Assembly (NCBI GenBank): GCA_020437545.1 | Contig: JAGQWH010000003.1 | Coordinates: 1-64,000, forward strand | Direction: 5' to 3' | Length of the DNA stretch: 64,000 nucleotides | Origin: Ignavibacteriota bacterium | GTDB taxonomy: Bacteria; Bacteroidota; Ignavibacteria; Tepidaquicellales; Tepidaquicellaceae | Shown: positions 1 to 64,000 of the stretch, in pieces | Numbering within the stretch: the first letter of the stretch is position 1 | Layout: each line of letters begins with the position of its first letter | Made by a program: the position numbers and the translations under genes | The notes under the pieces: model-generated | Seen by the model: only the letters and a program-made list of their open reading frames with translations | Databases searched by the model: none | Told to the model about the DNA's origin: nothing

Positions 1-83
1 TGAGATAGCCTCGTGCTTCCCTCGATGTCGGTGAAAAGAAATGTTACTATTCCCGATGGTATTTTAAATTCATTTTCATTCAT
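1..83 (-). CDS. Class III adenylate/guanylate cyclase domain protein, N-terminal fragment
   Basis: Only the first 27 codons lie in the window; the gene continues past the left edge. From the ATG at 83-81 the minus strand reads MNENEFKIPSG followed by IVTFLFTDIEGSTRLS. The motif TFLFTDIEGST is the opening signature of class III nucleotide cyclase catalytic domains, whose first metal-binding aspartate is the D of TDIEGS. A cyclase domain so close to the N terminus, with no signal peptide, suggests a cytoplasmic protein; in this family TPR or AAA-type ATPase regions often follow, but that part is not visible. The assignment rests on this one motif. Confidence 0.75.
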   Translation of the reverse strand, partial: MNENEFKIPSGIVTFLFTDIEGSTRLS

Positions 84-110
84 ATGGTAAAACTGAACAT
101 TTATAATTGT

Positions 111-145
111 ACATCAAACATTGTACATTGAACATTGTACATTGA
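111..145. repeat. Heptamer tandem array (unit acattgN)
   Basis: Five consecutive 7-bp units: acatcaa, acattgt, acattga, acattgt, acattga. The array lies between the cyclase start (83) and the end of the secreted-protein gene (406). The rest of the 84-405 gap holds a hairpin at 268-295, a GC-rich palindrome at 301-314, and no coding signal that I could see. Confidence 0.8.
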
Positions 146-267
146 AAAGGAATATTCATTTTAAAGTTCTGCTTAGGTGTTTAGTGAATTCAATTTACCA
201 AAATATATCTGAACAATGAATATTGAAAATTTAGGAGCTATATGAAATACTGCGGCTTGAGAAGAGA

Positions 268-295
268 GAACAATCCCGCCAGGGATTAAGTGTTC
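268..295. other. Imperfect intergenic hairpin
   Basis: GAACA (268-272) pairs with TGTTC (291-295) and ATCCC (273-277) with GGGAT (282-286), with a four-base bulge at 287-290. It lies downstream of the minus-strand gene ending at 406, but no good U-run follows on that strand, so a terminator role is only possible. Confidence 0.4.
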
Positions 296-300
296 TTTTA

Positions 301-314
301 TCCGAGGCGGCGGA
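301..314. repeat. Dispersed 14-bp GC palindrome, copy 1
   Basis: TCCGAGGCGGCGGA differs at two positions from the palindrome TCCGCCGCGGCGGA. Four relatives lie at 21109, 28736, 46522 and 61850. It is a GC-rich island in AT-rich intergenic DNA and is the most diverged copy. Confidence 0.5.
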
Positions 315-405
315 TCCGGAATTGAAATTTAAGATAAGTTTTTTTCTGTATATATAAATGAGCATCGTCCGGCAGGAGGGAATTCAGGATAGCATCGCAT
401 AGGTT

Positions 406-2052
406 TTACTTCAAAAGGATCATTTTCCTGACTTCAGAAAAATTACCCGATCCGCCTGTTGCAGAAAGCCTGTAATAATATATTCCGCTTGATAACTGAT
501 AATTGAAAGCTGAAAATTGATATTTATATCTTCCCGGCGCTAATCTTTCATTTACAATAGTTGCAACTTCGTTTCCCAATGCATTATATATTTTCAAAGA
601 AACAAATCCCAATTCCGAAATTCCAAATTCCAAATTCGTAGTCGGGTTAAAGGGATTCGGATAATTTTGCGCGAGATCAGTTCTGACAGGAACCTGATTA
701 GAGATAGTGCTAATCCCGACAGTCTGAGAATATTTTATAGTAACATAATCATTTTCAGTACTATCCGAATAACTCTTTCCAGATACAATCACGTTATTAT
801 TCCGGTCAAGTCTGACTGCAACAGGTACATCGTCTCTGTTTGATGAACCATTAAATCTTACATTCCATAATTCATCTCCTGAGCTTGAATATTTTATTGT
901 CACAATGTCTTTCATAGTTCCTTCACCTTCGCTTGATCCTGTGACATAAATATTATTCAAACTGTCTTTGGTCATTGAATATGTAATATCATTTCCATTT
1001 GCCGGACCGTTGTATCTTCTTACCCATATCCGGCCGCCAACGGAATTATACTTTATTGTAACGAAGTCATTACCTGTTGATACTCCTGCGCTTCCGCCTG
1101 ATACATACACATTTGAAGAGTCATCAACCAATATTGAATTCCCGGCTTCCCAACCGAAATATCCATCATATCTCTTTATCCATAACGGTGCTCCTGCCGG
1201 GGAATATTTGATAGTAACTATATCATAATCACTTCCGACACCACGGCTTGCTCCGGTAACATAAGAATTACCAGTATTATCAACTGCGATTGCAACTCCC
1301 TGATCCCAGCCATCGAAGGTTCCGTTATAGTATTGTGACCATAATTCATCCCCGTTCGAATTATACTTTGTAGTTGAATAATCATAAAAATTATTAAAAC
1401 CGTTGGAGATATAACCTGTCACATAAATATTACCCGCATTATCCGTAACCAAAGCGCTTGGCATATCATCAATATTATCCGGACCGTTTTTATTCTGTAC
1501 CCATTGCTGTGTACCTAATGAGTTGTACTTAATGGTAGTAATGTCAAATGAGGTGCCTGTATTATATGTTGTTCCTGTAATGTACACTATACCAGATCCG
1601 TAAACTGCTATCGATGTTGCATAATCACCAAGGCTTATGTCCGTCCCTCCGAAAGTATTCAGCCACAACTGGACGCCGGAAGAGCTGTATTTTATTGTAT
1701 TAAATTCCATGCGGGAGTTTGACTGAGTACTGCCTCCCGTTACATAGACATTACCCGATCCGTCAAGAGCAATTGCTTCCGGAACATCATCATTGTTACC
1801 GGGACCATTGTACCTTTGTATCCATTGAGTTGCGCCGGAATTATTGTATTTAATAGTCAGATAATCCTGATAATTAATCCCATTACTTGTTCCCGTTACA
1901 TAAATGTTACCCGAAGCGTCAACAAGCATTCCGGACGGTTCATCAAAACTTTTCGAACCGTCATAATAAACAGCCCACTCCTGATTTACCTGTGCCTGAA
2001 GACAGATCAGATTTAAGTTTAACATAAAAACAATAACGATTAATTTTTTCAT
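406..2052 (-). CDS. Secreted SBBP-repeat beta-propeller protein with T9SS sorting domain
   Basis: 548 residues. Residues 1-20 form a signal peptide (MKKLIVIVFMLNLNLICLQA, then Q). The body repeats a roughly 50-residue module with cores like D.SGNIYVTG and IKYN..G...W..RYNGP, the SBBP beta-propeller pattern. The last ~85 residues are a type IX sorting domain (QNYPNPFNPTTNLEF...KMILLK), so the mature protein should be exported and probably anchored at the cell surface; its ligand is unknown. It starts 19 bp after the 735-residue gene upstream on the same strand, which suggests co-transcription. Two stretches of the sorting-domain coding region (489-523 and 603-637) are 7-bp tandem repeats. Confidence 0.85.
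   Translation of the reverse strand: MKKLIVIVFMLNLNLICLQAQVNQEWAVYYDGSKSFDEPSGMLVDASGNIYVTGTSNGINYQDYLTIKYNNSGATQWIQRYNGPGNNDDVPEAIALDGSGNVYVTGGSTQSNSRMEFNTIKYSSSGVQLWLNTFGGTDISLGDYATSIAVYGSGIVYITGTTYNTGTSFDITTIKYNSLGTQQWVQNKNGPDNIDDMPSALVTDNAGNIYVTGYISNGFNNFYDYSTTKYNSNGDELWSQYYNGTFDGWDQGVAIAVDNTGNSYVTGASRGVGSDYDIVTIKYSPAGAPLWIKRYDGYFGWEAGNSILVDDSSNVYVSGGSAGVSTGNDFVTIKYNSVGGRIWVRRYNGPANGNDITYSMTKDSLNNIYVTGSSEGEGTMKDIVTIKYSSSGDELWNVRFNGSSNRDDVPVAVRLDRNNNVIVSGKSYSDSTENDYVTIKYSQTVGISTISNQVPVRTDLAQNYPNPFNPTTNLEFGISELGFVSLKIYNALGNEVATIVNERLAPGRYKYQFSAFNYQLSSGIYYYRLSATGGSGNFSEVRKMILLK
489..523. repeat. Heptamer array inside sorting-domain coding sequence
   Basis: Plus-strand units ttgataa, ctgataa, ttgaaag, ctgaaaa, ttgatat: five copies of 7 bp. 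On the coding (minus) strand they encode the FSAFNYQL stretch just before LSSGIYYY, where sibling domains usually have a shorter linker. Confidence 0.7.
603..637. repeat. Heptamer array inside sorting-domain coding sequence
   Basis: Plus-strand units caaatcc, caattcc, gaaattc, caaattc, caaattc: five copies of 7 bp. On the coding strand this is a GAATTTG-type array encoding NLEFGISELGF between NPFNP and VSLKIY. The same array type occupies the same protein position in the gene ending at 26190. Confidence 0.8.
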
Positions 2053-2071
2053 AGTCTTTATTTTAGAAATT

Positions 2072-4279
2072 TTATTTCAGAAGTACCATTTTTTTGGTTT
2101 CACTCATACCGTTTACAACGAGATTGTAAAAATAAATTCCGCTTGGAAGTCCCTTGGCTTTGAAGTCAACTTTGTAACTGCCGGCTGTTTGTTTTTCATT
2201 TACTAAAGTCAGCACTTCCTTTCCGAGAATATCAAATACTTTTAAAGAAACAAAATCACTGTAAGGCAGATCATAGCTTATAACAGTACTCGGATTAAAT
2301 GGATTTGGATAATTTTGATTCAATATAAATCCTGATGGTACCAAAGAAGAAAAGCTTTCCACACCTACCAAGCCGCCGTTAGTGGTCTTCATGATCATTC
2401 CCCCCTCTCCGACCATGTATCCGGTATTTTCATCCGTAAACTCAATACCATTAATTGCTCTGTCAGGATTTAAATATTCATTCCAGCTTTCTCCCTGATC
2501 AGTTGATTTCAGAATTTTATTTTTGAAACCTAATAAATATCCCGTGCTATTATTTGCAAAATATAATCTTAAGTTAGAATAATTAAAAATATTTGGATCT
2601 ACTGATTCCATATAAACCTGACGCCAGCTGATCCCTCCGTCAGTTGTCTTATTGAGATAATAAATTCTGCTTTGAAATGATTTCCAGTATTCCGAAAAAA
2701 TAAATCCGTTAAACTCATCTATAAAGTATAAATATCGGTAACCCAGATTAATAGTGTCTCCTATTAAATCACTTACAAAATTCCAGTTCACACCTGTATT
2801 AGTTGTTTTGTACAGACTTACAGTATCATAACCAACTGTAATGAATCCAATATCATGTGAAGGGAATTGGAAATTGTAAATATAATCAGGGTAAAAAGAA
2901 TAGGATGTCCAGTTCACTCCACCGTTAGTTGTTTTATTCAACTCCTGAGGGTAAAAGGTATTCATGATAAAGCCGGTGTTTGCATCGACGAATTGAAAAT
3001 TTATTGTCGAATCAGACGGAGTTACTAATTTATTCCAGGTAATTCCGCCGTTTTGAGATTTAAAAAAACTAAAGTCCCGGGCTTTTGCATACCCTGTATT
3101 ATCATTTGGAAAAGACACCTGGAAAATATTTATTGATGTATTTATTTTAAACCAGTTAGTTCCGCCGTTTATTGTTTTAAAAAATGAGCTGCCCGTGTAG
3201 TTCGGATAATTAAGAACGTATCCGGTATTCTGACTTGGGAAATCAACGGAATATAAATTTTCAAATGTACCCGAAGGTGATGTCAGTGTCCAGTTATTTC
3301 CAAAATCGGTTGATTTAAAAAGTGTTCCGTAAGTTCCGCATAAAAGACCTACACCCGAACTTAAAAAGTATACAGAGTTCAAAGCAAAGTATTGGCTGCT
3401 TATGGTATTGTCTAAAACCCAGTTCAACCCGCTGTTGGTTGTCTTCAAAAAAGTATTTTCATTTCCTGCCGCAAAGCCGGTAGAAGAATTAACAAAAATG
3501 ATATCATTGAAAGCCTTCGTGCCGGGGGTGTTATGAAAGAGCCAGGTATTCCCGCCGTTAGTTGTTCTCCTGAAATCTTTAACCCCGTTATTTACTGAAC
3601 CTACAAGGAATCCTGTATTTGCATTAATGAAACTAAAAGAATTAATATTACTTCCGAAATCAGCTACAGTCCAGTTGATACCGCCGTTTGTAGTTTTGAG
3701 TATTTTACCGTTACCTCCGATAAATCCTTTTTCTGAGTCAGTAAAATAAACGCAATTAAGTTTTATAGTAGTCCCGGAACTCTGTTCTATCCAATTGCTT
3801 CCGCCGTTAGTTGTTTTAAATATCCTTCCATTATATCCGGTAATATATCCGGTATTTGAATCATAAAAATAAACAGACTTGAGAGTGTCGTTTATTCCAA
3901 TGGATATTTTTTGCCAGAGTAATCCGGAATTAGTTGTCTTAATAATCATCCCGTCTGATCCAACTGCAAATATATTATTTGCATCAGAGATTGCAACAGA
4001 ATAAATATCATTAATAAAATTAGAGTTGTACAAATTCCAGCTTTCGCCGCCATCAGAGGTTCTCAATACAGCTCCGAAATTCCCAACAGCAATACCGGTT
4101 TGCGCATTGATAAACTTTACAGAATTCAATGTGCTTCCCTGCGGCAGCGGATTTTGCCAGAACCATCCGCTCTGAGAAAAGGAAACTGACTGAAAGCCGG
4201 AACACAGAAAGAATGTAATAAATAACCGGGTAAAGAATTTATATGATGAACAGGGAAAAGTTGTTTTCATGGGGTTCAT
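2072..4279 (-). CDS. Secreted YCF48/BNR-type beta-propeller protein with T9SS sorting domain
   Basis: 735 residues. A hydrophobic leader lies near residues 17-35 (FFLCSGFQSVSFSQ), preceded by a basic N terminus. The body carries many repeats of the form NTGF..G..G.I.KTTNGG..W, the pattern of YCF48-like and BNR/sialidase-type beta-propeller blades. The C terminus (QNYPNPFNPSTVISYDL...KKMVLLK) is a type IX sorting domain. Such proteins are exported through the outer membrane and usually stay surface-bound; no catalytic residues are evident. It is the first gene of a likely two-gene unit with the SBBP protein downstream. Confidence 0.85.
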   Translation of the reverse strand: MNPMKTTFPCSSYKFFTRLFITFFLCSGFQSVSFSQSGWFWQNPLPQGSTLNSVKFINAQTGIAVGNFGAVLRTSDGGESWNLYNSNFINDIYSVAISDANNIFAVGSDGMIIKTTNSGLLWQKISIGINDTLKSVYFYDSNTGYITGYNGRIFKTTNGGSNWIEQSSGTTIKLNCVYFTDSEKGFIGGNGKILKTTNGGINWTVADFGSNINSFSFINANTGFLVGSVNNGVKDFRRTTNGGNTWLFHNTPGTKAFNDIIFVNSSTGFAAGNENTFLKTTNSGLNWVLDNTISSQYFALNSVYFLSSGVGLLCGTYGTLFKSTDFGNNWTLTSPSGTFENLYSVDFPSQNTGYVLNYPNYTGSSFFKTINGGTNWFKINTSINIFQVSFPNDNTGYAKARDFSFFKSQNGGITWNKLVTPSDSTINFQFVDANTGFIMNTFYPQELNKTTNGGVNWTSYSFYPDYIYNFQFPSHDIGFITVGYDTVSLYKTTNTGVNWNFVSDLIGDTINLGYRYLYFIDEFNGFIFSEYWKSFQSRIYYLNKTTDGGISWRQVYMESVDPNIFNYSNLRLYFANNSTGYLLGFKNKILKSTDQGESWNEYLNPDRAINGIEFTDENTGYMVGEGGMIMKTTNGGLVGVESFSSLVPSGFILNQNYPNPFNPSTVISYDLPYSDFVSLKVFDILGKEVLTLVNEKQTAGSYKVDFKAKGLPSGIYFYNLVVNGMSETKKMVLLK

Positions 4280-4440
4280 ATTTGTTTTTTATGCATTCCC
4301 AAATTATACCGATTCATCATCTTTGTCAAGTATATATGGATTCATGTTCAATTCAGGATGAAAACCGGAAAAGAATTCTTATATCTCTTTGACTTTCAAT
4401 TTTAATAGGGAATCTCAAACTTTGCAAACTGATGTATCAA

Positions 4441-4494
4441 AACACAATTAACACAATTAACACAATTAACACAATTAATATAATTAACACAATT
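4441..4494. repeat. 9-bp tandem array (aacacaatt)x6 abutting a start codon
   Basis: Five identical copies of aacacaatt and one variant (aatataatt, copy 5) end 7 bp before the TTG start at 4502. Copy-number change here would move whatever promoter lies upstream relative to the gene. Confidence 0.9.
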
Positions 4495-4501
4495 AACCAA
4501 C

Positions 4502-5281
4502 TTGGATAAATCACCCAACCTCGAAAAGAAACTCGACATAGCTTCAGAAGCAAAAAAGATCCCGCCTTCACAGCAGGAAAGATATTTCCTTGAAGGTCCG
4601 CGCTCAAGATGGGAAGAGTTTAAGTTTACTGTATCGGTTATGCTCGAATTCATTAAAGGATTCCGCGCATTTCATTTTGTCGGACCATGTGTTACTGTAT
4701 TTGGCTCGGCGAGAACTCCGGATGCTCATGAACATTATGTCCAGGCGTATGAGATCGGAAAACGTCTGAGTAATATCGGATTTACTATCATGACGGGTGG
4801 CGGTCCGGGTATTATGGAAGCTGCCAATAAAGGCGCAAGAGATGCCGGGGGACCTTCTGTTGGATGCAACATAGAGCTCCCATTCGAACAGGATCACAAT
4901 CCTTATATGGACAAGTGGGTGACATTCAAATATTTCTTTGTTAGGAAAGTTCTGCTGATGAAATATTCCTATGCTTACGTTGTAATGCCCGGCGGCGCAG
5001 GAACAATGGACGAACTCTTTGAAACACTGACTCTCATTCAGACTAAGAAGATCTCTGATTTCCCGATAGTAATTGTCGGAGTTGAATACTGGAAAAATCT
5101 TACTGAACTTTTAGATGACTTCGTGGCGAAAAAAACCATCAGTCCTGAAGATTTGAATCTGTTTGTAGTTACGGATTCCGTTGATGAAGCAGTCGAGCAT
5201 ATTCAGAATAATACACTTGAAAAATATCACCTTGTAAAGAAAAAGTTCAGACCATTCGGGATGTTTGGTGAGAACAAATAG
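4502..5281 (+). CDS. LOG family (TIGR00730-type) nucleotide phosphoribohydrolase
   Basis: 259 residues. The two LOG-family signatures are present: GGGPGIMEA at about 99-107 and PGGAGTMDE at 163-171, the latter holding the catalytic glutamate. Members cleave nucleoside 5'-monophosphates to base plus ribose 5-phosphate (cytokinin activation in plants, nucleotide housekeeping in bacteria) and were long misannotated as lysine decarboxylases. The N-terminal ~60 residues form an extension typical of bacterial members. The start is TTG at 4502: the frame is closed by a TAA at 4481-4483 and no ATG lies between, so TTG is the only plausible start giving the full domain. No purine-rich ribosome-binding site is visible; the 9-bp array ends just upstream. 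Confidence 0.88.
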   Translation: MDKSPNLEKKLDIASEAKKIPPSQQERYFLEGPRSRWEEFKFTVSVMLEFIKGFRAFHFVGPCVTVFGSARTPDAHEHYVQAYEIGKRLSNIGFTIMTGGGPGIMEAANKGARDAGGPSVGCNIELPFEQDHNPYMDKWVTFKYFFVRKVLLMKYSYAYVVMPGGAGTMDELFETLTLIQTKKISDFPIVIVGVEYWKNLTELLDDFVAKKTISPEDLNLFVVTDSVDEAVEHIQNNTLEKYHLVKKKFRPFGMFGENK

Positions 5282-5378
5282 ACTGTATACTATTACTTAC
5301 ATCTTTATTATTACCGGATCATTTTTTAAGTATCCGGATTAAATCAAATCCTGATTTTAAAATTTTTTATAAATATCC

Positions 5379-6176
5379 ATGTCAACCAGATCCGGGAAAA
5401 ATACAATTTTAATAACGGGAGCTACTGACGGGATTGGTATTGAATTTTCCAGGCTTTATGCAGGATTGAAATATAACATTATTGCTACCGGCAGAAATGA
5501 AGGTAAATTATCCTCACTAAAAACGGAACTTGAGAATAAAAACAGAATAACTGTAAATACCTTTGCAGCCGATCTTTCAAAACCGGAAGAGATCTTTAAA
5601 CTGAAAGATTACATAGATTCTATGGAAACAAAAATTGATATTTTAATTAACAATGCAGGCTCCGGTGTACTTGGAGAGTTTGCTGAAACTGATTTACAAA
5701 AAGAACTCTCGATGATAAGTGTTAACATAACGGCATTGACGGTCATTACAAAAGCTGTTTTAAAAAAAATGCTGATCAACGGTGAAGGTAAGATATTAAA
5801 TATTGCATCAACTGCTGCGTTCAAGCCCGGACCGATGATGGCTGTTTATTATGCGACAAAGGCATATGTTCTTTCATTTTCTCAGGCTATAGCTTGTGAA
5901 AACAGGGGTTCCGGAATCAGCATAACAGTCTTATGTCCGGGACCTGTCAACACAAAATTATTGAAAGAATCTGCCGATATTGAACTGAGGCATGCTGAAT
6001 ATGATAAGATGGCTGATCCTAAAGATATAGCTTTAAGCGGTATGAAGGCTCTCGATAAAAACAATCTTGTTTACATTCCCGGAATCAGAAATAAATTCAA
6101 TGCTATGATAGTAAAGATCATTCCATCAAAATTATTATCAGACATTCTATATAAATCCAAAAAAAATCTTTTCTGA
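5379..6176 (+). CDS. Short-chain dehydrogenase/reductase (SDR)
   Basis: 265 residues. The NAD(P)-binding motif TGATDGIG is at 13-20, NNAGSG near 90, and the catalytic YxxxK is Y157-K161 with an upstream serine in IASTAA. This is the classical SDR fold, a soluble oxidoreductase; the substrate cannot be read from sequence. It opens a tightly packed operon of surface-glycan genes (its TGA is directly followed by the ATG of the WecG-type gene), so a role in making a sugar or lipid precursor is a reasonable inference. Confidence 0.85.
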   Translation: MSTRSGKNTILITGATDGIGIEFSRLYAGLKYNIIATGRNEGKLSSLKTELENKNRITVNTFAADLSKPEEIFKLKDYIDSMETKIDILINNAGSGVLGEFAETDLQKELSMISVNITALTVITKAVLKKMLINGEGKILNIASTAAFKPGPMMAVYYATKAYVLSFSQAIACENRGSGISITVLCPGPVNTKLLKESADIELRHAEYDKMADPKDIALSGMKALDKNNLVYIPGIRNKFNAMIVKIIPSKLLSDILYKSKKNLF

Positions 6177-6929
6177 ATGAGGATTCAAAAAATCCGGACC
6201 GGTAATATTGATCTGCATTATGCGGAATTTCAGATATTCACGGATTATATTTTTGATCGATTAACATATTCTCCCGGTAAGATCATAATTGTTTTTATTA
6301 ATCTCAGGAATTTTTATTTTATGAACAAGGATGAATCATTACTTAATGAAATTAAAAGTAATTCACTGGCTGTTTTTGAAGGTATTGGATTAAAATTTTG
6401 TATGGCAATTAAAGGCAAAGGATTTATAAAAGATCTTAATGGTACTGATCTTATTCCGCTTTTTCTTAATAAACCGGAAATAAAGAAATATGGTATTTTT
6501 TTATTAGGAGCAACTCAGGAATCAGTAGTAGGAGCAGTTGAACACATTAAAAACAATTATCCTGCCGTAAAAATATGCGGATTTCACAATGGTTACTTTG
6601 AAGATTCCGAAGAACAGGATATTATTGAAAAAATTAACGGAAGTCAGGCTGAAATATTACTGGTATGCATGGGATTTCCAAGACAGGAAAAATTTATCTT
6701 TAAATACCGGGATAAACTTAATGTTAAGCTGATATGGAATCTCGGTGGTCTTTTTGATTTTGTTTCCGGGATAAAGCCGAGAGCCCCGGGTTTTGTCAGA
6801 AGGATGAGAATGGAATGGTTGTACAGGTTCATAAAAGAACCTGTCCGGATGTTTCACAGGAATACTGTTGCAGCCACTTGGTCAATCAAAAATATAATTT
6901 TTTCTTCTGATATTTCATCAAAAAATTGA
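6177..6929 (+). CDS. WecG/TagA/CpsF family glycosyltransferase (GT26)
   Basis: 250 residues. The C-terminal half carries the family signature VCMGFPRQEKF near 163-173, then GGLFDFVSG and APGFVRRMRMEWLYRFIKEP, as in WecG, TagA and CpsF proteins. These enzymes transfer a sugar (ManNAc or ManNAcA in studied cases) from a UDP donor onto an undecaprenyl-diphosphate-linked acceptor on the cytoplasmic side of the membrane. The ATG directly follows the SDR stop codon, so the two are probably translationally coupled. The acceptor may be the lipid-linked sugar made by the sugar-phosphate transferase at the end of the same operon. Confidence 0.88.
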   Translation: MRIQKIRTGNIDLHYAEFQIFTDYIFDRLTYSPGKIIIVFINLRNFYFMNKDESLLNEIKSNSLAVFEGIGLKFCMAIKGKGFIKDLNGTDLIPLFLNKPEIKKYGIFLLGATQESVVGAVEHIKNNYPAVKICGFHNGYFEDSEEQDIIEKINGSQAEILLVCMGFPRQEKFIFKYRDKLNVKLIWNLGGLFDFVSGIKPRAPGFVRRMRMEWLYRFIKEPVRMFHRNTVAATWSIKNIIFSSDISSKN

Positions 6930-6935
6930 TTTGTC

Positions 6936-7808
6936 ATGGTACCTTTATTAATTACGATGGATCTTGAAGTTGCAGGAGATCATGATCCGGAAGGACAAAA
7001 AAACATACTCAAAAATATTGGTTCGGATTTTAAAGAACTAAAATTACCGATGACTGTTTTTTTAACATGTGATTCGGTGGATTATTTCGGAGAACGTCTC
7101 AGAACAATTGATACACCCGGAAATGAAATCGGTATTCACGGGGTTAATCATTCTGCCCGTGAAAATTATGCCAGGTTAGATGAAGATACCATCAGAAGAA
7201 ACCTCGAACTTTCACTTAATAAAATCTCCCATTTCTTTAAAAGGAAAGCTGAATCGTTCCGTGGACCATTTATGTCAACATCGGGAATCACTCAGAAAGT
7301 CTTAACGGAGTATGGGATCAGATCAGATTTTTCAGTTTGTTCTCAAAGAATAGATTTTATGAATTCAATAGGCGGGGATATCAGATGGTTGATTTCACCC
7401 AGACAGCCTTATCATCCTTCAGATTCATCACCATACAGAAAGGGCAAAAATCCTTTATGGGTGGTACCTCTGAGCTGTATATGCGCTCCGTTTATTTCTT
7501 CAATGCTTTATATATTCGGTCTTGAATTCATGAAATTGTTTTTCAGAATTCTTTTAAAAGAATCAATAAGCACTAATAAGCCCATTGTTTATTTATTTCA
7601 TTCATACGAATTTTCAAAAGATATTAATTCAGTATACTCAGGTTCAAATAAACATAGAAAATCTTTTCTTCACAATTTATATATTTCAGATATAAAGAAA
7701 AGGTATGAGTTGAATTTGAGTCTGATCGGGTACATGTTATCTTTTAAAGAGATACAGCCCATGAACAGTTATCAATTGATTAATCATCTTGAAAGGAATC
7801 CAAATTGA
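6936..7808 (+). CDS. Polysaccharide deacetylase family protein (NodB homology)
   Basis: 290 residues. An early aspartate-bearing motif (TMDLEVAGDHD, residues 8-18), then FLTCDS, GNEIGIHGVNH near 62-72 (metal-binding histidines), and SFRGPFM match the NodB-type carbohydrate esterase 4 layout. Such enzymes remove N- or O-acetyl groups from polysaccharides or lipid-linked sugars. There is no signal peptide, so it may act in the cytoplasm on a lipid-linked intermediate. A hydrophobic stretch near 185-200 could touch the membrane. It starts 6 bp after the WecG-type gene, and its stop overlaps the TTG of the radical SAM gene. Confidence 0.85.
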   Translation: MVPLLITMDLEVAGDHDPEGQKNILKNIGSDFKELKLPMTVFLTCDSVDYFGERLRTIDTPGNEIGIHGVNHSARENYARLDEDTIRRNLELSLNKISHFFKRKAESFRGPFMSTSGITQKVLTEYGIRSDFSVCSQRIDFMNSIGGDIRWLISPRQPYHPSDSSPYRKGKNPLWVVPLSCICAPFISSMLYIFGLEFMKLFFRILLKESISTNKPIVYLFHSYEFSKDINSVYSGSNKHRKSFLHNLYISDIKKRYELNLSLIGYMLSFKEIQPMNSYQLINHLERNPN

Positions 7809-8896
7809 AAGATGCATTTTATAAATTTCTGAACAATTCTATTTCCCGTCATTTTCTGACACCGAGATATCTTATTCTCTTTGTATCAAATCAATGCTGG
7901 ATGAAATGCGGGCATTGCTGGTTCAGCGAAGAATGGAAAAAAGATAATCTTAAAGACGATTCTCTTTCATTTGATGAATTGGAAAGACTTTCTGATTCTG
8001 TTAACAAACTTCTTTTTCTCAGCATTACAGGGGGTGAAGCATTCGGAAGAGATGATATTCCGGAAGTTGTAAATCTGTTTACAAGGGATGGAAAAACTCA
8101 AAGATATCAGATCCCGACCTCAGGTTATTTAACCTCAAAAATAATTTCAAATACAGAAAAGATACTTTCACAAAATCCGGGAATCCCGTTTCGTGTTGAT
8201 GTATCACTGGATGGAAATATGGAGATACATGATAAGATCAGAAATCTTAAAGGGTGTTTTTCTAATGCTTTAGAGACAATAAAGGAACTGAATAAAATTA
8301 AAAAAAAGATCCCTTATTTTGATGTAGGAGTTATCACAACCATATCAAATCAAAATCAGGAAATTGTTGAAGAAATATCTGATATTGTAAATTCTGTCCA
8401 TCCTGACGGAGAATGGATGGTCAATCTTGTACGTGGGAATACAAGGGATCCTGAATCGGGCAAAGTAAAACTTGAAAATTACAACAAGGCTCAGGATATT
8501 ATTAATAAAAGAATTAAGGACGGAACCTTTAAAGGTCACAGCGGACATTTATCAGCAAAATGGTTAACTGCTAAAAACTCTGTAAGAAGAAAAGTAATAA
8601 ACGATATAGTGCTTGATAAGAAAGAAGGCGGAGCCTGCTCTGCCGGATCAATAGCAGGTGTAATTTATGCAGACGGTTCTGTTTATCCTTGCGAAATGCT
8701 TGATATATCTTTCGGAAATCTCAGGGATTTTGATTTTAATTTAAGCGAGCTCTGGAATACCAGAGAAGCAGTTGAATTGCGTAACCGGATTCAGGACACA
8801 CGGTGTATTTGTACACAGGAATGTTTTTTATCAACGAGTCTGCTGATACAACCACAGCTTTGGCCTCAACTTATATACGAAAGACTAAGACACTGA
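7805..8896 (+). CDS. Radical SAM/SPASM domain protein in a glycan operon
   Basis: 363 residues. C31, C35 and C38 form the CxxxCxxC iron-sulfur motif (CWMKCGHC) and GGEAFGRDD follows near 78, the SAM-binding GGE motif. The C-terminal third has a SPASM-like set of cysteines (GGACSAGS, VYPCEML, CICTQECF), which bind auxiliary iron-sulfur clusters in enzymes that modify peptides or, less often, carbohydrates. The TTG start overlaps the preceding TGA (7805-7808), and its own TGA overlaps the ATG of the sugar-phosphate transferase (8896). No precursor peptide is evident nearby, so a sugar or lipid-linked substrate is plausible but unproven. Confidence 0.85.
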   Translation: MKDAFYKFLNNSISRHFLTPRYLILFVSNQCWMKCGHCWFSEEWKKDNLKDDSLSFDELERLSDSVNKLLFLSITGGEAFGRDDIPEVVNLFTRDGKTQRYQIPTSGYLTSKIISNTEKILSQNPGIPFRVDVSLDGNMEIHDKIRNLKGCFSNALETIKELNKIKKKIPYFDVGVITTISNQNQEIVEEISDIVNSVHPDGEWMVNLVRGNTRDPESGKVKLENYNKAQDIINKRIKDGTFKGHSGHLSAKWLTAKNSVRRKVINDIVLDKKEGGACSAGSIAGVIYADGSVYPCEMLDISFGNLRDFDFNLSELWNTREAVELRNRIQDTRCICTQECFLSTSLLIQPQLWPQLIYERLRH

Positions 8897-9519
8897 TGAA
8901 TAATTCATTATTATATAAATTTGTAAAAAGAGCTTTTGATATTATCTTTTCCTTAATTGGCATAATTATATTTTTATTGCCATTTACTGCTATCTTCACT
9001 TGTATTCGTTTATTTTCGAAAGAATCATTTTTACATAAAGCTATGAGAATTGGCAGAAAGGAAACTCCTTTTCTTATGTTCAAAATAAGAACAATGAGAA
9101 GCAATACACCTTTAGTATCAATAGAATCAATGGATTCACCTGAAAATTTTTATTTGCGGCTGGGAAAGTTTCTCAGGAAATCGGGTATTGACGAGATTCC
9201 TCAGCTGTATAATATTTTAAAAGGTGATATGAGTTTTGTAGGTCCGAGACCAACTCTTTTTGATCCGGTAGAACTAATTAAACTCAGAAAAGAAGAGAAT
9301 ATCTATTCTTTAAGACCCGGACTTACAGGCTATGCACAGATCAACGGCAGATCAAACATATCGAATCAGTTAAAAGTCAGATTGGATAAACATTATCTTG
9401 ATAATGTATCTTTTTCGATGGATATGAAAATTCTTTTTAAAACATTTCCGTCAATATTTCTTGAATTTAAACCTGTTAAAGATCATGATAAAATATTATC
9501 CGCTAAAGAGACTTTATAG
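8896..9519 (+). CDS. Undecaprenyl-phosphate sugar-1-phosphate transferase (short form)
   Basis: 207 residues from the ATG at 8896, which overlaps the stop of the radical SAM gene (TGATG); an in-frame start at 8803 would add 31 residues inside the upstream gene and is unlikely. One membrane helix (IIFSLIGIIIFLLPFTAIFT) is followed by the catalytic domain of the bacterial sugar transferase family: KIRTM, GIDEIPQLYNILKGDMSFVG, PRP and RPGLTGYAQINGR. This domain moves a sugar 1-phosphate from a nucleotide sugar to undecaprenyl phosphate, the first committed step in exopolysaccharide, O-antigen or protein-glycan assembly. It is the last gene of the operon that starts at 5379. Confidence 0.9.
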   Translation: MNNSLLYKFVKRAFDIIFSLIGIIIFLLPFTAIFTCIRLFSKESFLHKAMRIGRKETPFLMFKIRTMRSNTPLVSIESMDSPENFYLRLGKFLRKSGIDEIPQLYNILKGDMSFVGPRPTLFDPVELIKLRKEENIYSLRPGLTGYAQINGRSNISNQLKVRLDKHYLDNVSFSMDMKILFKTFPSIFLEFKPVKDHDKILSAKETL

Positions 9520-9535
9520 ATCAGGTCTGAACATA

Positions 9536-10378
9536 TTATATATAATTTCTCTTTATATATCTTAAGAAAAACTGAAATCTGGATTTAATTACTTCTGGCA
9601 TAAAAGAATATAAGTACTGAATAAAATGAATGAACATACCAATAAGAAATCCGGGATAATCTTTACGGAATTCTTTTATTATTTTCATTTCCGTTATTGC
9701 AACTTCGGCCTGATCCTGAAGGGATAAATTTTGTTCACCCTGAAGATAAAAAGTAAAATATTCCTGAAAATTATAAAGTTTTCCGATTTTGCCCAACCTT
9801 AAAAAGAAATCCCAGTCTTCAGCAACCCTGTAATTACTATAACATCCGGCGGACATGGCGGCATCTTTTCTGAAAATTACGGTTGTATGCTCCATGGGGC
9901 AAGCCATAAGAGCTTTATTCCTTATTTTTTCATCTGTCTCATTTTTAAAAAACCGGTACAGCTCAGTTCCTTCAGAATCAATCATAATAACTCCGCCTCC
10001 CGTCAGGACATATTCATTATTCCTTTCCATAAAGCTGATCTGCATTTCCAGTTTTTGACTGTTGCACCAGACATCATCATCATCTAATCTTGCAATATAT
10101 TTTCCTGCCGAACTACGAATTCCAAAATTCAGAAAATCCGAAATTCCGTTCATTCCGGTTTTTGGTTTAAAAAAATATTTAAATCTGTTATCGTGTTTTG
10201 TATATTCAGCAATCAGATCCTTTGTCTCAGAAGATAAACTGCTATCCACTACAATTATTTCCCAATTATTAAAACTTTGTTTTAAAACACCTGCAATAGA
10301 TTTTTTAAGAAGTTCGGATCTGTTAAAGGTTGGGATCACTATGCTGACAATCGGGGAAACGGATTCAACTTTGTTCAT
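9536..10378 (-). CDS. Family 2 glycosyltransferase
   Basis: 280 residues. It begins with the GT-A nucleotide-binding motif SIVIPTFNRSELLKKSI, has IARLDDDD near 95 (the DXD-type metal/UDP site) and AEDWDFFLRLGKIG further on, all typical of inverting GT2 enzymes. No membrane helix is evident, although a hydrophobic C-terminal segment near 245-265 could contact the membrane. The gene faces the glycan operon tail to tail (16 bp apart), so it may add a sugar to the same glycan while being expressed from its own promoter. Confidence 0.87.
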   Translation of the reverse strand: MNKVESVSPIVSIVIPTFNRSELLKKSIAGVLKQSFNNWEIIVVDSSLSSETKDLIAEYTKHDNRFKYFFKPKTGMNGISDFLNFGIRSSAGKYIARLDDDDVWCNSQKLEMQISFMERNNEYVLTGGGVIMIDSEGTELYRFFKNETDEKIRNKALMACPMEHTTVIFRKDAAMSAGCYSNYRVAEDWDFFLRLGKIGKLYNFQEYFTFYLQGEQNLSLQDQAEVAITEMKIIKEFRKDYPGFLIGMFIHFIQYLYSFMPEVIKSRFQFFLRYIKRNYI

Positions 10379-10526
10379 AATTATAAAAGTGAAAGAAATG
10401 GTTTCTAATTTACAAATAAATGGGAATATTTTAAACTTATTTGTTAAAATAAAATTCAGAAAATTTAATAACTTTTTAGTAAAGCTTTTTAAATCTATTT
10501 TAAGAGCAGTTTTTTGAAATAGTAAA

Positions 10527-10607
10527 TAATTGGGGTGCTTGCTTTTAAATAGCGGCTGAGATCAAACCCACAGAACCTGCTACGGATAATGCCGGCGAAG
10601 GAAATTA
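10527..10607 (+). promoter_or_regulatory. TPP riboswitch (THI element)
   Basis: The conserved aptamer segments appear in order: GGGGTG (10532-10537), GCTGAGA (10555-10561), ACCC (10566-10569), GAACCTG (10573-10579) and GGATAATGCCGGCGAAGG (10584-10601). TAATT (10527-10531) can pair with AATTA (10603-10607) as P1. It is followed by a strong hairpin with a T-run (10618-10678) and then the TonB receptor ATG at 10698, so transcription termination on thiamine pyrophosphate binding is the likely mechanism. Confidence 0.93.
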
Positions 10608-10617
10608 AAAACTTTTT

Positions 10618-10678
10618 AACGCTTAATTCTTTTCTGCTGTAATAGCAAAGGTTCGGAAAAGATTTAAGCGTTTTTTTA
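10618..10678 (+). terminator. Intrinsic terminator, riboswitch expression platform
   Basis: The left arm 10618-10634 (AACGCTTAATTCTTTTC) pairs with 10656-10672 (GAAAAGATTTAAGCGTT) over 17 bp with one mismatch. A small inner hairpin (TGCT/AGCA) sits in the loop. The right arm runs into TTTTTTT and ATT, giving the U-run of a Rho-independent terminator just before the receptor gene. Confidence 0.88.
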
Positions 10679-10697
10679 TTTTAAGATATACTTAATT

Positions 10698-13097
10698 ATG
10701 AAACATACTCTGAATTTTAGATTTTTGATTTTTGATTTTGGATTTTTACTTATTTATATAATGTCCTTTTCAGTCAATGCCTTTGCTCAAGCTGAGGTAA
10801 CTGAGGACAGTCTTATATACAAAACCGAAACAATTGACGTCGATGCGCTTAAAGGCATCGAAAGATCTACACCGGTTACATTTGAGAATATTGATAAGAA
10901 AGAGATCGATGAAAAATACTGGATGCAGGATCTGCCTATGTTTCTTAACGGAAATACAAGCATAAATGCATACTCTGAATCCGGAGCTTCAGTCGGATAC
11001 TCTTATCTGTCTATCAGAGGATTTGATCAGAGACGAATTTCCATTCTCATTAATGGCATTCCGCAGAACGATCCCGAGGACCATCAGGTTTATTGGGTAG
11101 ATATATCAGATATAACAGCATCTGCTGAAGAGATTCAGATTCAGCGCGGTATAGGAACTGCACTTTACGGTTCGTCATCGATAGGCGGCGTTGTGAATGT
11201 CCGGACTGTCGATATGTTCAAAAATAAATTTATGAATCTTTCGGCAGGACTGGGTTCATACAATTCTCAGAGATATTCTCTTGAATATTCTTCCGGAGTC
11301 GTGCAGGATGGTCTGGGATTTTACGGAAAGCTTACCAATATAAATTCCGATGGCTACAGGGATCAGTCATGGTCCAAGAACTGGTCTTACTTTCTCAGCG
11401 CAGGAAAACTGATAAATAAAAATTCCATTCTTAAGCTGAACTTTTACGGCAGCCCCGTTCAGAATCATCTGGCATATCTCGGTGTGGATTATGCATATCT
11501 CAACGGCGAAGTGACAGGCGATATTTATAATGACAGGAAATATAACTATTTGACCTATCCGGATGAAACAGACAATTACTTTCAGCCGCACTATGAACTT
11601 GTTTACAATATTGAACCTTCGGAGAATCTGTACATTTCAAATACACTTAGCTACATAAGAGGTGACGGATATTTCAATACTTCATTTCCTGTTTCTTACG
11701 GATATGATTTTGATTACTTCAGACTGAATCCGTTCTATGTTTCGGATACCACTACTTTCAATTCATCTTATTATAAAAGAAATGATGACGGTACATTTTA
11801 TTTTGAGAAAGGCAAAGGTTATGAGATCGTCAGAAGCGATATGGTAACAAAGCTGACGGTTGATAATAACACATACGGCTGGTTTCCGAAAGTTCAGATA
11901 AAACACAATGAGCAAAAAGGTACACTCGTTCTCGGCGGTGAAGTAAGATATCACGAATCAGAACATTACGGAAACATCATCTTTGCCGAAGCTCTGCCTC
12001 AGGGCACTCCTCCTGATTATCAGTATTACTATTTCAACGGAGGGAAAAATACATACTCGATCTATGCAAATGAATTGTACAGCGTGAACAAAAAATTAAA
12101 TGCGATGGTCGGTCTTCAGTATGTTTATCATAAGTATAAAATATACAATGATGAATACAGACCTTACAACTTTGATGTAGATTACAACTTCTTTACCCCG
12201 AGATTCGGATTGAATTATAATTTCAATGATAAGTTCAGTGCTTATGGAAATTTTTCCATAGCAACACTGGAGCCGCGGCTTAAGGATATTTACAACGGAG
12301 AGGATCCTTATGCAGCGCCGAATTTCAGGATTGTAAATGCAGCAGAAGGTATTTATGAAGACCCGCTTGTTCAGCCGGAGACAATGTATGATTACGAACT
12401 CGGTTTCGGATACAAAACGGATAAATTCAAAGCTTCGCTCAATCTGTATCTGATGGATTTTGATAATGAGATAGTAAATAACGGTCAGCTTGATAATGTC
12501 GGTCAGCCGATATCAGGTAATGCTGGTAAATCAATTCACGAAGGCATAGAAGCCGGGATTGTTCTGAATCCGTTTGAGCAGAAAGTTTTAAGAGATTTTT
12601 CTTTATCTGGAAATCTGAATCTTTCCAGTAATTATTTTACCGACTTTACTGAGATCATTGGTGTTGATTCATCAGGAAACATTATTTACGGAAATGATTA
12701 TTCCGATAATCAGATCCTGCTAACTCCGAATTTCATCGGGAATCTGCAATTGAATTATTCAAACAACATTGGTGTGAATGCATATATTTCACTTCAGTCC
12801 ATCGGCAAACAATATCTCGACAATTCAGAGAATGAAAGAAAGAATCCCGATGCAAAGAACGATCCCGGATATGTTGATAAAGTGATCGAACCATATACAG
12901 TTTTCAATGCAGGCTTATCTTTTAATTTAGCATCAATGGTAAAGCAGAGTTTGTTCAAAGGACTCGAACTGAATTTCAAATTCAATAATATCTTTGATGT
13001 GCTGTATGAAACTACGGGAAATATAAGCTATGGAGTGCCATACTGGATCCCGGCTGCCACGAGTAATTTTTATGGGGAGTTGAAGATAGGATTCTGA
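10698..13097 (+). CDS. TonB-dependent outer-membrane receptor, probably for thiamine
   Basis: 799 residues. The N terminus is a signal peptide ending near SVNAFAQ (about residue 31). There is no carboxypeptidase-like leader domain. The plug follows at about 55-170, with MQDLPMFLNGNTSINAYSE, SIRGFDQRR, ILINGIPQND and the plug end GTALYGSSSIGGVVNVRT. The remainder is a beta-barrel of alternating aromatic strands ending in FYGELKIGF, with a terminal phenylalanine as in outer-membrane barrels. The TPP riboswitch directly upstream is the key evidence for the substrate: in Bacteroidota, THI-element-controlled TonB receptors have been proposed as thiamine importers. No inner-membrane partner such as PnuT lies beside it. 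Part of the signal peptide is encoded by a heptamer array (10711-10745). Confidence 0.88.
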   Translation: MKHTLNFRFLIFDFGFLLIYIMSFSVNAFAQAEVTEDSLIYKTETIDVDALKGIERSTPVTFENIDKKEIDEKYWMQDLPMFLNGNTSINAYSESGASVGYSYLSIRGFDQRRISILINGIPQNDPEDHQVYWVDISDITASAEEIQIQRGIGTALYGSSSIGGVVNVRTVDMFKNKFMNLSAGLGSYNSQRYSLEYSSGVVQDGLGFYGKLTNINSDGYRDQSWSKNWSYFLSAGKLINKNSILKLNFYGSPVQNHLAYLGVDYAYLNGEVTGDIYNDRKYNYLTYPDETDNYFQPHYELVYNIEPSENLYISNTLSYIRGDGYFNTSFPVSYGYDFDYFRLNPFYVSDTTTFNSSYYKRNDDGTFYFEKGKGYEIVRSDMVTKLTVDNNTYGWFPKVQIKHNEQKGTLVLGGEVRYHESEHYGNIIFAEALPQGTPPDYQYYYFNGGKNTYSIYANELYSVNKKLNAMVGLQYVYHKYKIYNDEYRPYNFDVDYNFFTPRFGLNYNFNDKFSAYGNFSIATLEPRLKDIYNGEDPYAAPNFRIVNAAEGIYEDPLVQPETMYDYELGFGYKTDKFKASLNLYLMDFDNEIVNNGQLDNVGQPISGNAGKSIHEGIEAGIVLNPFEQKVLRDFSLSGNLNLSSNYFTDFTEIIGVDSSGNIIYGNDYSDNQILLTPNFIGNLQLNYSNNIGVNAYISLQSIGKQYLDNSENERKNPDAKNDPGYVDKVIEPYTVFNAGLSFNLASMVKQSLFKGLELNFKFNNIFDVLYETTGNISYGVPYWIPAATSNFYGELKIGF
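10711..10745. repeat. Heptamer array encoding part of a signal peptide
   Basis: Units tgaattt, tagattt, ttgattt, ttgattt, tggattt: five copies of 7 bp beginning in codon 5 of the TonB receptor. It encodes the hydrophobic core NFRFLIFDFGF of the signal peptide. The only later in-frame ATG (10761) would leave a leader without basic residues, so the array is probably genuinely translated. Confidence 0.75.
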
Positions 13098-13108
13098 TTA
13101 AGAGCAGT

Positions 13109-13136
13109 TTATAATTGATAATGGACAGTTGATAAT
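13109..13136. repeat. Heptamer array between convergent genes
   Basis: Units ttataat, tgataat, ggacagt, tgataat, in the gap between the TonB receptor (ends 13097) and the barrel gene (ends 13273). Confidence 0.6.
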
Positions 13137-13234
13137 GGTTTCTTCAATGATCTAAACAGAGTTTCAATAGCATTTGCTTTCACAAAGGATAATCAGTTTG
13201 GTGAGTTTGGGAGCAAGCTATATAAAATTCTTTC

Positions 13235-13258
13235 CTTAGTGTCTTAGTGTCTTGGTGG
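13235..13258. repeat. 8-bp tandem array (cttagtgt)x3
   Basis: cttagtgt, cttagtgt, cttggtgg, ending 14 bp short of the 3' end of the minus-strand gene at 13273. Confidence 0.7.
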
Positions 13259-13272
13259 TAAAAAATACGGAT

Positions 13273-14679
13273 TTAATTTACCTTAAACTTCACACTAAGC
13301 CCGGCAGAAAAGTTTGTAGTATTTCTCGGAGTGAAGAGACTCAGGATATTATTCGTTCCTATATCAATAATAACCGGATCTGCATTAATGCCGAGACCTA
13401 TGCTCATTGCAAAATCCTGAAGCCCGCCGAAAGTAAATCCTGCCTGAGGAGAAAGAGCGCCTGTAGCATTATATTCTGCGCCGATGCCAACCATTGTTTT
13501 TGTAATTCCCCCTAGATCATTGCTTAATCCCTGTATAATATCAAGAGAAATTACAGCTTGCTCTGTTTGGGCAGAGTCTTTAAGTTTACTGCTTTTATTT
13601 AAAAATTTATAAGTAAATCCCGCTCTTAAAACAGGAGGCAGGGAAGTAGTAAAATCCGGGACGGGAGTCTTTGTGCTTTTTATGACATCCTTAAGGGAGT
13701 CGATCTGTTCCTGACTGGTTATATCAGTAATTATAAATGTACCGTCATTATAATATTTGTTTGTATTCTTATTCCAGGTAATGTATCCGAGGTCAGTTAT
13801 ACTCAGACCGATATTCAGTATTCCGTTTTTTGAAAAATTCTTTATCTGTGTATTAAAGCCAAGATCAAATCCAAACCCAAACCCGGCATTTCCCAGAGAA
13901 TACTGGAGTTCATTATTATCTGAAAGTCCGGCGTAATAAAATTCCGAGCTTCCCGAACTCTGAATAGTATTGCTGTCAGTAGTTGTGATCATCAGATCAT
14001 TCTGCCTGGTATTCAGATAGTAAACACCAAACTGCGGTTTTACCGAAACACCAATTGCGATATTTTCAAAGGTACTGTTATTCTTTAATTCAAACTTTCT
14101 GGCATAAGAAAGGTTGATCTCACGTATCCAGTATTGATTCACGCTGTTTTCTGAAAAGTCATAAATTCTGCTGACTTCATTTCCGTATAAAGCCAGTTCA
14201 AGAAAATCTTTGCTTGGTAAAAAATTTCCGGTTGCTCTTTCGTCAATTGACAAGCCAAACGAACCAATGCTCTTTGTATTCAGAATTACGGAAATAAATT
14301 TAACGTTAGCTATATAATTTGTGAACTGATCGCTTGCTTCACTTAGTATTGTCTGTTTATCCTGAGGGGAAAGCACTCGCTGACTTCCGTCATCTGTTTT
14401 AGTGAAATAGTCATCATAAAAGTTGAGGGATAAATAATCACTGTTAAGCTGAAATCCTGCATCAAGAAAAACATTGAAATAAATATTTGCCTTTTCGTTA
14501 ATCTTGTCATTTAGAATGTTGGCGGGATTCTGACTGAAAGCACCTATGTTGTAAGAGCCTGCAACAGATGTGTTACCCATAGACATGCTTCTCACATCGG
14601 GAATTAACTGAGAATAAATATCAGTACCTGTGAAGGCAAGCAATAAAAATGTTAAAATTAATTTTTTCAATTCAGGCAA
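13273..14679 (-). CDS. Predicted outer-membrane beta-barrel protein (DUF5723/PorV-like)
   Basis: 468 residues. A signal peptide (KKLILTFLLLAFTGTDIYSQ) is followed by LIPDVRSMSMGNTSVAGSYNIGAFSQNPAN. The pattern of a conserved N-terminal hatch-like segment with an early 'NPA' resembles FadL/PorV-type and DUF5723 barrels. The rest alternates polar and aromatic residues and ends in SAGLSVKFKVN, compatible with barrel strands. Function unknown. The longest frame starts at TTG 14679, directly after the stop of the upstream lipoprotein gene; a second TTG at 14670, giving MKKLILTF, is an equally good start. The tight junction points to a two-gene operon with that lipoprotein. Confidence 0.7.
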   Translation of the reverse strand: MPELKKLILTFLLLAFTGTDIYSQLIPDVRSMSMGNTSVAGSYNIGAFSQNPANILNDKINEKANIYFNVFLDAGFQLNSDYLSLNFYDDYFTKTDDGSQRVLSPQDKQTILSEASDQFTNYIANVKFISVILNTKSIGSFGLSIDERATGNFLPSKDFLELALYGNEVSRIYDFSENSVNQYWIREINLSYARKFELKNNSTFENIAIGVSVKPQFGVYYLNTRQNDLMITTTDSNTIQSSGSSEFYYAGLSDNNELQYSLGNAGFGFGFDLGFNTQIKNFSKNGILNIGLSITDLGYITWNKNTNKYYNDGTFIITDITSQEQIDSLKDVIKSTKTPVPDFTTSLPPVLRAGFTYKFLNKSSKLKDSAQTEQAVISLDIIQGLSNDLGGITKTMVGIGAEYNATGALSPQAGFTFGGLQDFAMSIGLGINADPVIIDIGTNNILSLFTPRNTTNFSAGLSVKFKVN

Positions 14680-16260
14680 TTAGTTATCAGAGTTTAACCG
14701 GTATGTAATTTTTCCAAAACTAATTATCCTTACAACATCGCTTCCCCTTATTTTAACAGTAGAGCCTGAGGAATTGAGGATATTAGGATCTGTAAAAAGC
14801 TGGTATTCATATATGATCTTTCCCATGCTTTTAAGTTTCCGGATCTGTTCGCTGTCAAGTTCAGCTCTGAACACGGTAGTAACTATATTGTTTACAAAAC
14901 CGTCAGCGCCTACGCCTGCACTGTTGATCTGCACCGATGAGTCACTCTGATTTCCAACGATCTTAGTGATCGCAAGCAGCGGGGTATAAAAAGAATCAAG
15001 AACAAGTAATTTAGCTGTAGCTCTCAGAGGAAAACCATTTACGGATCTGAAGGTGAAATCAAGATGTTTAGCGTCATCAAGATTATTTCTCTGCTCTTCG
15101 TCATCAATACCCGCATCAGAAGTATCACGGAAAATTATAGGTTCGGAAATACTGATATCAAGAGGCATCTGGATCAGAAGTTTCAAAGAAATGCTGTCTG
15201 TATAATTAACAGTACCTTCTTTGTAAGATAAGTTAAGAAAATCAACTCTTTTTACTTCGATCTTTTTAGGGACATTGTTTATGAATTCAAGTATGTTGCT
15301 GTTGTCTTCATTTATCGGAAATGATATGGAATCCATGTCCGAAGGAAGTGTAAGCGAAAATACTGAATCGATCTTTCCTCCCTGATTACCGTCTCTCAGA
15401 TATTTAAGTCTTACTCTTTTTCCGTTTTTATTTATTCCGACTATTGAAAGGTTCGTAAAATCAACCTGATATATATCCGAAAACTTTTTTGCAACAAAGA
15501 AATTTTTATCGGGAGTCACTGAAGCAAAATTTATCTCACCTTCGGGTACATCCGATCCGAAAGGATCAAGAACTTCATCATAAGTCTGTCCCGTGTTTAA
15601 AGGTTTGAGAAGTCCCTCTATTAACTTTACCGAATATTCTGAAAGTGTATAATTAAAACTAACGGGTACAGGTTTATCAGAGTTAAAAATCAGAGTCAAT
15701 CTCAATTTATTATCAGGTTTATCATTTTTTATATAATATTGGGAAAGATCAAGTTCTATGAGTTTTATTTCACCCGGATAGACATCACCCGATATCCTGG
15801 CAGTGTCATTATCTGAAATCCGGAACAGGTTGTTTATATGTGCATTTACCGAATAATTGTCAGCTGAATTATTTAGAAAATTAAATGAAAGTTTCCCGTT
15901 AAGAAATTCCGTCCGGGTTACAAAAGTAGAATCATCAACTACTATGGAAGTATCCAGTCTGAAAGTACTCGCCGCATTGATCTCAGTGGTCTTAACTCCG
16001 TCAAATTTTATGTCTTCACCAAAACTCCGCTTATAATTGGTCTCTCCGTATATAAATACCAGACCATTATTAAGAGAATCAAACCCGACATTTGAGTTTC
16101 GTTTTATTATATCAAAAATATTATAACTTTTGGAAGTAAAAGGTATGTTAAGATCAACATCCCAGGTGGGAAGTGATGGTTCCTGTATTTCACATGAAGT
16201 AATGTAAAAAGACAATAGCAATAACATTATTCCATTACGTGTGACTTTATTTAATTTCAT
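14680..16260 (-). CDS. Predicted lipoprotein of unknown function
   Basis: 526 residues. The leader MKLNKVTRNGIMLLLLSFYITSC has a basic start, a hydrophobic core and a lipobox-like ITSC with Cys23, so a lipid-anchored periplasmic or outer-membrane protein is expected. The remainder is rich in beta-type sequence and serine/aspartate with no motif that I recognise. The stop codon is immediately followed by the start of the barrel-protein gene, so the two products may work together in the outer membrane; this is inference from layout only. Confidence 0.65.
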   Translation of the reverse strand: MKLNKVTRNGIMLLLLSFYITSCEIQEPSLPTWDVDLNIPFTSKSYNIFDIIKRNSNVGFDSLNNGLVFIYGETNYKRSFGEDIKFDGVKTTEINAASTFRLDTSIVVDDSTFVTRTEFLNGKLSFNFLNNSADNYSVNAHINNLFRISDNDTARISGDVYPGEIKLIELDLSQYYIKNDKPDNKLRLTLIFNSDKPVPVSFNYTLSEYSVKLIEGLLKPLNTGQTYDEVLDPFGSDVPEGEINFASVTPDKNFFVAKKFSDIYQVDFTNLSIVGINKNGKRVRLKYLRDGNQGGKIDSVFSLTLPSDMDSISFPINEDNSNILEFINNVPKKIEVKRVDFLNLSYKEGTVNYTDSISLKLLIQMPLDISISEPIIFRDTSDAGIDDEEQRNNLDDAKHLDFTFRSVNGFPLRATAKLLVLDSFYTPLLAITKIVGNQSDSSVQINSAGVGADGFVNNIVTTVFRAELDSEQIRKLKSMGKIIYEYQLFTDPNILNSSGSTVKIRGSDVVRIISFGKITYRLNSDN

Positions 16261-16515
16261 AGAACGGTAATTGAGTCAGATCTGAATCTGATGACGCTGT
16301 TTAGTTTTAAAGCAAATTAAAAAGAATTATCAAGTTAATTAAAACCAAAATAAAAAAAAGTGTAGTATTCAAATTAAACAAATAATTCTCTTTGAAAATA
16401 AAATCATCATAAATGAATTTTTCTTTTGAATATTTTAATACTTAACAGAAAAGTCTCCGGGTCAGGCTTGAAAATTTATTATCCTGAAATTTATTTTTTA
16501 AAAAATAAAACTATT

Positions 16516-16593
16516 ATGAAAAAAATTGCGTTAGTTAAATTAGCCGGCGCCAGCCGGCAATCGTTCTTTCATATTTGTTCTTCCTTTAATTAG
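16516..16593 (+). CDS. Orphan 25-codon ORF in front of an intrinsic terminator
   Basis: ATG at 16516 reads MKKIALVKLAGASRQSFF and then HICSSFN before TAG at 16591-16593, and the terminator stem begins at the next base. It lies alone on the plus strand in the 487-bp gap between minus-strand genes (16261-16747), with no plus-strand gene behind the terminator. It may be a leader-peptide-like element, a tiny protein, or just part of a small RNA. No promoter could be assigned with confidence, although the region upstream is very AT-rich. Confidence 0.35.
   Translation: MKKIALVKLAGASRQSFFHICSSFN
16543..16558. other. GC-rich hairpin GCCGGC-gcca-GCCGGC
   Basis: A perfect 6-bp stem with a 4-nt loop inside the small ORF, strikingly GC-rich for its surroundings. 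It is not a copy of the TCCGCC palindrome family. Confidence 0.5.
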
Positions 16594-16629
16594 CCCTGCA
16601 GTCGTTTCATTTGTCTGCAGGGTTTTTTT
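16594..16629 (+). terminator. Rho-independent terminator, plus strand
   Basis: CCCTGCAG (16594-16601) pairs with CTGCAGGG (16615-16622) across a 13-nt loop, followed by seven T. There is no long gene upstream on this strand, so it terminates the short transcript that holds the 25-codon ORF. Confidence 0.85.
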
Positions 16630-16684
16630 ATATCCAAAATTTAATAGTATTAACAAATTTTTTACTCATAATTAGGGGAAACAT

Positions 16685-16715
16685 AAAAAAAACCGGGAAA
16701 CTATTGCCTCCCGGT
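16685..16715 (-). terminator. Rho-independent terminator of korAB
   Basis: On the minus strand ACCGGGA (from 16715) pairs with TCCCGGT (to 16692) with a 10-nt loop, followed by a run of T corresponding to the A-run at 16685-16692. It lies about 30 bp after the korB stop codon. Confidence 0.85.
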
Positions 16716-16720
16716 CAATT

Positions 16721-16744
16721 ACCTAATACCTAATACCTAATACC
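16721..16744. repeat. Heptamer array (acctaat)x3
   Basis: Three perfect acctaat units plus acc, ending 3 bp before the korB stop codon (16748-16750) and lying between that stop and the terminator. Confidence 0.85.
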
Positions 16745-16747
16745 AGA

Positions 16748-17791
16748 TCAACCTATCACCCAGGTTTTATCTCCTGATAATATTTTATCCAGAGCAGGTT
16801 TTCCCTTTTTGGAAATTACTCTGGCAATCTGTTCTTCCATTGCATCTTCATAGGTTGGCTTATCAACAGCATACAATACCCCAAAAGGTCTCGGCAGATC
16901 AGGATTTGTATCTTTCATATCCTGAAAACCTGCGAGTATGTTTGCCTTGATCCTGTCCTTTTCGTCGTGGATCCAGAGATCATTAACTGAATTACCATTT
17001 TCATTCAGATCTACCACTACAGGATTGAATCCGTCAAGTTTTATGCCTCTGTCATTATTCACACCGAAAACAAGTGGCTTTCCTTCTTCAAGGAAAAGTG
17101 ACTCTGTCTTTTTTGTTTCTTTATCAGTAAAAATAAAGAACGCTCCGTCATTGAAAACAGGACAGTTCTGATAAATCTCTACAAATGAAGCCCCTTTATG
17201 ATAATATGCTTTTTTAAGAATTGACTGCATGTGTTTAGGATCCCTGTCAAGCGTCCTTGAAACAAAAGTCGCTTTTGCACCGAGAGCTAACTCTGCCGGA
17301 TTGAATGGCTGTTCCACTGAACCATAGGGTGAAGATTTTGTTATCTTTCCCGTTTCAGATGTAGGCGAATACTGTCCTTTTGTCAGTCCGTAGATCTGAT
17401 TATTGAACAGCAGAATATTTATATCGAAATTCTTTCTCAGAATATGGATAAAATGATTTCCACCGATTGACAATGCATCTCCGTCACCTGTAACAACCCA
17501 TACACTGAGTTCAGGCCGGGAAGCTTTTATGCCTGATGCAATTGCTGTTGCCCTGCCGTGTATCGAATGCATTCCGTATGAATCGACATAAAATGTAAAT
17601 CTTGATGAACATCCGATACCGCAGACAAATACGAAGTCTTCTTTCTTTACTCCCAACTCGGGAAAGATCGTATGAACCTGTTTTAATACTGAATAATCTC
17701 CGCAGCCCGGACACCATTTTACATCCTGATTCGGGACGAAGTCTTTACTTGTAAGTTTTTCTATAACCGGTACTTCTATGATTTCTGACAT
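16748..17791 (-). CDS. korB: 2-oxoacid:ferredoxin oxidoreductase, beta subunit
   Basis: 347 residues. The beta subunit binds thiamine pyrophosphate and an iron-sulfur cluster: WCPGCGDYS near 27-35 and CGIGCSS near 58-64 supply cysteines, and GDGDALSIGG with NNQIYGLTKGQYSPTS forms the TPP/Mg site. With KorA it catalyses ferredoxin-dependent oxidative decarboxylation of a 2-oxoacid, most likely 2-oxoglutarate in this arrangement, or the reverse carboxylation when ferredoxin is reduced. It starts 3 bp after korA, so the two form an operon ending at the terminator 16685-16715. Pyruvate or a branched-chain 2-oxoacid cannot be excluded as substrate. Confidence 0.92.
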   Translation of the reverse strand: MSEIIEVPVIEKLTSKDFVPNQDVKWCPGCGDYSVLKQVHTIFPELGVKKEDFVFVCGIGCSSRFTFYVDSYGMHSIHGRATAIASGIKASRPELSVWVVTGDGDALSIGGNHFIHILRKNFDINILLFNNQIYGLTKGQYSPTSETGKITKSSPYGSVEQPFNPAELALGAKATFVSRTLDRDPKHMQSILKKAYYHKGASFVEIYQNCPVFNDGAFFIFTDKETKKTESLFLEEGKPLVFGVNNDRGIKLDGFNPVVVDLNENGNSVNDLWIHDEKDRIKANILAGFQDMKDTNPDLPRPFGVLYAVDKPTYEDAMEEQIARVISKKGKPALDKILSGDKTWVIG

Positions 17792-17794
17792 AAT

Positions 17795-19669
17795 TTATTT
17801 ATTTAAAAGTTCTAATACTTTTTCTCTGATTTCTAAAGTGGTAAACGGCAGACCTTTGATCTTATTTAATCCAATTGCCGGTAATAAATATTTATCCCTT
17901 ATTAATCTGATCAGCTGTCCGTTATTCATTTCCGGGATAAGAATTGTTTCAAAGCCGCTTAATAATTCACCGAGATTTTTCGGAAATGGATTTAAATATC
18001 TCAAATGAATGTGTGCAACATCATAACCTTCTTTTATCAGATCAAGAGATACTGATTTTATCGATCCGTAAGTTGAACCCCATCCGAGAATGCAAACCTT
18101 TGCATTTTCTTTTCCTGTATCAATGGTCTGAAGAGGAATATAATCAGCTATTTTCTCGATCTTAGCAGCCCTGAGCTTTACCATTATTTCATGATTTTCC
18201 GCTTCATATGAAATATCACCTGTTTCATTTTCTCTTTCCAGACCTCCGATCCTGTGCTCGAGTCCCTTGGTTCCGGGCTTTACCCACGGGCGGGATAACT
18301 TTTCATCCCGTTTGTAAGGAAGAAATACTCCGTCCTTATTGTTTGTTTCGGTAGTGAAACTAACAGATATAGGTTCAAGATCTTCTTCGGTCGGAAATCT
18401 CCATGGCTCTGAACCATTCGCTATATACCCGTCATTTAATACAATTACAGGCGTCATATGCTCTGCAGCGATTTTGCAAGCCTCATAGACAGTATAGAAG
18501 CAATCCGCCGGTGAATTCGAAGCAAGTACAGGGAGTGGTGATTCACCATGTCTTCCGTACATTGCCTGCAAAAGATCTGATTGTTCTGTCTTCGTAGGTA
18601 AACCTGTCGATGGACCTCCTCTTTGAATATTCAGAACAACAAGAGGTAATTCAAGCATCAAAGCAAGTCCCATGGCTTCTGTTTTAAGAGACATTCCCGG
18701 GCCGGAAGTTGATGTTACTGCAAGACTTCCGCCGTATGATGCTCCGATAGCCGAACATACAGCAGCTATTTCATCTTCAGCCTGAAAAGATCTTACTCTG
18801 AATTCTTTATATTTTGAAAGTTCGTGCAAAACATCAGAAGCCGGAGTGATCGGATAGGATCCGAGAAATAACGGCAATCCAGATTTCTCCGATGCTGCAA
18901 CGAGTGCAATTGCCGTAGCATGATTTCCGGTAATGCTTCTGTAAGTTCCCGTAGGAAGATTTGAATGATTGATCTTAAAACGTGTTGTGAATATTTCAGT
19001 AGTATCACCGTAATTCAATCCTGCTTTCAATGCCTTGATATTGGCTTCTGCTATCAGAGGATTCTTGGAAAATTTTTCCTTGATAAAAGTAAGTGTGTAA
19101 TCAGGTGACTGATCGAACATCCAGTATAAAACTCCAAGTACGAACATGTTTTTAGACCGCTCGATATCTTTATTGCTTAGCCCCATATCTTTAAGGGCAT
19201 CCTTGGTCAGTCTTGTAACATCAATCTTATAAACCTGATAATTTGCAAGGGAGCCGTCCTCAAGAGGATTTACTCCTTCGGGATATTCTGCGAGTCTGAG
19301 ATTCTTCTGATCAAATCCTGCCGTGTTTGTTATTATGATACCGCCTTTTTTCAGATTCTTAAGATCATTTCCTAAAGCTGCAGCATTCATTGCTACCAGT
19401 ACATCGTAAGTATCACCGGCAGTAAATATTTCTTTACTTCCAAAGTGCACCTGAAAACCGGAAACTCCTGCAAGTGTACCTGCCGGAGCTCTTATCTCAG
19501 CCGGAAACTCCGGGAAAGTGCTCAGATCTTTTCCTAAAAAAGCTGTTGTGTCTGTGAATTGTGTTCCGGTAAGCTGCATTCCGTCTCCCGAATCTCCGGA
19601 GAATCTTACTACAACACTTTCAGCTTCTATGACATCAAATTTATGTAATGTTGGTTCTGTTGTATCCAT
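17795..19669 (-). CDS. korA: 2-oxoacid:ferredoxin oxidoreductase, fused gamma/alpha subunit
   Basis: 624 residues. Residues 1-200 form the gamma-type domain with VVRFSGDSGDGMQLTG near 21-36; residues ~215-620 are the alpha (pyrimidine-binding) domain with GSYPITPASDVLHEL, AEDEIAAVCSAIGASYGG and TSTSGPGMSLKTEA. This gamma-alpha fusion is the usual form of KorA in Bacteroidota, Chlorobiota and Actinobacteria. It is the promoter-proximal gene of the korAB operon. The 296-bp gap (19670-19965) to the divergent small exported protein should hold promoters for both directions; I saw no other feature there. Confidence 0.92.
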   Translation of the reverse strand: MDTTEPTLHKFDVIEAESVVVRFSGDSGDGMQLTGTQFTDTTAFLGKDLSTFPEFPAEIRAPAGTLAGVSGFQVHFGSKEIFTAGDTYDVLVAMNAAALGNDLKNLKKGGIIITNTAGFDQKNLRLAEYPEGVNPLEDGSLANYQVYKIDVTRLTKDALKDMGLSNKDIERSKNMFVLGVLYWMFDQSPDYTLTFIKEKFSKNPLIAEANIKALKAGLNYGDTTEIFTTRFKINHSNLPTGTYRSITGNHATAIALVAASEKSGLPLFLGSYPITPASDVLHELSKYKEFRVRSFQAEDEIAAVCSAIGASYGGSLAVTSTSGPGMSLKTEAMGLALMLELPLVVLNIQRGGPSTGLPTKTEQSDLLQAMYGRHGESPLPVLASNSPADCFYTVYEACKIAAEHMTPVIVLNDGYIANGSEPWRFPTEEDLEPISVSFTTETNNKDGVFLPYKRDEKLSRPWVKPGTKGLEHRIGGLERENETGDISYEAENHEIMVKLRAAKIEKIADYIPLQTIDTGKENAKVCILGWGSTYGSIKSVSLDLIKEGYDVAHIHLRYLNPFPKNLGELLSGFETILIPEMNNGQLIRLIRDKYLLPAIGLNKIKGLPFTTLEIREKVLELLNK

Positions 19670-19965
19670 TATTTTTTTAGTTTTTAGATAACAAAAATAC
19701 CTATAATTGAATATTTAAACAACGGAGTATTCTGTCTGCAAAACGGTTTTTTCTTTATTTGAAAACAGATCAATGTAAAATTATTAAATACCGTATCCGA
19801 TAATTGTTTTTTACATTCTGTATTTTCAGAAAAACTACTGATGCTGCAAATAAATTACCTGTTGATATTATATAAAGGAAGTATTAATTTTGAATCAATT
19901 ATTTTTGCAACCATAAAAATCAGTGATATCTGATACTCCGATAATTATTTAATCATATATCCTAT

Positions 19966-20391
19966 ATGAGATATTTTACAGTTTTACTTTCTTTAATTAT
20001 TGTTTCCATTACTTTAATGGGATTTACATTTCCAGGTCATGATGAACTTAAAGGTACCTGGATTCCGGTCAGACAGGAAATGGCCGGAGCGGAATTGCCG
20101 GATGTTATTTTTAAAAAACAGCAGCTTGTCCTGAATGACAGCAATTATACATTTATTGCTGAGAGCGCTGATAAAGGTGTTGTGATTTTTGATATTGAAA
20201 ATAATAAAATGGATATTTACGGTAAGGATGGTGTAAATGCAGGTAAACATTTCAAGGCAATATATAAACTGGAGGATGAATTACTTACAATATGCTATGA
20301 TCTCTCCGGAATGAATTATCCCGAATCATTTGAGACAGGCAGCAGTCCTGCTCTGTTCCTTTCAGTTTTTAAAAGAGAAACCTCTGAATAG
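19966..20391 (+). CDS. Small exported TIGR03067-like (lipocalin-type) protein
   Basis: 141 residues. The leader MRYFTVLLSLIIVSITLMGF precedes LKGTWIPVRQEMAGAELPD, and the later pattern ..L.DSNYTF...(D)KG......N.MDIYGKDGVNAGKHFKAIYKLEDELLTICYDL resembles the TIGR03067 domain, a short lipocalin-like beta fold common in environmental bacteria. No function is known for the family. It stands alone, with an intrinsic terminator following at 20445-20496. Confidence 0.65.
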   Translation: MRYFTVLLSLIIVSITLMGFTFPGHDELKGTWIPVRQEMAGAELPDVIFKKQQLVLNDSNYTFIAESADKGVVIFDIENNKMDIYGKDGVNAGKHFKAIYKLEDELLTICYDLSGMNYPESFETGSSPALFLSVFKRETSE

Positions 20392-20444
20392 ATTTCGGAT
20401 CAGCAGGTTCATTCCTTAAAAGCTGATTCAGATATTTATATAAT

Positions 20445-20496
20445 CAATACCCGGAATGTGCTGATTTATTCCTGTTCCGGGATTGATTTTTATTTT
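20445..20496 (+). terminator. Rho-independent terminator
   Basis: CAAT-A-CCCGGAA (20445-20456) pairs with TTCCGGG-ATTG (20475-20485) with one bulged A, followed by ATTTTTATTTT. It lies about 50 bp after the stop of the gene ending at 20391. Confidence 0.8.
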
Positions 20497-20646
20497 CCAT
20501 TGTAATAAAATATCTGTGATAATCTCTTTTACTTATACAAAATTCTTCATTACAATTTAAATACTTAAAACTTAAATTTTCCATAAAACTTTTTTTAATG
20601 TGTTTTTTTAAAATTCAACTGTTAAGAATAGTCCTATCTGAAAACT

Positions 20647-21099
20647 ATGGTAAAAAAGGTAACAAAGGTAATAAAAAAAATAACTGCTGAAGATACGAGA
20701 GAACTAAGACAAATTATCCTGCGTCCTCATCAGAAACCTGAAGAACTTGTTTACCCGGGTGATGATGATAACCTGACTGTTCACTTTGGATTATTTGAAA
20801 ATGACAAACTCTGCGGGATCGCATCTCTGTACAAAGATCAGTATTCGGGAATACCGGAACCGGAGTCATGGAGACTTCGCGGAATGGCAACAACTGAAGA
20901 ATGCAGGGGGAAAGGCTACGGTAAAGAACTTATGAATTCTTGTATTGAGCATATAAGGTCTCATAACGGAAAAATATTCTGGTGTAATGCCAGGACTACT
21001 GCTGAAAAATTTTATGAAAAAATGGGAATGAAAAGGACAGGTGAGGTTTTTACTCCTGAAGGTCTGGGAGAGCACATTGTAATGTATATGAGTTTGTAA
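20647..21099 (+). CDS. GNAT family N-acetyltransferase
   Basis: 150 residues. The acetyl-CoA binding segment LRGMATTEECRGKGYGKEL (near 78-96) holds the RGKGYG pyrophosphate-binding loop, and FYEKMGMKRTGE near 121-132 is the usual C-terminal strand of the fold. The substrate is unknown. The final codons and stop form the first unit of a 9-bp duplication that ends at a GC palindrome. Confidence 0.87.
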   Translation: MVKKVTKVIKKITAEDTRELRQIILRPHQKPEELVYPGDDDNLTVHFGLFENDKLCGIASLYKDQYSGIPEPESWRLRGMATTEECRGKGYGKELMNSCIEHIRSHNGKIFWCNARTTAEKFYEKMGMKRTGEVFTPEGLGEHIVMYMSL

Positions 21100-21108
21100 A
21101 GTTTGTAA
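21091..21108. repeat. 9-bp duplication over the GNAT stop codon
   Basis: agtttgtaa occurs twice in tandem; the first copy contains the last codons and TAA stop of the acetyltransferase gene, and the second ends exactly where the GC palindrome at 21109 begins. Confidence 0.8.
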
Positions 21109-21122
21109 TCCGCGACGGCGGA
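21109..21122. repeat. Dispersed 14-bp GC palindrome, copy 2
   Basis: TCCGCGACGGCGGA differs at two positions from TCCGCCGCGGCGGA. It abuts the 9-bp duplication at 21091-21108. Confidence 0.65.
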
Positions 21123-21159
21123 AAGTAATGTCTTTAAAAATTAAATATTTAAAAATACT

Positions 21160-22035
21160 ATGTCTGATATATCCATAAAAAGAAATTCAATTAAAATAAA
21201 AAACCGTCACGGCGATGATCTCAATACTGATCTGAGATACAAAGAAAGTACCGGGAAACTTCCGCTTGTAATTCTCTGTCACGGTTTCAAAGGCTTTAAG
21301 GACTGGGGATGTTTTCCTTACATGATGGATAAGCTCGCGGAAGAGAATAATTTCTGTGTGTCATTCAATTATTCTTATAACGGAACTGGTGATAAAGTTG
21401 AAGAGCAAAGTGATTTTACCCGGCTTGATCTTTTTGCAAAAAATACTTTTTCACGCGAACTCGATGACCTCGGTTCTGTTATCGATTATCTTTGTGAAAA
21501 TGATAATGCTTCGAAATATAATTATGACATTAATGACATCACTCTGATCGGACATTCTCGGGGCGGAGGTATTGCTATCTTAAAAACTGCAGAGGATAGA
21601 AGAATTAAAAAACTAATTGCTCTTTCCACGGTAAATGATTTTGACAGATACAGTGATGCATTGAAAACCAAATGGAAAGAAGCCGGCTTCTTTGAGGTCC
21701 TGAATTCGCGGACTAATCAGATGATGAGAATGGATTATACTTTAATGGAAGATCTGGAAAATAATGCGGAAAGACTTGATATCCGGAAAGCCATAACTAA
21801 AATAACTGTTCCGGTTCTTTTTATTCACGGCGAACAGGATCTTACCGTTGATTATTCAAATGCAGAAGACCTCTATTCCAGAAGGATTGAAGCTCATCCC
21901 GATCTGAAAGATTCAACAAAACTGAGTATCATTAAAAACACGGGGCATACATTCGGCGCAGTTCACCCGTTTGCAGGAACTACCGATGCTCTTGATAACG
22001 TCATCAAATTAATTTCAGGTTTTCTTAAGAATTGA
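21160..22035 (+). CDS. Alpha/beta hydrolase
   Basis: 291 residues. VILCHGFKGFKDWG near 35-48 is the oxyanion-hole region, GHSRGGG near 131-137 holds the nucleophile serine, and late acid and histidine candidates sit in GEQDLTVDYSNAED and KNTGHTFGAVHPF. The order Ser, Asp, His and the length fit dienelactone-hydrolase or acylaminoacyl-peptidase-like serine hydrolases. Cytoplasmic; substrate unknown. Its stop is 2 bp before the ATG of the antiporter gene, so the pair is probably co-transcribed. Confidence 0.87.
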   Translation: MSDISIKRNSIKIKNRHGDDLNTDLRYKESTGKLPLVILCHGFKGFKDWGCFPYMMDKLAEENNFCVSFNYSYNGTGDKVEEQSDFTRLDLFAKNTFSRELDDLGSVIDYLCENDNASKYNYDINDITLIGHSRGGGIAILKTAEDRRIKKLIALSTVNDFDRYSDALKTKWKEAGFFEVLNSRTNQMMRMDYTLMEDLENNAERLDIRKAITKITVPVLFIHGEQDLTVDYSNAEDLYSRRIEAHPDLKDSTKLSIIKNTGHTFGAVHPFAGTTDALDNVIKLISGFLKN

Positions 22036-22037
22036 TC

Positions 22038-23603
22038 ATGCTGAATAAAATTAAGTCTCTCGTATTTTCTACACTGTTATTGGTCTCGCTTCTTCAGTTT
22101 ATGTACGGATCGAATTTAATTCAAGGTTCCTTCATAACGGAAAATATAACACTTCAGGAAATTCAGAATGATCTTACAGTAGAATCCCATGCTTTAGAAA
22201 ATTGCGTCAAAGCCTCTTCAGGTGATAAGTATGCTCCTATTTATATTCTGCTGTTTGTGCTTATAATCGGAGCGGTTCTCGGAAGATATGTAGCAAAGAA
22301 AATGGGTCAGCCTCCGGTGCTTGGTGAATTAATTGCAGGTGTTCTTATCAGTATTATTTTATTTCAGATGAATTCGCCGATAATGACACTGATAAGACAT
22401 CAGGATGAGGTCAATAATGTAATAGAATCAAATCTTGAAAATAACATTTCATGGAGTGAGGCAGTCAGAAATAATTTTCTGAATGATTCGACTGAAGTTA
22501 CAAATCATCAGAAGGATATGATCGAGATAATGGAGAGTCCCGAATTTCCGTCTTACAAGATGACCATAGATGCAATTTTTCTTTTATCAAGTCTCGGAGT
22601 TCTGATTCTTTTGTTTGCAGTTGGTCTCGAATCCAATTTTGAGGATATGGTAAAAGTCGGAGTGCCGGCATTGGTTACCGCTTTTATAGGTGTAATAGTC
22701 CCTTCAATTCTCGGATATTTCACGGCTAAATTACTGCTGCCGGGACACGATCCGAATTTCTATTTATTTGTCGGAGCGGCTTTGAGTGCTACAAGCATCG
22801 GCATTACAGCAAGAGTCTTTAAAGATATGGGAAAGCTTCATATTAAAGAAGCCAAGATCGTTCTCGGCGCTGCTGTAATAGATGATATACTCGGGCTGAT
22901 CATACTGGCAGTGGTTGCAGGCATAATTTCGAGCGGCTCTGTTGAGATTGCAACAGTCGGAATAATATTGCTTAAAGCAGTTTTATTTCTTGGTATAACA
23001 CTTTTTATCGGAACAAAATTTTTAAGACAGCAGATCAAAGTTGCGGCGATAATAGATAATAAGAATATCCGTCTTTTGTTTCCGTTTGCTCTTCTTATGC
23101 TGCTTGCTTATCTCAGTGATCTGATCGGGCTAGCAAGCATTGTCGGGGCATTTGCGGCAGGTCTAATAATAAAGGAAGAATATTTTAATGATGCTTTAAT
23201 GGATAAGAAGAGCTCGGTCATGGAAGTCATTCAGCCTATCGAAGCAATATTTGCGCCGGTATTTTTTGTTATAATGGGATTGCAGGTTGACCTTTCGGCT
23301 TTTTTAAATTTCAATATTCTGGGTGTAGCGCTTGCTCTTACTTTTGTAGCAATTTTAGGTAAGCTTGTATCAGGCATTTTTGCAAAAGGCATGGATAAAA
23401 AGATTATCGGAATCGGCATGGTGCCGAGAGGCGAGGTTGGTCTTATATTTGCAAGTATTGGAAAAGTACTTGGAGTCCTTGACGGGGCTTTGTTCTCTGC
23501 CGTTATAATCATAGTTATACTTACAACCTTCATCACTCCGCCTGCATTGAAATGGGCTTTTGAGAAATATGATCAGAAGCAGTTAGCAATTAAAAATCAG
23601 TAA
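22038..23603 (+). CDS. CPA2-type cation:proton antiporter (Kef/NapA-like)
   Basis: 521 residues from the ATG at 22038; a TTG two codons earlier overlaps the previous stop and is less likely. After an N-terminal hydrophobic leader and a short soluble part, helices run from about residue 70 with GQPPVLGELIAGVLIS, VGLESNF, GAALSATSIGITARVF and GAAVIDDILGLIILAVV, the signatures of CPA2 exchangers: the T/S-rich loop and the paired acidic residues that carry H+ and Na+/K+. VPRGEVGLIFASIG near the end is also conserved. A ~60-residue polar insertion follows the first helix pair. There is no RCK/TrkA-N domain, so it is a NapA-like antiporter rather than a gated KefB/C channel. Confidence 0.9.
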   Translation: MLNKIKSLVFSTLLLVSLLQFMYGSNLIQGSFITENITLQEIQNDLTVESHALENCVKASSGDKYAPIYILLFVLIIGAVLGRYVAKKMGQPPVLGELIAGVLISIILFQMNSPIMTLIRHQDEVNNVIESNLENNISWSEAVRNNFLNDSTEVTNHQKDMIEIMESPEFPSYKMTIDAIFLLSSLGVLILLFAVGLESNFEDMVKVGVPALVTAFIGVIVPSILGYFTAKLLLPGHDPNFYLFVGAALSATSIGITARVFKDMGKLHIKEAKIVLGAAVIDDILGLIILAVVAGIISSGSVEIATVGIILLKAVLFLGITLFIGTKFLRQQIKVAAIIDNKNIRLLFPFALLMLLAYLSDLIGLASIVGAFAAGLIIKEEYFNDALMDKKSSVMEVIQPIEAIFAPVFFVIMGLQVDLSAFLNFNILGVALALTFVAILGKLVSGIFAKGMDKKIIGIGMVPRGEVGLIFASIGKVLGVLDGALFSAVIIIVILTTFITPPALKWAFEKYDQKQLAIKNQ

Positions 23604-23631
23604 AGTTTTTTTATATTAATTTTTATAAGAA

Positions 23632-26190
23632 ATGAAAAAGTATTTTTTGATTTTTCCGGCAGTTTTATTTTTAACATTCGTTTATTTATCATCGGCGAAT
23701 AAGTCTATGATATCAGACTCAGAAAATGTTATTGAAAATAATGCTGAATCGGGACCCGGCTTTGTTCCGGCTGAAGAATGGTTTGCTAAACAAAGAGCTT
23801 TCCCGTTTGATGAAATTCCTCAGGATGAATATCTGAAGTCAGTAAAGTATGTAAAACAAAATATGACTTATGTTGAGTCTGATGATCCGTCTTCATGGAG
23901 CTATGCAGGTCCTGTCAATATTGAAGGGAGAATAACTACTGTGGCAATTCATCCGACCGATCCTCAAACAGTCTATGCAGGAACGGCTAACGGAGGGCTG
24001 TGGAAGTCAAATGATTTTTGTCAGAACTGGTCAAGTGTCTTTGATGATCAGAATACTTCATCCGTCGGAGCAGTAGCTATTGATCCCGTCAATCCGGAAA
24101 TTATATATTGCGGGACAGGTGAACCGAACTCATTAAGAAGCTATTATCCCGGAACGGGTATTTATAAATCCACTAACGGCGGAGCGAACTGGATCTTTTC
24201 CGGTCTCGACAGTTCTTATACTATCGGTAATATTTCTATCAATCCATTAAACTCTCAGGAAATATATGTCGCAGCCGGGGGTTGGACAAGACGTAAAAAT
24301 CCTCAGAGAGGAATTTATAAATCGACAAACGGAGGAATGTCATGGGAAAGGAATTTTTATCTGTCGGATTCTGTCGGCGCTGTTGATGTAAAGGTCGATC
24401 CGCAAAATCCCAATAAAGTTTTTGCAGCTATGTGGGAACGACAGCGCAGAGAAGATTACATAAAATACGGCGGCAGATTTTCGGGAATGTATGTCTCGAC
24501 AAATTCAGGTGATAGCTGGTCACAGGTAAGCGGTGGTTTTCCGGTTAATGATGCAACAATGGGAAGGATCTCTTTTGATATTTCAATATCGGATCCGCAG
24601 ATAATTTATGCACTTACAGCTTATACTTCAGGTGCATCGAGAGGTTTATATAAATCAACTAATGGCGGTCAGAACTGGATTAACATTAATTCATCAGCGG
24701 CACAGTCTTCTTCTTATGCATGGTTCAACAGGATCTGCAGCATTGACCCCATCAATCCGAACAGACTTTTTTGCGGAGGTCTGCAAATGGAATTTTCTGA
24801 TAACGGAGGATCAACATTCGGCATATCAGGAACATCCCATGTCGATCAGCATGCTGCAGCATTTTCAGGATCCGATCCAAACTATATAGTCCTGGGAAAT
24901 GACGGTGGTATTGATTATTCAACCAACGGAGGAGCGTCATGGAATGAAAGCCGGTCACTGCCGATCACACAGTTCTATGCAGGTGAAATTTATTTCAACA
25001 ATCCTGAAAGAATTCTCGGCGGTACGCAGGACAACGGAACGATCAGAACTACTGCAGTCTCCGGTGTATGGGATGAAATATACGGAGGTGACGGATTTTA
25101 CTGCTTAGTGGATTATACTAACGGTCAGAATGTTTATGCCGCATATCAGTTCGGCGGACTTGGCCGATCCACTAACGGCGGTAATAGTTTTCTCGGAGCT
25201 ACAAACGGTCTGGATCTTACATACACAAACTGGATGACTCCTTATGTAATGGACAAAAACAATCCGCAGACACTTTACTGCGGAACTTATAAAATTCATA
25301 AAACAACTGACGGAATGCAGTCCTGGAATGTCATAAGTCCTGATCTTACAAACGGGCATGTGCAGGGTCTCGGTTCGATCACAACCGTTGACGTTGCAAA
25401 GTCAGATCCCGGGGTGATCTACTGCGGGACTGATGATGCCAATATCTGGGTAACTACAAATGGCGGTGGCGGATGGACAAAAATTAACAACGGACTTCCG
25501 CGAAGATGGGTTACACGGGTAGCTGTTCATCCTGATTCTGCAAATGTCTGTTATGTCACGCTTTCAGGATATAAAGTAGATTCGACAGGTTCTCATATAT
25601 TCCGGACAACTGATTTTGGTAATGTATGGACTTCCATAAGAGGTAACCTTCCTGATGCGCCGATAAATGATGTTATCATTGATCCGGCTAATACTAATTC
25701 GCTTATAATTGGTACAGACATTAATGTGATGACCACAAATAATCTCGGAGCTGACTGGTATATTCTCAGCAGCGGCATTCCATCAAATGTCCCCTGTCAG
25801 GATCTGACCTTTCACGCTCCGAGCAGAACACTTATTGTCTGGACTCACGGCAGAGGCGCTTATAAAACGATAGTCCCATTATCCGGAATTCAAAACATAA
25901 ATTCAGGTGTTGCAGAATCATTTGAATTAATGCAGAATTATCCGAATCCGTTCAATCCGGAAACGAATTTGGAATTTGGGATTTCGGAATTAGGATATGT
26001 TTCATTGAAAATTTATGATGTGCTTGGGAATGAAATTGAAACTCTGGTGAATGAAAATAAACCTGCAGGAAGATATTCGGTTCAATGGAATGGCTCAGAT
26101 TTTGCAAGCGGAGTTTATTTTTATAAATTATCCGTCACAGGAGGAGCAGGTGAATTTTCTGAGGTGAAGAAAATGATGTTACTGAAATAA
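23632..26190 (+). CDS. Large secreted VPS10/BNR-type beta-propeller protein with T9SS sorting domain
   Basis: 852 residues. The signal peptide is MKKYFLIFPAVLFLTFVYLSSA. From residue ~80 come repeats typical of sortilin/VPS10 and BNR propellers: IHPTDPQTVYAGTANGGLWKS, IDPVNPEIIYCGTGE, GIYKSTNGG..W. The last ~85 residues (QNYPNPFNPETNLEF to KKMMLLK) are a type IX sorting domain, very like that of the gene at 406-2052. An exported, probably surface-anchored protein; glycan or protein binding is possible but no catalytic site is visible. A heptamer array (25965-25999) lies inside the sorting-domain coding region. Confidence 0.87.
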   Translation: MKKYFLIFPAVLFLTFVYLSSANKSMISDSENVIENNAESGPGFVPAEEWFAKQRAFPFDEIPQDEYLKSVKYVKQNMTYVESDDPSSWSYAGPVNIEGRITTVAIHPTDPQTVYAGTANGGLWKSNDFCQNWSSVFDDQNTSSVGAVAIDPVNPEIIYCGTGEPNSLRSYYPGTGIYKSTNGGANWIFSGLDSSYTIGNISINPLNSQEIYVAAGGWTRRKNPQRGIYKSTNGGMSWERNFYLSDSVGAVDVKVDPQNPNKVFAAMWERQRREDYIKYGGRFSGMYVSTNSGDSWSQVSGGFPVNDATMGRISFDISISDPQIIYALTAYTSGASRGLYKSTNGGQNWININSSAAQSSSYAWFNRICSIDPINPNRLFCGGLQMEFSDNGGSTFGISGTSHVDQHAAAFSGSDPNYIVLGNDGGIDYSTNGGASWNESRSLPITQFYAGEIYFNNPERILGGTQDNGTIRTTAVSGVWDEIYGGDGFYCLVDYTNGQNVYAAYQFGGLGRSTNGGNSFLGATNGLDLTYTNWMTPYVMDKNNPQTLYCGTYKIHKTTDGMQSWNVISPDLTNGHVQGLGSITTVDVAKSDPGVIYCGTDDANIWVTTNGGGGWTKINNGLPRRWVTRVAVHPDSANVCYVTLSGYKVDSTGSHIFRTTDFGNVWTSIRGNLPDAPINDVIIDPANTNSLIIGTDINVMTTNNLGADWYILSSGIPSNVPCQDLTFHAPSRTLIVWTHGRGAYKTIVPLSGIQNINSGVAESFELMQNYPNPFNPETNLEFGISELGYVSLKIYDVLGNEIETLVNENKPAGRYSVQWNGSDFASGVYFYKLSVTGGAGEFSEVKKMMLLK
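25965..25999. repeat. Heptamer array inside sorting-domain coding sequence
   Basis: Units gaatttg, gaatttg, ggatttc, ggaatta, ggatatg: five copies of 7 bp encoding NLEFGISELGY between NPFNP and VSLKIY. It matches the array at 603-637 in unit and protein position. Confidence 0.78.
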
Positions 26191-26283
26191 CGACATTTTT
26201 TATTTATTAAATTTTTATTTTTGCTTTGCTGGAAAAATTTACTATTCGTATTTAAAGTTTAAATTATTATAAGTTATTTAATT

Positions 26284-26517
26284 ATGAAACTTGAAGAAAA
26301 CATAAAAGCAGATACAGTTAATGGTGAAGAAAGCGGGTTTGTTGCAGAGTGTCCGGAAATTCCTGTTGTAACACAAGGTCAAACACTTGATGAAGTTACC
26401 GACAATCTGAAATAAGCCGTAGAGCTTTTTCCTGAAGGTGAAGACTCTAAAGAATTCGGATTAGATGAAAAGCCGAATCTGATGTTGACATTTTAACTTG
26501 AGCTGGAATATGCCTAG
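26284..26517 (+). pseudogene. hicB: hicB-like antitoxin remnant
   Basis: From ATG 26284 the frame reads MKLEENIKADTVNGEESGF, VAECPEIPVVTQGQTLDEV and TDNLK, the core of the HicB antitoxin domain, then hits TAA at 26413 where family members usually continue KEAVEL. Reading through gives AVELFPEGEDSKEFGLDEKP and LMLTF, a second stop, LELEYA, then TAG at 26515. So the full domain is recognisable but broken by two in-frame stops. It sits in the otherwise gene-free 531-bp gap 26191-26721 and overlaps the hicA remnant by 8 bp, the normal hicB-hicA arrangement. Confidence 0.75.
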
Positions 26518-26706
26518 ATTGAAAAGGCTTCCGTGAATGAAGTCATTTCAATTTTAAAACTGTTTGGATTAAAAGTTATAAATCAATGAGGAAGTTACGT
26601 TAAATAAAGATGAATAAAGAAAAATAAGAAACAAACTTTGTTGATTCCAAATCTCAAAGAAATAGATACAGGAACCCTGAGAGCGGCTCAAAATACAATT
26701 AATTAA
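26510..26706 (+). pseudogene. hicA: hicA-like toxin remnant
   Basis: ATG 26510 reads MPRLKRLP and then a stop. A frameshift at about 26530 restores SVNEVISILKLFGLKVINQ, an in-frame stop, GSYVK, more stops, and the conserved end TLLIPNLKEIDTGTLRAAQ. These blocks match the beginning, middle and end of HicA mRNA interferase proteins (the IPNHKEIDRGTL-type tail is characteristic). The catalytic histidine region around the stop after INQ is degraded, so no active toxin can be made. Confidence 0.72.
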
Positions 26707-26721
26707 ATATTTTCAAAAGAT

Positions 26722-27456
26722 ATGAATGAAGAAAAAGATTTAAGAAGCAACCATATAACTTCTGATCCGGATTCGAAATTTACATTTTTCAAAAGTAATT
26801 TTCTCTATTCTCCATATTTTCATTACATCTTGCCGGTATTGTATTTTCTTATTATTCTATTTGTTTCTCTTACAAATAGAGCTATAGGTGATTATGGAGT
26901 TGAATCAGATTTCTATTCAGGGTATGCACCTCAGGCAAAAGAATTATTGTCAGGAAATCTTGTTATTGACCCGTTTAAAGGTCCTCTTTATTCGATCATT
27001 CTCAGTATTGTCGGATTTATTTGCGGAGAAGACTTTTACTTTGCCGGTAAAATAATAAACATATTTTCCTCAGCGATCGCATTAATTTTTGTATCAAAAT
27101 TAATTTCAACTTTACTCAACAGAGAATCGGCATTTTTTGGAACTTTGATAATTGCGGTAAACTATACGTTTCTAACTTTTACATATACTCCTGATACAGA
27201 TATGCTTTTTTTCTTATTCTACATCTCAGCTTTATATTTTATATTAAAACCTGATTTTGTAGAATTTAATAAATTTGTTTTTATAGCAGGGGTGCTTACT
27301 TCGTTTGCATATCTCACAAGATATACTGCAATATCATTGATAATCTTTGTTTCAATGTTTTTTTTAGTAAGGGTTTACAAGTGGTTTAGAATTAGAAAAA
27401 ATATACCCCCCCCCCAATATTCAAGCCAATTATATATTATTTCATACCCGTTATAA
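26722..27456 (+). CDS. GT39/ArnT-like membrane glycosyltransferase, N-terminal part (frame broken at C10)
   Basis: 244 residues in this frame. Several membrane helices (YFHYILPVLYFLIILFVSLT, LYSIILSIVGFI and others) and a first extracytoplasmic loop with GVESDFYSGYAPQAKELLSG are typical of GT-C enzymes of the GT39/ArnT type, which use a polyprenyl-phosphate sugar donor in the periplasm. The frame runs into a C10 tract at 27406-27415 and ends 13 codons later. One extra C, or two fewer, would join it to the frame ending at 28364 and give a protein of about 547 residues. It is therefore either an off-phase variable gene, a pseudogene or a sequencing error. Confidence 0.75.
   Translation: MNEEKDLRSNHITSDPDSKFTFFKSNFLYSPYFHYILPVLYFLIILFVSLTNRAIGDYGVESDFYSGYAPQAKELLSGNLVIDPFKGPLYSIILSIVGFICGEDFYFAGKIINIFSSAIALIFVSKLISTLLNRESAFFGTLIIAVNYTFLTFTYTPDTDMLFFLFYISALYFILKPDFVEFNKFVFIAGVLTSFAYLTRYTAISLIIFVSMFFLVRVYKWFRIRKNIPPPQYSSQLYIISYPL
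27406..27415 (+). repeat. Poly-C tract (C10) within a glycosyltransferase gene
   Basis: Ten consecutive C in very AT-rich DNA, in a cytoplasmic loop between predicted helices. With ten C the reading frame stops at 27456; with eight or eleven it continues as IFKPIIYYFIPVIIIIIIAW into the downstream open frame. Confidence 0.85.
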
Positions 27457-27560
27457 TAATTATTATTGCATGGGGAACAATTAGTTATAAAAAAACAGGT
27501 CATTTTTTTTACAATCAGAATTATGAGAATACTTCATATACCTTATATAAACCTGAGGGT

Positions 27561-28364
27561 ATGTCAAAGGAAGAATGGAATGATAAATATAAAGATAATT
27601 TTAAATCGATGTCAGATGTGATATTTGAAGATGCCGGAAAATTCATCAGGGTTATATTCATTAAAAATTTACCAACATATGTTAAAAAAGATATAACCAG
27701 ATTATTGCCAAAATATTTTGGAATATTTGTAATATTAGGAATAGGCTTTTTTATTATTAAATTAAAAAAAACTAGTTCATCTCAAAAATATTTTTTTCTT
27801 GCCAGCATTTTATTTTATTTGCAAATATTGTTGATCTTTTATACTGAAAGATTTTCAATTCCCTTGCTGCCTTTTTATAGTTTTATGATCTTATGGTTTT
27901 TCTCTGTTGATTTGTTTGATCGTTTCAACTTCAGAATTTCAAGTTTCAGATTATTTGGAATTTTTCTTTCAATGCTCATAGCTTACAATCTATATACATC
28001 TTATAATCAGGTGAAAGAAGAAATCAATGTCGGTCCAATGGAAATACTTTCTATAAAAGAGCAGGTTGAAAGTAACAAATACAATAATTTGTCTGGAAAA
28101 GTGATTATGAGCAGAAAACCTCATATTGCTTATTATTTAGGTATGAAATCCCAGGTTACTCCTTTTGTAAAAAATTATGATGAATATATTAATTATATCA
28201 GGGCAAATAATATTGAATATGTTTATATCAGTGAGAAAGAAGCAGAATATTTAACTGATGAAAATTTAAAACATATTCTTCTGGATTATACTAATCCTCC
28301 TGCTGATTTTGAAGTTGTTACGTTTACACTAAAACCAATTGCTATACTTTATAAATTGAAATAA
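27561..28364 (+). CDS. GT39/ArnT-like membrane glycosyltransferase, C-terminal part
   Basis: 267 residues from the first ATG of this frame, which is an internal codon of the intact gene rather than a true start; the frame is open back through the C10 tract. It contributes further helices (YFGIFVILGIGFFIIKL, YFFLASILFYLQILLIFY, FRLFGIFLSMLIAYNLY) and a soluble C-terminal region of roughly 130 residues, as in GT39 enzymes. Without the N-terminal half and its acidic first-loop residues it should have no activity. No promoter or ribosome-binding site is evident before 27561. Confidence 0.72.
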   Translation: MSKEEWNDKYKDNFKSMSDVIFEDAGKFIRVIFIKNLPTYVKKDITRLLPKYFGIFVILGIGFFIIKLKKTSSSQKYFFLASILFYLQILLIFYTERFSIPLLPFYSFMILWFFSVDLFDRFNFRISSFRLFGIFLSMLIAYNLYTSYNQVKEEINVGPMEILSIKEQVESNKYNNLSGKVIMSRKPHIAYYLGMKSQVTPFVKNYDEYINYIRANNIEYVYISEKEAEYLTDENLKHILLDYTNPPADFEVVTFTLKPIAILYKLK

Positions 28365-28504
28365 TAGATTTCAAAAACGGTCTTTTTTTTCCGAGTCTAG
28401 GGTATGCTGTTTTATCGCGAGACTCCACCATTGGATAATGCAGAGTTGTGGTTTTTGACTCAGAAGCTTATTCATTAAATGTGATTCGTATGTCAAGCTC
28501 CTGG

Positions 28505-28524
28505 ATACCCGCTTTCGCGGGTAT
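28505..28524. repeat. Palindrome ATACCCGCTTTCGCGGGTAT
   Basis: A perfect 8-bp stem with TTTC loop in the gene-free stretch 28365-28835. Very similar 'cccgctttcgcggg...atgac' words are widespread REP-like intergenic elements in diverse bacterial genomes. The same gap also holds the GC palindrome at 28736; I see no other feature in it. Confidence 0.7.
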
Positions 28525-28735
28525 GACAAAATTTGATATATTTTGAACTTATAAGTCATTCCAAAAAATCTTATCCTTTAAAGCAAATTTTCGTTTCCGC
28601 CACAACCATTCGCCAAAATTCATTCACTTCTAAAATAACTCTCAAAAAAATCCGGAAATTAAACACTTAAAAAAGTCCCTAAAAGTTCAATAACCTAAAG
28701 TGATTTTAATTTATTATTTTCCTTAGAGTCTTCGA

Positions 28736-28749
28736 TCCGCCGCGGAGGA
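28736..28749. repeat. Dispersed 14-bp GC palindrome, copy 3
   Basis: TCCGCCGCGGAGGA, one substitution from the consensus and the exact reverse complement of copy 5 (61850). It is flanked on both sides by TTCGA (28731-28735 and 28750-28754), which would fit a 5-bp target duplication. Confidence 0.75.
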
Positions 28750-28835
28750 TTCGAGGCAAAAAAGTTGGTCGCGCCACATCAAAAATGTATTACAATTTCA
28801 ACCTAATACTTTTATATTTACCGATTAAACTATCT

Positions 28836-29960
28836 ATGGCTGAAATTAAATTAAGTGAAGTAAAGTCAGACTGCAGGCACTTCCGCGGACATATTCCGTG
28901 TAAACCGAATAAACAACACGGAGTTATGTGTAATGACTGCAGCTATTATGACAAGACCGATAAGAAAATACTCATTATCAAACTGGGGGCAGCAGGTGAT
29001 GTTATCCGTACAACTCCATTACTTTATCCACTGAAAAGACAATATCCGTTTGCAAAAATATACTGGCTGACAAACTCTCCAGAATTGGTTCCTACAGGTG
29101 ACTGCGAACAACCCAAAGCTGACGAAGTACTTAAATATAATTTACAGAATGTTTCCTATATTAATGCAACTGAATTTGACGTTGTCATAAATCTTGATAA
29201 AGATTACGAAGCAATCAGTCTGATGTCAACTGTTAAATCGAAACAAAAGACCGGTTTTACCATTAAGGACGGGCACTGTTATCCTGCAGGCAAATCAGCC
29301 GAACATAAATTTCTTACAGGTATATTCGACAATGTTTCCAAAGAGAATAAACAGAATTATATATCAGAGATATTTGATATATGCGGATATGAATTCAAAG
29401 GTGAGAAATATATACTGAATGCCGATAAGAAATTTGACAAAGACTGGCCGATTAATGAAGGAAAAATGGTAGTCGGATTGAATACAGGATGCGGTGAAAG
29501 ATGGACCTCACGGTTATGGAAAAATGAATACTGGATCGAGCTGATAAATAAACTGATCAAAAACGATATTGAAGTTATACTGCTTGGCGGTCCGGGCGAA
29601 GATGAAAAAAATAAAATGCTGAATGAAGCTACCGATGCAAAATATTTCGGAGTTTATGATCTGAAAACATTTATTAACCTTATGGATAAATGTGACGCAG
29701 TCGTTACTCAGGTGACTATGAGTATGCACATTGCAATAGCTTTAGAGAAAAAATTGATATTGATGAATAATATTTTTAATCCGAATGAATTCGAACTTTA
29801 CGGAAACGGCGAGATCATTCAGCCGTCAAAAGCATGTCATTGTTTCTTTCAGCCTGTGTGCGTTAATAAAGTTTATGAATGCATGGAATTTCTGATGCCC
29901 GATGATGTTTTTAAAGCCTGCCTCAGACAACTGGCAATAGAAGAAATAAAAGCAAAATGA
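28836..29960 (+). CDS. Family 9 glycosyltransferase (heptosyltransferase-like) with N-terminal cysteine motif
   Basis: 374 residues from ATG 28836; a longer frame from 28785 adds a hydrophobic stretch and is less likely. The GT9 pattern is clear: KILIIKLGAAGDVIRTTPLLYPLKRQYP, VVGLNTGCGERWTSRLW, VILLGGPGEDEKN and VVTQVTMSMHIAIAL. Such enzymes add heptose or related sugars to lipopolysaccharide cores. Ahead of the catalytic domain is a small cysteine cluster (CRHFRGHIPC, then GVMCNDCSYYD), which could bind a metal ion. It overlaps the next glycosyltransferase gene by 4 bp (ATGA). Confidence 0.85.
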   Translation: MAEIKLSEVKSDCRHFRGHIPCKPNKQHGVMCNDCSYYDKTDKKILIIKLGAAGDVIRTTPLLYPLKRQYPFAKIYWLTNSPELVPTGDCEQPKADEVLKYNLQNVSYINATEFDVVINLDKDYEAISLMSTVKSKQKTGFTIKDGHCYPAGKSAEHKFLTGIFDNVSKENKQNYISEIFDICGYEFKGEKYILNADKKFDKDWPINEGKMVVGLNTGCGERWTSRLWKNEYWIELINKLIKNDIEVILLGGPGEDEKNKMLNEATDAKYFGVYDLKTFINLMDKCDAVVTQVTMSMHIAIALEKKLILMNNIFNPNEFELYGNGEIIQPSKACHCFFQPVCVNKVYECMEFLMPDDVFKACLRQLAIEEIKAK

Positions 29961-31111
29961 AGATCATCATAGCGGGAACGGCTTTCCCGATGCGCGGAGG
30001 AATTGCTCAGTATAATTCTCTGATGTATAAGTATTTTTCCGAAACTGATGATGTGAAGGTATATTCGTTCAAAAGACAATATCCTGAATTTCTTTTTCCC
30101 GGAAAGACACAGTTCGAACAGGGGGAACCCGCTGTTAAAATCCCGGAAGACAAAAATGTCATAAGCATAGATTCCGTTAATCCATTTAACTGGCTCTCAG
30201 CCGGAAAAAAGATAGCCGCTGAAAATCCGGATCTACTTATTTTCAAATACTGGATACCATATTTCGGACCTTGCTTCGCCGTGATATCTTACATTGTGAA
30301 AAAATTTTCCAAAACGGATACTAAGGTTCTTTACATCTGTGATAATGTGATCCCGCACGAAAAAAGATTTGGTGATAAATTTTTTACTAAGCTGGCATTC
30401 AGTCAGGGAGATTATTTTGTTGTAATGTCAAAGACAGTAGAAGAGGATCTCAAACTGTTCAGCAAAGGAAAACCCTATAAATTAATTCCGCATCCGGTTT
30501 ATAACATCTTTGGTGATAAAGTTGAAAAGCCCGAAGCAAAAGATTTTATTTTAAAAGAATATGGCATAGATCTTCAAAATGAAAAGGTCATCCTCTTTTT
30601 CGGATATATCAGGAAATACAAAGGACTGAATTATCTTATCGATGCAATGCCGGAAATTCTGAAGAAGGTAAAGCTTAAGCTGCTGGTAGTGGGCGAGTAT
30701 TACGGAGATGAGGAGAAGTACCGTGAACAGATCCGGAGTCTTGGACTGGAAGAAGACATTAAGGTCGTATCTGATTTTGTTCCGGATTCAAATGTTAAAT
30801 ATTTTTTCTCTGCATCGGATGTAGTTGTACTGCCATATTCCGATGCAACTCAGAGCGGGATAATACAAATTGCTTATCATTATGATAAACCCGTGATCGC
30901 AACTGATGTCGGAGGTTTGGCAGAAGTTGTAAGGAATAATGAAACAGGATTGATCATCGAACCAAAAAATCCGGGAGCAATTGCTAAAGCTGTAACAGAT
31001 TTTTATGATAAGGGACTTGAAGAAAAATTTACCTCCAATGCAAAAGAAGAAAAGAAAAAATATACCTGGGAGAATTTTGTAGCTTCGGTAAAAGAGCTGA
31101 TCGGCAAGTAA
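29957..31111 (+). CDS. Family 4 glycosyltransferase
   Basis: 384 residues. N-terminal GTAFPMRGGIAQYNS matches the opening of GT4 proteins; the C-terminal domain has VILFFGYIRKYKGLNYLIDA, SDFVPDSNVKYFFSASDVVVLPYSDATQSG and ATDVGGLAEVVRNNETG, with the E-x7-E type site near ATQSGI..IAYHYDKPVIATDVGG. A GT-B retaining enzyme using a nucleotide sugar, probably working with the GT9 enzyme encoded just upstream (ATGA overlap). The last codons run into the first of two long palindromes. Confidence 0.88.
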   Translation: MKIIIAGTAFPMRGGIAQYNSLMYKYFSETDDVKVYSFKRQYPEFLFPGKTQFEQGEPAVKIPEDKNVISIDSVNPFNWLSAGKKIAAENPDLLIFKYWIPYFGPCFAVISYIVKKFSKTDTKVLYICDNVIPHEKRFGDKFFTKLAFSQGDYFVVMSKTVEEDLKLFSKGKPYKLIPHPVYNIFGDKVEKPEAKDFILKEYGIDLQNEKVILFFGYIRKYKGLNYLIDAMPEILKKVKLKLLVVGEYYGDEEKYREQIRSLGLEEDIKVVSDFVPDSNVKYFFSASDVVVLPYSDATQSGIIQIAYHYDKPVIATDVGGLAEVVRNNETGLIIEPKNPGAIAKAVTDFYDKGLEEKFTSNAKEEKKKYTWENFVASVKELIGK

Positions 31112-31170
31112 TGGACGCATATATGCGTCCATTAGCTGACTGCAAGTTGTGGACGCATATATGCGTCCAC
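31109..31170. repeat. Two tandem copies of a long perfect palindrome
   Basis: TGGACGCATATATGCGTCCA occurs at 31112-31131 and 31150-31169. The first copy extends to a 26-bp perfect palindrome (31109-31134) whose left end is the TAA stop of the GT4 gene; the second extends to 22 bp (31149-31170). GCAAGT precedes both, so this is a 38-bp tandem duplication. Either copy would form a strong hairpin in RNA. Confidence 0.9.
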
Positions 31171-31195
31171 TACATTTAAAAAAAAATAAAAATAA

Positions 31196-31663
31196 ATGAA
31201 AGATCATTTCAAAAACATTTTTAAATATGACGCCTGGGCAAATGCTGAGATTGTGAACTGTCTGGCGCAGATGGACACTCCTCCTCAGAAAGCGATCTCG
31301 TTAATGTCGCATATCATAAATGCGCAGGTCCTCTGGCTGAGCAGGATAACTAACGTTGCCACCGACGTAAAGGTGTGGCAGGATTATGACAAAAATGAAC
31401 TTCCGGATAAACTTAAAGAATCTTCAAAAAATCTTATTGAATTTATCAATACCCTTGATCAGGAAGGTCTTAAAAAAGTTATCACATATACCAATACAAA
31501 AGGTGAGAAGTTTGAATCAGCACTGACAGACATTCTCAATCAGCTTTCGCATCATTCAGCCTATCACAGAGGTCAGATAGCCATGCTTATAAAACCTTTA
31601 GTCGGCGAATTGCCAATCACAGATTACATACATTTTGCAAGAAAAATTAAAAATCAAAATTAG
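31196..31663 (+). CDS. DinB family protein
   Basis: 155 residues, four-helix-bundle type. The family's metal-binding histidines are visible: H39 (LMSHIINAQ), and H120 and H124 in LSHHSAYHRGQI. DinB/YfiT-like proteins include thiol S-transferases using bacillithiol or similar thiols, and many members of unknown activity. It is the first gene of a compact run with the DUF5996 gene (11 bp later) and adenine deaminase. Confidence 0.85.
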   Translation: MKDHFKNIFKYDAWANAEIVNCLAQMDTPPQKAISLMSHIINAQVLWLSRITNVATDVKVWQDYDKNELPDKLKESSKNLIEFINTLDQEGLKKVITYTNTKGEKFESALTDILNQLSHHSAYHRGQIAMLIKPLVGELPITDYIHFARKIKNQN

Positions 31664-31674
31664 CAGAGGAAACT

Positions 31675-32598
31675 ATGACTCAAATTAAAAACCAATGGCA
31701 CCCATTACCATATAATGAATGGAAAGAGACACTTGATACACTTCATTTATTCACACAGATAATCGGAAAGATACGGCTTGCCTTAATGCCAATGCAGGTA
31801 GAATGGGCTCAGATCCCGTTTGCCCTCACTTCAAGAGGGATCACTTCTGACAGAATGCCTGTTAGTTTCGGATCGATCGATATTACGTTTGATTTCATTT
31901 CACATGAGATTTTCTTCAAAGGCAGTAACGGAAATTCGATTTCATTTTCACTGAAGGGTTTAAGTGTGGCTGCGTTTTATAAAAAAGTGTTTGATACATT
32001 AAAAGAGTTCGGGATAGAACCGGAAATAAACCCAATGTCGGTTGAAATGAAAGTCCCTGTGAAAATGGATACGGATGAGATCCATAAAACATATGATGAA
32101 CAAGCAGTCAGAAAATGGTGGGAAGTTCAGATATTGACCGGAAATGTTTTTAATGAATTCAGAAGCAGGTATTCAGGTAAAATGTCACCTGTGAATTTCT
32201 GGTGGGGAAGTTTTGATCTTTCGATAACTTTCTTCTACGGTGGTCAGATTAAAACTCAACCCGGCATGGATCTGCTTTACAGAGTTGCTATGGATACAAA
32301 TCAGATAACGATCGGCTTCTGGCCGGGAAGTGAAGATTTCCCCGAACCTGCTTTTTTCGGATATGCATATCCGAAACCGGATGGATATGAAAAATCCGGT
32401 ATTAATCCTGAAGAGGCATTCTGGTCTGATGAAAAAGGAGAGTTCTTTCTCAAATACAGTGACATGATAAAAACCTCTGATCCTGTAAAGACGCTTAAGG
32501 ATTTTTGTGAAAGTATTTATTGCACAGGAATAAAAATGTCTGGATGGGACTCAGATAGCCTTGAATACAAACCGCCGATCGAAAAACCCAAAATTTAA
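31675..32598 (+). CDS. DUF5996 family protein
   Basis: 307 residues. The conserved opening WHPLPYNEWKETLDTLHLFTQIIGKIRL and the segments EWAQIPFALTSRGITSD and SPVNFWWGSFDLSITFFYGG, TIGFWPGSEDFPEPAFFGYAYP are typical of DUF5996. Cytoplasmic with no known activity. It lies 11 bp after DinB and 13 bp before adenine deaminase. Confidence 0.8.
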   Translation: MTQIKNQWHPLPYNEWKETLDTLHLFTQIIGKIRLALMPMQVEWAQIPFALTSRGITSDRMPVSFGSIDITFDFISHEIFFKGSNGNSISFSLKGLSVAAFYKKVFDTLKEFGIEPEINPMSVEMKVPVKMDTDEIHKTYDEQAVRKWWEVQILTGNVFNEFRSRYSGKMSPVNFWWGSFDLSITFFYGGQIKTQPGMDLLYRVAMDTNQITIGFWPGSEDFPEPAFFGYAYPKPDGYEKSGINPEEAFWSDEKGEFFLKYSDMIKTSDPVKTLKDFCESIYCTGIKMSGWDSDSLEYKPPIEKPKI

Positions 32599-32611
32599 TT
32601 AAGTTTTAAAA

Positions 32612-34252
32612 ATGAAAAATAATTCTTTTGAAATATCGGGGAACATTGTTGATATAAAGAATAAAAGGATCTTTCCCGGAACAGTGACTGTAAAAGATTC
32701 AAAGATTTTTAAGATCGAAGAGAACAAGAATGAATATGATAATTATATTATGCCGGGATTCATTGATGCTCATGTGCATGTGGAGAGTTCGATGCTGATA
32801 CCTTCGGAGTTTGCGCGGATGGCTGTTGTTCACGGAACGGTTTCAACCGTTTCTGACCCGCATGAGATCGCTAATGTCCTTGGGATGGAAGGCATCAGAT
32901 ATATGATCCGCAATGGTAATAAGGTGCCGTTTAAATTTTATTTCGGGGCTCCTTCATGTGTACCTGCTACAACTTTTGAAACTGCCGGAGCTGAGATCAC
33001 TGCCGGAAATATTAAAGAGCTGTTTGAAAAGGACGGTCTTCATTATCTGAGTGAGATGATGAATTATCCGGGTGTGCTTTTTGATGATCCGGTTGTAATT
33101 GAAAAAATAAAGATCGCCAAAGAACATAACAGACCTGTCGACGGACACGCTCCGGGTCTTATGGGTGAAAATGCGGCGAAGTATATTTCGCACGGCATCT
33201 CAACAGATCACGAGTGTTTTACTCTGAATGAAGCGCTTGATAAACTAAGCAAAGGAATGAAAATAATTATCCGTGAAGGATCTGCTGCCAAAAATTATGA
33301 AGCACTTCATACGATTATCAAAGACCATTCAGATAATGTAATGTTCTGCAGTGACGACAAACATCCCAATGATCTCGTCGAAGGTCAGATCGACAGAATT
33401 GTTGCCAGGTCAGTATCGCTTGGTTATGATCTTTTTGATGTGTTGAAATGCGCATGCATCAATCCTGTTGAGCATTATAAACTTCACACAGGTATTTTAA
33501 GAGAAGGAGATGATGCGGATTTTATAGTGGTCAAAGATCTTAAAGAGTTTAAAGTTGAAAAGACATTTATAAATGGTGAACCGGTTGCGGAAAATGGAAA
33601 GAGTAACATTGAAAGAGTTGATGAAGAGATCATCAATCATTTTAATACATCAATGAAATCGCCATCTGAATTTGAAATAAACTCAAAAGGAGGTCTTGTA
33701 GATATAAGAGTGATAGAATCTCTTGACGGTCAGCTTATTACCGGCGAACTTCATCTTCCTGCAAAAATTCATAACGGTAAAATCATCTCAGATCCGGATA
33801 ATGATATTCTGAAAATTGCAGTCGTAGAGAGATATACTAACAGCAAACCTGCCATCGCTTTTATAAAAAATTTCGGATTAACCAAAGGAGCAATTGCTTC
33901 CTGTGTAGCTCATGATTCTCATAATATAATTGCAGTCGGTGTTACGGATGAGGATATCTGTAATGCAGTTAATGCAATCATCGAAAACAAAGGCGGCATA
34001 AGCGTTTCGTCAGGCGGAGTAACGGAGAGTCTTCCTTTGCCAGTTGCAGGGATCATGACGAATGAAGACGGATACATAACTGCCGAAAAATACACATCGA
34101 TTGATAAAGCCGCAAAAGATCTCGGTTCGGAACTTAATGCTCCTTTCATGACTTTGTCCTTCATGGCTTTGCTTGTAATACCCCAGCTGAAGCTAAGTGA
34201 TAAAGGGCTTTTTGACGGAAGCAAATTTGAATTTGCAGATCTTATGCTTTAA
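32612..34252 (+). CDS. ade: Adenine deaminase
   Basis: 546 residues. The amidohydrolase metal site is seen in [15 protein letters not shown], followed by [32 protein letters not shown] and [11 protein letters not shown]; the C-terminal half has [30 protein letters not shown] and [16 protein letters not shown]. This is the standard Ade layout and length. It converts adenine to hypoxanthine and ammonia in purine salvage, with Mn2+ or Fe2+ as metal. It is the last gene of the DinB-DUF5996-ade run. Confidence 0.93.
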
Positions 34253-34347
34253 TAAATATTTTTCATTCCTACATTTCCGTAAAGAATGATTCTTGCAATT
34301 GTAGATTAGTATTTCTAATTTAACCTAAATTAAAAAACAATTTACAA

Positions 34348-34836
34348 ATGCAAATGAATCATTTTTTCCATTCAAAACTATATTTAAATAACGGGACCGG
34401 AGTTGTAAGATTTTTACTGATACTTGCTTTGATCTCATTCCCTCTCATATCTTCCGATTGCAATAATTTACTGAATAACGAAGAACCGGCACCGGAAAAA
34501 TTTGTCGGTAACTGGACTCTTGTAGAACAGACAGGTGCTCTTCAGGACATTTGTCCTCAGGAGAAAGTCGTATTCAGGGCAGATGGAGTTGCGGAGCTTA
34601 CCTGTCCGGAAGGTCAGCCGATACTCAGAGTTTATTCGGTATCCGGCACTGAACTTTTTTATGACCAGACCTCTCTTCAGTATGAATATGAATTTGATAA
34701 CAATGATCAGAAACTCAATCTTTACGGAGTAAATGTATCAAGAAATTTATTCTATGAAAAAATTGCAACCGATAACATTGGCAATGATAAAAGATCAGTT
34801 ACAAAGCAGAATAATTCCTCGGAGGCAGTAAAATGA
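34348..34836 (+). CDS. Small exported lipocalin-like protein, coupled to a metalloprotease gene
   Basis: 162 residues. Residues 21-37 are hydrophobic (RFLLILALISFPLISSD) before Cys38; the aspartate directly before the cysteine is unusual for a lipobox, so lipid attachment is uncertain. KFVGNWTLVEQTG and FRADGVAELTCPEGQP resemble lipocalin-like or META-type small beta folds. Its TGA overlaps the protease ATG (34833-34836), so the two are made together; such partners can be inhibitors or folding helpers, but that is inference. Confidence 0.6.
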   Translation: MQMNHFFHSKLYLNNGTGVVRFLLILALISFPLISSDCNNLLNNEEPAPEKFVGNWTLVEQTGALQDICPQEKVVFRADGVAELTCPEGQPILRVYSVSGTELFYDQTSLQYEYEFDNNDQKLNLYGVNVSRNLFYEKIATDNIGNDKRSVTKQNNSSEAVK

Positions 34837-36494
34837 ATAAAATAAAACTTGTTAATTTCCTAATAATATTAACTTTTATAATAGTCAGTCCGGCTGTAAG
34901 CTTTTCCGGAGTGAATAATAGTTTTAACTCTGATGTGAAAAAAGTAAAGCTATTTTCATATTCAAAAAATACGAATGAAAGCGACAATACATCGCCGTTT
35001 GTATCAAAAGCTGTTTTGATGAAGATTAATAAAAACGCTGCCAGAAATTTATTAAACGATGTGAATGAAAACATTCTGTTTCAGATACCAACAGGAATAG
35101 ATTCAAAAATTGAACTTGAGTTAACAAGATCCTATCCTCTTGCTGATGAATATGAAATGGAAAACAGGATCACTTCTGAAATTCAAACAAACAAGATCAA
35201 TCACGGGTTACATTATACAGGTGTCATTAAGGGAGTTTCAAATTCAATGGCATCAGTCAGCATCTTCAGGGATTTTGTAATGGCTGTGATCTCTGATGAT
35301 AACGGAAATTATATTCTTGGATCCGTAAAAAACAACGACAATACTTACTCTGCTAATTATATTTTTTATAATGATGCAGATATGAAAGTCAGCAGCGGTT
35401 TTAATTGTGAAACTGAAACCTATGGAGATAAACTTGTCAGAGCTCTGAATGAAAGTAAGATCAATTCTGCTTACAATCCGCAATCAGACAATCCTGTAGA
35501 TCGCCTTCCCGTTAAAGTGTACTTCGAAGCGGACTACCAGATGTATTTGGATGCAAATCAGGATCTTGAATTGCTTGAAAATTTCATTACGGGTATGTTC
35601 AATTCCGTTATGACTATTTATCAGAATGAATCCATTCCTTTTCAGATATCTTCGCTGGCATACTGGCCTTCTGCCGATCCTTACAGAAACATGGATGATT
35701 CTTATCAGATACTGCTTAATTTCGGCGCTAACAATCAGGACAATTTTCAGGGAAATCTCGGACATCTTCTTTCTACACGAACAAGTAATCTCGGAGGTAT
35801 TGCATGGATAAGAGTTCTATGCACGGAATATAACAGTAATGATTCTGCAGGGAGATATGCATTCAGTAATATCGAAACAAACTACAGTAATTATCCGACC
35901 TATTCATGGACTGTGAACGTTGTAGCTCATGAGATGGGACACAGCATGGGCTCCAGACATACTCATTCATGTGTGTGGCCGCTGGGCTCATTCATAGGAG
36001 CGATTGATTCATGCTATTATGCCGAAGGTACATGTTTTAATGAAAATCAGATCAGAGCAAGAGTCGGGACGATAATGAGCTACTGTCACCTTTGGACAAC
36101 AGCGCAAGGCGGAGGGATTAATCTTGCTTCCGGATTTGGTCAGCTTCCGGGAGATACTATCAGACTCAGATATTCTCAGGCAGCATGTCTTGACAGACTT
36201 CTGAACTCATCCGAAGCGCCTGTGATATATGATCTCGATCAGAATTATCCTAATCCGTTCAATCCGTCTACTAAGATCAGATTTGCAATACCGGTAGATG
36301 GTGAGGTTTCGTTAAAAGTTTATGATATTGGCGGAAGACTTATCACAGAGCTTATCAAAAATAATTATACTCCCGGATTTTATGAAGTGGTATTCAATAC
36401 AACATCATATAATCTATCCAGCGGAATGTATTTCTATACGCTTGAGTCAAATGGTAAACTCATAGATACAAAACAAATGGTTTTTATAAAATAA
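34833..36494 (+). CDS. Secreted zinc metalloprotease (reprolysin-like) with T9SS sorting domain
   Basis: 553 residues. A signal peptide (IILTFIIVSPAVSFSG) and a propeptide-like region of ~200 residues precede the catalytic domain. HEMGHSMGSRHTH near 366-378 is the HExxHxxGxxH zinc motif of metzincins, and GTIMSYCH is the Met-turn. The last ~85 residues (QNYPNPFNPSTKIRF to KQMVFIK) are a type IX sorting domain, so the enzyme is exported to the surface or medium. Overlap of 4 bp with the preceding gene and 10 bp to the following lipoprotein gene suggest one transcript. Confidence 0.88.
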   Translation: MNKIKLVNFLIILTFIIVSPAVSFSGVNNSFNSDVKKVKLFSYSKNTNESDNTSPFVSKAVLMKINKNAARNLLNDVNENILFQIPTGIDSKIELELTRSYPLADEYEMENRITSEIQTNKINHGLHYTGVIKGVSNSMASVSIFRDFVMAVISDDNGNYILGSVKNNDNTYSANYIFYNDADMKVSSGFNCETETYGDKLVRALNESKINSAYNPQSDNPVDRLPVKVYFEADYQMYLDANQDLELLENFITGMFNSVMTIYQNESIPFQISSLAYWPSADPYRNMDDSYQILLNFGANNQDNFQGNLGHLLSTRTSNLGGIAWIRVLCTEYNSNDSAGRYAFSNIETNYSNYPTYSWTVNVVAHEMGHSMGSRHTHSCVWPLGSFIGAIDSCYYAEGTCFNENQIRARVGTIMSYCHLWTTAQGGGINLASGFGQLPGDTIRLRYSQAACLDRLLNSSEAPVIYDLDQNYPNPFNPSTKIRFAIPVDGEVSLKVYDIGGRLITELIKNNYTPGFYEVVFNTTSYNLSSGMYFYTLESNGKLIDTKQMVFIK

Positions 36495-36504
36495 CATTAT
36501 ACTA

Positions 36505-36936
36505 TTGAAAAATTTAATTTACACTCTTCTGATCATGGCTCTGGCTACTTTGATAGGTTGTTCATCAGGTACGGAAAAAAAACCTTTTGCTTTCGGAAAA
36601 GGCAAATATAAATTTGTAATGACAGACAGTTTAGGGAAAAAGATCCTTGACGGAAATTTAACAGTTAAGGATTATCTGGTTAATAATATTTCCGGTACTT
36701 ACGATATAGTTAATGTATATCAGAAAGATTTTATTGCGCTTGGTGTCATGGACGGTACATTTGACGGGAATGTAATACAGGACAGCAATACCGTTTTCAT
36801 AAATACAAATCCCCGCATTGCCGATGCCAATGTTTTCTGGAATATGAAGATCCGCAGCAGTTCGGTTTCAGGGGAATGGAGATATTCTGTTTTCAGAGGA
36901 TCAGTTAATAAAGGTAAAGTTAAGATCACTAAATAA
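36505..36936 (+). CDS. Small lipoprotein of unknown function
   Basis: 143 residues. TTG start at 36505, 10 bp after the protease gene. The leader MKNLIYTLLIMALATLIGC ends in a clear lipobox (LIGC, Cys19). The remainder (YKFVMTDSLGKKILDGNLTV, ISGTYDIVNVY, GVMDGTFDGNVI, VSGEWRYSVFRG) looks like a small beta-barrel. The position suggests it belongs with the metalloprotease cluster. Confidence 0.7.
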   Translation: MKNLIYTLLIMALATLIGCSSGTEKKPFAFGKGKYKFVMTDSLGKKILDGNLTVKDYLVNNISGTYDIVNVYQKDFIALGVMDGTFDGNVIQDSNTVFINTNPRIADANVFWNMKIRSSSVSGEWRYSVFRGSVNKGKVKITK

Positions 36937-36990
36937 TTTTATAGTTATTCAATTTCGATAAAAGTTCTAATTATAAACTAAATTATTATT

Positions 36991-38127
36991 ATGAAAAAAA
37001 CATTTGTATTAATTTTATTCATTTTTGTATTTGGACTTTCTTTAAATTATCTTCAGGCTTATCCAAGGTTTGCAGCATATACGGGAGATAAATGTATGGA
37101 CTGTCATGTGGATCCCACGGGCGGAACCATGAGAAACAGCGGCGGTACGGGTTATGCAAAGAGCAATCTGAATATGGATATGTTCAAAAAAATTGCAGGC
37201 AAGACACAGTTTTCTCCTAAGATCACAAAAGACATATCAGTTGGCGGTGACGTCCGCGTAGCTCAGGTTGATAATGAAGTTGAAGGCGCAGCTAACTATA
37301 ATTCATTTCTTGCAATGCAGGGTGATCTGTATCTTAATGCTCAGCTCAGTAAGATAGTAAGTGTTTTCATTACATCCGGTCTGGAGATTCCGGGGATAGA
37401 AGCAGATTATGAAGTATACGGTATGATCTCTAACTTACCTGCCAACACTTATTTCAAAGTCGGAGTTTATAAACCGAATTACGGGATTAAGATAGTTGAG
37501 CACAGAGCATATCAGAGAAAGTATTTATGGAATGCGCCTTATAATAATAATACAGGTTTTGAATTAGGTATTTCCCCCGAATGGTTTTCAATGAATATTG
37601 GTTTGTATAATCCAATGGATCTTGATTTCCTTGGGCGTGATCCGCATAAAATGTTTGTAGCCAATACTGATGCAAATTTCGGATTCAGCAATAACAATTT
37701 TAATGTAAATGTAGGCGCTTCATTTTTTAATAATCCTCATAATACCCGTGATACTTCGGGAACACAGACTATTACTGCAGTAAATCAGGCATACGGCGGA
37801 TATACACGGATCGGTGTCATTAAGAGAATTGCATTTCTTGGTGAAATAGATTTTCAGGAAAACACATCTGATAGACCTTTGAGAAGAAGTTTGTTTGGAT
37901 ATGCCGAATTGAATTTTCTTGCAATAAAAGGAGTGGAGTTAAGAAGCCAGTATGAATATTACGATATCAACAGAGACATTACGGGAGATCATATACAAAG
38001 GATAAGCGGTGGTGTTGGATTGTTTCCGTTCTATGGATTTGAAACTGAGCTAATGGTAAGATTTCCGATCGAAGATCCCGAGAAAAAGAATAACGAGTTT
38101 CAGTGGAATTTTCATTTTTATTTCTGA
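36991..38127 (+). CDS. Outer-membrane porin-like protein with a single haem-binding CxxCH motif
   Basis: 378 residues. Signal peptide 1-23 (MKKTFVLILFIFVFGLSLNYLQA), then YPRFAAYTGDKCMDCHVDPTGGTMRN with C35-M-D-C38-H39, a c-type haem attachment motif. From residue ~75 the sequence alternates as a beta-barrel (ISVGGDVRVAQ, LYLNAQLSKIVSVFI, FKVGVYKPNYGI, ... FQWNFHFYF) ending in phenylalanine. The arrangement is a one-haem domain joined to a porin-like barrel, as seen in some outer-membrane electron-transfer porins. Whether haem is attached is not proven; no cytochrome maturation genes are in the window. Confidence 0.72.
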   Translation: MKKTFVLILFIFVFGLSLNYLQAYPRFAAYTGDKCMDCHVDPTGGTMRNSGGTGYAKSNLNMDMFKKIAGKTQFSPKITKDISVGGDVRVAQVDNEVEGAANYNSFLAMQGDLYLNAQLSKIVSVFITSGLEIPGIEADYEVYGMISNLPANTYFKVGVYKPNYGIKIVEHRAYQRKYLWNAPYNNNTGFELGISPEWFSMNIGLYNPMDLDFLGRDPHKMFVANTDANFGFSNNNFNVNVGASFFNNPHNTRDTSGTQTITAVNQAYGGYTRIGVIKRIAFLGEIDFQENTSDRPLRRSLFGYAELNFLAIKGVELRSQYEYYDINRDITGDHIQRISGGVGLFPFYGFETELMVRFPIEDPEKKNNEFQWNFHFYF

Positions 38128-38210
38128 CAATTTATAATAATAAAAAACATTACTATAATATTTTCCCGGCTATACAAACTGATTTAATTCCGGATTGTTT
38201 TGATAACTGT

Positions 38211-38240
38211 AATTGCCGCATACCTAAGCCTGCGGCAATT
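38211..38240. terminator. Perfect hairpin between convergent genes
   Basis: AATTGCCGCA (38211-38220) pairs fully with TGCGGCAATT (38231-38240) around a 10-nt loop. No strong T-run follows on either strand, so it is terminator-like rather than a textbook terminator. Confidence 0.6.
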
Positions 38241-38278
38241 CTTGTTAAGCTAATTTCTGTTTGCCCTTAGATTTTATA

Positions 38279-38749
38279 TTAGCTCTCAAAACTTGTTTCT
38301 TCTTCTTCAGTGAAAATTTTGAGAACTTCTTCAGAAGTTTTTGCTTCTTCAAGCTTTTCCCTGAATTCATCCTTGTTCATAAGTCTTGAAATTCTGCTTA
38401 GTAGTTTAATGTGAGCGTTAAGCAGACTTTCTTTGCCGACTATCAGAAATACAAATCGTACCGGTTCGAGATCTATTGAATCAAAATCTATTGGATCTTT
38501 TAAAACTGCAAATGCTGCAACTATGTCTTTTATTTCGTCAGTCTTTCCGTGAGGTATCGCAAATCCTTTTCCGACTCCTGTGGAAACAAGTTTTTCCCTT
38601 TCGATAACACATTCTCTGACCTTTTCCACATCGATCATTAAGCCTGAGTTAGAAGCCAGGTCTACCATTTTGTTTATGGCATCATCTTTATCTGTACATT
38701 CCAGATCCACTGAAATTACTTTCTCATTTAATATGTCGCTAATCTTCAT
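38279..38749 (-). CDS. PTS EIIA (fructose/nitrogen-type) domain protein
   Basis: 156 residues. KGFAIPHGKT places the phosphorylated histidine at His67, as in EIIA of the fructose/mannitol/Ntr group (PtsN-like), and LLSRISRLMNKDEFREKL near 117-134 is the typical C-terminal helix. No EI, HPr or membrane EIIBC gene is near, so a regulatory role is more likely than sugar import. It follows the nucleotidyltransferase gene by 48 bp on the same strand. Confidence 0.88.
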   Translation of the reverse strand: MKISDILNEKVISVDLECTDKDDAINKMVDLASNSGLMIDVEKVRECVIEREKLVSTGVGKGFAIPHGKTDEIKDIVAAFAVLKDPIDFDSIDLEPVRFVFLIVGKESLLNAHIKLLSRISRLMNKDEFREKLEEAKTSEEVLKIFTEEEETSFES

Positions 38750-38797
38750 TTTGTAAAATTTTTATAATTCTGTATAAGTTAATAATTCTTTAAATAC

Positions 38798-41239
38798 TTA
38801 ATCTTGTTTCACGTAACCTTCTATCATTTTTTTAAACTCTTTCATAAGCTGTTTCGACATTTTCTCAGTTGATGATTCTACATTCAAATGCACAAGATTT
38901 TTATCCTTATCAGGAATGCACAATACATTTGTATCCCTGTTGATAAATATCTTAACACCGTCTATCAGCTCCTGCTTGTACTGAACTGTATCTTCCATAA
39001 ATTTTCTCAAAATGGTCCCTTTCTCTTCCTTGGTACATATAATGTTTTCTTTTAATTTCACCAGCTTAGGTGTAGTCTTATTAAGCTTGTCCAGAGACTG
39101 ATTGCTTAATGCAATAAGCTCAAGTATCTTTGCGACAGAAAACATTCCGTCCGTTGAATATAAAAAGTCCGGAAATAAAAATCCTCCGCGGTTTCCTCCG
39201 ACAAAGCTTACATCCGGATCATCGCATGCTTTCATCATGGAGTAATGTGCGTCTTTTACTCTTACAACTTCCACACCGAATTCTTTTGCTACTATGTCTA
39301 CTTCATGTGTCACCTGTACCGGCACAGCGATCTTCCTTACATTATCGGTTACCATCAGGAACATCTTGAGAACAAGTACAAGGAATCTGTCCCCCTCAAG
39401 TATTTTACCTTCTTTTGTTATTATCCATATTTTTTCTCCGCCTGCATCGATCATGAATCCAATATCATAATGAAGTGATTTTACAACATAGGATAAATGA
39501 TTCAGTGAACTCCGGAATTCTTCTTCGGTTCGGGTCAACTTTTCAGTATCGAGATGCGCTGCGAGAGATACAACTTCACAGTTGAATTCACCTAGAATAT
39601 TCGGAAATATGGTAGAAGCTATTCCGTATGCATAATCTATTACAAGATGAAACTTCCTTTTTCTTATTGCCTGCAGATCAAGACAATTAAGAAAATGCCT
39701 TTTGTATTTTTCATTTGTCCTCTCCTGAAATGTCAGCGATCCGACCTTGTTGTAATCAGCTCTCTGATATTCCTCACTGAAAAAAATCTTTTCAAGGGTC
39801 TTCGTTTTATTTCCGGAAAGATCCCTGCCGTCATTATCAAAAAATATTATATCAGTAAACATTTTATTGAATGGAGCTTTCCTTACAAATATTCCGCCTG
39901 CACCCTGTCCGCTTTTAAGCTCCTGTCTCAGAATAGGGATTGGTATTACCTGGGAATCAATTACATTCACACCCGCTGACATTATACCGCTTGTAATAGA
40001 CCGCTTGATCATGTTCGAAATAAAATCACTGTCACGGGCTATTAATATCTTATTTCCCTGACCGATTGAAGTGCCGTATACCGAGCCAAGCTTTGCGCCA
40101 AACTCAGGATTTATCTGAAGATTTGAAAGACCGGATATCCTTGAATCTGTAAACAGATCGCTGAAAAATTTATCATCATAAATAACGCTTCGGGTAATTT
40201 TGCTGTTGTTCTCAATATCTTTTTTATCCCAGATCTTTATGCTCGAACTGATAAAAACATTTTTTCCTATGTTGCAATTATTTCCAATGAATACATAGTC
40301 ATTGATCTTTGTGTTTGCTCCTATCTTACATGAGCTTCCGACCACGTCATATAAAAGATTTGAATTAACATCGATCTTTACATTATCCCAGAGAACTGTG
40401 TTTTTTATTACAGTGCCTTTACCTATCACAACTTTATCGCCAATTATACTATTTTCAATAGTTGCTTTCTTATCGATCTTCGCACTCTTACTTATGCAGT
40501 TACCTTTTTTGTCTGTGCCTTTAATATAGCTTAGCTTGCCTTTAAGTGTATCCATGTTTGCATCTATATACTCTTCAAGATTACCTACGTCTCTCCAGTA
40601 ACCTTTTGTCTTGCATCCGAAGATCGGGATCTTCTTTTCAAGTAGCTGAGGGAAAAGATCTTTGGAAAAATCATAATTCTCTCCCGGCGGTATGTAGTTG
40701 AATATTTCCTTGTTGAAAATATAAATGCCTGTGTTTATAGTATCTGAAAAGACCTCTGATGAAGACGGCTTTTCCAGAAATCTGACTATGCGGTCTTTTT
40801 TATCAGTGAGTACAATTCCGTATTGAAGTGGATTCTTTGAGCTGTATAATGATAATGTTGCTATTGTATTTTTCTTGTTGTGAAAATCCGAAAGTCCGGT
40901 GAGATTAAAATCCGTAAGTACGTCTCCGCTTATTACTATGAATTTGTCCTTAATATATTTTTCAGATAATTTTACCGCGCCAGCAGTTCCGAAGTCCTCA
41001 CCCGGAACAATATACTTGATTTTTACTCCGAACTTTCGTCCGTCTCCGAGATAATCACGGATCTTGTCCGGCATAAAATAAAGAAGCACAACATAATCTT
41101 TTATAGAATGAGTTTTTAAAAGATTAATGATGTGTTCAAGAATCGGTTTATTGACTATCGGTACCATTGGTTTCGGAATGTTGTTGGTCAGAGGTCTGAG
41201 CCTCGTTCCAAAACCGCCTGCCATTATGACTGCCTGCAA
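38798..41239 (-). CDS. Sugar nucleotidyltransferase fused to a phosphomannomutase-like domain
   Basis: 813 residues. Residues 1-235 form a nucleotidyltransferase (MAGGFGTRLRPLT at 6-18, KPMVPIVNKPILEH, then SGDVLTD); residues ~250-370 carry left-handed beta-helix hexapeptides (IENSIIGDKVVIGKGTVIKN). Residues ~385-800 resemble the alpha-D-phosphohexomutase fold, but the usual TASHNP serine loop is replaced by GGIFVRKAPFNK, the DGDGDR metal loop by IDAGGEKIW, and the GEESG sugar loop by GGNRGGF. Proteins of this layout are annotated mannose-1-phosphate guanylyltransferase/phosphomannomutase, but the mutase half looks inactive. It likely makes an activated sugar for surface glycans. Confidence 0.82.
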   Translation of the reverse strand: MQAVIMAGGFGTRLRPLTNNIPKPMVPIVNKPILEHIINLLKTHSIKDYVVLLYFMPDKIRDYLGDGRKFGVKIKYIVPGEDFGTAGAVKLSEKYIKDKFIVISGDVLTDFNLTGLSDFHNKKNTIATLSLYSSKNPLQYGIVLTDKKDRIVRFLEKPSSSEVFSDTINTGIYIFNKEIFNYIPPGENYDFSKDLFPQLLEKKIPIFGCKTKGYWRDVGNLEEYIDANMDTLKGKLSYIKGTDKKGNCISKSAKIDKKATIENSIIGDKVVIGKGTVIKNTVLWDNVKIDVNSNLLYDVVGSSCKIGANTKINDYVFIGNNCNIGKNVFISSSIKIWDKKDIENNSKITRSVIYDDKFFSDLFTDSRISGLSNLQINPEFGAKLGSVYGTSIGQGNKILIARDSDFISNMIKRSITSGIMSAGVNVIDSQVIPIPILRQELKSGQGAGGIFVRKAPFNKMFTDIIFFDNDGRDLSGNKTKTLEKIFFSEEYQRADYNKVGSLTFQERTNEKYKRHFLNCLDLQAIRKRKFHLVIDYAYGIASTIFPNILGEFNCEVVSLAAHLDTEKLTRTEEEFRSSLNHLSYVVKSLHYDIGFMIDAGGEKIWIITKEGKILEGDRFLVLVLKMFLMVTDNVRKIAVPVQVTHEVDIVAKEFGVEVVRVKDAHYSMMKACDDPDVSFVGGNRGGFLFPDFLYSTDGMFSVAKILELIALSNQSLDKLNKTTPKLVKLKENIICTKEEKGTILRKFMEDTVQYKQELIDGVKIFINRDTNVLCIPDKDKNLVHLNVESSTEKMSKQLMKEFKKMIEGYVKQD

Positions 41240-41281
41240 AATATTATCGGTTAAATTTTATATTTTGAAAATTATCCTGAA

Positions 41282-41899
41282 TTATTTTCCGTCTTTCTTA
41301 TTGAAATCAAAATTCACATCCGGTGCCTTATCGCTTCCTGCAACTGATTTAAAATATTCTTTTTCCTTGAACCCGAATATCTTTGCGGAAATCAATGTTG
41401 GAAAGCTCCTTACTTCTGAATTATAACTCTGCACCATTTCATTAAATCTTCTTCTTTCGACTGAGATCCTGTTTTCAGTACCTTCAAGCTGTGACTGAAG
41501 CTGTAAAAAATTTTCATTTGATTTCAGATTCGGGTAGTTTTCCGAAACTACAAGCAATCTTGATAAAGCGCTTGAGAGCTGGTCCTGTGCCTGCTGGAAT
41601 GCCTGAAATTTCTGCGGATCGCTTAAATCGTCTGCACTGAGCTTCATCTGTCCGACTTTGCTTCTTGCATCAGTGACTTCGGTCAAAGTGCTTTTTTCAA
41701 AATCTGCAGAACCCTGAACTGTGCTTACCAGATTAGGGATCAGATCAGCTCTTCTCTGATACTGATTTTCCACCTGTGACCATGCAGAGTTGACACCTTC
41801 TTCCATGGTTACCAGTTTATTATAACCGCAACCGTAGAAATTAGTTGATGCGATCATCAATAATACAACAAAGAGTAATTTACCTGTAGCTGTTCTCAT
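41282..41899 (-). CDS. LemA family protein
   Basis: 205 residues. MRTATGKLLFVVLLMIASTNFYGCGYN is a signal or anchor with a lipobox-like FYGC, followed by the LemA core: YNKLVTMEEGVNSAWSQVENQYQRRADLIPNLVSTVQG, and LLVVSENYPNLKSNENF and TENRISVERRRFNEMVQSYN further on. LemA proteins are long helical envelope proteins of uncertain role. It is 42 bp upstream of the nucleotidyltransferase gene. Confidence 0.92.
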   Translation of the reverse strand: MRTATGKLLFVVLLMIASTNFYGCGYNKLVTMEEGVNSAWSQVENQYQRRADLIPNLVSTVQGSADFEKSTLTEVTDARSKVGQMKLSADDLSDPQKFQAFQQAQDQLSSALSRLLVVSENYPNLKSNENFLQLQSQLEGTENRISVERRRFNEMVQSYNSEVRSFPTLISAKIFGFKEKEYFKSVAGSDKAPDVNFDFNKKDGK

Positions 41900-42003
41900 T
41901 TCGAAATTTAATTATTTAATTTTTCAAAAATACTACTATGAGTTTATAAATACAATTCTTTATTATTAATTTAATTGTAAGGCAGACATTTGCTTGTATT
42001 ATT

Positions 42004-42059
42004 CAAAGTTCAACTGTCAATTCTTAACTACTAACTATTAACTATTAACTGCCTTCAAC
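42004..42059. repeat. Heptamer array over the asparagine synthase stop codon
   Basis: Units caaagtt, caactgt, caattct, taactac, taactat, taactat, taactgc, cttcaac: eight copies of 7 bp, strongest from 42025 to 42052. The stop codon (TTA on the plus strand at 42045-42047) and the last codons of the gene lie inside it. Confidence 0.75.
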
Positions 42060-44033
42060 TCCATACATCTTCTTCCATTTTGCAAAGTTATATATCTTCC
42101 ATAAAAAATTTGATTTTATATCTTCATTTGATATAATGCTGTCATAATTCTTTATTATAGAAGGGATGTCAATAAACTCTGCCAGCTCTTTATCTTCATT
42201 CAGTATTTTTATGAATTCTTCTTTGAGAATTTTCATCCATCTTCTTTCAGGAGTCGGGAAACCCTTTTTATCCTTGCGCCAGACTACATTGTCCGGAACA
42301 ATATTTTTCATTGCATTCCTTAATATCCATTTGCTCCAGCCGTCATGTATCTTGTAAATACCTTCAGTCTCAAAGAGCATTTTTACCTGTCTGAAATCAA
42401 GGAAAGGCGTCCGCGACTCTATTGAGAATTTCATTGCATTCCGGTCTTCATATCGCAACAGAATCGGCAGAATATACTGTGAAAGATCTTCATAAAGCTT
42501 CAGATTTAAATTACCGGTAGTTCTGTATTTCAGTATGTTGTTTTCAGACTGACTTATCAAAAAATCCCGGTTATAATATTCACTTGTCAGACTTTTTAAA
42601 TTCTTATTTTTAAGATTAAGGAAATATTTCAGACCTCTGATTGAGATCTCCATACCTTTACTGAAATTTTTCATAAGCTCTGATGCCAGTGTGAAGTAGT
42701 TTCCGTTTCTGAACAGGTTCGAATACTGAAATCCGAAATACACTTCATACCCGCCGAGAGTCTCGTCACCTCCCTGGCCGTCAAGCAATACAGTTATATT
42801 ATTTTCACCCGCTAAGCGCATAACATTATACTGAGCATAAGGTGACGTGCTGATCAAAGGTTCATCAAGCTGGAAAATAAAATCATCCGTGTCTTTTAAC
42901 AGGAAATCTGATTCCTGAAGATCTTTCCTGTCAGGATAAACATAATGTGAATCACAATTTGTGACTTTGACTATTTCTTCTATGAATTTCCGCTCGTCAT
43001 ATCTTTCGTCATCATACACCGCTGAGAATGACTTTTGTCTCTCACCTGTTTGATTCAGATTATTTACACCGTCTTTTTTAAGAATGTTGTTGATGATCGT
43101 GACTATCGTTGAAGAATCCAGACCGCCGCTGAGACAGGTACCCAAAGGAACATCAGCACGGAGCCTTAATTTTACCGCATCGTGCATTAGTCCGGAAAAA
43201 TTCTTTTTGATATTCTGAAAATTCTTCTCATCATATTTCCCCATTTCTTTATTTACATCCAAAGAGAAATACTTGATCAGTATGAATTCATTTCCCCGAA
43301 TTTTTATGTAATGTGAAGGCGGAAGATGTTTTATATTTTTTATGAATGTATTCTCTGTGTGATCGGCAAAATTATTTATCAGATAATCATAGACTATATC
43401 TTTGTTCAGTACTTTTTTGAATGAAGGATCTGTTCTGAAATATTCGGTAATCTCTTTCAGCTCAGAGGCAAATATAAATGTCTTTTCATCTTTGTAATAA
43501 TAAAACGGCTTTACTCCAAATCTGTCCCGCGAGCAGAACAGAATGTTCTTCCTCATATCATAAAGCGCGATCGCCCACATACCGTTGAATCTGCTGAGAC
43601 ATTCTTCTCCCCATTCTATATATGAGTTGAGTATAACTTCGGTATCCGTTCCGGTATGAAATTTATACCCTTTGGAAATTAATTCTTCGCGTATCTCAAT
43701 ATAATTATAAACTTCACCGTTAAATATTATACTTATATTTTTTTCATTATTGAAAAATGGCTGATGACCGTTTACTGACAGGTCAATTATTGACAGTCGT
43801 CTGAATCCGAAAGCAAGATTGAGAGTTTTATCCGTTCCGGAAAGTATATGCGTGCCTTTTCGGATCTGTGAAGTTTCACCGTATCTTTCTTCAAATGTCC
43901 GATCTTTTGTATTGAACAAAGCATAACCCTCATCATCAGGACCTCTGTGCTTTATTATATTCAAAGAGTTTTGAAATGACTTCAGATCAACATTCTCTTC
44001 ATTGAAATTTAAAACGCCAAGTATACCGCACAT
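42045..44033 (-). CDS. asnB: Asparagine synthase, glutamine-hydrolysing
   Basis: 662 residues. MCGILGVLNF begins with the catalytic Cys2 of a class II glutamine amidotransferase; IKHRGPDDEGY, FNGEVYNYIEIREEL and HTGTDTEVIL follow. The synthetase domain has the PP-loop LSGGLDSST near 300 and DGQGGDETLGGYEVYF. It makes asparagine, or in glycan clusters amidates other carboxylates, from aspartate, glutamine and ATP. An intrinsic terminator (44056-44085) separates it from the gene upstream, so it has its own promoter. A heptamer array covers its stop codon. Confidence 0.92.
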   Translation of the reverse strand: MCGILGVLNFNEENVDLKSFQNSLNIIKHRGPDDEGYALFNTKDRTFEERYGETSQIRKGTHILSGTDKTLNLAFGFRRLSIIDLSVNGHQPFFNNEKNISIIFNGEVYNYIEIREELISKGYKFHTGTDTEVILNSYIEWGEECLSRFNGMWAIALYDMRKNILFCSRDRFGVKPFYYYKDEKTFIFASELKEITEYFRTDPSFKKVLNKDIVYDYLINNFADHTENTFIKNIKHLPPSHYIKIRGNEFILIKYFSLDVNKEMGKYDEKNFQNIKKNFSGLMHDAVKLRLRADVPLGTCLSGGLDSSTIVTIINNILKKDGVNNLNQTGERQKSFSAVYDDERYDERKFIEEIVKVTNCDSHYVYPDRKDLQESDFLLKDTDDFIFQLDEPLISTSPYAQYNVMRLAGENNITVLLDGQGGDETLGGYEVYFGFQYSNLFRNGNYFTLASELMKNFSKGMEISIRGLKYFLNLKNKNLKSLTSEYYNRDFLISQSENNILKYRTTGNLNLKLYEDLSQYILPILLRYEDRNAMKFSIESRTPFLDFRQVKMLFETEGIYKIHDGWSKWILRNAMKNIVPDNVVWRKDKKGFPTPERRWMKILKEEFIKILNEDKELAEFIDIPSIIKNYDSIISNEDIKSNFLWKIYNFAKWKKMYGVEGS

Positions 44034-44049
44034 TTATTAGTATTGTATG

Positions 44050-44085
44050 AAATAAAAAGGTAATCTAAGAATTTAGATCACCTTT
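44050..44085 (-). terminator. Rho-independent terminator, minus strand
   Basis: On the minus strand AAAGGTGATCTAA (44085-44073) pairs with TTAGATTACCTTT (44068-44056) with one mismatch and a 4-nt loop, running into TTTTTATTT. It closes the transcript of the DNRLRE-domain gene. Confidence 0.85.
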
Positions 44086-44110
44086 AGAAATAACAAAAAT
44101 CAATGGAATT

Positions 44111-45031
44111 TTATTTTAACAAAATAATTTTTTTGGTTATTTTGACATCATCCGTTTCAAGTTTGATAAAATAAGCGCCGCTGCTGAATCTGCTTCCGTC
44201 CCACCGGATCTGATAGCTTCCGGGTTCTAATCTTTCATTAACTATATTGGTAACTTCTTTCCCGAGTTCATTATAAACACTTATCTTTGTTAAGACAGAG
44301 CCGGCAATATCAAATTTAATATTGGTTACAGGATTGAAAGGGTTTGGAAAATTCTGATACAAATTAAATTCGGAAGGAATTTCGGATGAGATATTCTGAA
44401 TACCAACAGTGCCGTAAGTAATAACAAGCAAAGGTCTTTTAGAAATATCCGGACAATCTCCTGAAGCAAAATTAATGCTTCTGTAAATTCCTTCCAGTCT
44501 TAAAGCCAGCATGAATCCGTAATTATTCTGCGGATTTTGCACCATTTCTCTTACCATATCTGTCACATTTATATTTAAATAATCCTGATACGGAGAAGTG
44601 CTCTGTTCGAGAATTACCTCATTTGCGTGAGTGAAATCAGGCTGATTATCAAAAGTAACATCTGCATCTATCCAAGGTGAAGTTACCCTTCTTATATATG
44701 ATTTATTCAAGCCGTCGTGGGTATTGTTTGAAGGATTTGGATTTGCATATAATGATAATCTCGCTTCAATGACATTCGAGTCTGAAGGTATTTCAGAAAG
44801 ATCAAATTTGAAAAAAGATCTCCCCGCATAATACTCACCAAAAACTGTACCCGCTAAACCGGCAAGATCAGGATGTTCAGGAAATGAAGTATTTGGAAAG
44901 TTTGAAAGTGCAAGACAGTCCTGACCGGTATTTGGACCTAATCTTATTGATACAGATGTCTGTGAATGGGAATATGAGTTTGTAAGTAATATTATAAATC
45001 CAAATATAATGATGTGTATTAATTTCCTCAT
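44111..45031 (-). CDS. Secreted DNRLRE-domain protein with T9SS sorting domain
   Basis: 306 residues. Signal peptide MRKLIHIIIFGFIILLTNSYSHSQ. Residues ~60-205 match the DNRLRE domain: GRSFFKFDLSEIPSDSNVIEARLSLYA, then WIDADVTFDNQPDF and NINVTDMVREMVQNPQNNYGFML. This beta-sandwich accompanies many surface and carbohydrate-active proteins. Residues ~225-306 (QNFPNPFNPVTNIKF to KKIILLK) are the type IX sorting domain. It has no partner gene, being flanked by terminators on both sides. Confidence 0.85.
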   Translation of the reverse strand: MRKLIHIIIFGFIILLTNSYSHSQTSVSIRLGPNTGQDCLALSNFPNTSFPEHPDLAGLAGTVFGEYYAGRSFFKFDLSEIPSDSNVIEARLSLYANPNPSNNTHDGLNKSYIRRVTSPWIDADVTFDNQPDFTHANEVILEQSTSPYQDYLNINVTDMVREMVQNPQNNYGFMLALRLEGIYRSINFASGDCPDISKRPLLVITYGTVGIQNISSEIPSEFNLYQNFPNPFNPVTNIKFDIAGSVLTKISVYNELGKEVTNIVNERLEPGSYQIRWDGSRFSSGAYFIKLETDDVKITKKIILLK

Positions 45032-45172
45032 AATAAAACTCCTTCAATTTAATTCATCAAATGTATAGAGTTGGTTTTTCTCAAACAAGTTTAATTTTAT
45101 GGGTACAAACAATTGTTTATGATATCACTCTGAAGAGGGCGAAATGTTTAAAGGATCTGTATAAAACCAAAG

Positions 45173-45196
45173 GGAACGGCTTTATTAAGCCGTTCC
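45173..45196 (-). terminator. Perfect hairpin after the lipoprotein gene
   Basis: GGAACGGCTT (45173-45182) pairs fully with AAGCCGTTCC (45187-45196) around TATT. On the minus strand it follows the stop of the gene at 45247 by about 50 bp; the trailing tract CTTTGGTTTTAT is only moderately T-rich. Confidence 0.7.
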
Positions 45197-45246
45197 GGTA
45201 TGAAGTATATTCAGGAGGTTTTGATTCCTGTATTAAAACTTTTATT

Positions 45247-46233
45247 TTATCTTACTCTGTATGGAAATCCGAGATATGTAGATGAAAACAGATTCGGATC
45301 ATTATCAAATAAAGAACTCTTTGTATTTGCGCTTATAAAAGCATTGTGTCTTCCGTGTCTGTGCTGATTAAATATTTCAATTGTTTTTTCATAAACCCTG
45401 TCAAATCCGTTTCCGTTCGGTGTCTCTGAAACAAGATCAAATCTAACTCTGTGATGCCCGTTTGAATTGCGCGGCCAGTGATAAGATACGATATCGGTAT
45501 CGCTTTGGTTACTTGACAGATATACCCTTGTTTTAAAGCTTTCACCTCCGTCTGCCTCATACATATTATGACCACCGAAAAATCCTGCCATGAAAAAATT
45601 TATTGTAAAATCAGGTCCGTTTAATGTTTTTACAAGTTCGTTATTTCTGTAAAACTCTACTTTATTTATTATTATGTTATCTTTTCCTGTTTGCGGGGTT
45701 GTTGTGTTTCCGTCAACTGCTGAAAATTCGTAAACTCTCCAGTTAAATCTCGGATTACTGTGTCTGTTGGTTCTCTTAAAATTGATTATTCTCCTTTGTT
45801 GCTGTGTAAATGGTTTGACCGTGGAATCTAAAATACCGTTAATATATCCGATCACAATAAAATTCCCGGAGACCGTTCTTGTGACCAGGACATTTTTTAT
45901 TGAGTCCCCGACATTGGTGATTTCGGCATTAACATTTACATCAAGTATCCTTCTTCCCCATTTTAAAACTGAATCTAATGGTGTATCAAAACCGGTGTCA
46001 TCGCTGACAGGTCCTTCGGAATCAAAATCAAATACTTCGCTGGCAAAGAGATTATCGTCATCATCCGCATCACTGCTGAATGCTGTGTTGATGGCAAGTG
46101 TACGGATATATTCATCATCCGTCATGGATGAATTGTCCGTGATATTATTATCACTGCATCCGCCCAGATATAAAGATGTAATGATAATAAAGCTCAGAAC
46201 ACTAAAGATTGAGGATATTTTTAAACCGTTCAT
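45247..46233 (-). CDS. Predicted lipoprotein of unknown function
   Basis: 328 residues. The leader ISSIFSVLSFIIITSLYLGGC ends in a lipobox (LGGC, Cys26). An aspartate-rich stretch (SSDADDDDN) follows near 55-62. The rest is rich in beta-type sequence with late arginine/histidine clusters (NQHRHGRHN). I recognise no domain. It stands alone, with a hairpin terminator downstream. Confidence 0.65.
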   Translation of the reverse strand: MNGLKISSIFSVLSFIIITSLYLGGCSDNNITDNSSMTDDEYIRTLAINTAFSSDADDDDNLFASEVFDFDSEGPVSDDTGFDTPLDSVLKWGRRILDVNVNAEITNVGDSIKNVLVTRTVSGNFIVIGYINGILDSTVKPFTQQQRRIINFKRTNRHSNPRFNWRVYEFSAVDGNTTTPQTGKDNIIINKVEFYRNNELVKTLNGPDFTINFFMAGFFGGHNMYEADGGESFKTRVYLSSNQSDTDIVSYHWPRNSNGHHRVRFDLVSETPNGNGFDRVYEKTIEIFNQHRHGRHNAFISANTKSSLFDNDPNLFSSTYLGFPYRVR

Positions 46234-46440
46234 CTTAATTTTCCTTTTTTTAAAATTTATATTGAATTTTTTAAAACAGATAAATCTATATTGAATTCGA
46301 ATTCGTTAATTTGACAATGAATGTCGTTAAAAGTTTAATAAATAATTTTTCTGAAACAAATTTTTTCAATAAACGAACTACTCTTTATTGAATTATTAAC
46401 ATTGAAATTAATATTATCTCTATTTTAAATTGACTATGTT

Positions 46441-46545
46441 AATTAACCAATTAACCAATTAACCAATTAACCAATTAACCAATTAACCAATTAACCAATT
46501 AACCAATTAACCAATTAACCATCCGCCGTGGCGGAAACCAATTAA
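46441..46545. repeat. 8-bp tandem array (aattaacc)x10 interrupted by a GC palindrome
   Basis: Ten perfect copies of aattaacc fill 46441-46520. A 14-bp GC palindrome with a few bases follows at 46521-46535, after which the array sequence resumes (aaccaattaa, 46536-46545). The array ends 18 bp before the ATG at 46564. The rest of the 46234-46563 gap is AT-rich with no other feature that I could see. Confidence 0.93.
46522..46535. repeat. Dispersed 14-bp GC palindrome, copy 4, inside a tandem array
   Basis: TCCGCCGTGGCGGA, one substitution from the consensus. Removing 46521-46539 restores an unbroken aattaacc array; aacc stands on both sides (46517-46520 and 46536-46539), like a 4-bp target duplication. 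Confidence 0.8.
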
Positions 46546-46563
46546 TAAATTAAAAATAACCCA

Positions 46564-47985
46564 ATGAAGAAAATCATATACCTGTTACTAATTCTGATTT
46601 CAGTTTCCTCAGCTTCAGCTCAACTTCCAAATAACAATATGTATTTATTAAGCAATCTTAATCTTCATCCCGTGCCTTCACAGTTCAATGCGCCATGGGA
46701 CTATGCAGCGGTTTGGGGTTATGTCGCTCCGGACGGAAAAGAGTATGCTATTTTAGGCGGAACAATGGGAACTTCCTTTTATAATATTTCAGATTCGGCG
46801 AATATATACGAAGTTGACTTCTTTCCGACGAATATAAACACATCAAATCCGGATGGAGGCGTGTTATGGAAAGAGATGAAAGTTTATTCTCATTATGCGT
46901 ATGTGGTCTCCGAAGCTGATACAAGCGGTGTTGAAATTTATGATCTGCAGTACTTGCCTGATACAGTTGTATTCGTTAAAAAATTTACGGCTCCCGGACA
47001 TCGTACCACTCATTCGATCTCACAGGAAGGACCGTATTTATATCTTAACGGCAGTAATTCTGCATTCGGACAGGGTGTAGCCGTTCTTGATCTTTCTGCG
47101 GATCCCGAAAACCCCGTGCTCAGAGGAAAGTGGAATACAAGATATGTTCATGATTGCAGAGTATTGAGAGATACAATTTATGCAATGAATATCAATGACG
47201 GTAATATAACGGTAATTGATGCGCGCAATAAGGACAGTCTCAAAACAATTTCACAATGGCTGAATGCTCCAAATCCTTCTCCGCATAATTGCGCTATATC
47301 AAGTGACAGAAGATTCTTGTTTGCTACAGATGAAGTGGGAGGTATTCCAAGACTTCTTAAAGTTTGGAATATTGAAGATCTGTCGAATGTAACACAGGTA
47401 ACTACATGGCAGCCAACTAACATTACAACTTCTGTTGTACATAACGTGGAAGTTTATGGCAATACTGCCGTGATCGCTCATTATACTGCTGGTGTAAGAG
47501 TACTTGATGTTTCCAACCCCGTTGCTCCGGTTGAAATTGCATGGTATGATACATATCCTTCAAATAACGGCAATGCTTATACGGGCTGCTGGGGAGTATA
47601 TCAATTTCCTTCAGGAAAGATTGCTGCTTCTGATATGAAAACCGGTCTGTATGTTTTGAAGGTGGGAAAATCTGTTGGGATAAATAATAGTAATAACAAT
47701 ATTGCAGAAGGATATTCACTTTCGCAGAATTATCCAAATCCGTTCAATCCGAATACTAAAATAAATTATACTATACCTGAAAATGTCAGAGGGCAGACGT
47801 CAGATGTCAGACTTGTTGTTACGGACATTCTCGGAAATGAAATAGCAACACTCGTAAATGAGAAGCAAAACCCGGGGAATTACTCTGTTAATTTTGACGG
47901 AAGCAAGCTTTCAAGCGGAGTGTATTTTTATAAGCTTTCATCAGGTGAATTCAAGGAGGTGAAGAAGATGACGTTGCTTAAATAA
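46564..47985 (+). CDS. Secreted choice-of-anchor B (LVIVD-repeat) protein with T9SS sorting domain
   Basis: 473 residues. Signal peptide MKKIIYLLLILISVSSASA. The body matches choice-of-anchor B family proteins: PWDYAAVWGYVAPDGKEYAILG, GTSFYNISD, WKEMKVYSHYAYVVSEAD, HTISQEGPYLYL-type HRTTHSISQEG, and LHDC-type RYVHDCRVLRD, all blades of a beta-propeller with LVIVD-like repeats. Residues ~390-473 are a type IX sorting domain (QNYPNPFNPNTKINY to KKMTLLK). Its promoter region holds the ten-copy 8-bp array, and a heptamer array sits in the sorting-domain coding region (47785-47812). Confidence 0.87.
   Translation: MKKIIYLLLILISVSSASAQLPNNNMYLLSNLNLHPVPSQFNAPWDYAAVWGYVAPDGKEYAILGGTMGTSFYNISDSANIYEVDFFPTNINTSNPDGGVLWKEMKVYSHYAYVVSEADTSGVEIYDLQYLPDTVVFVKKFTAPGHRTTHSISQEGPYLYLNGSNSAFGQGVAVLDLSADPENPVLRGKWNTRYVHDCRVLRDTIYAMNINDGNITVIDARNKDSLKTISQWLNAPNPSPHNCAISSDRRFLFATDEVGGIPRLLKVWNIEDLSNVTQVTTWQPTNITTSVVHNVEVYGNTAVIAHYTAGVRVLDVSNPVAPVEIAWYDTYPSNNGNAYTGCWGVYQFPSGKIAASDMKTGLYVLKVGKSVGINNSNNNIAEGYSLSQNYPNPFNPNTKINYTIPENVRGQTSDVRLVVTDILGNEIATLVNEKQNPGNYSVNFDGSKLSSGVYFYKLSSGEFKEVKKMTLLK
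47785..47812. repeat. Heptamer array inside sorting-domain coding sequence
   Basis: Units gtcagag, ggcagac, gtcagat, gtcagac: four copies of 7 bp encoding VRGQTSDVR between NYTIPEN and LVVTDILGN, the same linker occupied by arrays in the sorting domains at 603 and 25965 but with a different unit. Confidence 0.85.
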
Positions 47986-47986
47986 T

Positions 47987-48063
47987 GTCAAACGCGAGAC
48001 GTAAGACGCGAGACGTGAGACGTGAGACGTCTAGCATCAAACGTCTAGCGTCTAACGTCTAGC
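47987..48063. repeat. Eleven-unit heptamer array between convergent genes
   Basis: Units gtcaaac, gcgagac, gtaagac, gcgagac, gtgagac, gtgagac, gtctagc, atcaaac, gtctagc, gtctaac, gtctagc: 77 bp with an exact 7-bp period. It starts one base after the stop of the choice-of-anchor gene (47985) and covers the last codons (ARR) and the stop of the agmatinase-family gene (48052). Parts are complementary (AGACGT/ACGTCT), so the RNA could fold. Confidence 0.9.
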
Positions 48064-48948
48064 GTAATTCAGCATCTTATACACCAGTTTCGCTGTCAGG
48101 AAATCCGGATATGGAAAATCTTTTCTCGGTGAAAGCTCGACTACATCAAATCCTACTACATTCCTCCTCGTCCCTACCATCTTAAGTAGTTTCATCGTTT
48201 CATCCCATAATAATCCATTTGGCTCGGGTGTGCCGGTAGAAGGCATTATCGACGGATCAAAATAATCCACGTCAAATGTGATGTAGACATTTTTTTTCAG
48301 AGTATCGAGTACTTTCTTCTGCCAGTAAATACCGTGATCACCGCTCTTTATCTCAAACGCGAAAAAAGTATTTATTCCTTTTTCCTTTATAAAATCATAT
48401 TCGGCTTTGCATTGAGCTCTTATGCCTACCTGTGTGATATCAGTTGTGAACTCAGCAACTCTCGCTGCAAATGAAGCATGTGAAAATTTCGAGCCTTCGT
48501 ATTCATCTCTCAGATCAGAATGTGCGTCAAAGTGCAGAACAGAAAGATCATCAAAAGAATCAAAGTGCGCTTTGATGGGAGCAGTGGAGATCGAATGTTC
48601 ACCTCCGAGCGTTACGACAAACTTGTCATCTTCAATAAGTCCTTTTACCCTTTTGTAAATCAACTCCAGAGCTTTCAAACCTTTTTTCTTTTTGAAATCC
48701 AAAGGCAGCAATGAACATATCCCGTTTCCTTTCTCGAAACAAAGTTCGCGGTCAAGCTCTTCATCAAAAAACTCAACATAATGTGATGCATTTAAGATAG
48801 CCTTCGGACCTTTTGCTGTTCCTTTACCGTATGAGGTCGTCTGCTCGTAAGGAGCAGGAAGGATCACTATTCCGGAGTCTTTGTAATTTGAAAATTCTTC
48901 CTCTATTGCGAGAAAATTATTTTTTATTGAATAATATTTGTTTTTCAA
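48052..48948 (-). CDS. speB: Agmatinase/arginase family ureohydrolase
   Basis: 298 residues. The Mn2+ site is complete: GGEHSIS near 116-122, HFDAHSDLRDEY near 140-151 and FDVDYFDPS near 224-232. Length and the late GTPEPNGLLWDE favour agmatinase (agmatine to putrescine and urea) in polyamine synthesis over arginase, but the substrate is not certain. It starts 12 bp after the stop of the long (tau) frame of dnaX, so the two form an operon. Its last three codons and stop lie inside the heptamer array 47987-48063. Confidence 0.88.
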   Translation of the reverse strand: MKNKYYSIKNNFLAIEEEFSNYKDSGIVILPAPYEQTTSYGKGTAKGPKAILNASHYVEFFDEELDRELCFEKGNGICSLLPLDFKKKKGLKALELIYKRVKGLIEDDKFVVTLGGEHSISTAPIKAHFDSFDDLSVLHFDAHSDLRDEYEGSKFSHASFAARVAEFTTDITQVGIRAQCKAEYDFIKEKGINTFFAFEIKSGDHGIYWQKKVLDTLKKNVYITFDVDYFDPSIMPSTGTPEPNGLLWDETMKLLKMVGTRRNVVGFDVVELSPRKDFPYPDFLTAKLVYKMLNYARR

Positions 48949-48960
48949 AATTAAAGGGGT

Positions 48961-49278
48961 TTAATTTATTTTATATTCGACTGCATCAAACAGTTCTTTT
49001 AATTTATCTATGATCAGTTTTTCTTTTGGTGAAAATTCGGTTGAAGATGAATTTTCCGGAATATTGTCAGCAAAGTTAAATGATTCTTCAATCCGAACAG
49101 GAGCAGTATTAACAGGTTCTTCTTTTATGTCTATGACTAAGTTGTCGTTTTTTTCTTCAGATATCTGTCCTGTTTCAGTTTCAGGGATATTTTTGTTTTC
49201 TCGGACTTCTGTATTTTGTGACCGGGGTTTTAAATCAACCTGAGGTTCGTCTTCAATCAGATCTGAGGTTTTTTTTTT
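48961..49278 (-). CDS. dnaX: dnaX tau-specific C-terminal extension (-1 frame)
   Basis: This 318-bp stretch is open in the -1 frame relative to the short dnaX product. From the A10 tract it continues TSDLIEDEPQVDLKPRSQN, an acidic, low-complexity linker, and ends KEKLIIDKLKELFDAVEYKIN with TAA at 48963-48961. A shift of -1 on the A-run, or one extra A in the mRNA, gives a product of about 483 residues. It fills the space up to the agmatinase-family gene, leaving 12 bp. A flexible linker followed by a small C-terminal domain fits the tau-specific part of DnaX. Confidence 0.78.
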   Translation of the reverse strand, partial: KKKTSDLIEDEPQVDLKPRSQNTEVRENKNIPETETGQISEEKNDNLVIDIKEEPVNTAPVRIEESFNFADNIPENSSSTEFSPKEKLIIDKLKELFDAVEYKIN

Positions 49279-50411
49279 ACTGCTTCAATTTCCGAAAGAA
49301 TGACAGATAAGTCAACAACATCAGCATTTACCCTGCAGAGTTCGGTCAGTAACACTTCAAGAAGTATTTTCTGACTGGAAGAATATTTGAATCTGTTCTC
49401 CGCTTCAAAGAGGATCTTCATCAGACGAAGTATTTGTTCGGATGTAAAATTTTTCGCTTCTTCGAGATACTTTTCTTTAACTGTATCGGATTCATCCAGA
49501 AGATCTGTCTTGCCTGTAGAGTTAACGATCATGAGGTCTCTCAGATGCTCGGTTACCCCGTTATAAAAAGTCTGATGATCAAATCCTTTTTCACTTAGGC
49601 TGTTGAAATATGAAAGTATCTCGTTGGCATTGCCTTCTTTTATGTATTTTGAAATATTAAAATAGATTTCTTTATCGGGAATATTAAGAAAATTCTTTAA
49701 ATCATCATATTTAATATTATCACCGCAGAAAGAAACTGCCATATCGAAAATTCCCTGAGCGTCTCTGAGTGCGCCGTCACCGAGCTTTGAAATAAGAAAG
49801 ACCGATTCATCATCTATCTTAACTTTCTCTTCTTTTGCGATCTCTTTTATATTGTCCGATATCTCTTTTATCTTTATCCTCTGGAGAGGGAATCTCTGAC
49901 AGCGGCTGACGATAGTTGCCGGGATCTTTTCCGGATTGGTGGTTGCGAGAATGAATATAAGATAACCGGGCGGCTCTTCGAGTATTTTCAGCAATGCATT
50001 GAATGCCTGCGTTGTGAGCATGTGAACTTCGTCAACAATAAAAAATTTATATTTACCTTTTATAGGAAAAAATTTCGCGGCATCCTGAATTGCGCGGACA
50101 TCGTCGATACCTCTGTTGGATGCGGCATCGAGTTCAAATACATCAGGATGATTACCGTTTGTGATCTCAAGACACGAATCGCATTTATTGCAGGGCTCTC
50201 CATCCTTCAGATTCGGACAGTTAAGCGCTTTTGCAAATATCCTTGCTATAGTAGTCTTCCCGACACCCCGCGGTCCGGTCAGCAGATACGAATGCGCGAT
50301 CTTACTGGAAACTATCGCATTCTTCAATGTCTGTGTAACGAAATCCTGAGATGACACTTCAGAAAACTTCTGCGGACGATACTTACGGGCTGAGACTTTG
50401 TATTCGGACAA
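49257..50411 (-). CDS. dnaX: DNA polymerase III clamp-loader subunit DnaX (gamma-type product)
   Basis: 384 residues in the zero frame. Residues 1-240 are the AAA+ clamp-loader module: Walker A GPRGVGKTT (46-54), the zinc-binding cysteines C65, C74, C77 and C80, DEVHML and the SRC sensor in ATIVSRCQRF. Residues ~245-370 form the oligomerisation collar. The frame ends KKKPQI-stop just after an A10 tract, at the position where gamma-type products terminate; the -1 frame continues for about 100 codons (48961-49278). DnaX loads the sliding clamp and, as tau, links polymerase and helicase. Confidence 0.93.
   Translation of the reverse strand: MSEYKVSARKYRPQKFSEVSSQDFVTQTLKNAIVSSKIAHSYLLTGPRGVGKTTIARIFAKALNCPNLKDGEPCNKCDSCLEITNGNHPDVFELDAASNRGIDDVRAIQDAAKFFPIKGKYKFFIVDEVHMLTTQAFNALLKILEEPPGYLIFILATTNPEKIPATIVSRCQRFPLQRIKIKEISDNIKEIAKEEKVKIDDESVFLISKLGDGALRDAQGIFDMAVSFCGDNIKYDDLKNFLNIPDKEIYFNISKYIKEGNANEILSYFNSLSEKGFDHQTFYNGVTEHLRDLMIVNSTGKTDLLDESDTVKEKYLEEAKNFTSEQILRLMKILFEAENRFKYSSSQKILLEVLLTELCRVNADVVDLSVILSEIEAVKKKPQI
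49269..49278 (-). promoter_or_regulatory. A10 slippery site in dnaX
   Basis: Ten consecutive A on the coding strand, read GTA AAA AAA AAA CCT in the zero frame, which stops three codons later. A change of register to -1 reads ACC TCA GAT and enters the 102-codon extension. Poly-A slippage sites producing the two DnaX forms are known from Thermus thermophilus (transcriptional slippage) and Escherichia coli (ribosomal -1 shift on A AAA AAG). Confidence 0.8.
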
Positions 50412-50619
50412 TTGGATTTTTAATTAAATATTTTAAAACTTGTAAAATGTATCTGAAAGTATGAATTTATTGCTTTGCAGAAAATCTTTAGCAAAGTAAA
50501 TAATTTGTCTTTAAATATAAATGGAAGGGTTTATCTGTTTCTTTAAAAATATCATTATAAAACTGAAATTCGGTTTTTAGTCATGAATGAGCTTTAGATC
50601 CGGCAAAATATGGATTACT

Positions 50620-51612
50620 TCAGCTTTTTTTTCTGAGTATCAGCCAAACAAAAACAGGAGCACCGATAAAGGATGTGACAATTCCGACAGGTATCTCCGC
50701 CGGGGAGATAATTATTCTTGCTATAGTATCTGATATAAGAAGAAATATCGCACCCAGTATTATCGAACAGGGGACGGCATATCTGTAATCTTCACCAATT
50801 AATAATCTTGCTAAATTCGGAACTATCAGACCGACGAAACTAATTATACCGGCAATAGAAACTGCGCTTGCTGCTAGCAAAGAAGAAAAGATTATTGAAA
50901 GTTTCTGAAATCTTTTTAAATTCAATCCGAGTGAGACCGATAGTTCCTCTCCGAGATTCAATACGTTAAGGTCTTTGGAGATGAATATTGAGCCGGCAAT
51001 ACCGGTGATAATGAAAAAGAAACCCGAATAAAATTCATTCCAGCCTCTTCCTGAAAAGCCGCCATTGAGCCAGTAGATTATCTGTGTAAGCGAACTGCCG
51101 GAGATCAAAAGCAGAAAACCATTTAAAGATGATATCAATGCGCTGACGGCAATACCTGTTAATATTATTTTATCGGTGGAAATGAATCCCGAAAATTTTC
51201 CTCCGAGTCCTTTCGCAAATTTAAATATGATAAATGTTGTTGTTAAAGCGAATAAAAATGAGACAGGTGTAATAAGTATAAAAGGCAATGAAAACGGAAG
51301 AATAAATATAAGTATGGCTCCAAGACCCGCGCCGGCAGATATTCCGAGCAGTCCCGGTTCGGCAAGATTGTTTCTGAGCATTGACTGAAGTATTATCCCC
51401 GAGCATGAAAGCGAAGCACCGACAAGCATTGTATTCAGAATTCTTGGGAGACGGATATCATATATGATCTTTCTGTTTAGTTCATCTCCGGATGAGAATA
51501 AATTCAGAATTTCAGAAAATGATACTGAAACACTCCCGAGAGATAATGAGACTATGAACGAGATCATTAAAATAACCGTCAGAGCCGATAAGATAAAAAC
51601 TTTTTTGGACAA
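50620..51612 (-). CDS. FecCD/BtuC family ABC transporter permease
   Basis: 330 residues with about nine to ten membrane helices. IIYDIRLPRILNTMLVGASLSCSGIILQSMLRNNLAEPGLLG near 45-90 and AGIISFVGLIVPNLARLLIGEDYRYAVPCS near 250-280 are signatures of the FecCD/BtuC permeases that import iron-siderophores, haem or cobalamin as a dimer with an ATPase and a binding protein. Neither partner lies next to it here, so its complex must be completed from elsewhere. It is divergent from the histidine kinase gene, with 60 bp between. Confidence 0.9.
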   Translation of the reverse strand: MSKKVFILSALTVILMISFIVSLSLGSVSVSFSEILNLFSSGDELNRKIIYDIRLPRILNTMLVGASLSCSGIILQSMLRNNLAEPGLLGISAGAGLGAILIFILPFSLPFILITPVSFLFALTTTFIIFKFAKGLGGKFSGFISTDKIILTGIAVSALISSLNGFLLLISGSSLTQIIYWLNGGFSGRGWNEFYSGFFFIITGIAGSIFISKDLNVLNLGEELSVSLGLNLKRFQKLSIIFSSLLAASAVSIAGIISFVGLIVPNLARLLIGEDYRYAVPCSIILGAIFLLISDTIARIIISPAEIPVGIVTSFIGAPVFVWLILRKKS

Positions 51613-51672
51613 GAATTAATTAATTTAAATAAGTATTTATATACAATATATTAAAACGAATCACATAGCTTA

Positions 51673-52881
51673 ATGAATAAATTTGGCTCACAAAAAATAA
51701 AGATAGCTATAATAGTATCCGGTGTCTTAATTGCTATTATAGTTTTGATATATACACAGACTCTTGCGCAAAAAACTCAGAAGCGGGAAAGGGATATTGC
51801 AGGGTTATACGCAAAATCAATGGAGTATCTTGCCAATGATGAAAACTCATCGGGCGAATACGGATTTATTTTTGATCAGATCATTCCGCAGATAGATTTT
51901 CCCATTATTGCAACTGACAGGGAACAAAAGGAGATCATACTGACCAAGAATGTCGAATATGATACTACGCTTTCAAAACTTGAACAGAATGAAATATTAT
52001 TCAGGAAAGCAAAAGAGATGGATGAAATAAATGCACCGATAATAGTATCTTATAAAGATTCGATCATATTAAATTATGTTCATTACGGTCAGTCAGGTCT
52101 TGTGACCGAACTGAAACTTCTTCCCGTGTTTGAAGTCATCATTGCGGGAATTTTTGTTTTTCTCGGATATATAGGATTTTCATATATAAAGAAAAATGAG
52201 CAAAGCAATATATGGGTAGGTCTGTCAAGAGAAACTGCCCATCAGCTTGGAACTCCTCTCAGCTCTCTGCTAGGATGGACTGAAATGCTGAGAAATATAG
52301 AACCGCAGACCGAAGAACTTAAAGAAGTGACCAATGAGATCAGTAATGATCTTGAGAAGCTAAGTAAAATTGCAGGAAGGTTTTCAAAGATCGGTTCGCA
52401 GCCTAAACTCGAAACTGATAATGTTTCAAACGTGATCAGAAAAGTGTCAGAATATTTCGAGAAAAGGATACCTTCACTTGTAGCTGCAGACGGTTCGGTA
52501 AGTAAAAAAGTTCTGATAAAAATTAACACTTCAGGCAATTCAGAAGCCAGGATAAACAAAGATCTGTTTGAATGGGTGATAGAGAATTTATTGAAGAATG
52601 CTCTGGATGCGATGGAAAAAACTCACGGAGAAGTTGTATTTAACATCGCCGATAACGGTAATGATCTGGTAATTGACGTAGCTGATAACGGAAAAGGTAT
52701 TGATGCAAAATACAAGAAAGACATATTCCGTCCCGGATATTCCACCAAAACAAGAGGCTGGGGTCTGGGGTTAAGTTTATCAAAAAGGATTATAGAAGAT
52801 TATCATAAAGGCAAACTTCTGCTTGTCGATTCAAGTCACGGAAAAGGCACTACATTCAGGATTAAACTATTAAAAAACTAA
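51673..52881 (+). CDS. Membrane sensor histidine kinase
   Basis: 402 residues. Helix 1 (IAIIVSGVLIAIIVLIYTQ) and helix 2 (VFEVIIAGIFVFLGYIGFSYI, about 155-178) enclose a sensor region of roughly 130 residues. The phosphoacceptor box SRETAHQLGTPLSSLLGW lies near 187-204, and the ATP-binding domain has ENLLKNALDAM (N box), DVADNGKGID (G1), FRPGYSTKTRGWGLGLSLSKRI (F and G2). No response regulator gene is adjacent, so it is an orphan kinase. It is followed 9 bp later by a membrane glycosyltransferase gene, which may be co-transcribed. Confidence 0.88.
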   Translation: MNKFGSQKIKIAIIVSGVLIAIIVLIYTQTLAQKTQKRERDIAGLYAKSMEYLANDENSSGEYGFIFDQIIPQIDFPIIATDREQKEIILTKNVEYDTTLSKLEQNEILFRKAKEMDEINAPIIVSYKDSIILNYVHYGQSGLVTELKLLPVFEVIIAGIFVFLGYIGFSYIKKNEQSNIWVGLSRETAHQLGTPLSSLLGWTEMLRNIEPQTEELKEVTNEISNDLEKLSKIAGRFSKIGSQPKLETDNVSNVIRKVSEYFEKRIPSLVAADGSVSKKVLIKINTSGNSEARINKDLFEWVIENLLKNALDAMEKTHGEVVFNIADNGNDLVIDVADNGKGIDAKYKKDIFRPGYSTKTRGWGLGLSLSKRIIEDYHKGKLLLVDSSHGKGTTFRIKLLKN

Positions 52882-52890
52882 CAACGGTCA

Positions 52891-55194
52891 TTGGAATTAG
52901 ATAAAAATAATAATCTGCAAAATGCGCTCGAATATATAAACGATCTCAGGATCAGATTTATTTCCAGTCAGACCATTCAGATCACCACGCTGCTGGTGAT
53001 AAAGTTTTTTTTCCAGCTGTTAATACTGTATTCGGGATACAGATGGCTTTCTGCGGATGATTACTGCCGGACTGTTAAATCTTATGAATGGCTTCAGAAT
53101 CCGGTAATAGATTCAGGTGTATGGCTTACTCCGCATTTCTGGATCAACGGATTTGTAATGCTTTTTGTAAAAGACCTCTTTACTGCAGCGATGATAGTCA
53201 ATGTGGTTTTTTCCACTGCAACTGTTTTATATTTTTACAAAGCTGTTCTTATCTGCTTTGATAAAAAGAACGCCTTTTTTTCTTCACTGATTTTCTGTCT
53301 TTTCCCATTCCAGGTCTGGCTCAGCATCAGCGGTTTACCGGAATCAATATTTTTCTTCTTTGTCATAGCCGGAATTTATTATTTTATCAAATGGAAATTT
53401 CAGGGTGAGCAGAAGTTATTTCTTGTTCTCAGCGCGGTTTGTTTTGCATTGTCAAACGGATTCAGGTATGAAGGCTGGCTGTTCAGCGGAACGTTCATTC
53501 TTCTTGTCCTCTATGACATCGTAATTGAAAAAAAGATCTCCAAAAAGATCATAATTAACTTTGCTGTTTCACTTATCTCTTTCACAACGATCGTATGGTG
53601 GCTTCTGCAGAATTATTTTGATCATCAGAATATGTTCTTTTTTGCCGAGGAAACTACAAAGATATTCAATCAATTCAACACTGCAGGCTTCATGCAGAGA
53701 CTTGTACAGTATCCCACCTTCATATTTTTCATTGCGCCGATCACGACCTTTTTTGCATTGAAGATCATTTATGAAACTATCCGGTTAAAAGAACTCACAC
53801 CTGCTAAGATTTTCCTGATGTTTAATCTGATCGAACTGGCTGTGCTTATGCTGCAGGGAATTCTCGGAACCGGCGGTACGAATATGATCTCAAGATATAT
53901 TGTCATAAATGCAATTCTTTTCATACCGTTCTGTATTCAGCAGGCATTCGAATTTAAAAAAGGTATTGCAGTTAGTATTATTGGTGTAATTCTTATCATA
54001 AATATTATCTGGAGTTTCTATTATCCGCAGCCTTACAGGGAAGATACATTTGCTGTCGGAGGTATTTTAAAGGAGCTTGAGCAGAAAGATTATATAAAGG
54101 AAACCGGTAAAATTTATTTTGAAGAGGTTCCGGGTTACTTTGACATATTTGCAGTTCAGGCGTTATCCAATAATCCGTCCAAATTCATACTCGGTGATTT
54201 CCCTTCAATCAAATCGAATGAGAAGAAAAAGCAAGGTAGAAGAAAACAGAAGACAGATGAAGAATTAAATATAATTGAACTCAAAAATTTTCTTGAAAAG
54301 CAGAATGTAAAGGTTGCAGTAGTGAAGAGTGATAATTATGTAAGTAAACTGAAAAAACTCAGTTATAAGAATGAAGAAATAGGAGATTACAAATTGTTTT
54401 ATCTTGATAATCTTGAATCAAGTGTTAATGATTCTTCCATTATGCTTTTTTCTGAAAACATACTCAAACTTGATGAGAATCAGGATCTTATAAATTTCGG
54501 CAAACAACTTGGATTAAAAAATTACAGCATAGACAATACAAACTTCGGATTGAATCCGCAGACAGTCACTCTCAACTGGGGTGCGATCGATCCCTACATT
54601 ATTGACAGTATTGATTATGAGACCTTTGAATATGACAGATATATTTCGGCTATTGATCTGCGTTCGGCGGAAACTGACTCTGTTGTGTATTCTACTTTTA
54701 CAAGGATCTTCTCCGACAGAAATATTGAAAATCTGATAGAAGATAATAATGTGAGAAACATAGTTGTGCTTAAACCGTTTGCAATTCTTAACTATTCAAA
54801 AAAATACGGTAAGTCTATTTTCGAAGGCGGTGTATATAATATGGAGATCAGATTGTGGGATAATAAATATAAGAAGGATCTGATTGTCTATAAAGGAGAC
54901 AGTTTATACAAAAAGGAACCTGAGGAAATTTCGGATACATCCGCATCAGTTGTGTCAGCAGACTCCGTGAAATCGATTAGTAAGAAGAGTGTAAAGACTA
55001 TTACGGATACTCTTACAAAAAATTATGAACTTGGAACCATCATTGCTTTGTTTCCTGATTCGGATTATAATAAGATCGTAAGTCAGTCGAGTACAGGCAT
55101 ATACAGAATGATGATGAGAAACGGTCTCCAGGTGTTTTTCTCACAGAGATATCAGGGAGATCAGTTTCTGAAATGGGTGTTCAATTATTTTTAA
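52891..55194 (+). CDS. Large GT-C type membrane glycosyltransferase-like protein
   Basis: 767 residues. TTG start at 52891, 9 bp after the kinase gene. The first extracytoplasmic loop has YRWLSADDYCRTVKSYEW, an Asp-Asp pair where GT39/GT-C enzymes keep their catalytic acidic residue, and SGLPESIFFFFVIAGIYYF follows. About ten membrane helices end near residue 385; the second half is a long soluble domain with a lysine-rich stretch (KKKQGRRKQK near 445). This is longer than usual for the family. It probably moves a sugar from a polyprenyl-phosphate donor in the periplasm; the acceptor is unknown. Confidence 0.68.
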   Translation: MELDKNNNLQNALEYINDLRIRFISSQTIQITTLLVIKFFFQLLILYSGYRWLSADDYCRTVKSYEWLQNPVIDSGVWLTPHFWINGFVMLFVKDLFTAAMIVNVVFSTATVLYFYKAVLICFDKKNAFFSSLIFCLFPFQVWLSISGLPESIFFFFVIAGIYYFIKWKFQGEQKLFLVLSAVCFALSNGFRYEGWLFSGTFILLVLYDIVIEKKISKKIIINFAVSLISFTTIVWWLLQNYFDHQNMFFFAEETTKIFNQFNTAGFMQRLVQYPTFIFFIAPITTFFALKIIYETIRLKELTPAKIFLMFNLIELAVLMLQGILGTGGTNMISRYIVINAILFIPFCIQQAFEFKKGIAVSIIGVILIINIIWSFYYPQPYREDTFAVGGILKELEQKDYIKETGKIYFEEVPGYFDIFAVQALSNNPSKFILGDFPSIKSNEKKKQGRRKQKTDEELNIIELKNFLEKQNVKVAVVKSDNYVSKLKKLSYKNEEIGDYKLFYLDNLESSVNDSSIMLFSENILKLDENQDLINFGKQLGLKNYSIDNTNFGLNPQTVTLNWGAIDPYIIDSIDYETFEYDRYISAIDLRSAETDSVVYSTFTRIFSDRNIENLIEDNNVRNIVVLKPFAILNYSKKYGKSIFEGGVYNMEIRLWDNKYKKDLIVYKGDSLYKKEPEEISDTSASVVSADSVKSISKKSVKTITDTLTKNYELGTIIALFPDSDYNKIVSQSSTGIYRMMMRNGLQVFFSQRYQGDQFLKWVFNYF

Positions 55195-55207
55195 ATTTTT
55201 TTTCCGG

Positions 55208-56218
55208 TTAATATAAATATTCAAAAATATGCTGTTCTCCCTCGTCGAGAATTACCACTCTGTCTTTGTAATATTCACCCACATTGGTTACTGATCCGGT
55301 TCTGTCTTTTTGCTCTATCAGTTCCTTTAAAACAATTACAGGATAGTCAGGATCATTTCTGTACTGCAATGCTCCGAAATGAACAGGAAGCATCTTATCA
55401 GCTTTCAGATCATCAAACATTTTCAGCGCACCCATAGAAGTTACGTGATTAAAGTTGGTAAGCTCTTCACAATCTCTGCAGGGTCCTATAGGAATGAGTG
55501 CGAGATCTATATCAAATTTCTCACCTACTTTTTTAAAACCGTTTTCTTCATAAGCTGTATCGCCGGCATAGAAAATTGTAAGATCTTTATATTCAATAAT
55601 GTAACCGGTGCAGCCGGGCATATTCCACAGATAACTGTCAATTCCGTATCTTCCGCCAAAGTGAAGCGCATATACTGTTGTGATCTTCAGACCGTTAAAA
55701 TCTTTTGTCTCACCCACATAATTTTTTTTGGATGAATTACCGGTTTTCATTCTGATAAAATCAAAGTCATATCCCGGCATAAAATCCTCAGCACCTTCCG
55801 GGAAAACCAGTTTGGCTCCGGAGAATTTATCTTCAAGATCAGACAATGTAGAAATGCTGAGATGATCTGCATGTGCATGAGAAATAAGTATCATATCAAG
55901 CTTGGGAAGACGGTCAATATCAAACGCTGCTGTCTGTTTACGCGTCATTACGCCGCTTATCACATCATTAAAAACCGGATCTATAAGAATAACCCTGTCA
56001 TATACCTGAAGAAGCACCGATGAATGTCCGATCCAGAGAGCTGATAATTTTACATCAGGCTTTACAGGGTCTTTTATCTTACTGGACTTTTTTTCAGGTG
56101 ATGAAGTTATTGTTTTTCCGAGATTTTTAAAGCCAATGGAAAACAATCCGCAGCCGGAAATGGTCAGGATCAAACAGAATAATAAGATAGTTGATATTTT
56201 TAAAGAAAATCTTTTCAT
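55208..56218 (-). CDS. MBL-fold metallohydrolase lipoprotein (UlaG/NAPE-PLD-like)
   Basis: 336 residues from the ATG at 56218-56216; a longer frame from 56323 would overlap the upstream gene by 98 bp and lose the lipoprotein leader. KRFSLKISTILLFCLILTISGC ends in lipobox ISGC. ALWIGHSSVLLQVYDRVILIDPV, ISHAHADHLS (the HxHxDH zinc site), FYAGDTAYEENG and LPVHFGAL match the UlaG/NAPE-PLD-like branch of metallo-beta-lactamase-fold hydrolases. Likely a periplasmic lipid- or phosphodiester-processing enzyme; the substrate is unknown. Its start lies 7 bp downstream of the stop of the barrel-protein gene. Confidence 0.85.
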   Translation of the reverse strand: MKRFSLKISTILLFCLILTISGCGLFSIGFKNLGKTITSSPEKKSSKIKDPVKPDVKLSALWIGHSSVLLQVYDRVILIDPVFNDVISGVMTRKQTAAFDIDRLPKLDMILISHAHADHLSISTLSDLEDKFSGAKLVFPEGAEDFMPGYDFDFIRMKTGNSSKKNYVGETKDFNGLKITTVYALHFGGRYGIDSYLWNMPGCTGYIIEYKDLTIFYAGDTAYEENGFKKVGEKFDIDLALIPIGPCRDCEELTNFNHVTSMGALKMFDDLKADKMLPVHFGALQYRNDPDYPVIVLKELIEQKDRTGSVTNVGEYYKDRVVILDEGEQHIFEYLY

Positions 56219-56225
56219 ATAATTT

Positions 56226-56834
56226 TTACCAGTATTTAAAATAAATACTGAAATTGTATTCAGTGTTTTTGTTAAAATTGTAATTGCCCTGAAGACCGAG
56301 CGAACCGAATAAAAAATATACACCGCCTTCTATACCATAATATCCGCTTATGTTCTGTGACGGATTATTCCTGAAAGTATATTTCCCGCCGAGAGAAACA
56401 TACATATGCTCTCCGTAATTTTTTACGGGGATGTTTATCCTCGAACCTAAACCCAAAGCCGCCTTATTGAATCCGGAATAATCCAGTGAAGATAAAGCCA
56501 GTTCAGGCTGAACAAATAACTCAAGCGAACCCGTGTACTTTCTCATAGGATTTACAAATACAGACTGAACAGGTGACACATATTTATTCGTGCTGAATGA
56601 AATATTCAAAGCTGTGATCTGCCACCGGAATGCAAAATTGAGAGATGAATTATTATCATTTCTGTCATTCAGCCACGTCGGTGAAGGAATCAATTGAGTG
56701 ATTATCCATGAAATATTCCTTGCAGACGGACGTAACTCGTCAGTGATCCTTTCCTCATCTCCTTTGTTTTGAGAAAATGCAAATGAAGAGATAAACGACA
56801 TTAATACAAATAATAAAATTAATCTGAGTTTCAC
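56226..56834 (-). CDS. Predicted outer-membrane beta-barrel protein
   Basis: 202 residues. Signal peptide MKLRLILLFVLMSFISSFAFSQ. The mature part (NISWIITQLIPSPTWL, NFAFRWQITALNISF, GSLELFVQPELAL, MYVSLGGKYTF, YGIEGGVYFLFGSLGLQGNYNF) alternates as barrel strands and ends in aromatic residues (YFKYW). Function unknown. It is directly upstream of the MBL-fold lipoprotein gene and probably in the same transcript, so the two may act together on outer-membrane lipids. Confidence 0.65.
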   Translation of the reverse strand: MKLRLILLFVLMSFISSFAFSQNKGDEERITDELRPSARNISWIITQLIPSPTWLNDRNDNNSSLNFAFRWQITALNISFSTNKYVSPVQSVFVNPMRKYTGSLELFVQPELALSSLDYSGFNKAALGLGSRINIPVKNYGEHMYVSLGGKYTFRNNPSQNISGYYGIEGGVYFLFGSLGLQGNYNFNKNTEYNFSIYFKYW

Positions 56835-57096
56835 TGTGAATTTATAACGGATTTTAAATGCTTGTTCAAAAATACTTTTCTGACAACAAAATTAAAACAA
56901 AAAAGTTTATAATTTGCCGGGACCGTTTCTCAAAAATTAAAAATTTGTAATCTTTTCTGATTGGATGAAGTCAGGAAAGAGTATAGTAAGTACAGTCAGG
57001 AATATTCTATAAACCCCTTCCGGAAAATGAAAAACTTTAAAATGGTCATCTTTATTTTTAAATCAATAGTATGTTTGCAGCTCAGAATCGCACTCC

Positions 57097-57144
57097 TTAA
57101 CAATTCGGTAATAATAAATTAACACAGGTAACAATTCGGTAATC
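57097..57144 (+). promoter_or_regulatory. Pho-box-like 11-bp-spaced repeats before a TonB receptor
   Basis: TAACAATTCGGTAAT is present twice (57098-57112 and 57129-57143). The cores TTAACA (57097), GTAATA (57108) and TTAACA (57119) are exactly 11 bp apart, and GTAACA (57128) and GTAATC (57139) repeat the 11-bp step. TTAACA-like words at 11-bp steps are the layout of PhoP/PhoB-type response regulator sites. The rest of the gap 56835-57201 shows nothing further. Confidence 0.5.
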
Positions 57145-57201
57145 TTTATTAAACCTTATAAGTATAGTTTGAAGCATAAATTTTATCAGAAAAAAAACAG
57201 A

Positions 57202-59976
57202 ATGAAAAAAAATATATCACGTTTAATTTTTACTTTAATATTCCTTTTCACTGCAAATATAATATATTCGCAGTCAATTAAGGGAAAAATAACAGATGCT
57301 GAGAATTCAGTTCCACTGGTCGGGGCAACTGTTAAAGTTGTGGGACAGCCGTTAGGAGCTTTAGCAGATCTTGATGGATATTATGAGATAACAGATATGA
57401 TCCCCGGAGTTTATTCTATTGAAGTCTCTTACATAGGTTATACTCCCAAAACATTTAAAGACATTGTTGTAACAAAAGGAAATACTGCAAATATAAATGT
57501 ATCGCTAACTGTTGAAGGGCTTAGTACCGACGAGATCGTTGTAGAATCATCACAGACTCTTGCAAACGAAGAATCCCTTCTCAATGAACAAAAAAATTCG
57601 GCAAAAATACAGGACGGTATCAGTGAGCAGCAGATAAAACGCGCTCCCGATGCAACTGCTTCTGACGTATTAAAAAGAGTCATAGGTGTGAATATCATTG
57701 ATAACAAATTTGTATTTGTAAGAGGTACTTCAGAAAGATACAATAACACTACATTAAACGGCGTTGTTCTTCCAAGTTCGGAAGCTGACAGAAAATCATT
57801 TTCATTTGATCTTTTTCCTTCAAAGCTTCTGGAAAATATCATAATTGCTAAATCATTTACACCCGATCTTATCGGAAATTTTTCCGGCGGTTTGGTTCAG
57901 CTTAAAACCAGAGACTTTGTTGACCAGTTTATATTTACACTGGAGACAACAGGTTCTTATCTGACCGGATCCACTTCAAAAGGAAATTTTTACACATACG
58001 ATGCGGGTGAATCGAAGACATTGTTTTACAATTCAGGTCTGGACAACGGCGGGAGAGCTATTCCACCGGAGTTTCCTTCAACAAAATTTTCCGCTCCGAA
58101 TAATTACGGACAGTCTTTAACAAATAACTGGGGTCAGATAGACAGAAAGTCACCTGTTAACGGAGGTTATCAGCTAACACTCGGAAATAATTTCAATGTC
58201 TGGAACAATCCGCTTGGCGTTTTACTGGCTTACACTTACAAGAATGAGTTTGTAACGGAAAACATTTTCAGGGCTGAATATAATTCAGATACTACAACTT
58301 TGCTTAACTATAACGGAAGGTCATCTAATTATGCAGTGCTTAACGGAGGTGTCCTGAATCTAAATTATAAAATTGGTAACAATAATAAATTCAGCATAAA
58401 GAATACCTACTCGATCGCATCGGATGACAATACTCAATATTACGAAGGATATACTACTATCATTGATAACTTTGACAGACAGCTTTACGGTACCGATTTT
58501 ACGGAAAGAATTTTATATACCCTTTCAGTTTCAGGAAATCATTACATAAGTAAATTATCAAATATGAATCTGACATGGGAAGCTTCATACTCTGAGTCGG
58601 AAAGAAATGAACCTGATACCAAGACCACATTTTATCAGAAATCGAGCGGTTCGGATGATCCGTATATAATGCCTTTGACTACAATTCCAAATGATAATGT
58701 CGGACAGAGATTTTATTCAAAGCTGTTTGATATCAGCAAGTCAGTTGGGATGAATATTGAACAGCAGCTTATGAAGATCAACAGGCAGAATATCCGAATG
58801 AAATATGGTCTGCTTGCTATCGGAACTCACAGAGATTTCAATGCAAGGGTTTTTGCTCCTAAGCTTGCAAGATTCTCAAACATTGGACTTCAGCCGATAG
58901 AAACAATTTTCCAGCCTTCAAATTTTGATTCAACCACAATGTATATGGTGGAAACTACTGATAAGAGTGATGCTTATACCGCTCTGGAAAATACTTATGC
59001 AGGATACCTGATGTTTGATATTCCGGTTAATAAACTTCGTATAATTGCAGGTTTGAGATATGAATATGATGAACAAAAAGTGAATGGTTTTGAAAGAACT
59101 TCAGGTGATACTGTTAACGTAAATCAGGCAAACAATGATCTTCTTCCTTCCCTGAATCTGACTTATGCTTTGAATGATAAAACAAACCTAAGAGCTTCTT
59201 TGACTCAGACAGTATCAAGACCTGAACTCAGGGAGATAGCTCCATTTGCATTTATTAATTTTGTTACCGGCAGCCAGCTTACGGGTAACCCTGAACTTGA
59301 AGAAAGTCTGATACAGAATTATGATCTGCGGTATGAATTGTTCCCTAATGCAGGTGAGATCGCTGCTTTAAGTTTGTTCTACAAACATTTTGATCAGCCG
59401 ATTGAAAGAGTAATAGTGCCTACAATAACAGGTCCGGTACCTCAGTATACTTTTGCCAATGCCGTATCAGGAGCGATCAATTACGGTCTTGAGATCGAAG
59501 TCAGAAAAAAACTCGATTTCATTTCAAAGTCATTGAATGATTTTACAATCAACGGTAATCTCACTCTCGTAAATTCCCAGGTAAATCTTGACGGACTGCA
59601 AAGCGCGGTATCGGAAAAGACACGCAGACTTCAGGGTCAATCACCATATACTGTTAATGTCGGGTTGTATTATGATAATTTTGATCTCGGTCTGAGCGCC
59701 AATCTACTTTATAATGAATTCGGTGATAAGATCTCTGAAGTGGGAAGTCTCGGATTCAATGATATTTATGAACAGGGAAGAGCAGTATTTGATTTTTCAA
59801 TTTCAAAAACCTTTCTGAATAATTTTGAAGGTAAACTTGCTATCAGGGATATCTTTGATGAGGACATTATTTTTACACAAAAATTCACACTTCCGGATAA
59901 TCAGATCGTTGATAAGATCATAAGAAAAGAAACCACAGGAACCAATTTTGCTTTTTCTTTAGCTTATAAATTCTGA
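57202..59976 (+). CDS. TonB-dependent receptor with carboxypeptidase-like N-terminal domain
   Basis: 924 residues from ATG 57202; an in-frame TTG at 57169 adds 11 basic residues and is less likely. After the signal peptide (IFTLIFLFTANIIYSQ) comes a carboxypeptidase regulatory-like domain: SIKGKITDAENSVPLVGATVKVV, GYYEITDMIPGVYSIEVSYIGY. The plug has APDATASDVLKRVIGVNII, FVRGTSERYNNTTLNGV and PDLIGNFSGGLVQLKTRDF, then a ~700-residue barrel ending NFAFSLAYKF. It imports a large or scarce nutrient through TonB; the substrate is not readable. Together with the T9SS protein 79 bp downstream and the Pho-box-like repeats, a phosphate-related role is a hypothesis. Confidence 0.85.
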   Translation: MKKNISRLIFTLIFLFTANIIYSQSIKGKITDAENSVPLVGATVKVVGQPLGALADLDGYYEITDMIPGVYSIEVSYIGYTPKTFKDIVVTKGNTANINVSLTVEGLSTDEIVVESSQTLANEESLLNEQKNSAKIQDGISEQQIKRAPDATASDVLKRVIGVNIIDNKFVFVRGTSERYNNTTLNGVVLPSSEADRKSFSFDLFPSKLLENIIIAKSFTPDLIGNFSGGLVQLKTRDFVDQFIFTLETTGSYLTGSTSKGNFYTYDAGESKTLFYNSGLDNGGRAIPPEFPSTKFSAPNNYGQSLTNNWGQIDRKSPVNGGYQLTLGNNFNVWNNPLGVLLAYTYKNEFVTENIFRAEYNSDTTTLLNYNGRSSNYAVLNGGVLNLNYKIGNNNKFSIKNTYSIASDDNTQYYEGYTTIIDNFDRQLYGTDFTERILYTLSVSGNHYISKLSNMNLTWEASYSESERNEPDTKTTFYQKSSGSDDPYIMPLTTIPNDNVGQRFYSKLFDISKSVGMNIEQQLMKINRQNIRMKYGLLAIGTHRDFNARVFAPKLARFSNIGLQPIETIFQPSNFDSTTMYMVETTDKSDAYTALENTYAGYLMFDIPVNKLRIIAGLRYEYDEQKVNGFERTSGDTVNVNQANNDLLPSLNLTYALNDKTNLRASLTQTVSRPELREIAPFAFINFVTGSQLTGNPELEESLIQNYDLRYELFPNAGEIAALSLFYKHFDQPIERVIVPTITGPVPQYTFANAVSGAINYGLEIEVRKKLDFISKSLNDFTINGNLTLVNSQVNLDGLQSAVSEKTRRLQGQSPYTVNVGLYYDNFDLGLSANLLYNEFGDKISEVGSLGFNDIYEQGRAVFDFSISKTFLNNFEGKLAIRDIFDEDIIFTQKFTLPDNQIVDKIIRKETTGTNFAFSLAYKF

Positions 59977-60055
59977 TATAAAACAGATCATTTAAAAAGA
60001 ATATTCAAAAATTAAAAAATAAATTTTTTATTAATTAATAAACAAAAAAGAAAAC

Positions 60056-61735
60056 ATGAAAAAAATTATTTCATTATTTTTTCTGATAATAGCTTTCTCA
60101 TTTTCAGGAAATGTGTATTCACAAGTTGATTCGACCACACTTAATTCTTCAAGTATTACAAGCAATACAACTCTGAGCCGGACAACTACTTATATTATGA
60201 AAGGGTTTAATTACATACAAAGCGGAGCAACGCTTACAATCGAACCCGGGACAAAGATATACGGTGACTTTGAAACAAAGGGAACACTTATTATTCAGAG
60301 AGGCGCAAAGATCTACGCTAATGCAAGTGCAAATGATCCGATCGTTTTTACAAGTGAAAAACCCGCAGGTCAGAGAGCTGCAGGAGACTGGGGCGGTATA
60401 ATTATTCTAGGAAGATCAGCTATCAATACTTCTACAGGCGCAGACTCAGCAGAGATCGAAGGATTCGGTCCGGGTCTTGGTCCGATCTATGGCGGACAAC
60501 CTGTGATCAATGATGACAGTTCAGGTGTTTTAAGATATGTAAGAATTGAATTCCCGGGTGTAAACCTTACCGGTGTTTCAGGAAATGAGATAAACGGACT
60601 TACAATGGGCGGTGTCGGCAGCAGAACAGTAATTGATTATGTACAGGTAAGTTTCAGCGGAGATGATTCATTCGAATGGTTTGGAGGCAATGTCAACTGC
60701 AAACACTTAATAGCTTACAAAGGCATTGATGATGACTGGGATACTGATAACGGATTCCGGGGTTCAGTGCAGTTCGGATTAAGCGTGCGGGATACCGGGC
60801 TTGTCGATATCAGTACATCAAACGGTTTTGAATCAGACAACAATAACAACACACCAAACAACTACAATACACCCAGAACGAAACCGGTATTCTCAAACAT
60901 GACAGTCATAGGACCTTATGGTGAAATCGGATGGAATGTAAGTTCACTCTGGGGAAGAGGCGGACATCTCAGAAGAAATACACAGCTTAGCGCATACAAC
61001 TCGATCATAATGGCATGGAAAGTCGGTCTGAGATTTGACGGCAGCGGTGTCGGAAATGCAGCACAGGCAGATACTATTCAGATCAGGAATACTATCCTTG
61101 CTGGGAATATAAGACTGGCTGACAGTACGGGAACAGGTTCATTCTCACCGCAGGAATGGTTAAGAACGCCTGCATTCGGAAATACTATTTTTGATGTGAA
61201 TTCATCAGTTCAGCTTACAGCGCCATTTAGTATCTATCCTGAAGTTCCTCTGCCTGGAACAAACGTAAACAACTGGATGCCGCTCGGCGGTTCGCCTGCT
61301 TTAAGCGGTGCCAATTTCAATAATCCAAATCTTGCCGGACTCGAACAGGTAACTTTCAGAGGTGCATTCGGAACCGAAAACTGGTCTGATAACTGGGCAC
61401 AATTCAATCCGAAAAATTATACTGTGATCGGAATAAATCAGCTTTCAACTGTTGTACCTGACAAATTCAGTTTATCACAGAATTATCCTAATCCGTTTAA
61501 CCCTTCAACAAAAATTCAGTTTGATGTGAAAAATATCACAAACGGATCTTCCAATGTAAAACTGGTAGTTTATAATATGACCGGTAAAGAAGTATCAACA
61601 CTGGTAAATGAGAAACTTTCTTCTGGAAGTTATGAAGTTGATTTCAATGGTTCAAATTTATCAAGTGGAGTTTATTATTACAGACTTTCAGTTGATGGAT
61701 TTACGGAGACAAAGAAAATGTCGCTGATCAAATAA
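60056..61735 (+). CDS. Secreted protein with WGGIIILGR motif and T9SS sorting domain
   Basis: 559 residues. Signal peptide MKKIISLFFLIIAFSFSGNVYS. Residues ~45-115 (YIQSGATLTIEPGTKIYGD, GTLIIQRGAKIYANASANDPIVFTSE, GDWGGIIILGRSAIN) look like the start of a right-handed beta-helix and resemble exported proteins that follow TonB receptors in Bacteroidota; DSFEWFGGNVNCKHLIAYKG and DDDWDTDNGFRGSVQF are further conserved-looking blocks. The C terminus (QNYPNPFNPSTKIQF to KKMSLIK) is a type IX sorting domain. Likely a surface partner of the receptor encoded upstream; enzymatic activity unknown. Confidence 0.82.
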   Translation: MKKIISLFFLIIAFSFSGNVYSQVDSTTLNSSSITSNTTLSRTTTYIMKGFNYIQSGATLTIEPGTKIYGDFETKGTLIIQRGAKIYANASANDPIVFTSEKPAGQRAAGDWGGIIILGRSAINTSTGADSAEIEGFGPGLGPIYGGQPVINDDSSGVLRYVRIEFPGVNLTGVSGNEINGLTMGGVGSRTVIDYVQVSFSGDDSFEWFGGNVNCKHLIAYKGIDDDWDTDNGFRGSVQFGLSVRDTGLVDISTSNGFESDNNNNTPNNYNTPRTKPVFSNMTVIGPYGEIGWNVSSLWGRGGHLRRNTQLSAYNSIIMAWKVGLRFDGSGVGNAAQADTIQIRNTILAGNIRLADSTGTGSFSPQEWLRTPAFGNTIFDVNSSVQLTAPFSIYPEVPLPGTNVNNWMPLGGSPALSGANFNNPNLAGLEQVTFRGAFGTENWSDNWAQFNPKNYTVIGINQLSTVVPDKFSLSQNYPNPFNPSTKIQFDVKNITNGSSNVKLVVYNMTGKEVSTLVNEKLSSGSYEVDFNGSNLSSGVYYYRLSVDGFTETKKMSLIK

Positions 61736-61750
61736 AATTTGTAAAGTAAT

Positions 61751-61777
61751 AAGTTCATAAAGTTCATAAAGCTTATA
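61751..61777. repeat. 9-bp tandem array (aagttcata)x3
   Basis: aagttcata, aagttcata, aagcttata, beginning 16 bp after the stop of the T9SS gene. Confidence 0.75.
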
Positions 61778-61789
61778 AAAAAATAAAAA

Positions 61790-61821
61790 CCCCTGAGGTA
61801 TTTACCTTCAGGGGTTTTTTT
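61790..61821 (+). terminator. Rho-independent terminator between convergent genes
   Basis: CCCCTGA (61790-61796) pairs with TCAGGGG (61808-61814), and GGT with ACC after a one-base bulge; seven T follow. A-runs on the left side may allow it to work for the minus strand as well. Confidence 0.9.
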
Positions 61822-61830
61822 ATTTACATA

Positions 61831-61911
61831 CTTTCAACTTTCAACTTTCTCCTCCGCGGCGGATTTCAACTTTCAACTTTCAACTTTCAACTTTCAACTT
61901 TCAACTTTCAA
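61831..61911. repeat. Heptamer array (ctttcaa)n interrupted by a GC palindrome
   Basis: Two and a half ctttcaa units (61831-61848), then CTCCTCCGCGGCGGA (61849-61863), then tttcaa and six more perfect ctttcaa units up to 61911. The stop and last codons (VES) of the minus-strand glycosyltransferase (61901) lie in the array. Confidence 0.92.
61850..61863. repeat. Dispersed 14-bp GC palindrome, copy 5, inside a tandem array
   Basis: TCCTCCGCGGCGGA, one substitution from consensus and the exact reverse complement of copy 3. Removing 61849-61866 restores an uninterrupted ctttcaa array; TTT stands on both sides of the inserted segment. Confidence 0.82.
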
Positions 61912-63010
61912 CTTTTTTTATCAGTTTTTCTGTTATCTCAAGTACTTTATCTTTTCTTTTCTCCAGCGAAAAGTTATCAATGATCCTTTTCCTTGCAGCT
62001 TTGCCAAGCGACTCGTCTGAATTCATAGCTTCTCTTATCTTTTCGGCAATTTCATATTTATCTTTTTTATATACAATAAAACCCGTATCGCCAATCACTC
62101 TTGGAATTCCGTTCACATCCGAACCGACGGGAATGCATTCCATCATCATCGCTTCGCACAGAGAATTCGGTTGACCTTCAAAGAGAGACAACTGCGCAAA
62201 GACCTTTGCTTTGTTGTAGTATCCTCTCAGTTCATTCATATTTACATAAGATATCAGTTTTACATTTTTAAGATTCTGTTTTGTTAATGTTCTAAGTTGA
62301 TCTTCATTCAAACCGATTAAAACAAATTCTTTATCCGGTAAGATCTTCGAAGCTTCTATCAGCATATCAAAACCTTTCCGTCTGAATTCATTATCATTGA
62401 ATGAGTTTCCTACGGTCAGGACGAAATCTTCTTTAGCGATAGTCTCATCTCTTTTAAAAAAATTCTCATCAAATCCAGTGTATACAACTTCTATCTTGTT
62501 GCCAATATCGGGAATGAAATTCAGTATTCCGTCTTTTACAGGTTCGCCACCGTGAATATCCGAATGAATATAATTGTTCGTATTCTTTATCAGTGAATCA
62601 TCAACTACAAGTAATTTGTCAGCATTCTTCAGACTGTATCTCAGACAAAAACTTCTAATTCTTTTTTTCAGATCGTCCCGGTTAAACGCACCCATTTCAA
62701 TTTCCGGAATATCAGTTGCATCATAACCTCCAATGGCAATAACTGACTTTTTTTTGAAAAGCCTTGAAAACATTACCGGAAGAAATGAATGATAATCAGC
62801 AAACCATATAAATATGAGCTTGAATTTATGAGTGTTGAAAAGTAAGAAAATGAATTGTTTGATAAGTGAAAAAATTATGGAGAGGTTCTTTTTTATGACG
62901 GCATTGTAAACAGTAACGTCATATTTTTCCTTTAATATATCACAATCATTAAATATAAACTTTGTATTCGTTTTGTAATGCTTAACAAACAATATCCGGT
63001 CACGCGCCAA
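61901..63010 (-). CDS. Glycosyltransferase, GT4/GT1-like
   Basis: 369 residues. The C-terminal GT-B domain has FVLTVGNSFNDNEFRRKGFDMLIEA, FVLIGLNEDQL, NMNELRGYYNKAKVFAQLSLFEGQPNSLCEAM and MECIPVGSDVNGIPRVIGDTGF, including the E-rich donor-sugar site FEGQPNSLCEAMMME. The N-terminal domain is more diverged, with a hydrophobic segment near 45-60. TTG start at 63010. The last codons (VES) and stop are encoded by the heptamer array. It follows the TylF-type methyltransferase gene by 129 bp on the same strand; both probably work on a surface glycan. Confidence 0.85.
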   Translation of the reverse strand: MARDRILFVKHYKTNTKFIFNDCDILKEKYDVTVYNAVIKKNLSIIFSLIKQFIFLLFNTHKFKLIFIWFADYHSFLPVMFSRLFKKKSVIAIGGYDATDIPEIEMGAFNRDDLKKRIRSFCLRYSLKNADKLLVVDDSLIKNTNNYIHSDIHGGEPVKDGILNFIPDIGNKIEVVYTGFDENFFKRDETIAKEDFVLTVGNSFNDNEFRRKGFDMLIEASKILPDKEFVLIGLNEDQLRTLTKQNLKNVKLISYVNMNELRGYYNKAKVFAQLSLFEGQPNSLCEAMMMECIPVGSDVNGIPRVIGDTGFIVYKKDKYEIAEKIREAMNSDESLGKAARKRIIDNFSLEKRKDKVLEITEKLIKKVES

Positions 63011-63120
63011 TTTGTTTTTTTTATCAGTTAAAAAAATTGCAATTCTGTAATTCCAAAATAATATTCAATCTACAATTAAACAGAACAACAAATTTAGTTT
63101 CAGATATTTCTAAAATGAAG

Positions 63121-63140
63121 TAAAATCAAAAATCAAAAAT
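63121..63140. repeat. Short heptamer array (caaaaat) at a stop codon
   Basis: A partial unit and two caaaaat units, touching the TGA of the methyltransferase gene (63142-63140 on the minus strand). Confidence 0.6.
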
Positions 63141-63910
63141 CATACCTTGATCCCTGCCCTTGCCGACATATCAAGCCGGTTCATAAACATCTTAACATTA
63201 TTCTCTTTAAAATACTGTTCGACTGCTTCTCGTGCACCCTGCCAGTAACCGTAATCATCGATGATCAGAAATCCTTTTTCTGATAACAGAGGATATAAAT
63301 GAACCAGCTCATGATAAGTAGATTCATACCAGTCAGTATCCAGTCTCAGTATAGCTATCTTTTCGGGAAGCGTTCCCGGAATTGTATCTTCAACCTTTCC
63401 TTTTACAAAAACAATTTTATCTTTTGGATAACCTGTTGAGTAAAGATTATTTTTAACTTCATCGAGAGGGGAGTAGCACCATTCATTGTGATCTCCTTTC
63501 TGGCTTTCCTTATATTCAATATCAGCATCTTCGTTTTTATAGCTTACGTCTTTTTCTGTAGGAGCGCTCATCCCTTCAAATGTATCATAAAGATAGATCT
63601 TCCTGTCAGTGCTTTTCATATTCATTAGTGTAAGAGCGACCATCATAGTATTTCCGCCTTTCCAAACGCCGCATTCGATAAAGTCTCCCGGTATATTATT
63701 TTCAATTGCATATTTAACAGAGCGATAAGTATAATAAAGACTTTCAAGCGAAGTCATTGTATGCGGAGTGCATATCTTTTTCAGTTTGACAAATTCTTCG
63801 TCGAGATCAGGATGCATCAGATCCATTTCAACGGACAAATAATAAAACTTCCTGAATATTTTGTTACCGAGTTTACTGTTTAATATTTCCTTGCCTAAAT
63901 TTTTAATCAT
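63140..63910 (-). CDS. TylF/MycF family O-methyltransferase
   Basis: 256 residues. The family pattern is clear: TSLESLYYTYRSVKYAIENNIPGDFIECGVWKGG (SAM-binding start), KIYLYDTFEGMSAPTEKD, then VKGKVEDTIPGTLPEKIAILRLDTDWYESTYHEL and LIIDDYGYWQGAREAVEQYF. TylF and MycF methylate sugar hydroxyls in macrolide pathways using SAM and Mg2+; in this setting a methylated surface sugar is more likely. It lies between the glycosyltransferase downstream and a further gene 32 bp upstream, all on the minus strand. Confidence 0.88.
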   Translation of the reverse strand: MIKNLGKEILNSKLGNKIFRKFYYLSVEMDLMHPDLDEEFVKLKKICTPHTMTSLESLYYTYRSVKYAIENNIPGDFIECGVWKGGNTMMVALTLMNMKSTDRKIYLYDTFEGMSAPTEKDVSYKNEDADIEYKESQKGDHNEWCYSPLDEVKNNLYSTGYPKDKIVFVKGKVEDTIPGTLPEKIAILRLDTDWYESTYHELVHLYPLLSEKGFLIIDDYGYWQGAREAVEQYFKENNVKMFMNRLDMSARAGIKV

Positions 63911-63942
63911 TAAATTTTATTCGTAAATTATTTTATACAAAA

Positions 63943-64000
63943 CTAATTCTTTATTGCAAAAACCAGATAGTATGCAGAATCCCTTTCTTTAACCCTTTGC
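63943..64000 (-). CDS. C-terminal end of an unidentified gene
   Basis: From the right edge the minus strand is open for 18 codons, reading QRVKERDSAYYLVFAIKN before TAG at 63945-63943. The spacing (32 bp to the methyltransferase start) and the frame make it the end of an upstream gene in the same operon. Tails like SAYYLVFAIKN occur in small SAM-dependent methyltransferases, but this is too short to identify. Confidence 0.4.
   Translation of the reverse strand, partial: QRVKERDSAYYLVFAIKN

Follow-up and report, generated by a model that had tools for sequence, protein, structure and literature searches.

To our knowledge, the sugar-acting radical SAM enzymes that can be named belong to antibiotic and nucleoside pathways. 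For example, BtrN is a radical SAM enzyme with one Twitch domain that carries out a two-electron oxidation of an amino-alcohol, and the C-terminal Twitch/SPASM region of BtrN, SuiB, and PqqE is used in such two-electron oxidations, according to the available part of PMC9012708. AprD4 and the NADPH reductase AprD3 act on the aminosugar paromamine in apramycin C3′ deoxygenation (PMC5461906, available sections). In the plasmid rfb region of Brachyspira hyodysenteriae, radical SAM genes lie beside glycosyltransferase and rhamnose genes (PMC4267127, text available in part). The holdfast pathway of Caulobacter includes a PGT (HfsE), a WecG/TagA-type transferase (HfsJ), and a deacetylase (HfsH), the last of which is held to act on a lipid-linked or polymerised substrate (accessible portions of PMC6372794 and PMC3900383).

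Here we describe a locus from an Ignavibacteriota bacterium, located in a 64,000-nucleotide stretch of contig JAGQWH010000003.1 (the window). Five ORFs on the same strand were confirmed in the order SDR, WecG-type transferase, NodB deacetylase, radical SAM enzyme, and small PGT (Table 1). They are as tightly joined as the original prediction had described, with gaps of 0, 6, −4, and −1 bp. The radical SAM gene has a TTG start and overlaps the deacetylase stop, and the PGT begins at an ATG that has one base in common with the upstream TGA; a GTG start at 8803 was rejected as an over-extension. The congener G347 has 122 bp of unrelated DNA at the site of the insert, and a copy of the GT2 gene, 84.6% identical, lies at the corresponding place in locus L014. 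The five genes and the convergent GT2 gene form one cassette. In the scanned ORFs of the window, neither Wzx nor Wzy turned up close to these genes, which counts against the reading that follows. In our reading, to which we assign a probability of about one half, this cassette is mobile or easily lost and works in the cytoplasm to assemble and chemically alter a lipid-linked surface glycan; its substrates, step order, and reaction type are what we infer.

Table 1. Genes of the cassette and extent of the insert (positions in the window).
Feature	Position	Strand	Basis
SDR, classical short-chain dehydrogenase/reductase, Y157-x3-K161	5379..6176	+	Pfam, NCBIfam, motifs
WecG/TagA/CpsF-family (GT26) glycosyltransferase, TagA Arg83 -> Asp86	6177..6929	+	Pfam, PDB matches to TagA
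NodB/CE4-type deacetylase, without signal peptide	6936..7808	+	Pfam, motifs, fold
Radical SAM enzyme, C-terminal Twitch-like domain (predicted)	7805..8896	+	Pfam, cysteines, model
Small monotopic PGT (Bac_transf), Asp-Glu dyad in DEIPQL	8896..9519	+	Pfam, motif
GT2 glycosyltransferase, convergent to the five genes, inside the same insert	9536..10378	-	Pfam, L014 copy
Insert of ~5.3 kb, missing from the same site in congener G347	5257..10522	.	Genome comparison

The deacetylase matched Pfam Polysacc_deac_1 (2.3e-09, 37.7 bits versus a cut-off of 23.1), and its motifs TMDLE, HGVNH, FRGP, and FHSYE are intact, the catalytic motif starting at residue 7. With D9, H68, H72, R109, and H222 invariant in 6/6 sequences and CE4 proteins as fold neighbours, it belongs to the NodB/CE4 type. 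The SDR (Pfam adh_short, 2.1e-44, above the cut-off) has intact TGATDGIG and YYATK motifs; its best NCBIfam model, mycolate_SDR, reached 170 bits, far below the cut-off of 380. The Bac_transf domain (8.7e-51, 172.4 bits versus 27) and the Asp-Glu dyad in DEIPQL at residue 99 place the PGT in the monotopic class; the genome has five Bac_transf genes in total, this one included.

The second gene product matched Pfam Glyco_tran_WecG (PF03808; 2.3e-50, 171.1 bits versus 27.4), and TagA structures were the sole PDB matches of the family profile (best 1.3e-46). In TagA an Asp is the base and an Arg lies near the acceptor diphosphate (PMC6493773, available part). The cassette family resembles TagA/WecG by its probable GT26 membership, by the conserved Gln-Glu, and by the base, which is Asp in 5/7 sequences and Glu in those of L016 and the window (position of TagA Asp65). 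It differs in having Asp for Arg83 in 7/7 sequences and in having a residue other than Thr at the Thr37 position. Since Arg83 is lost and Glu replaces the Asp65 base, the acceptor may be different from Und-PP-GlcNAc. The idea that the Arg83-to-Asp change marks the radical pathway was rejected, because L045/L070 shares this Asp and has no radical enzyme; the class homologues L049 and L054 carry Asn there. Four of the 22 WecG matches in genomes with the core radical SAM gene exceeded 380 bits, and all four are from the radical SAM loci.

The fourth product matched both Pfam Radical_SAM (2.3e-11, 44.6 bits versus 29.5) and SPASM PF13186 (2.2e-07, 31.5 bits versus 21.5). It is a member of the radical SAM superfamily by its intact CxxxCxxC motif, in which C31, C35, and C38 are invariant in 14/14 sequences, and by the barrel of its structure model (pLDDT 90.8), which has radical SAM fold neighbours. 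Among the best 25 NCBIfam models listed none passed its cut-off, the top one being NirJ2 with 73.7 of 500. An anti-phage role was rejected: the sole PADLOC match among six proteins, viperin-like and scoring 25.5 bits, was this enzyme and is taken to reflect superfamily likeness.

Three of its nine cysteines form the CxxxCxxC motif and five lie in the C-terminal domain (C278, C296, C334, C336, and C340). The first four of these are invariant in 14/14 sequences with the spacing C-x17-C-x37-C-x-C (CxxC instead of CxC in L018), and almost every member retains C340. According to the available part of PMC6231123, the SPASM seven-cysteine motif is Cx9-15Gx4C-gap-Cx2Cx5Cx3C-gap-C, and a C-x17-C ... 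C-x-C-like pattern occurs in Twitch enzymes such as SkfB. Here the C-x12-G-x4-C part fits (C278, G291, and C296) and the remainder is CxCx3C. A full SPASM domain with two auxiliary clusters was rejected, because there are five, not seven, C-terminal cluster cysteines. A Twitch domain has a beta-hairpin flanked by a cysteine on either side, two more cysteines behind the next helix, and a single bound cluster. Strands 284-287 and 292-294 of the predicted model lie between C278 and C296, where such a hairpin would be expected. Judged by these sequence features the C-terminal domain appears Twitch-like, with a single predicted auxiliary cluster. The SPASM label given to the enzyme originally agrees with the Pfam score but not with the cysteine pattern.

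What does this enzyme act on? Among the fold neighbours listed for the model, the sugar-acting ones include BlsE (Z 22.1), DesII (19.1), and BtrN (16.3), while the peptide maturases SkfB (22.5), SuiB (21.6), and anSME (21.0) stand at the same level, so the fold does not choose the substrate; tetraether lipid synthase is also a neighbour (Z 15.9). RiPP maturases are among the closest curated profiles as well, and in mycofactocin a radical SAM enzyme is joined with a GT2, so that the sugar genes might decorate a peptide or be coincidental. We consider such a peptide maturase highly improbable. The fold matches to SkfB, SuiB, and CteB begin after their residues 83-97, which means that the N-terminal recognition domain is absent, and in the model the barrel is preceded by just some 20 residues. 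The operon has no room for a small precursor ORF, no intergenic small ORFs from different loci matched each other at E<0.01 across eight loci, and the neighbours are PGT and WecG genes, joined in L011 by Wza, Wzz, Wzy, and Wzx types. The maturase reading was rejected for want of both recognition domain and locus precursor, although a precursor distant in the genome would be compatible with these data. The predicted lack of a precursor peptide thus held in the eight loci, and homologues paired with such peptides, named beforehand as evidence against the sugar reading, were not seen there. We regard a glycan, not a peptide or a lipid, as the likely target.

The block of WecG-type transferase, deacetylase, and radical SAM genes was found in six loci (window, L014, L015, L016, L017, and L011) that span three families within Ignavibacteria plus one genome of Calditrichia; L014 was counted though its contig ends within the deacetylase. 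This recurrence in other genera and in Calditrichia makes the association more than chance. In the Calditrichia locus, L011, genes for Poly_export (Wza-type), Wzz, Wzy_C, and a WzxE-like flippase precede the block. Between the window and L011 the radical SAM gene is the best conserved (57%; deacetylase 45%, SDR 38%, WecG 37%). The deacetylase subtype (E<=1e-25) occurred in 5/391 class genomes, exactly those in which the core radical SAM gene was found (E<1e-100), and it adjoins that gene in 5/5; class and phylum searches scored the best candidates per genome (e.g., 5 of 12), and absences may include misses. The Hyd24-12-type genomes G616 and G668 keep the WecG-radical SAM pair without this subtype (best E 3.5e-8 and 1.9e-6), and hence deacetylation cannot be strictly required. 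Distant relatives (29-33% identity) have a GT2 gene directly upstream in 6/8 loci.

The other two genes are less constant. The SDR is present in three of the six loci with a readable upstream flank (window, L015, and L011; missing from L017, L027, and L033), the PGT in 5/8 loci, and L070 has WecG-PGT-SDR but neither the deacetylase nor the radical SAM enzyme. We class SDR and PGT as exchangeable accessories outside the core; the radical enzyme travels with the WecG-type transferase and deacetylase rather than with all five genes. Scattering of the five genes in relatives, which was to count against the original prediction, is therefore seen in part, for the accessories, and the single pathway proposed there gains support from the overlapping genes, the shared cassette, and the recurring block. 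Gene content, catalytic motifs, conserved blocks, deacetylase/radical SAM coupling, and presence or absence of the unit are matters of observation.

Because the block recurs in distant bacteria, the likely product of the cassette is an unusual sugar, altered chemically, on a glycan anchored to the membrane. The PGT would load a sugar phosphate onto a polyprenyl carrier, the WecG-type transferase would add a second, probably N-acetylated sugar, and the signal-less NodB enzyme would remove the acetyl group from the lipid-linked aminosugar. The radical SAM/Twitch enzyme could then abstract H from a carbon atom, either in the freed aminosugar or in the sugar next to it, and most likely turn an alcohol into a ketone, the reaction of BtrN on an amino-cyclitol; dehydration, deamination, or epimerisation would be less likely outcomes. 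The SDR may act on a keto sugar by reduction or epimerisation, the GT2 would extend the unit, and Wzx/Wzy-type machinery encoded elsewhere would export it. Given a glycan target, we put forward the two-electron oxidation tentatively.

The radical enzyme might instead act before or beside the transfer, on a nucleotide sugar or the polyprenyl/lipid aglycone, and merely share an operon with the transferases. The WecG family lacks the residue near the acceptor diphosphate, and the fold neighbours include tetraether lipid synthase and BlsE, a cytosylglucuronate decarboxylase. Yet a glycosyltransferase is nearly always present and no nucleotide-sugar enzyme is consistently nearby (GDP-mannose dehydratase-type genes were found in the L015 stretch only, among the loci scanned with Pfam), and we find this order of events improbable. 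The radical chemistry on a sugar or lipid-linked intermediate suggested originally is supported as the likely role by the upstream glycosyltransferase in nearly all relatives and the Wzx/Wzy-type cluster in L011.

Within the same pathway the reaction may be another one: AprD4-like dehydration, DesII-like deamination, or epimerisation of the lipid-linked aminosugar, with the deacetylase unmasking an amino-alcohol and the SDR, where present, reducing the keto product like AprD3. The AprD4/AprD3 precedent, the SDR genes of three loci, DesII as a fold neighbour, and C340 as a possible spare ligand or hydrogen donor are consistent with this. However, DesII is not known to have a Twitch domain, and the inconstant SDR, together with its occurrence in L070 without a radical enzyme, weakens both an oxidise-then-reduce pair and an obligate AprD4/AprD3-like partnership; we think these reactions rather unlikely. 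For lipid-linked glycan modification in general, it is conceivable, with some doubt, that an overlooked Twitch-type radical SAM family, each member with a dedicated WecG-type or GT2 glycosyltransferase, performs C-H radical chemistry on bacterial (perhaps archaeal) surface glycans, a deacetylase-dependent branch editing the carrier-bound aminosugar.

Literature searches for radical SAM with WecG and polysaccharide deacetylase, with PGT, or with SPASM and exopolysaccharide or lipid-linked found no paper, and those for radical SAM and glycosyltransferase with polysaccharide deacetylase or Wzy gave papers that were unrelated as judged by listing. If our reading is true, the block extends radical sugar chemistry to surface glycans, accounts for keto-, deoxy-, or epimerised sugars that arise after transfer and not as nucleotide sugars, and offers a short gene list open to reconstitution tests.

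How does the locus compare with the described systems? Membership of the Brachyspira genes in the same subfamily is unsupported, since a plasmid tblastn search (E<=1e-15) matched one record only, from Parabacteroides, at 24.8% identity. AprD4/AprD3, compared by description, likewise combine a radical SAM enzyme with a reductase on an aminosugar, but theirs is a diffusible antibiotic and the cassette SDR is an inconstant partner. BtrN is similar in architecture, and the C-terminal part of our family profile matches it weakly (E 0.0055); its identity is low (15%), however, and its substrate is a soluble cyclitol of an antibiotic pathway. The word "radical" does not occur in PMC6372794 on the holdfast, and a Caulobacter-type system also comprises the HfsG/HfsL transferases, Hfa anchors, and HfsABD export. 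Compared by enzyme kind, the holdfast and the cassette share a PGT, a WecG/TagA-type transferase, and a deacetylase, which act on a lipid-linked repeat, in the cassette presumably.

The original prediction of five reading frames on one strand held in full: they are joined by gaps of 0, 6, -4 and -1 bp, and all five proteins score above the curated Pfam cut-off for their own family. The SDR, the deacetylase, the PGT and the radical SAM enzyme all keep their catalytic motifs. The G+C content of the operon is 33.9% vs 36.2% for the window.

Coordinates of the features discussed (in the window unless a locus is named)
Feature	Position	Strand	Remark
SDR gene	5379-6176	+	
WecG-type transferase gene	6177-6929	+	
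Deacetylase gene	6936-7808	+	
Radical SAM gene	7805-8896	+	TTG start overlaps deacetylase stop
PGT gene	8896-9519	+	ATG start at 8896
Convergent GT2 gene	9536-10378	-	
Stretch missing in congener G347	5257-10522		
TPP riboswitch (RF00059)	10521-10620	+	62.3 bits
TonB-dependent receptor gene	10698-13097		
ORFs ending in Por_Secre_tail (secretion sorting tail)	23632-26190; 34833-36494; 44111-45031; 46564-47985; 60056-61735		
Further ORF with Por_Secre_tail	2072-4279		
ORF, Por_Secre_tail	406-2052		below cut-off
WecG-PGT-SDR module	L070 9780-11993		another class genome
Twitch-type, then B12-binding radical SAM genes	L013 7809-10833		
Two proteins conserved beside the block	L011 10339-13558; L015 11117-14281		
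tRNA-Asp gene	L017 10315-10389		directly after PGT gene

In G347, a 96% complete genome of the same genus, the thiamin-riboswitch/TonB-receptor unit (90% identical) adjoins the LOG-family gene (92%), with 122 bp without similarity in place of the missing stretch. The content of that stretch is exactly the SDR, WecG, deacetylase, radical SAM, PGT and convergent GT2 genes, and the second congener, G462, has GT2, PGT, radical SAM and deacetylase arranged alike as far as its contig reaches. Thus the six genes come or go as one unit, whether gained or lost. On the right, the insert is bounded by the TPP riboswitch, whose place upstream of the receptor gene suggests a thiamin uptake role for the receptor.

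Its genome carries one copy of the radical SAM gene. In a sample of 296 genomes from across the phylum, 2 had a match (E<=1e-20); the order gave 4 of 44 (E<=1e-50) and the class 8 of 391 (E<=1e-25), of which five were close (E<1e-100) and the other three distant. For the phylum to which the Calditrichia genome belongs the count was 1/40 (E<=1e-60), and for that of the Hyd24-12 genome 3/42 (E<=1e-50). A one-sequence scan of 84,980 species genomes, which reaches close relatives only, returned five loci, 30-92% identical.

The close family comprises eight loci (the window, L014-L017, L011 from the Calditrichia genome, and L027 and L033 from Hyd24-12-type genomes), whose radical SAM proteins are 38-92% identical pairwise; contig ends terminate L014 and L016. 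WecG lies upstream in 7/7 readable loci, the deacetylase separates WecG from the radical SAM gene in six of eight (WecG of L014 is not readable), the PGT is present in five of eight and divergent in L033, and the SDR in three of the six readable. The deacetylase subtype is absent genome-wide in the genomes of L027 and L033. In L011 a series of Poly_export, Wzz, Wzy_C and WzxE-like genes precedes the block, a gene order that ties it to Wzx/Wzy-type polysaccharide export. Two conserved proteins (41.7% and 35.6% identity) lie beside the block in L011 and L015, the first with only a weak NCBIfam SGNH/GDSL match and none in Pfam, the second with weak GDSL and TPR matches; they possibly serve glycan O-acyl modification. 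In the genome of L017, the tRNA-Asp gene may be a site of insertion.

How tightly are these genes coupled? With the deacetylase as query, the same 391 genomes gave five matches (E<=1e-25), precisely in the five genomes that carry the close radical SAM gene, and adjacent to it in each; under independence P would be ~1e-11, only a guide, as the five come from three genera. The WecG profile gave 22 matches in 21/391 genomes. The four above 380 bits all lie in radical SAM loci (the fifth such locus being truncated), L045/L070 follows at 264 bits, and the remainder reach at most 209. Radical SAM and deacetylase genes were not found in the readable part of L070, and from this one comparison WecG-PGT-SDR looks like a base module, with deacetylase and radical SAM as an added pair. 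In line with the lack of a precursor peptide stated earlier, no intergenic small ORF is common to any two loci.

The distant family (L012, L013, L018, L019, L020, L028, L029, L034) also has eight loci, not all independent, L018 and L019 being near-identical. GT2 is directly upstream of radical SAM in six of them, assigned in L019 and L020 by likeness to the L018 GT2 or by reading rather than by Pfam; L012 has a PMT_2-type membrane protein there and L013 neither. The Twitch-type gene of L013 has no glycosyltransferase directly upstream.

The deacetylase starts at its catalytic motif; a signal peptide would not fit in front, and a cytoplasmic site of action is therefore expected. The structure model of this enzyme is less certain (pLDDT 74.2) but matches CE4 folds including ArnD, which acts on a lipid-linked aminosugar. 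The WecG-type enzyme retains Asn39, Gln-Glu and the base (Asp or Glu) of TagA, and aligns Asp with TagA Arg83, a residue modelled beside the acceptor diphosphate (PMC6493773). Since L045/L070 has Asp here too, the change marks this WecG lineage, not the radical step.

In an alignment of 14 radical SAM sequences (omitting L020, which its contig cuts short ahead of the final cysteines, and L019, nearly identical to L018), C31, C35, C38, C278, C296, C334 and C336 are invariant and C340 nearly so, with Thr in L012. The earlier SPASM label is only partly right: there are five C-terminal cysteines, not the seven of SPASM, and judged by sequence the C-terminus fits better a Twitch domain with CxC, as described for SkfB (PMC6231123). 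AlphaFold2 gives a confident model (pLDDT 90.8). The best fold matches of this model by Z are SkfB 22.5, BlsE 22.1, SuiB 21.6, anSME 21.0 and ChlB 20.0, followed by PqqE 19.5, DesII 19.1, MoaA 18.4 and BtrN 16.3; the leading matches are level with one another and include both peptide- and sugar-acting enzymes. In SkfB, SuiB and CteB the first 83-97 residues stay outside the match; the recognition domain of those maturases is therefore absent.

We propose that PGT, WecG, deacetylase and radical SAM enzyme would act in this order on one lipid-linked unit at the cytoplasmic side. Placing deacetylation before the radical step would make sense, as BtrN (PMC9012708) and AprD4 (paromamine; PMC5461906) both take amino-alcohols. 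Two genomes do without the deacetylase, which counts against a strict step order. An auxiliary cluster would favour oxidation as the radical reaction, since such a cluster was observed in SuiB, and is considered in BtrN and PqqE, to accept an electron from the substrate radical (PMC9012708).

In the open-licence literature no paper on this gene combination was found, and we file it as a glycan cassette of the Wzx/Wzy type that includes an uncharacterised radical enzyme. Radical SAM genes beside sugar genes were noted before in Brachyspira hyodysenteriae (PMC4267127), and the Caulobacter holdfast pathway likewise has the trio of PGT, WecG-type enzyme and deacetylase (PMC6372794, PMC3900383).
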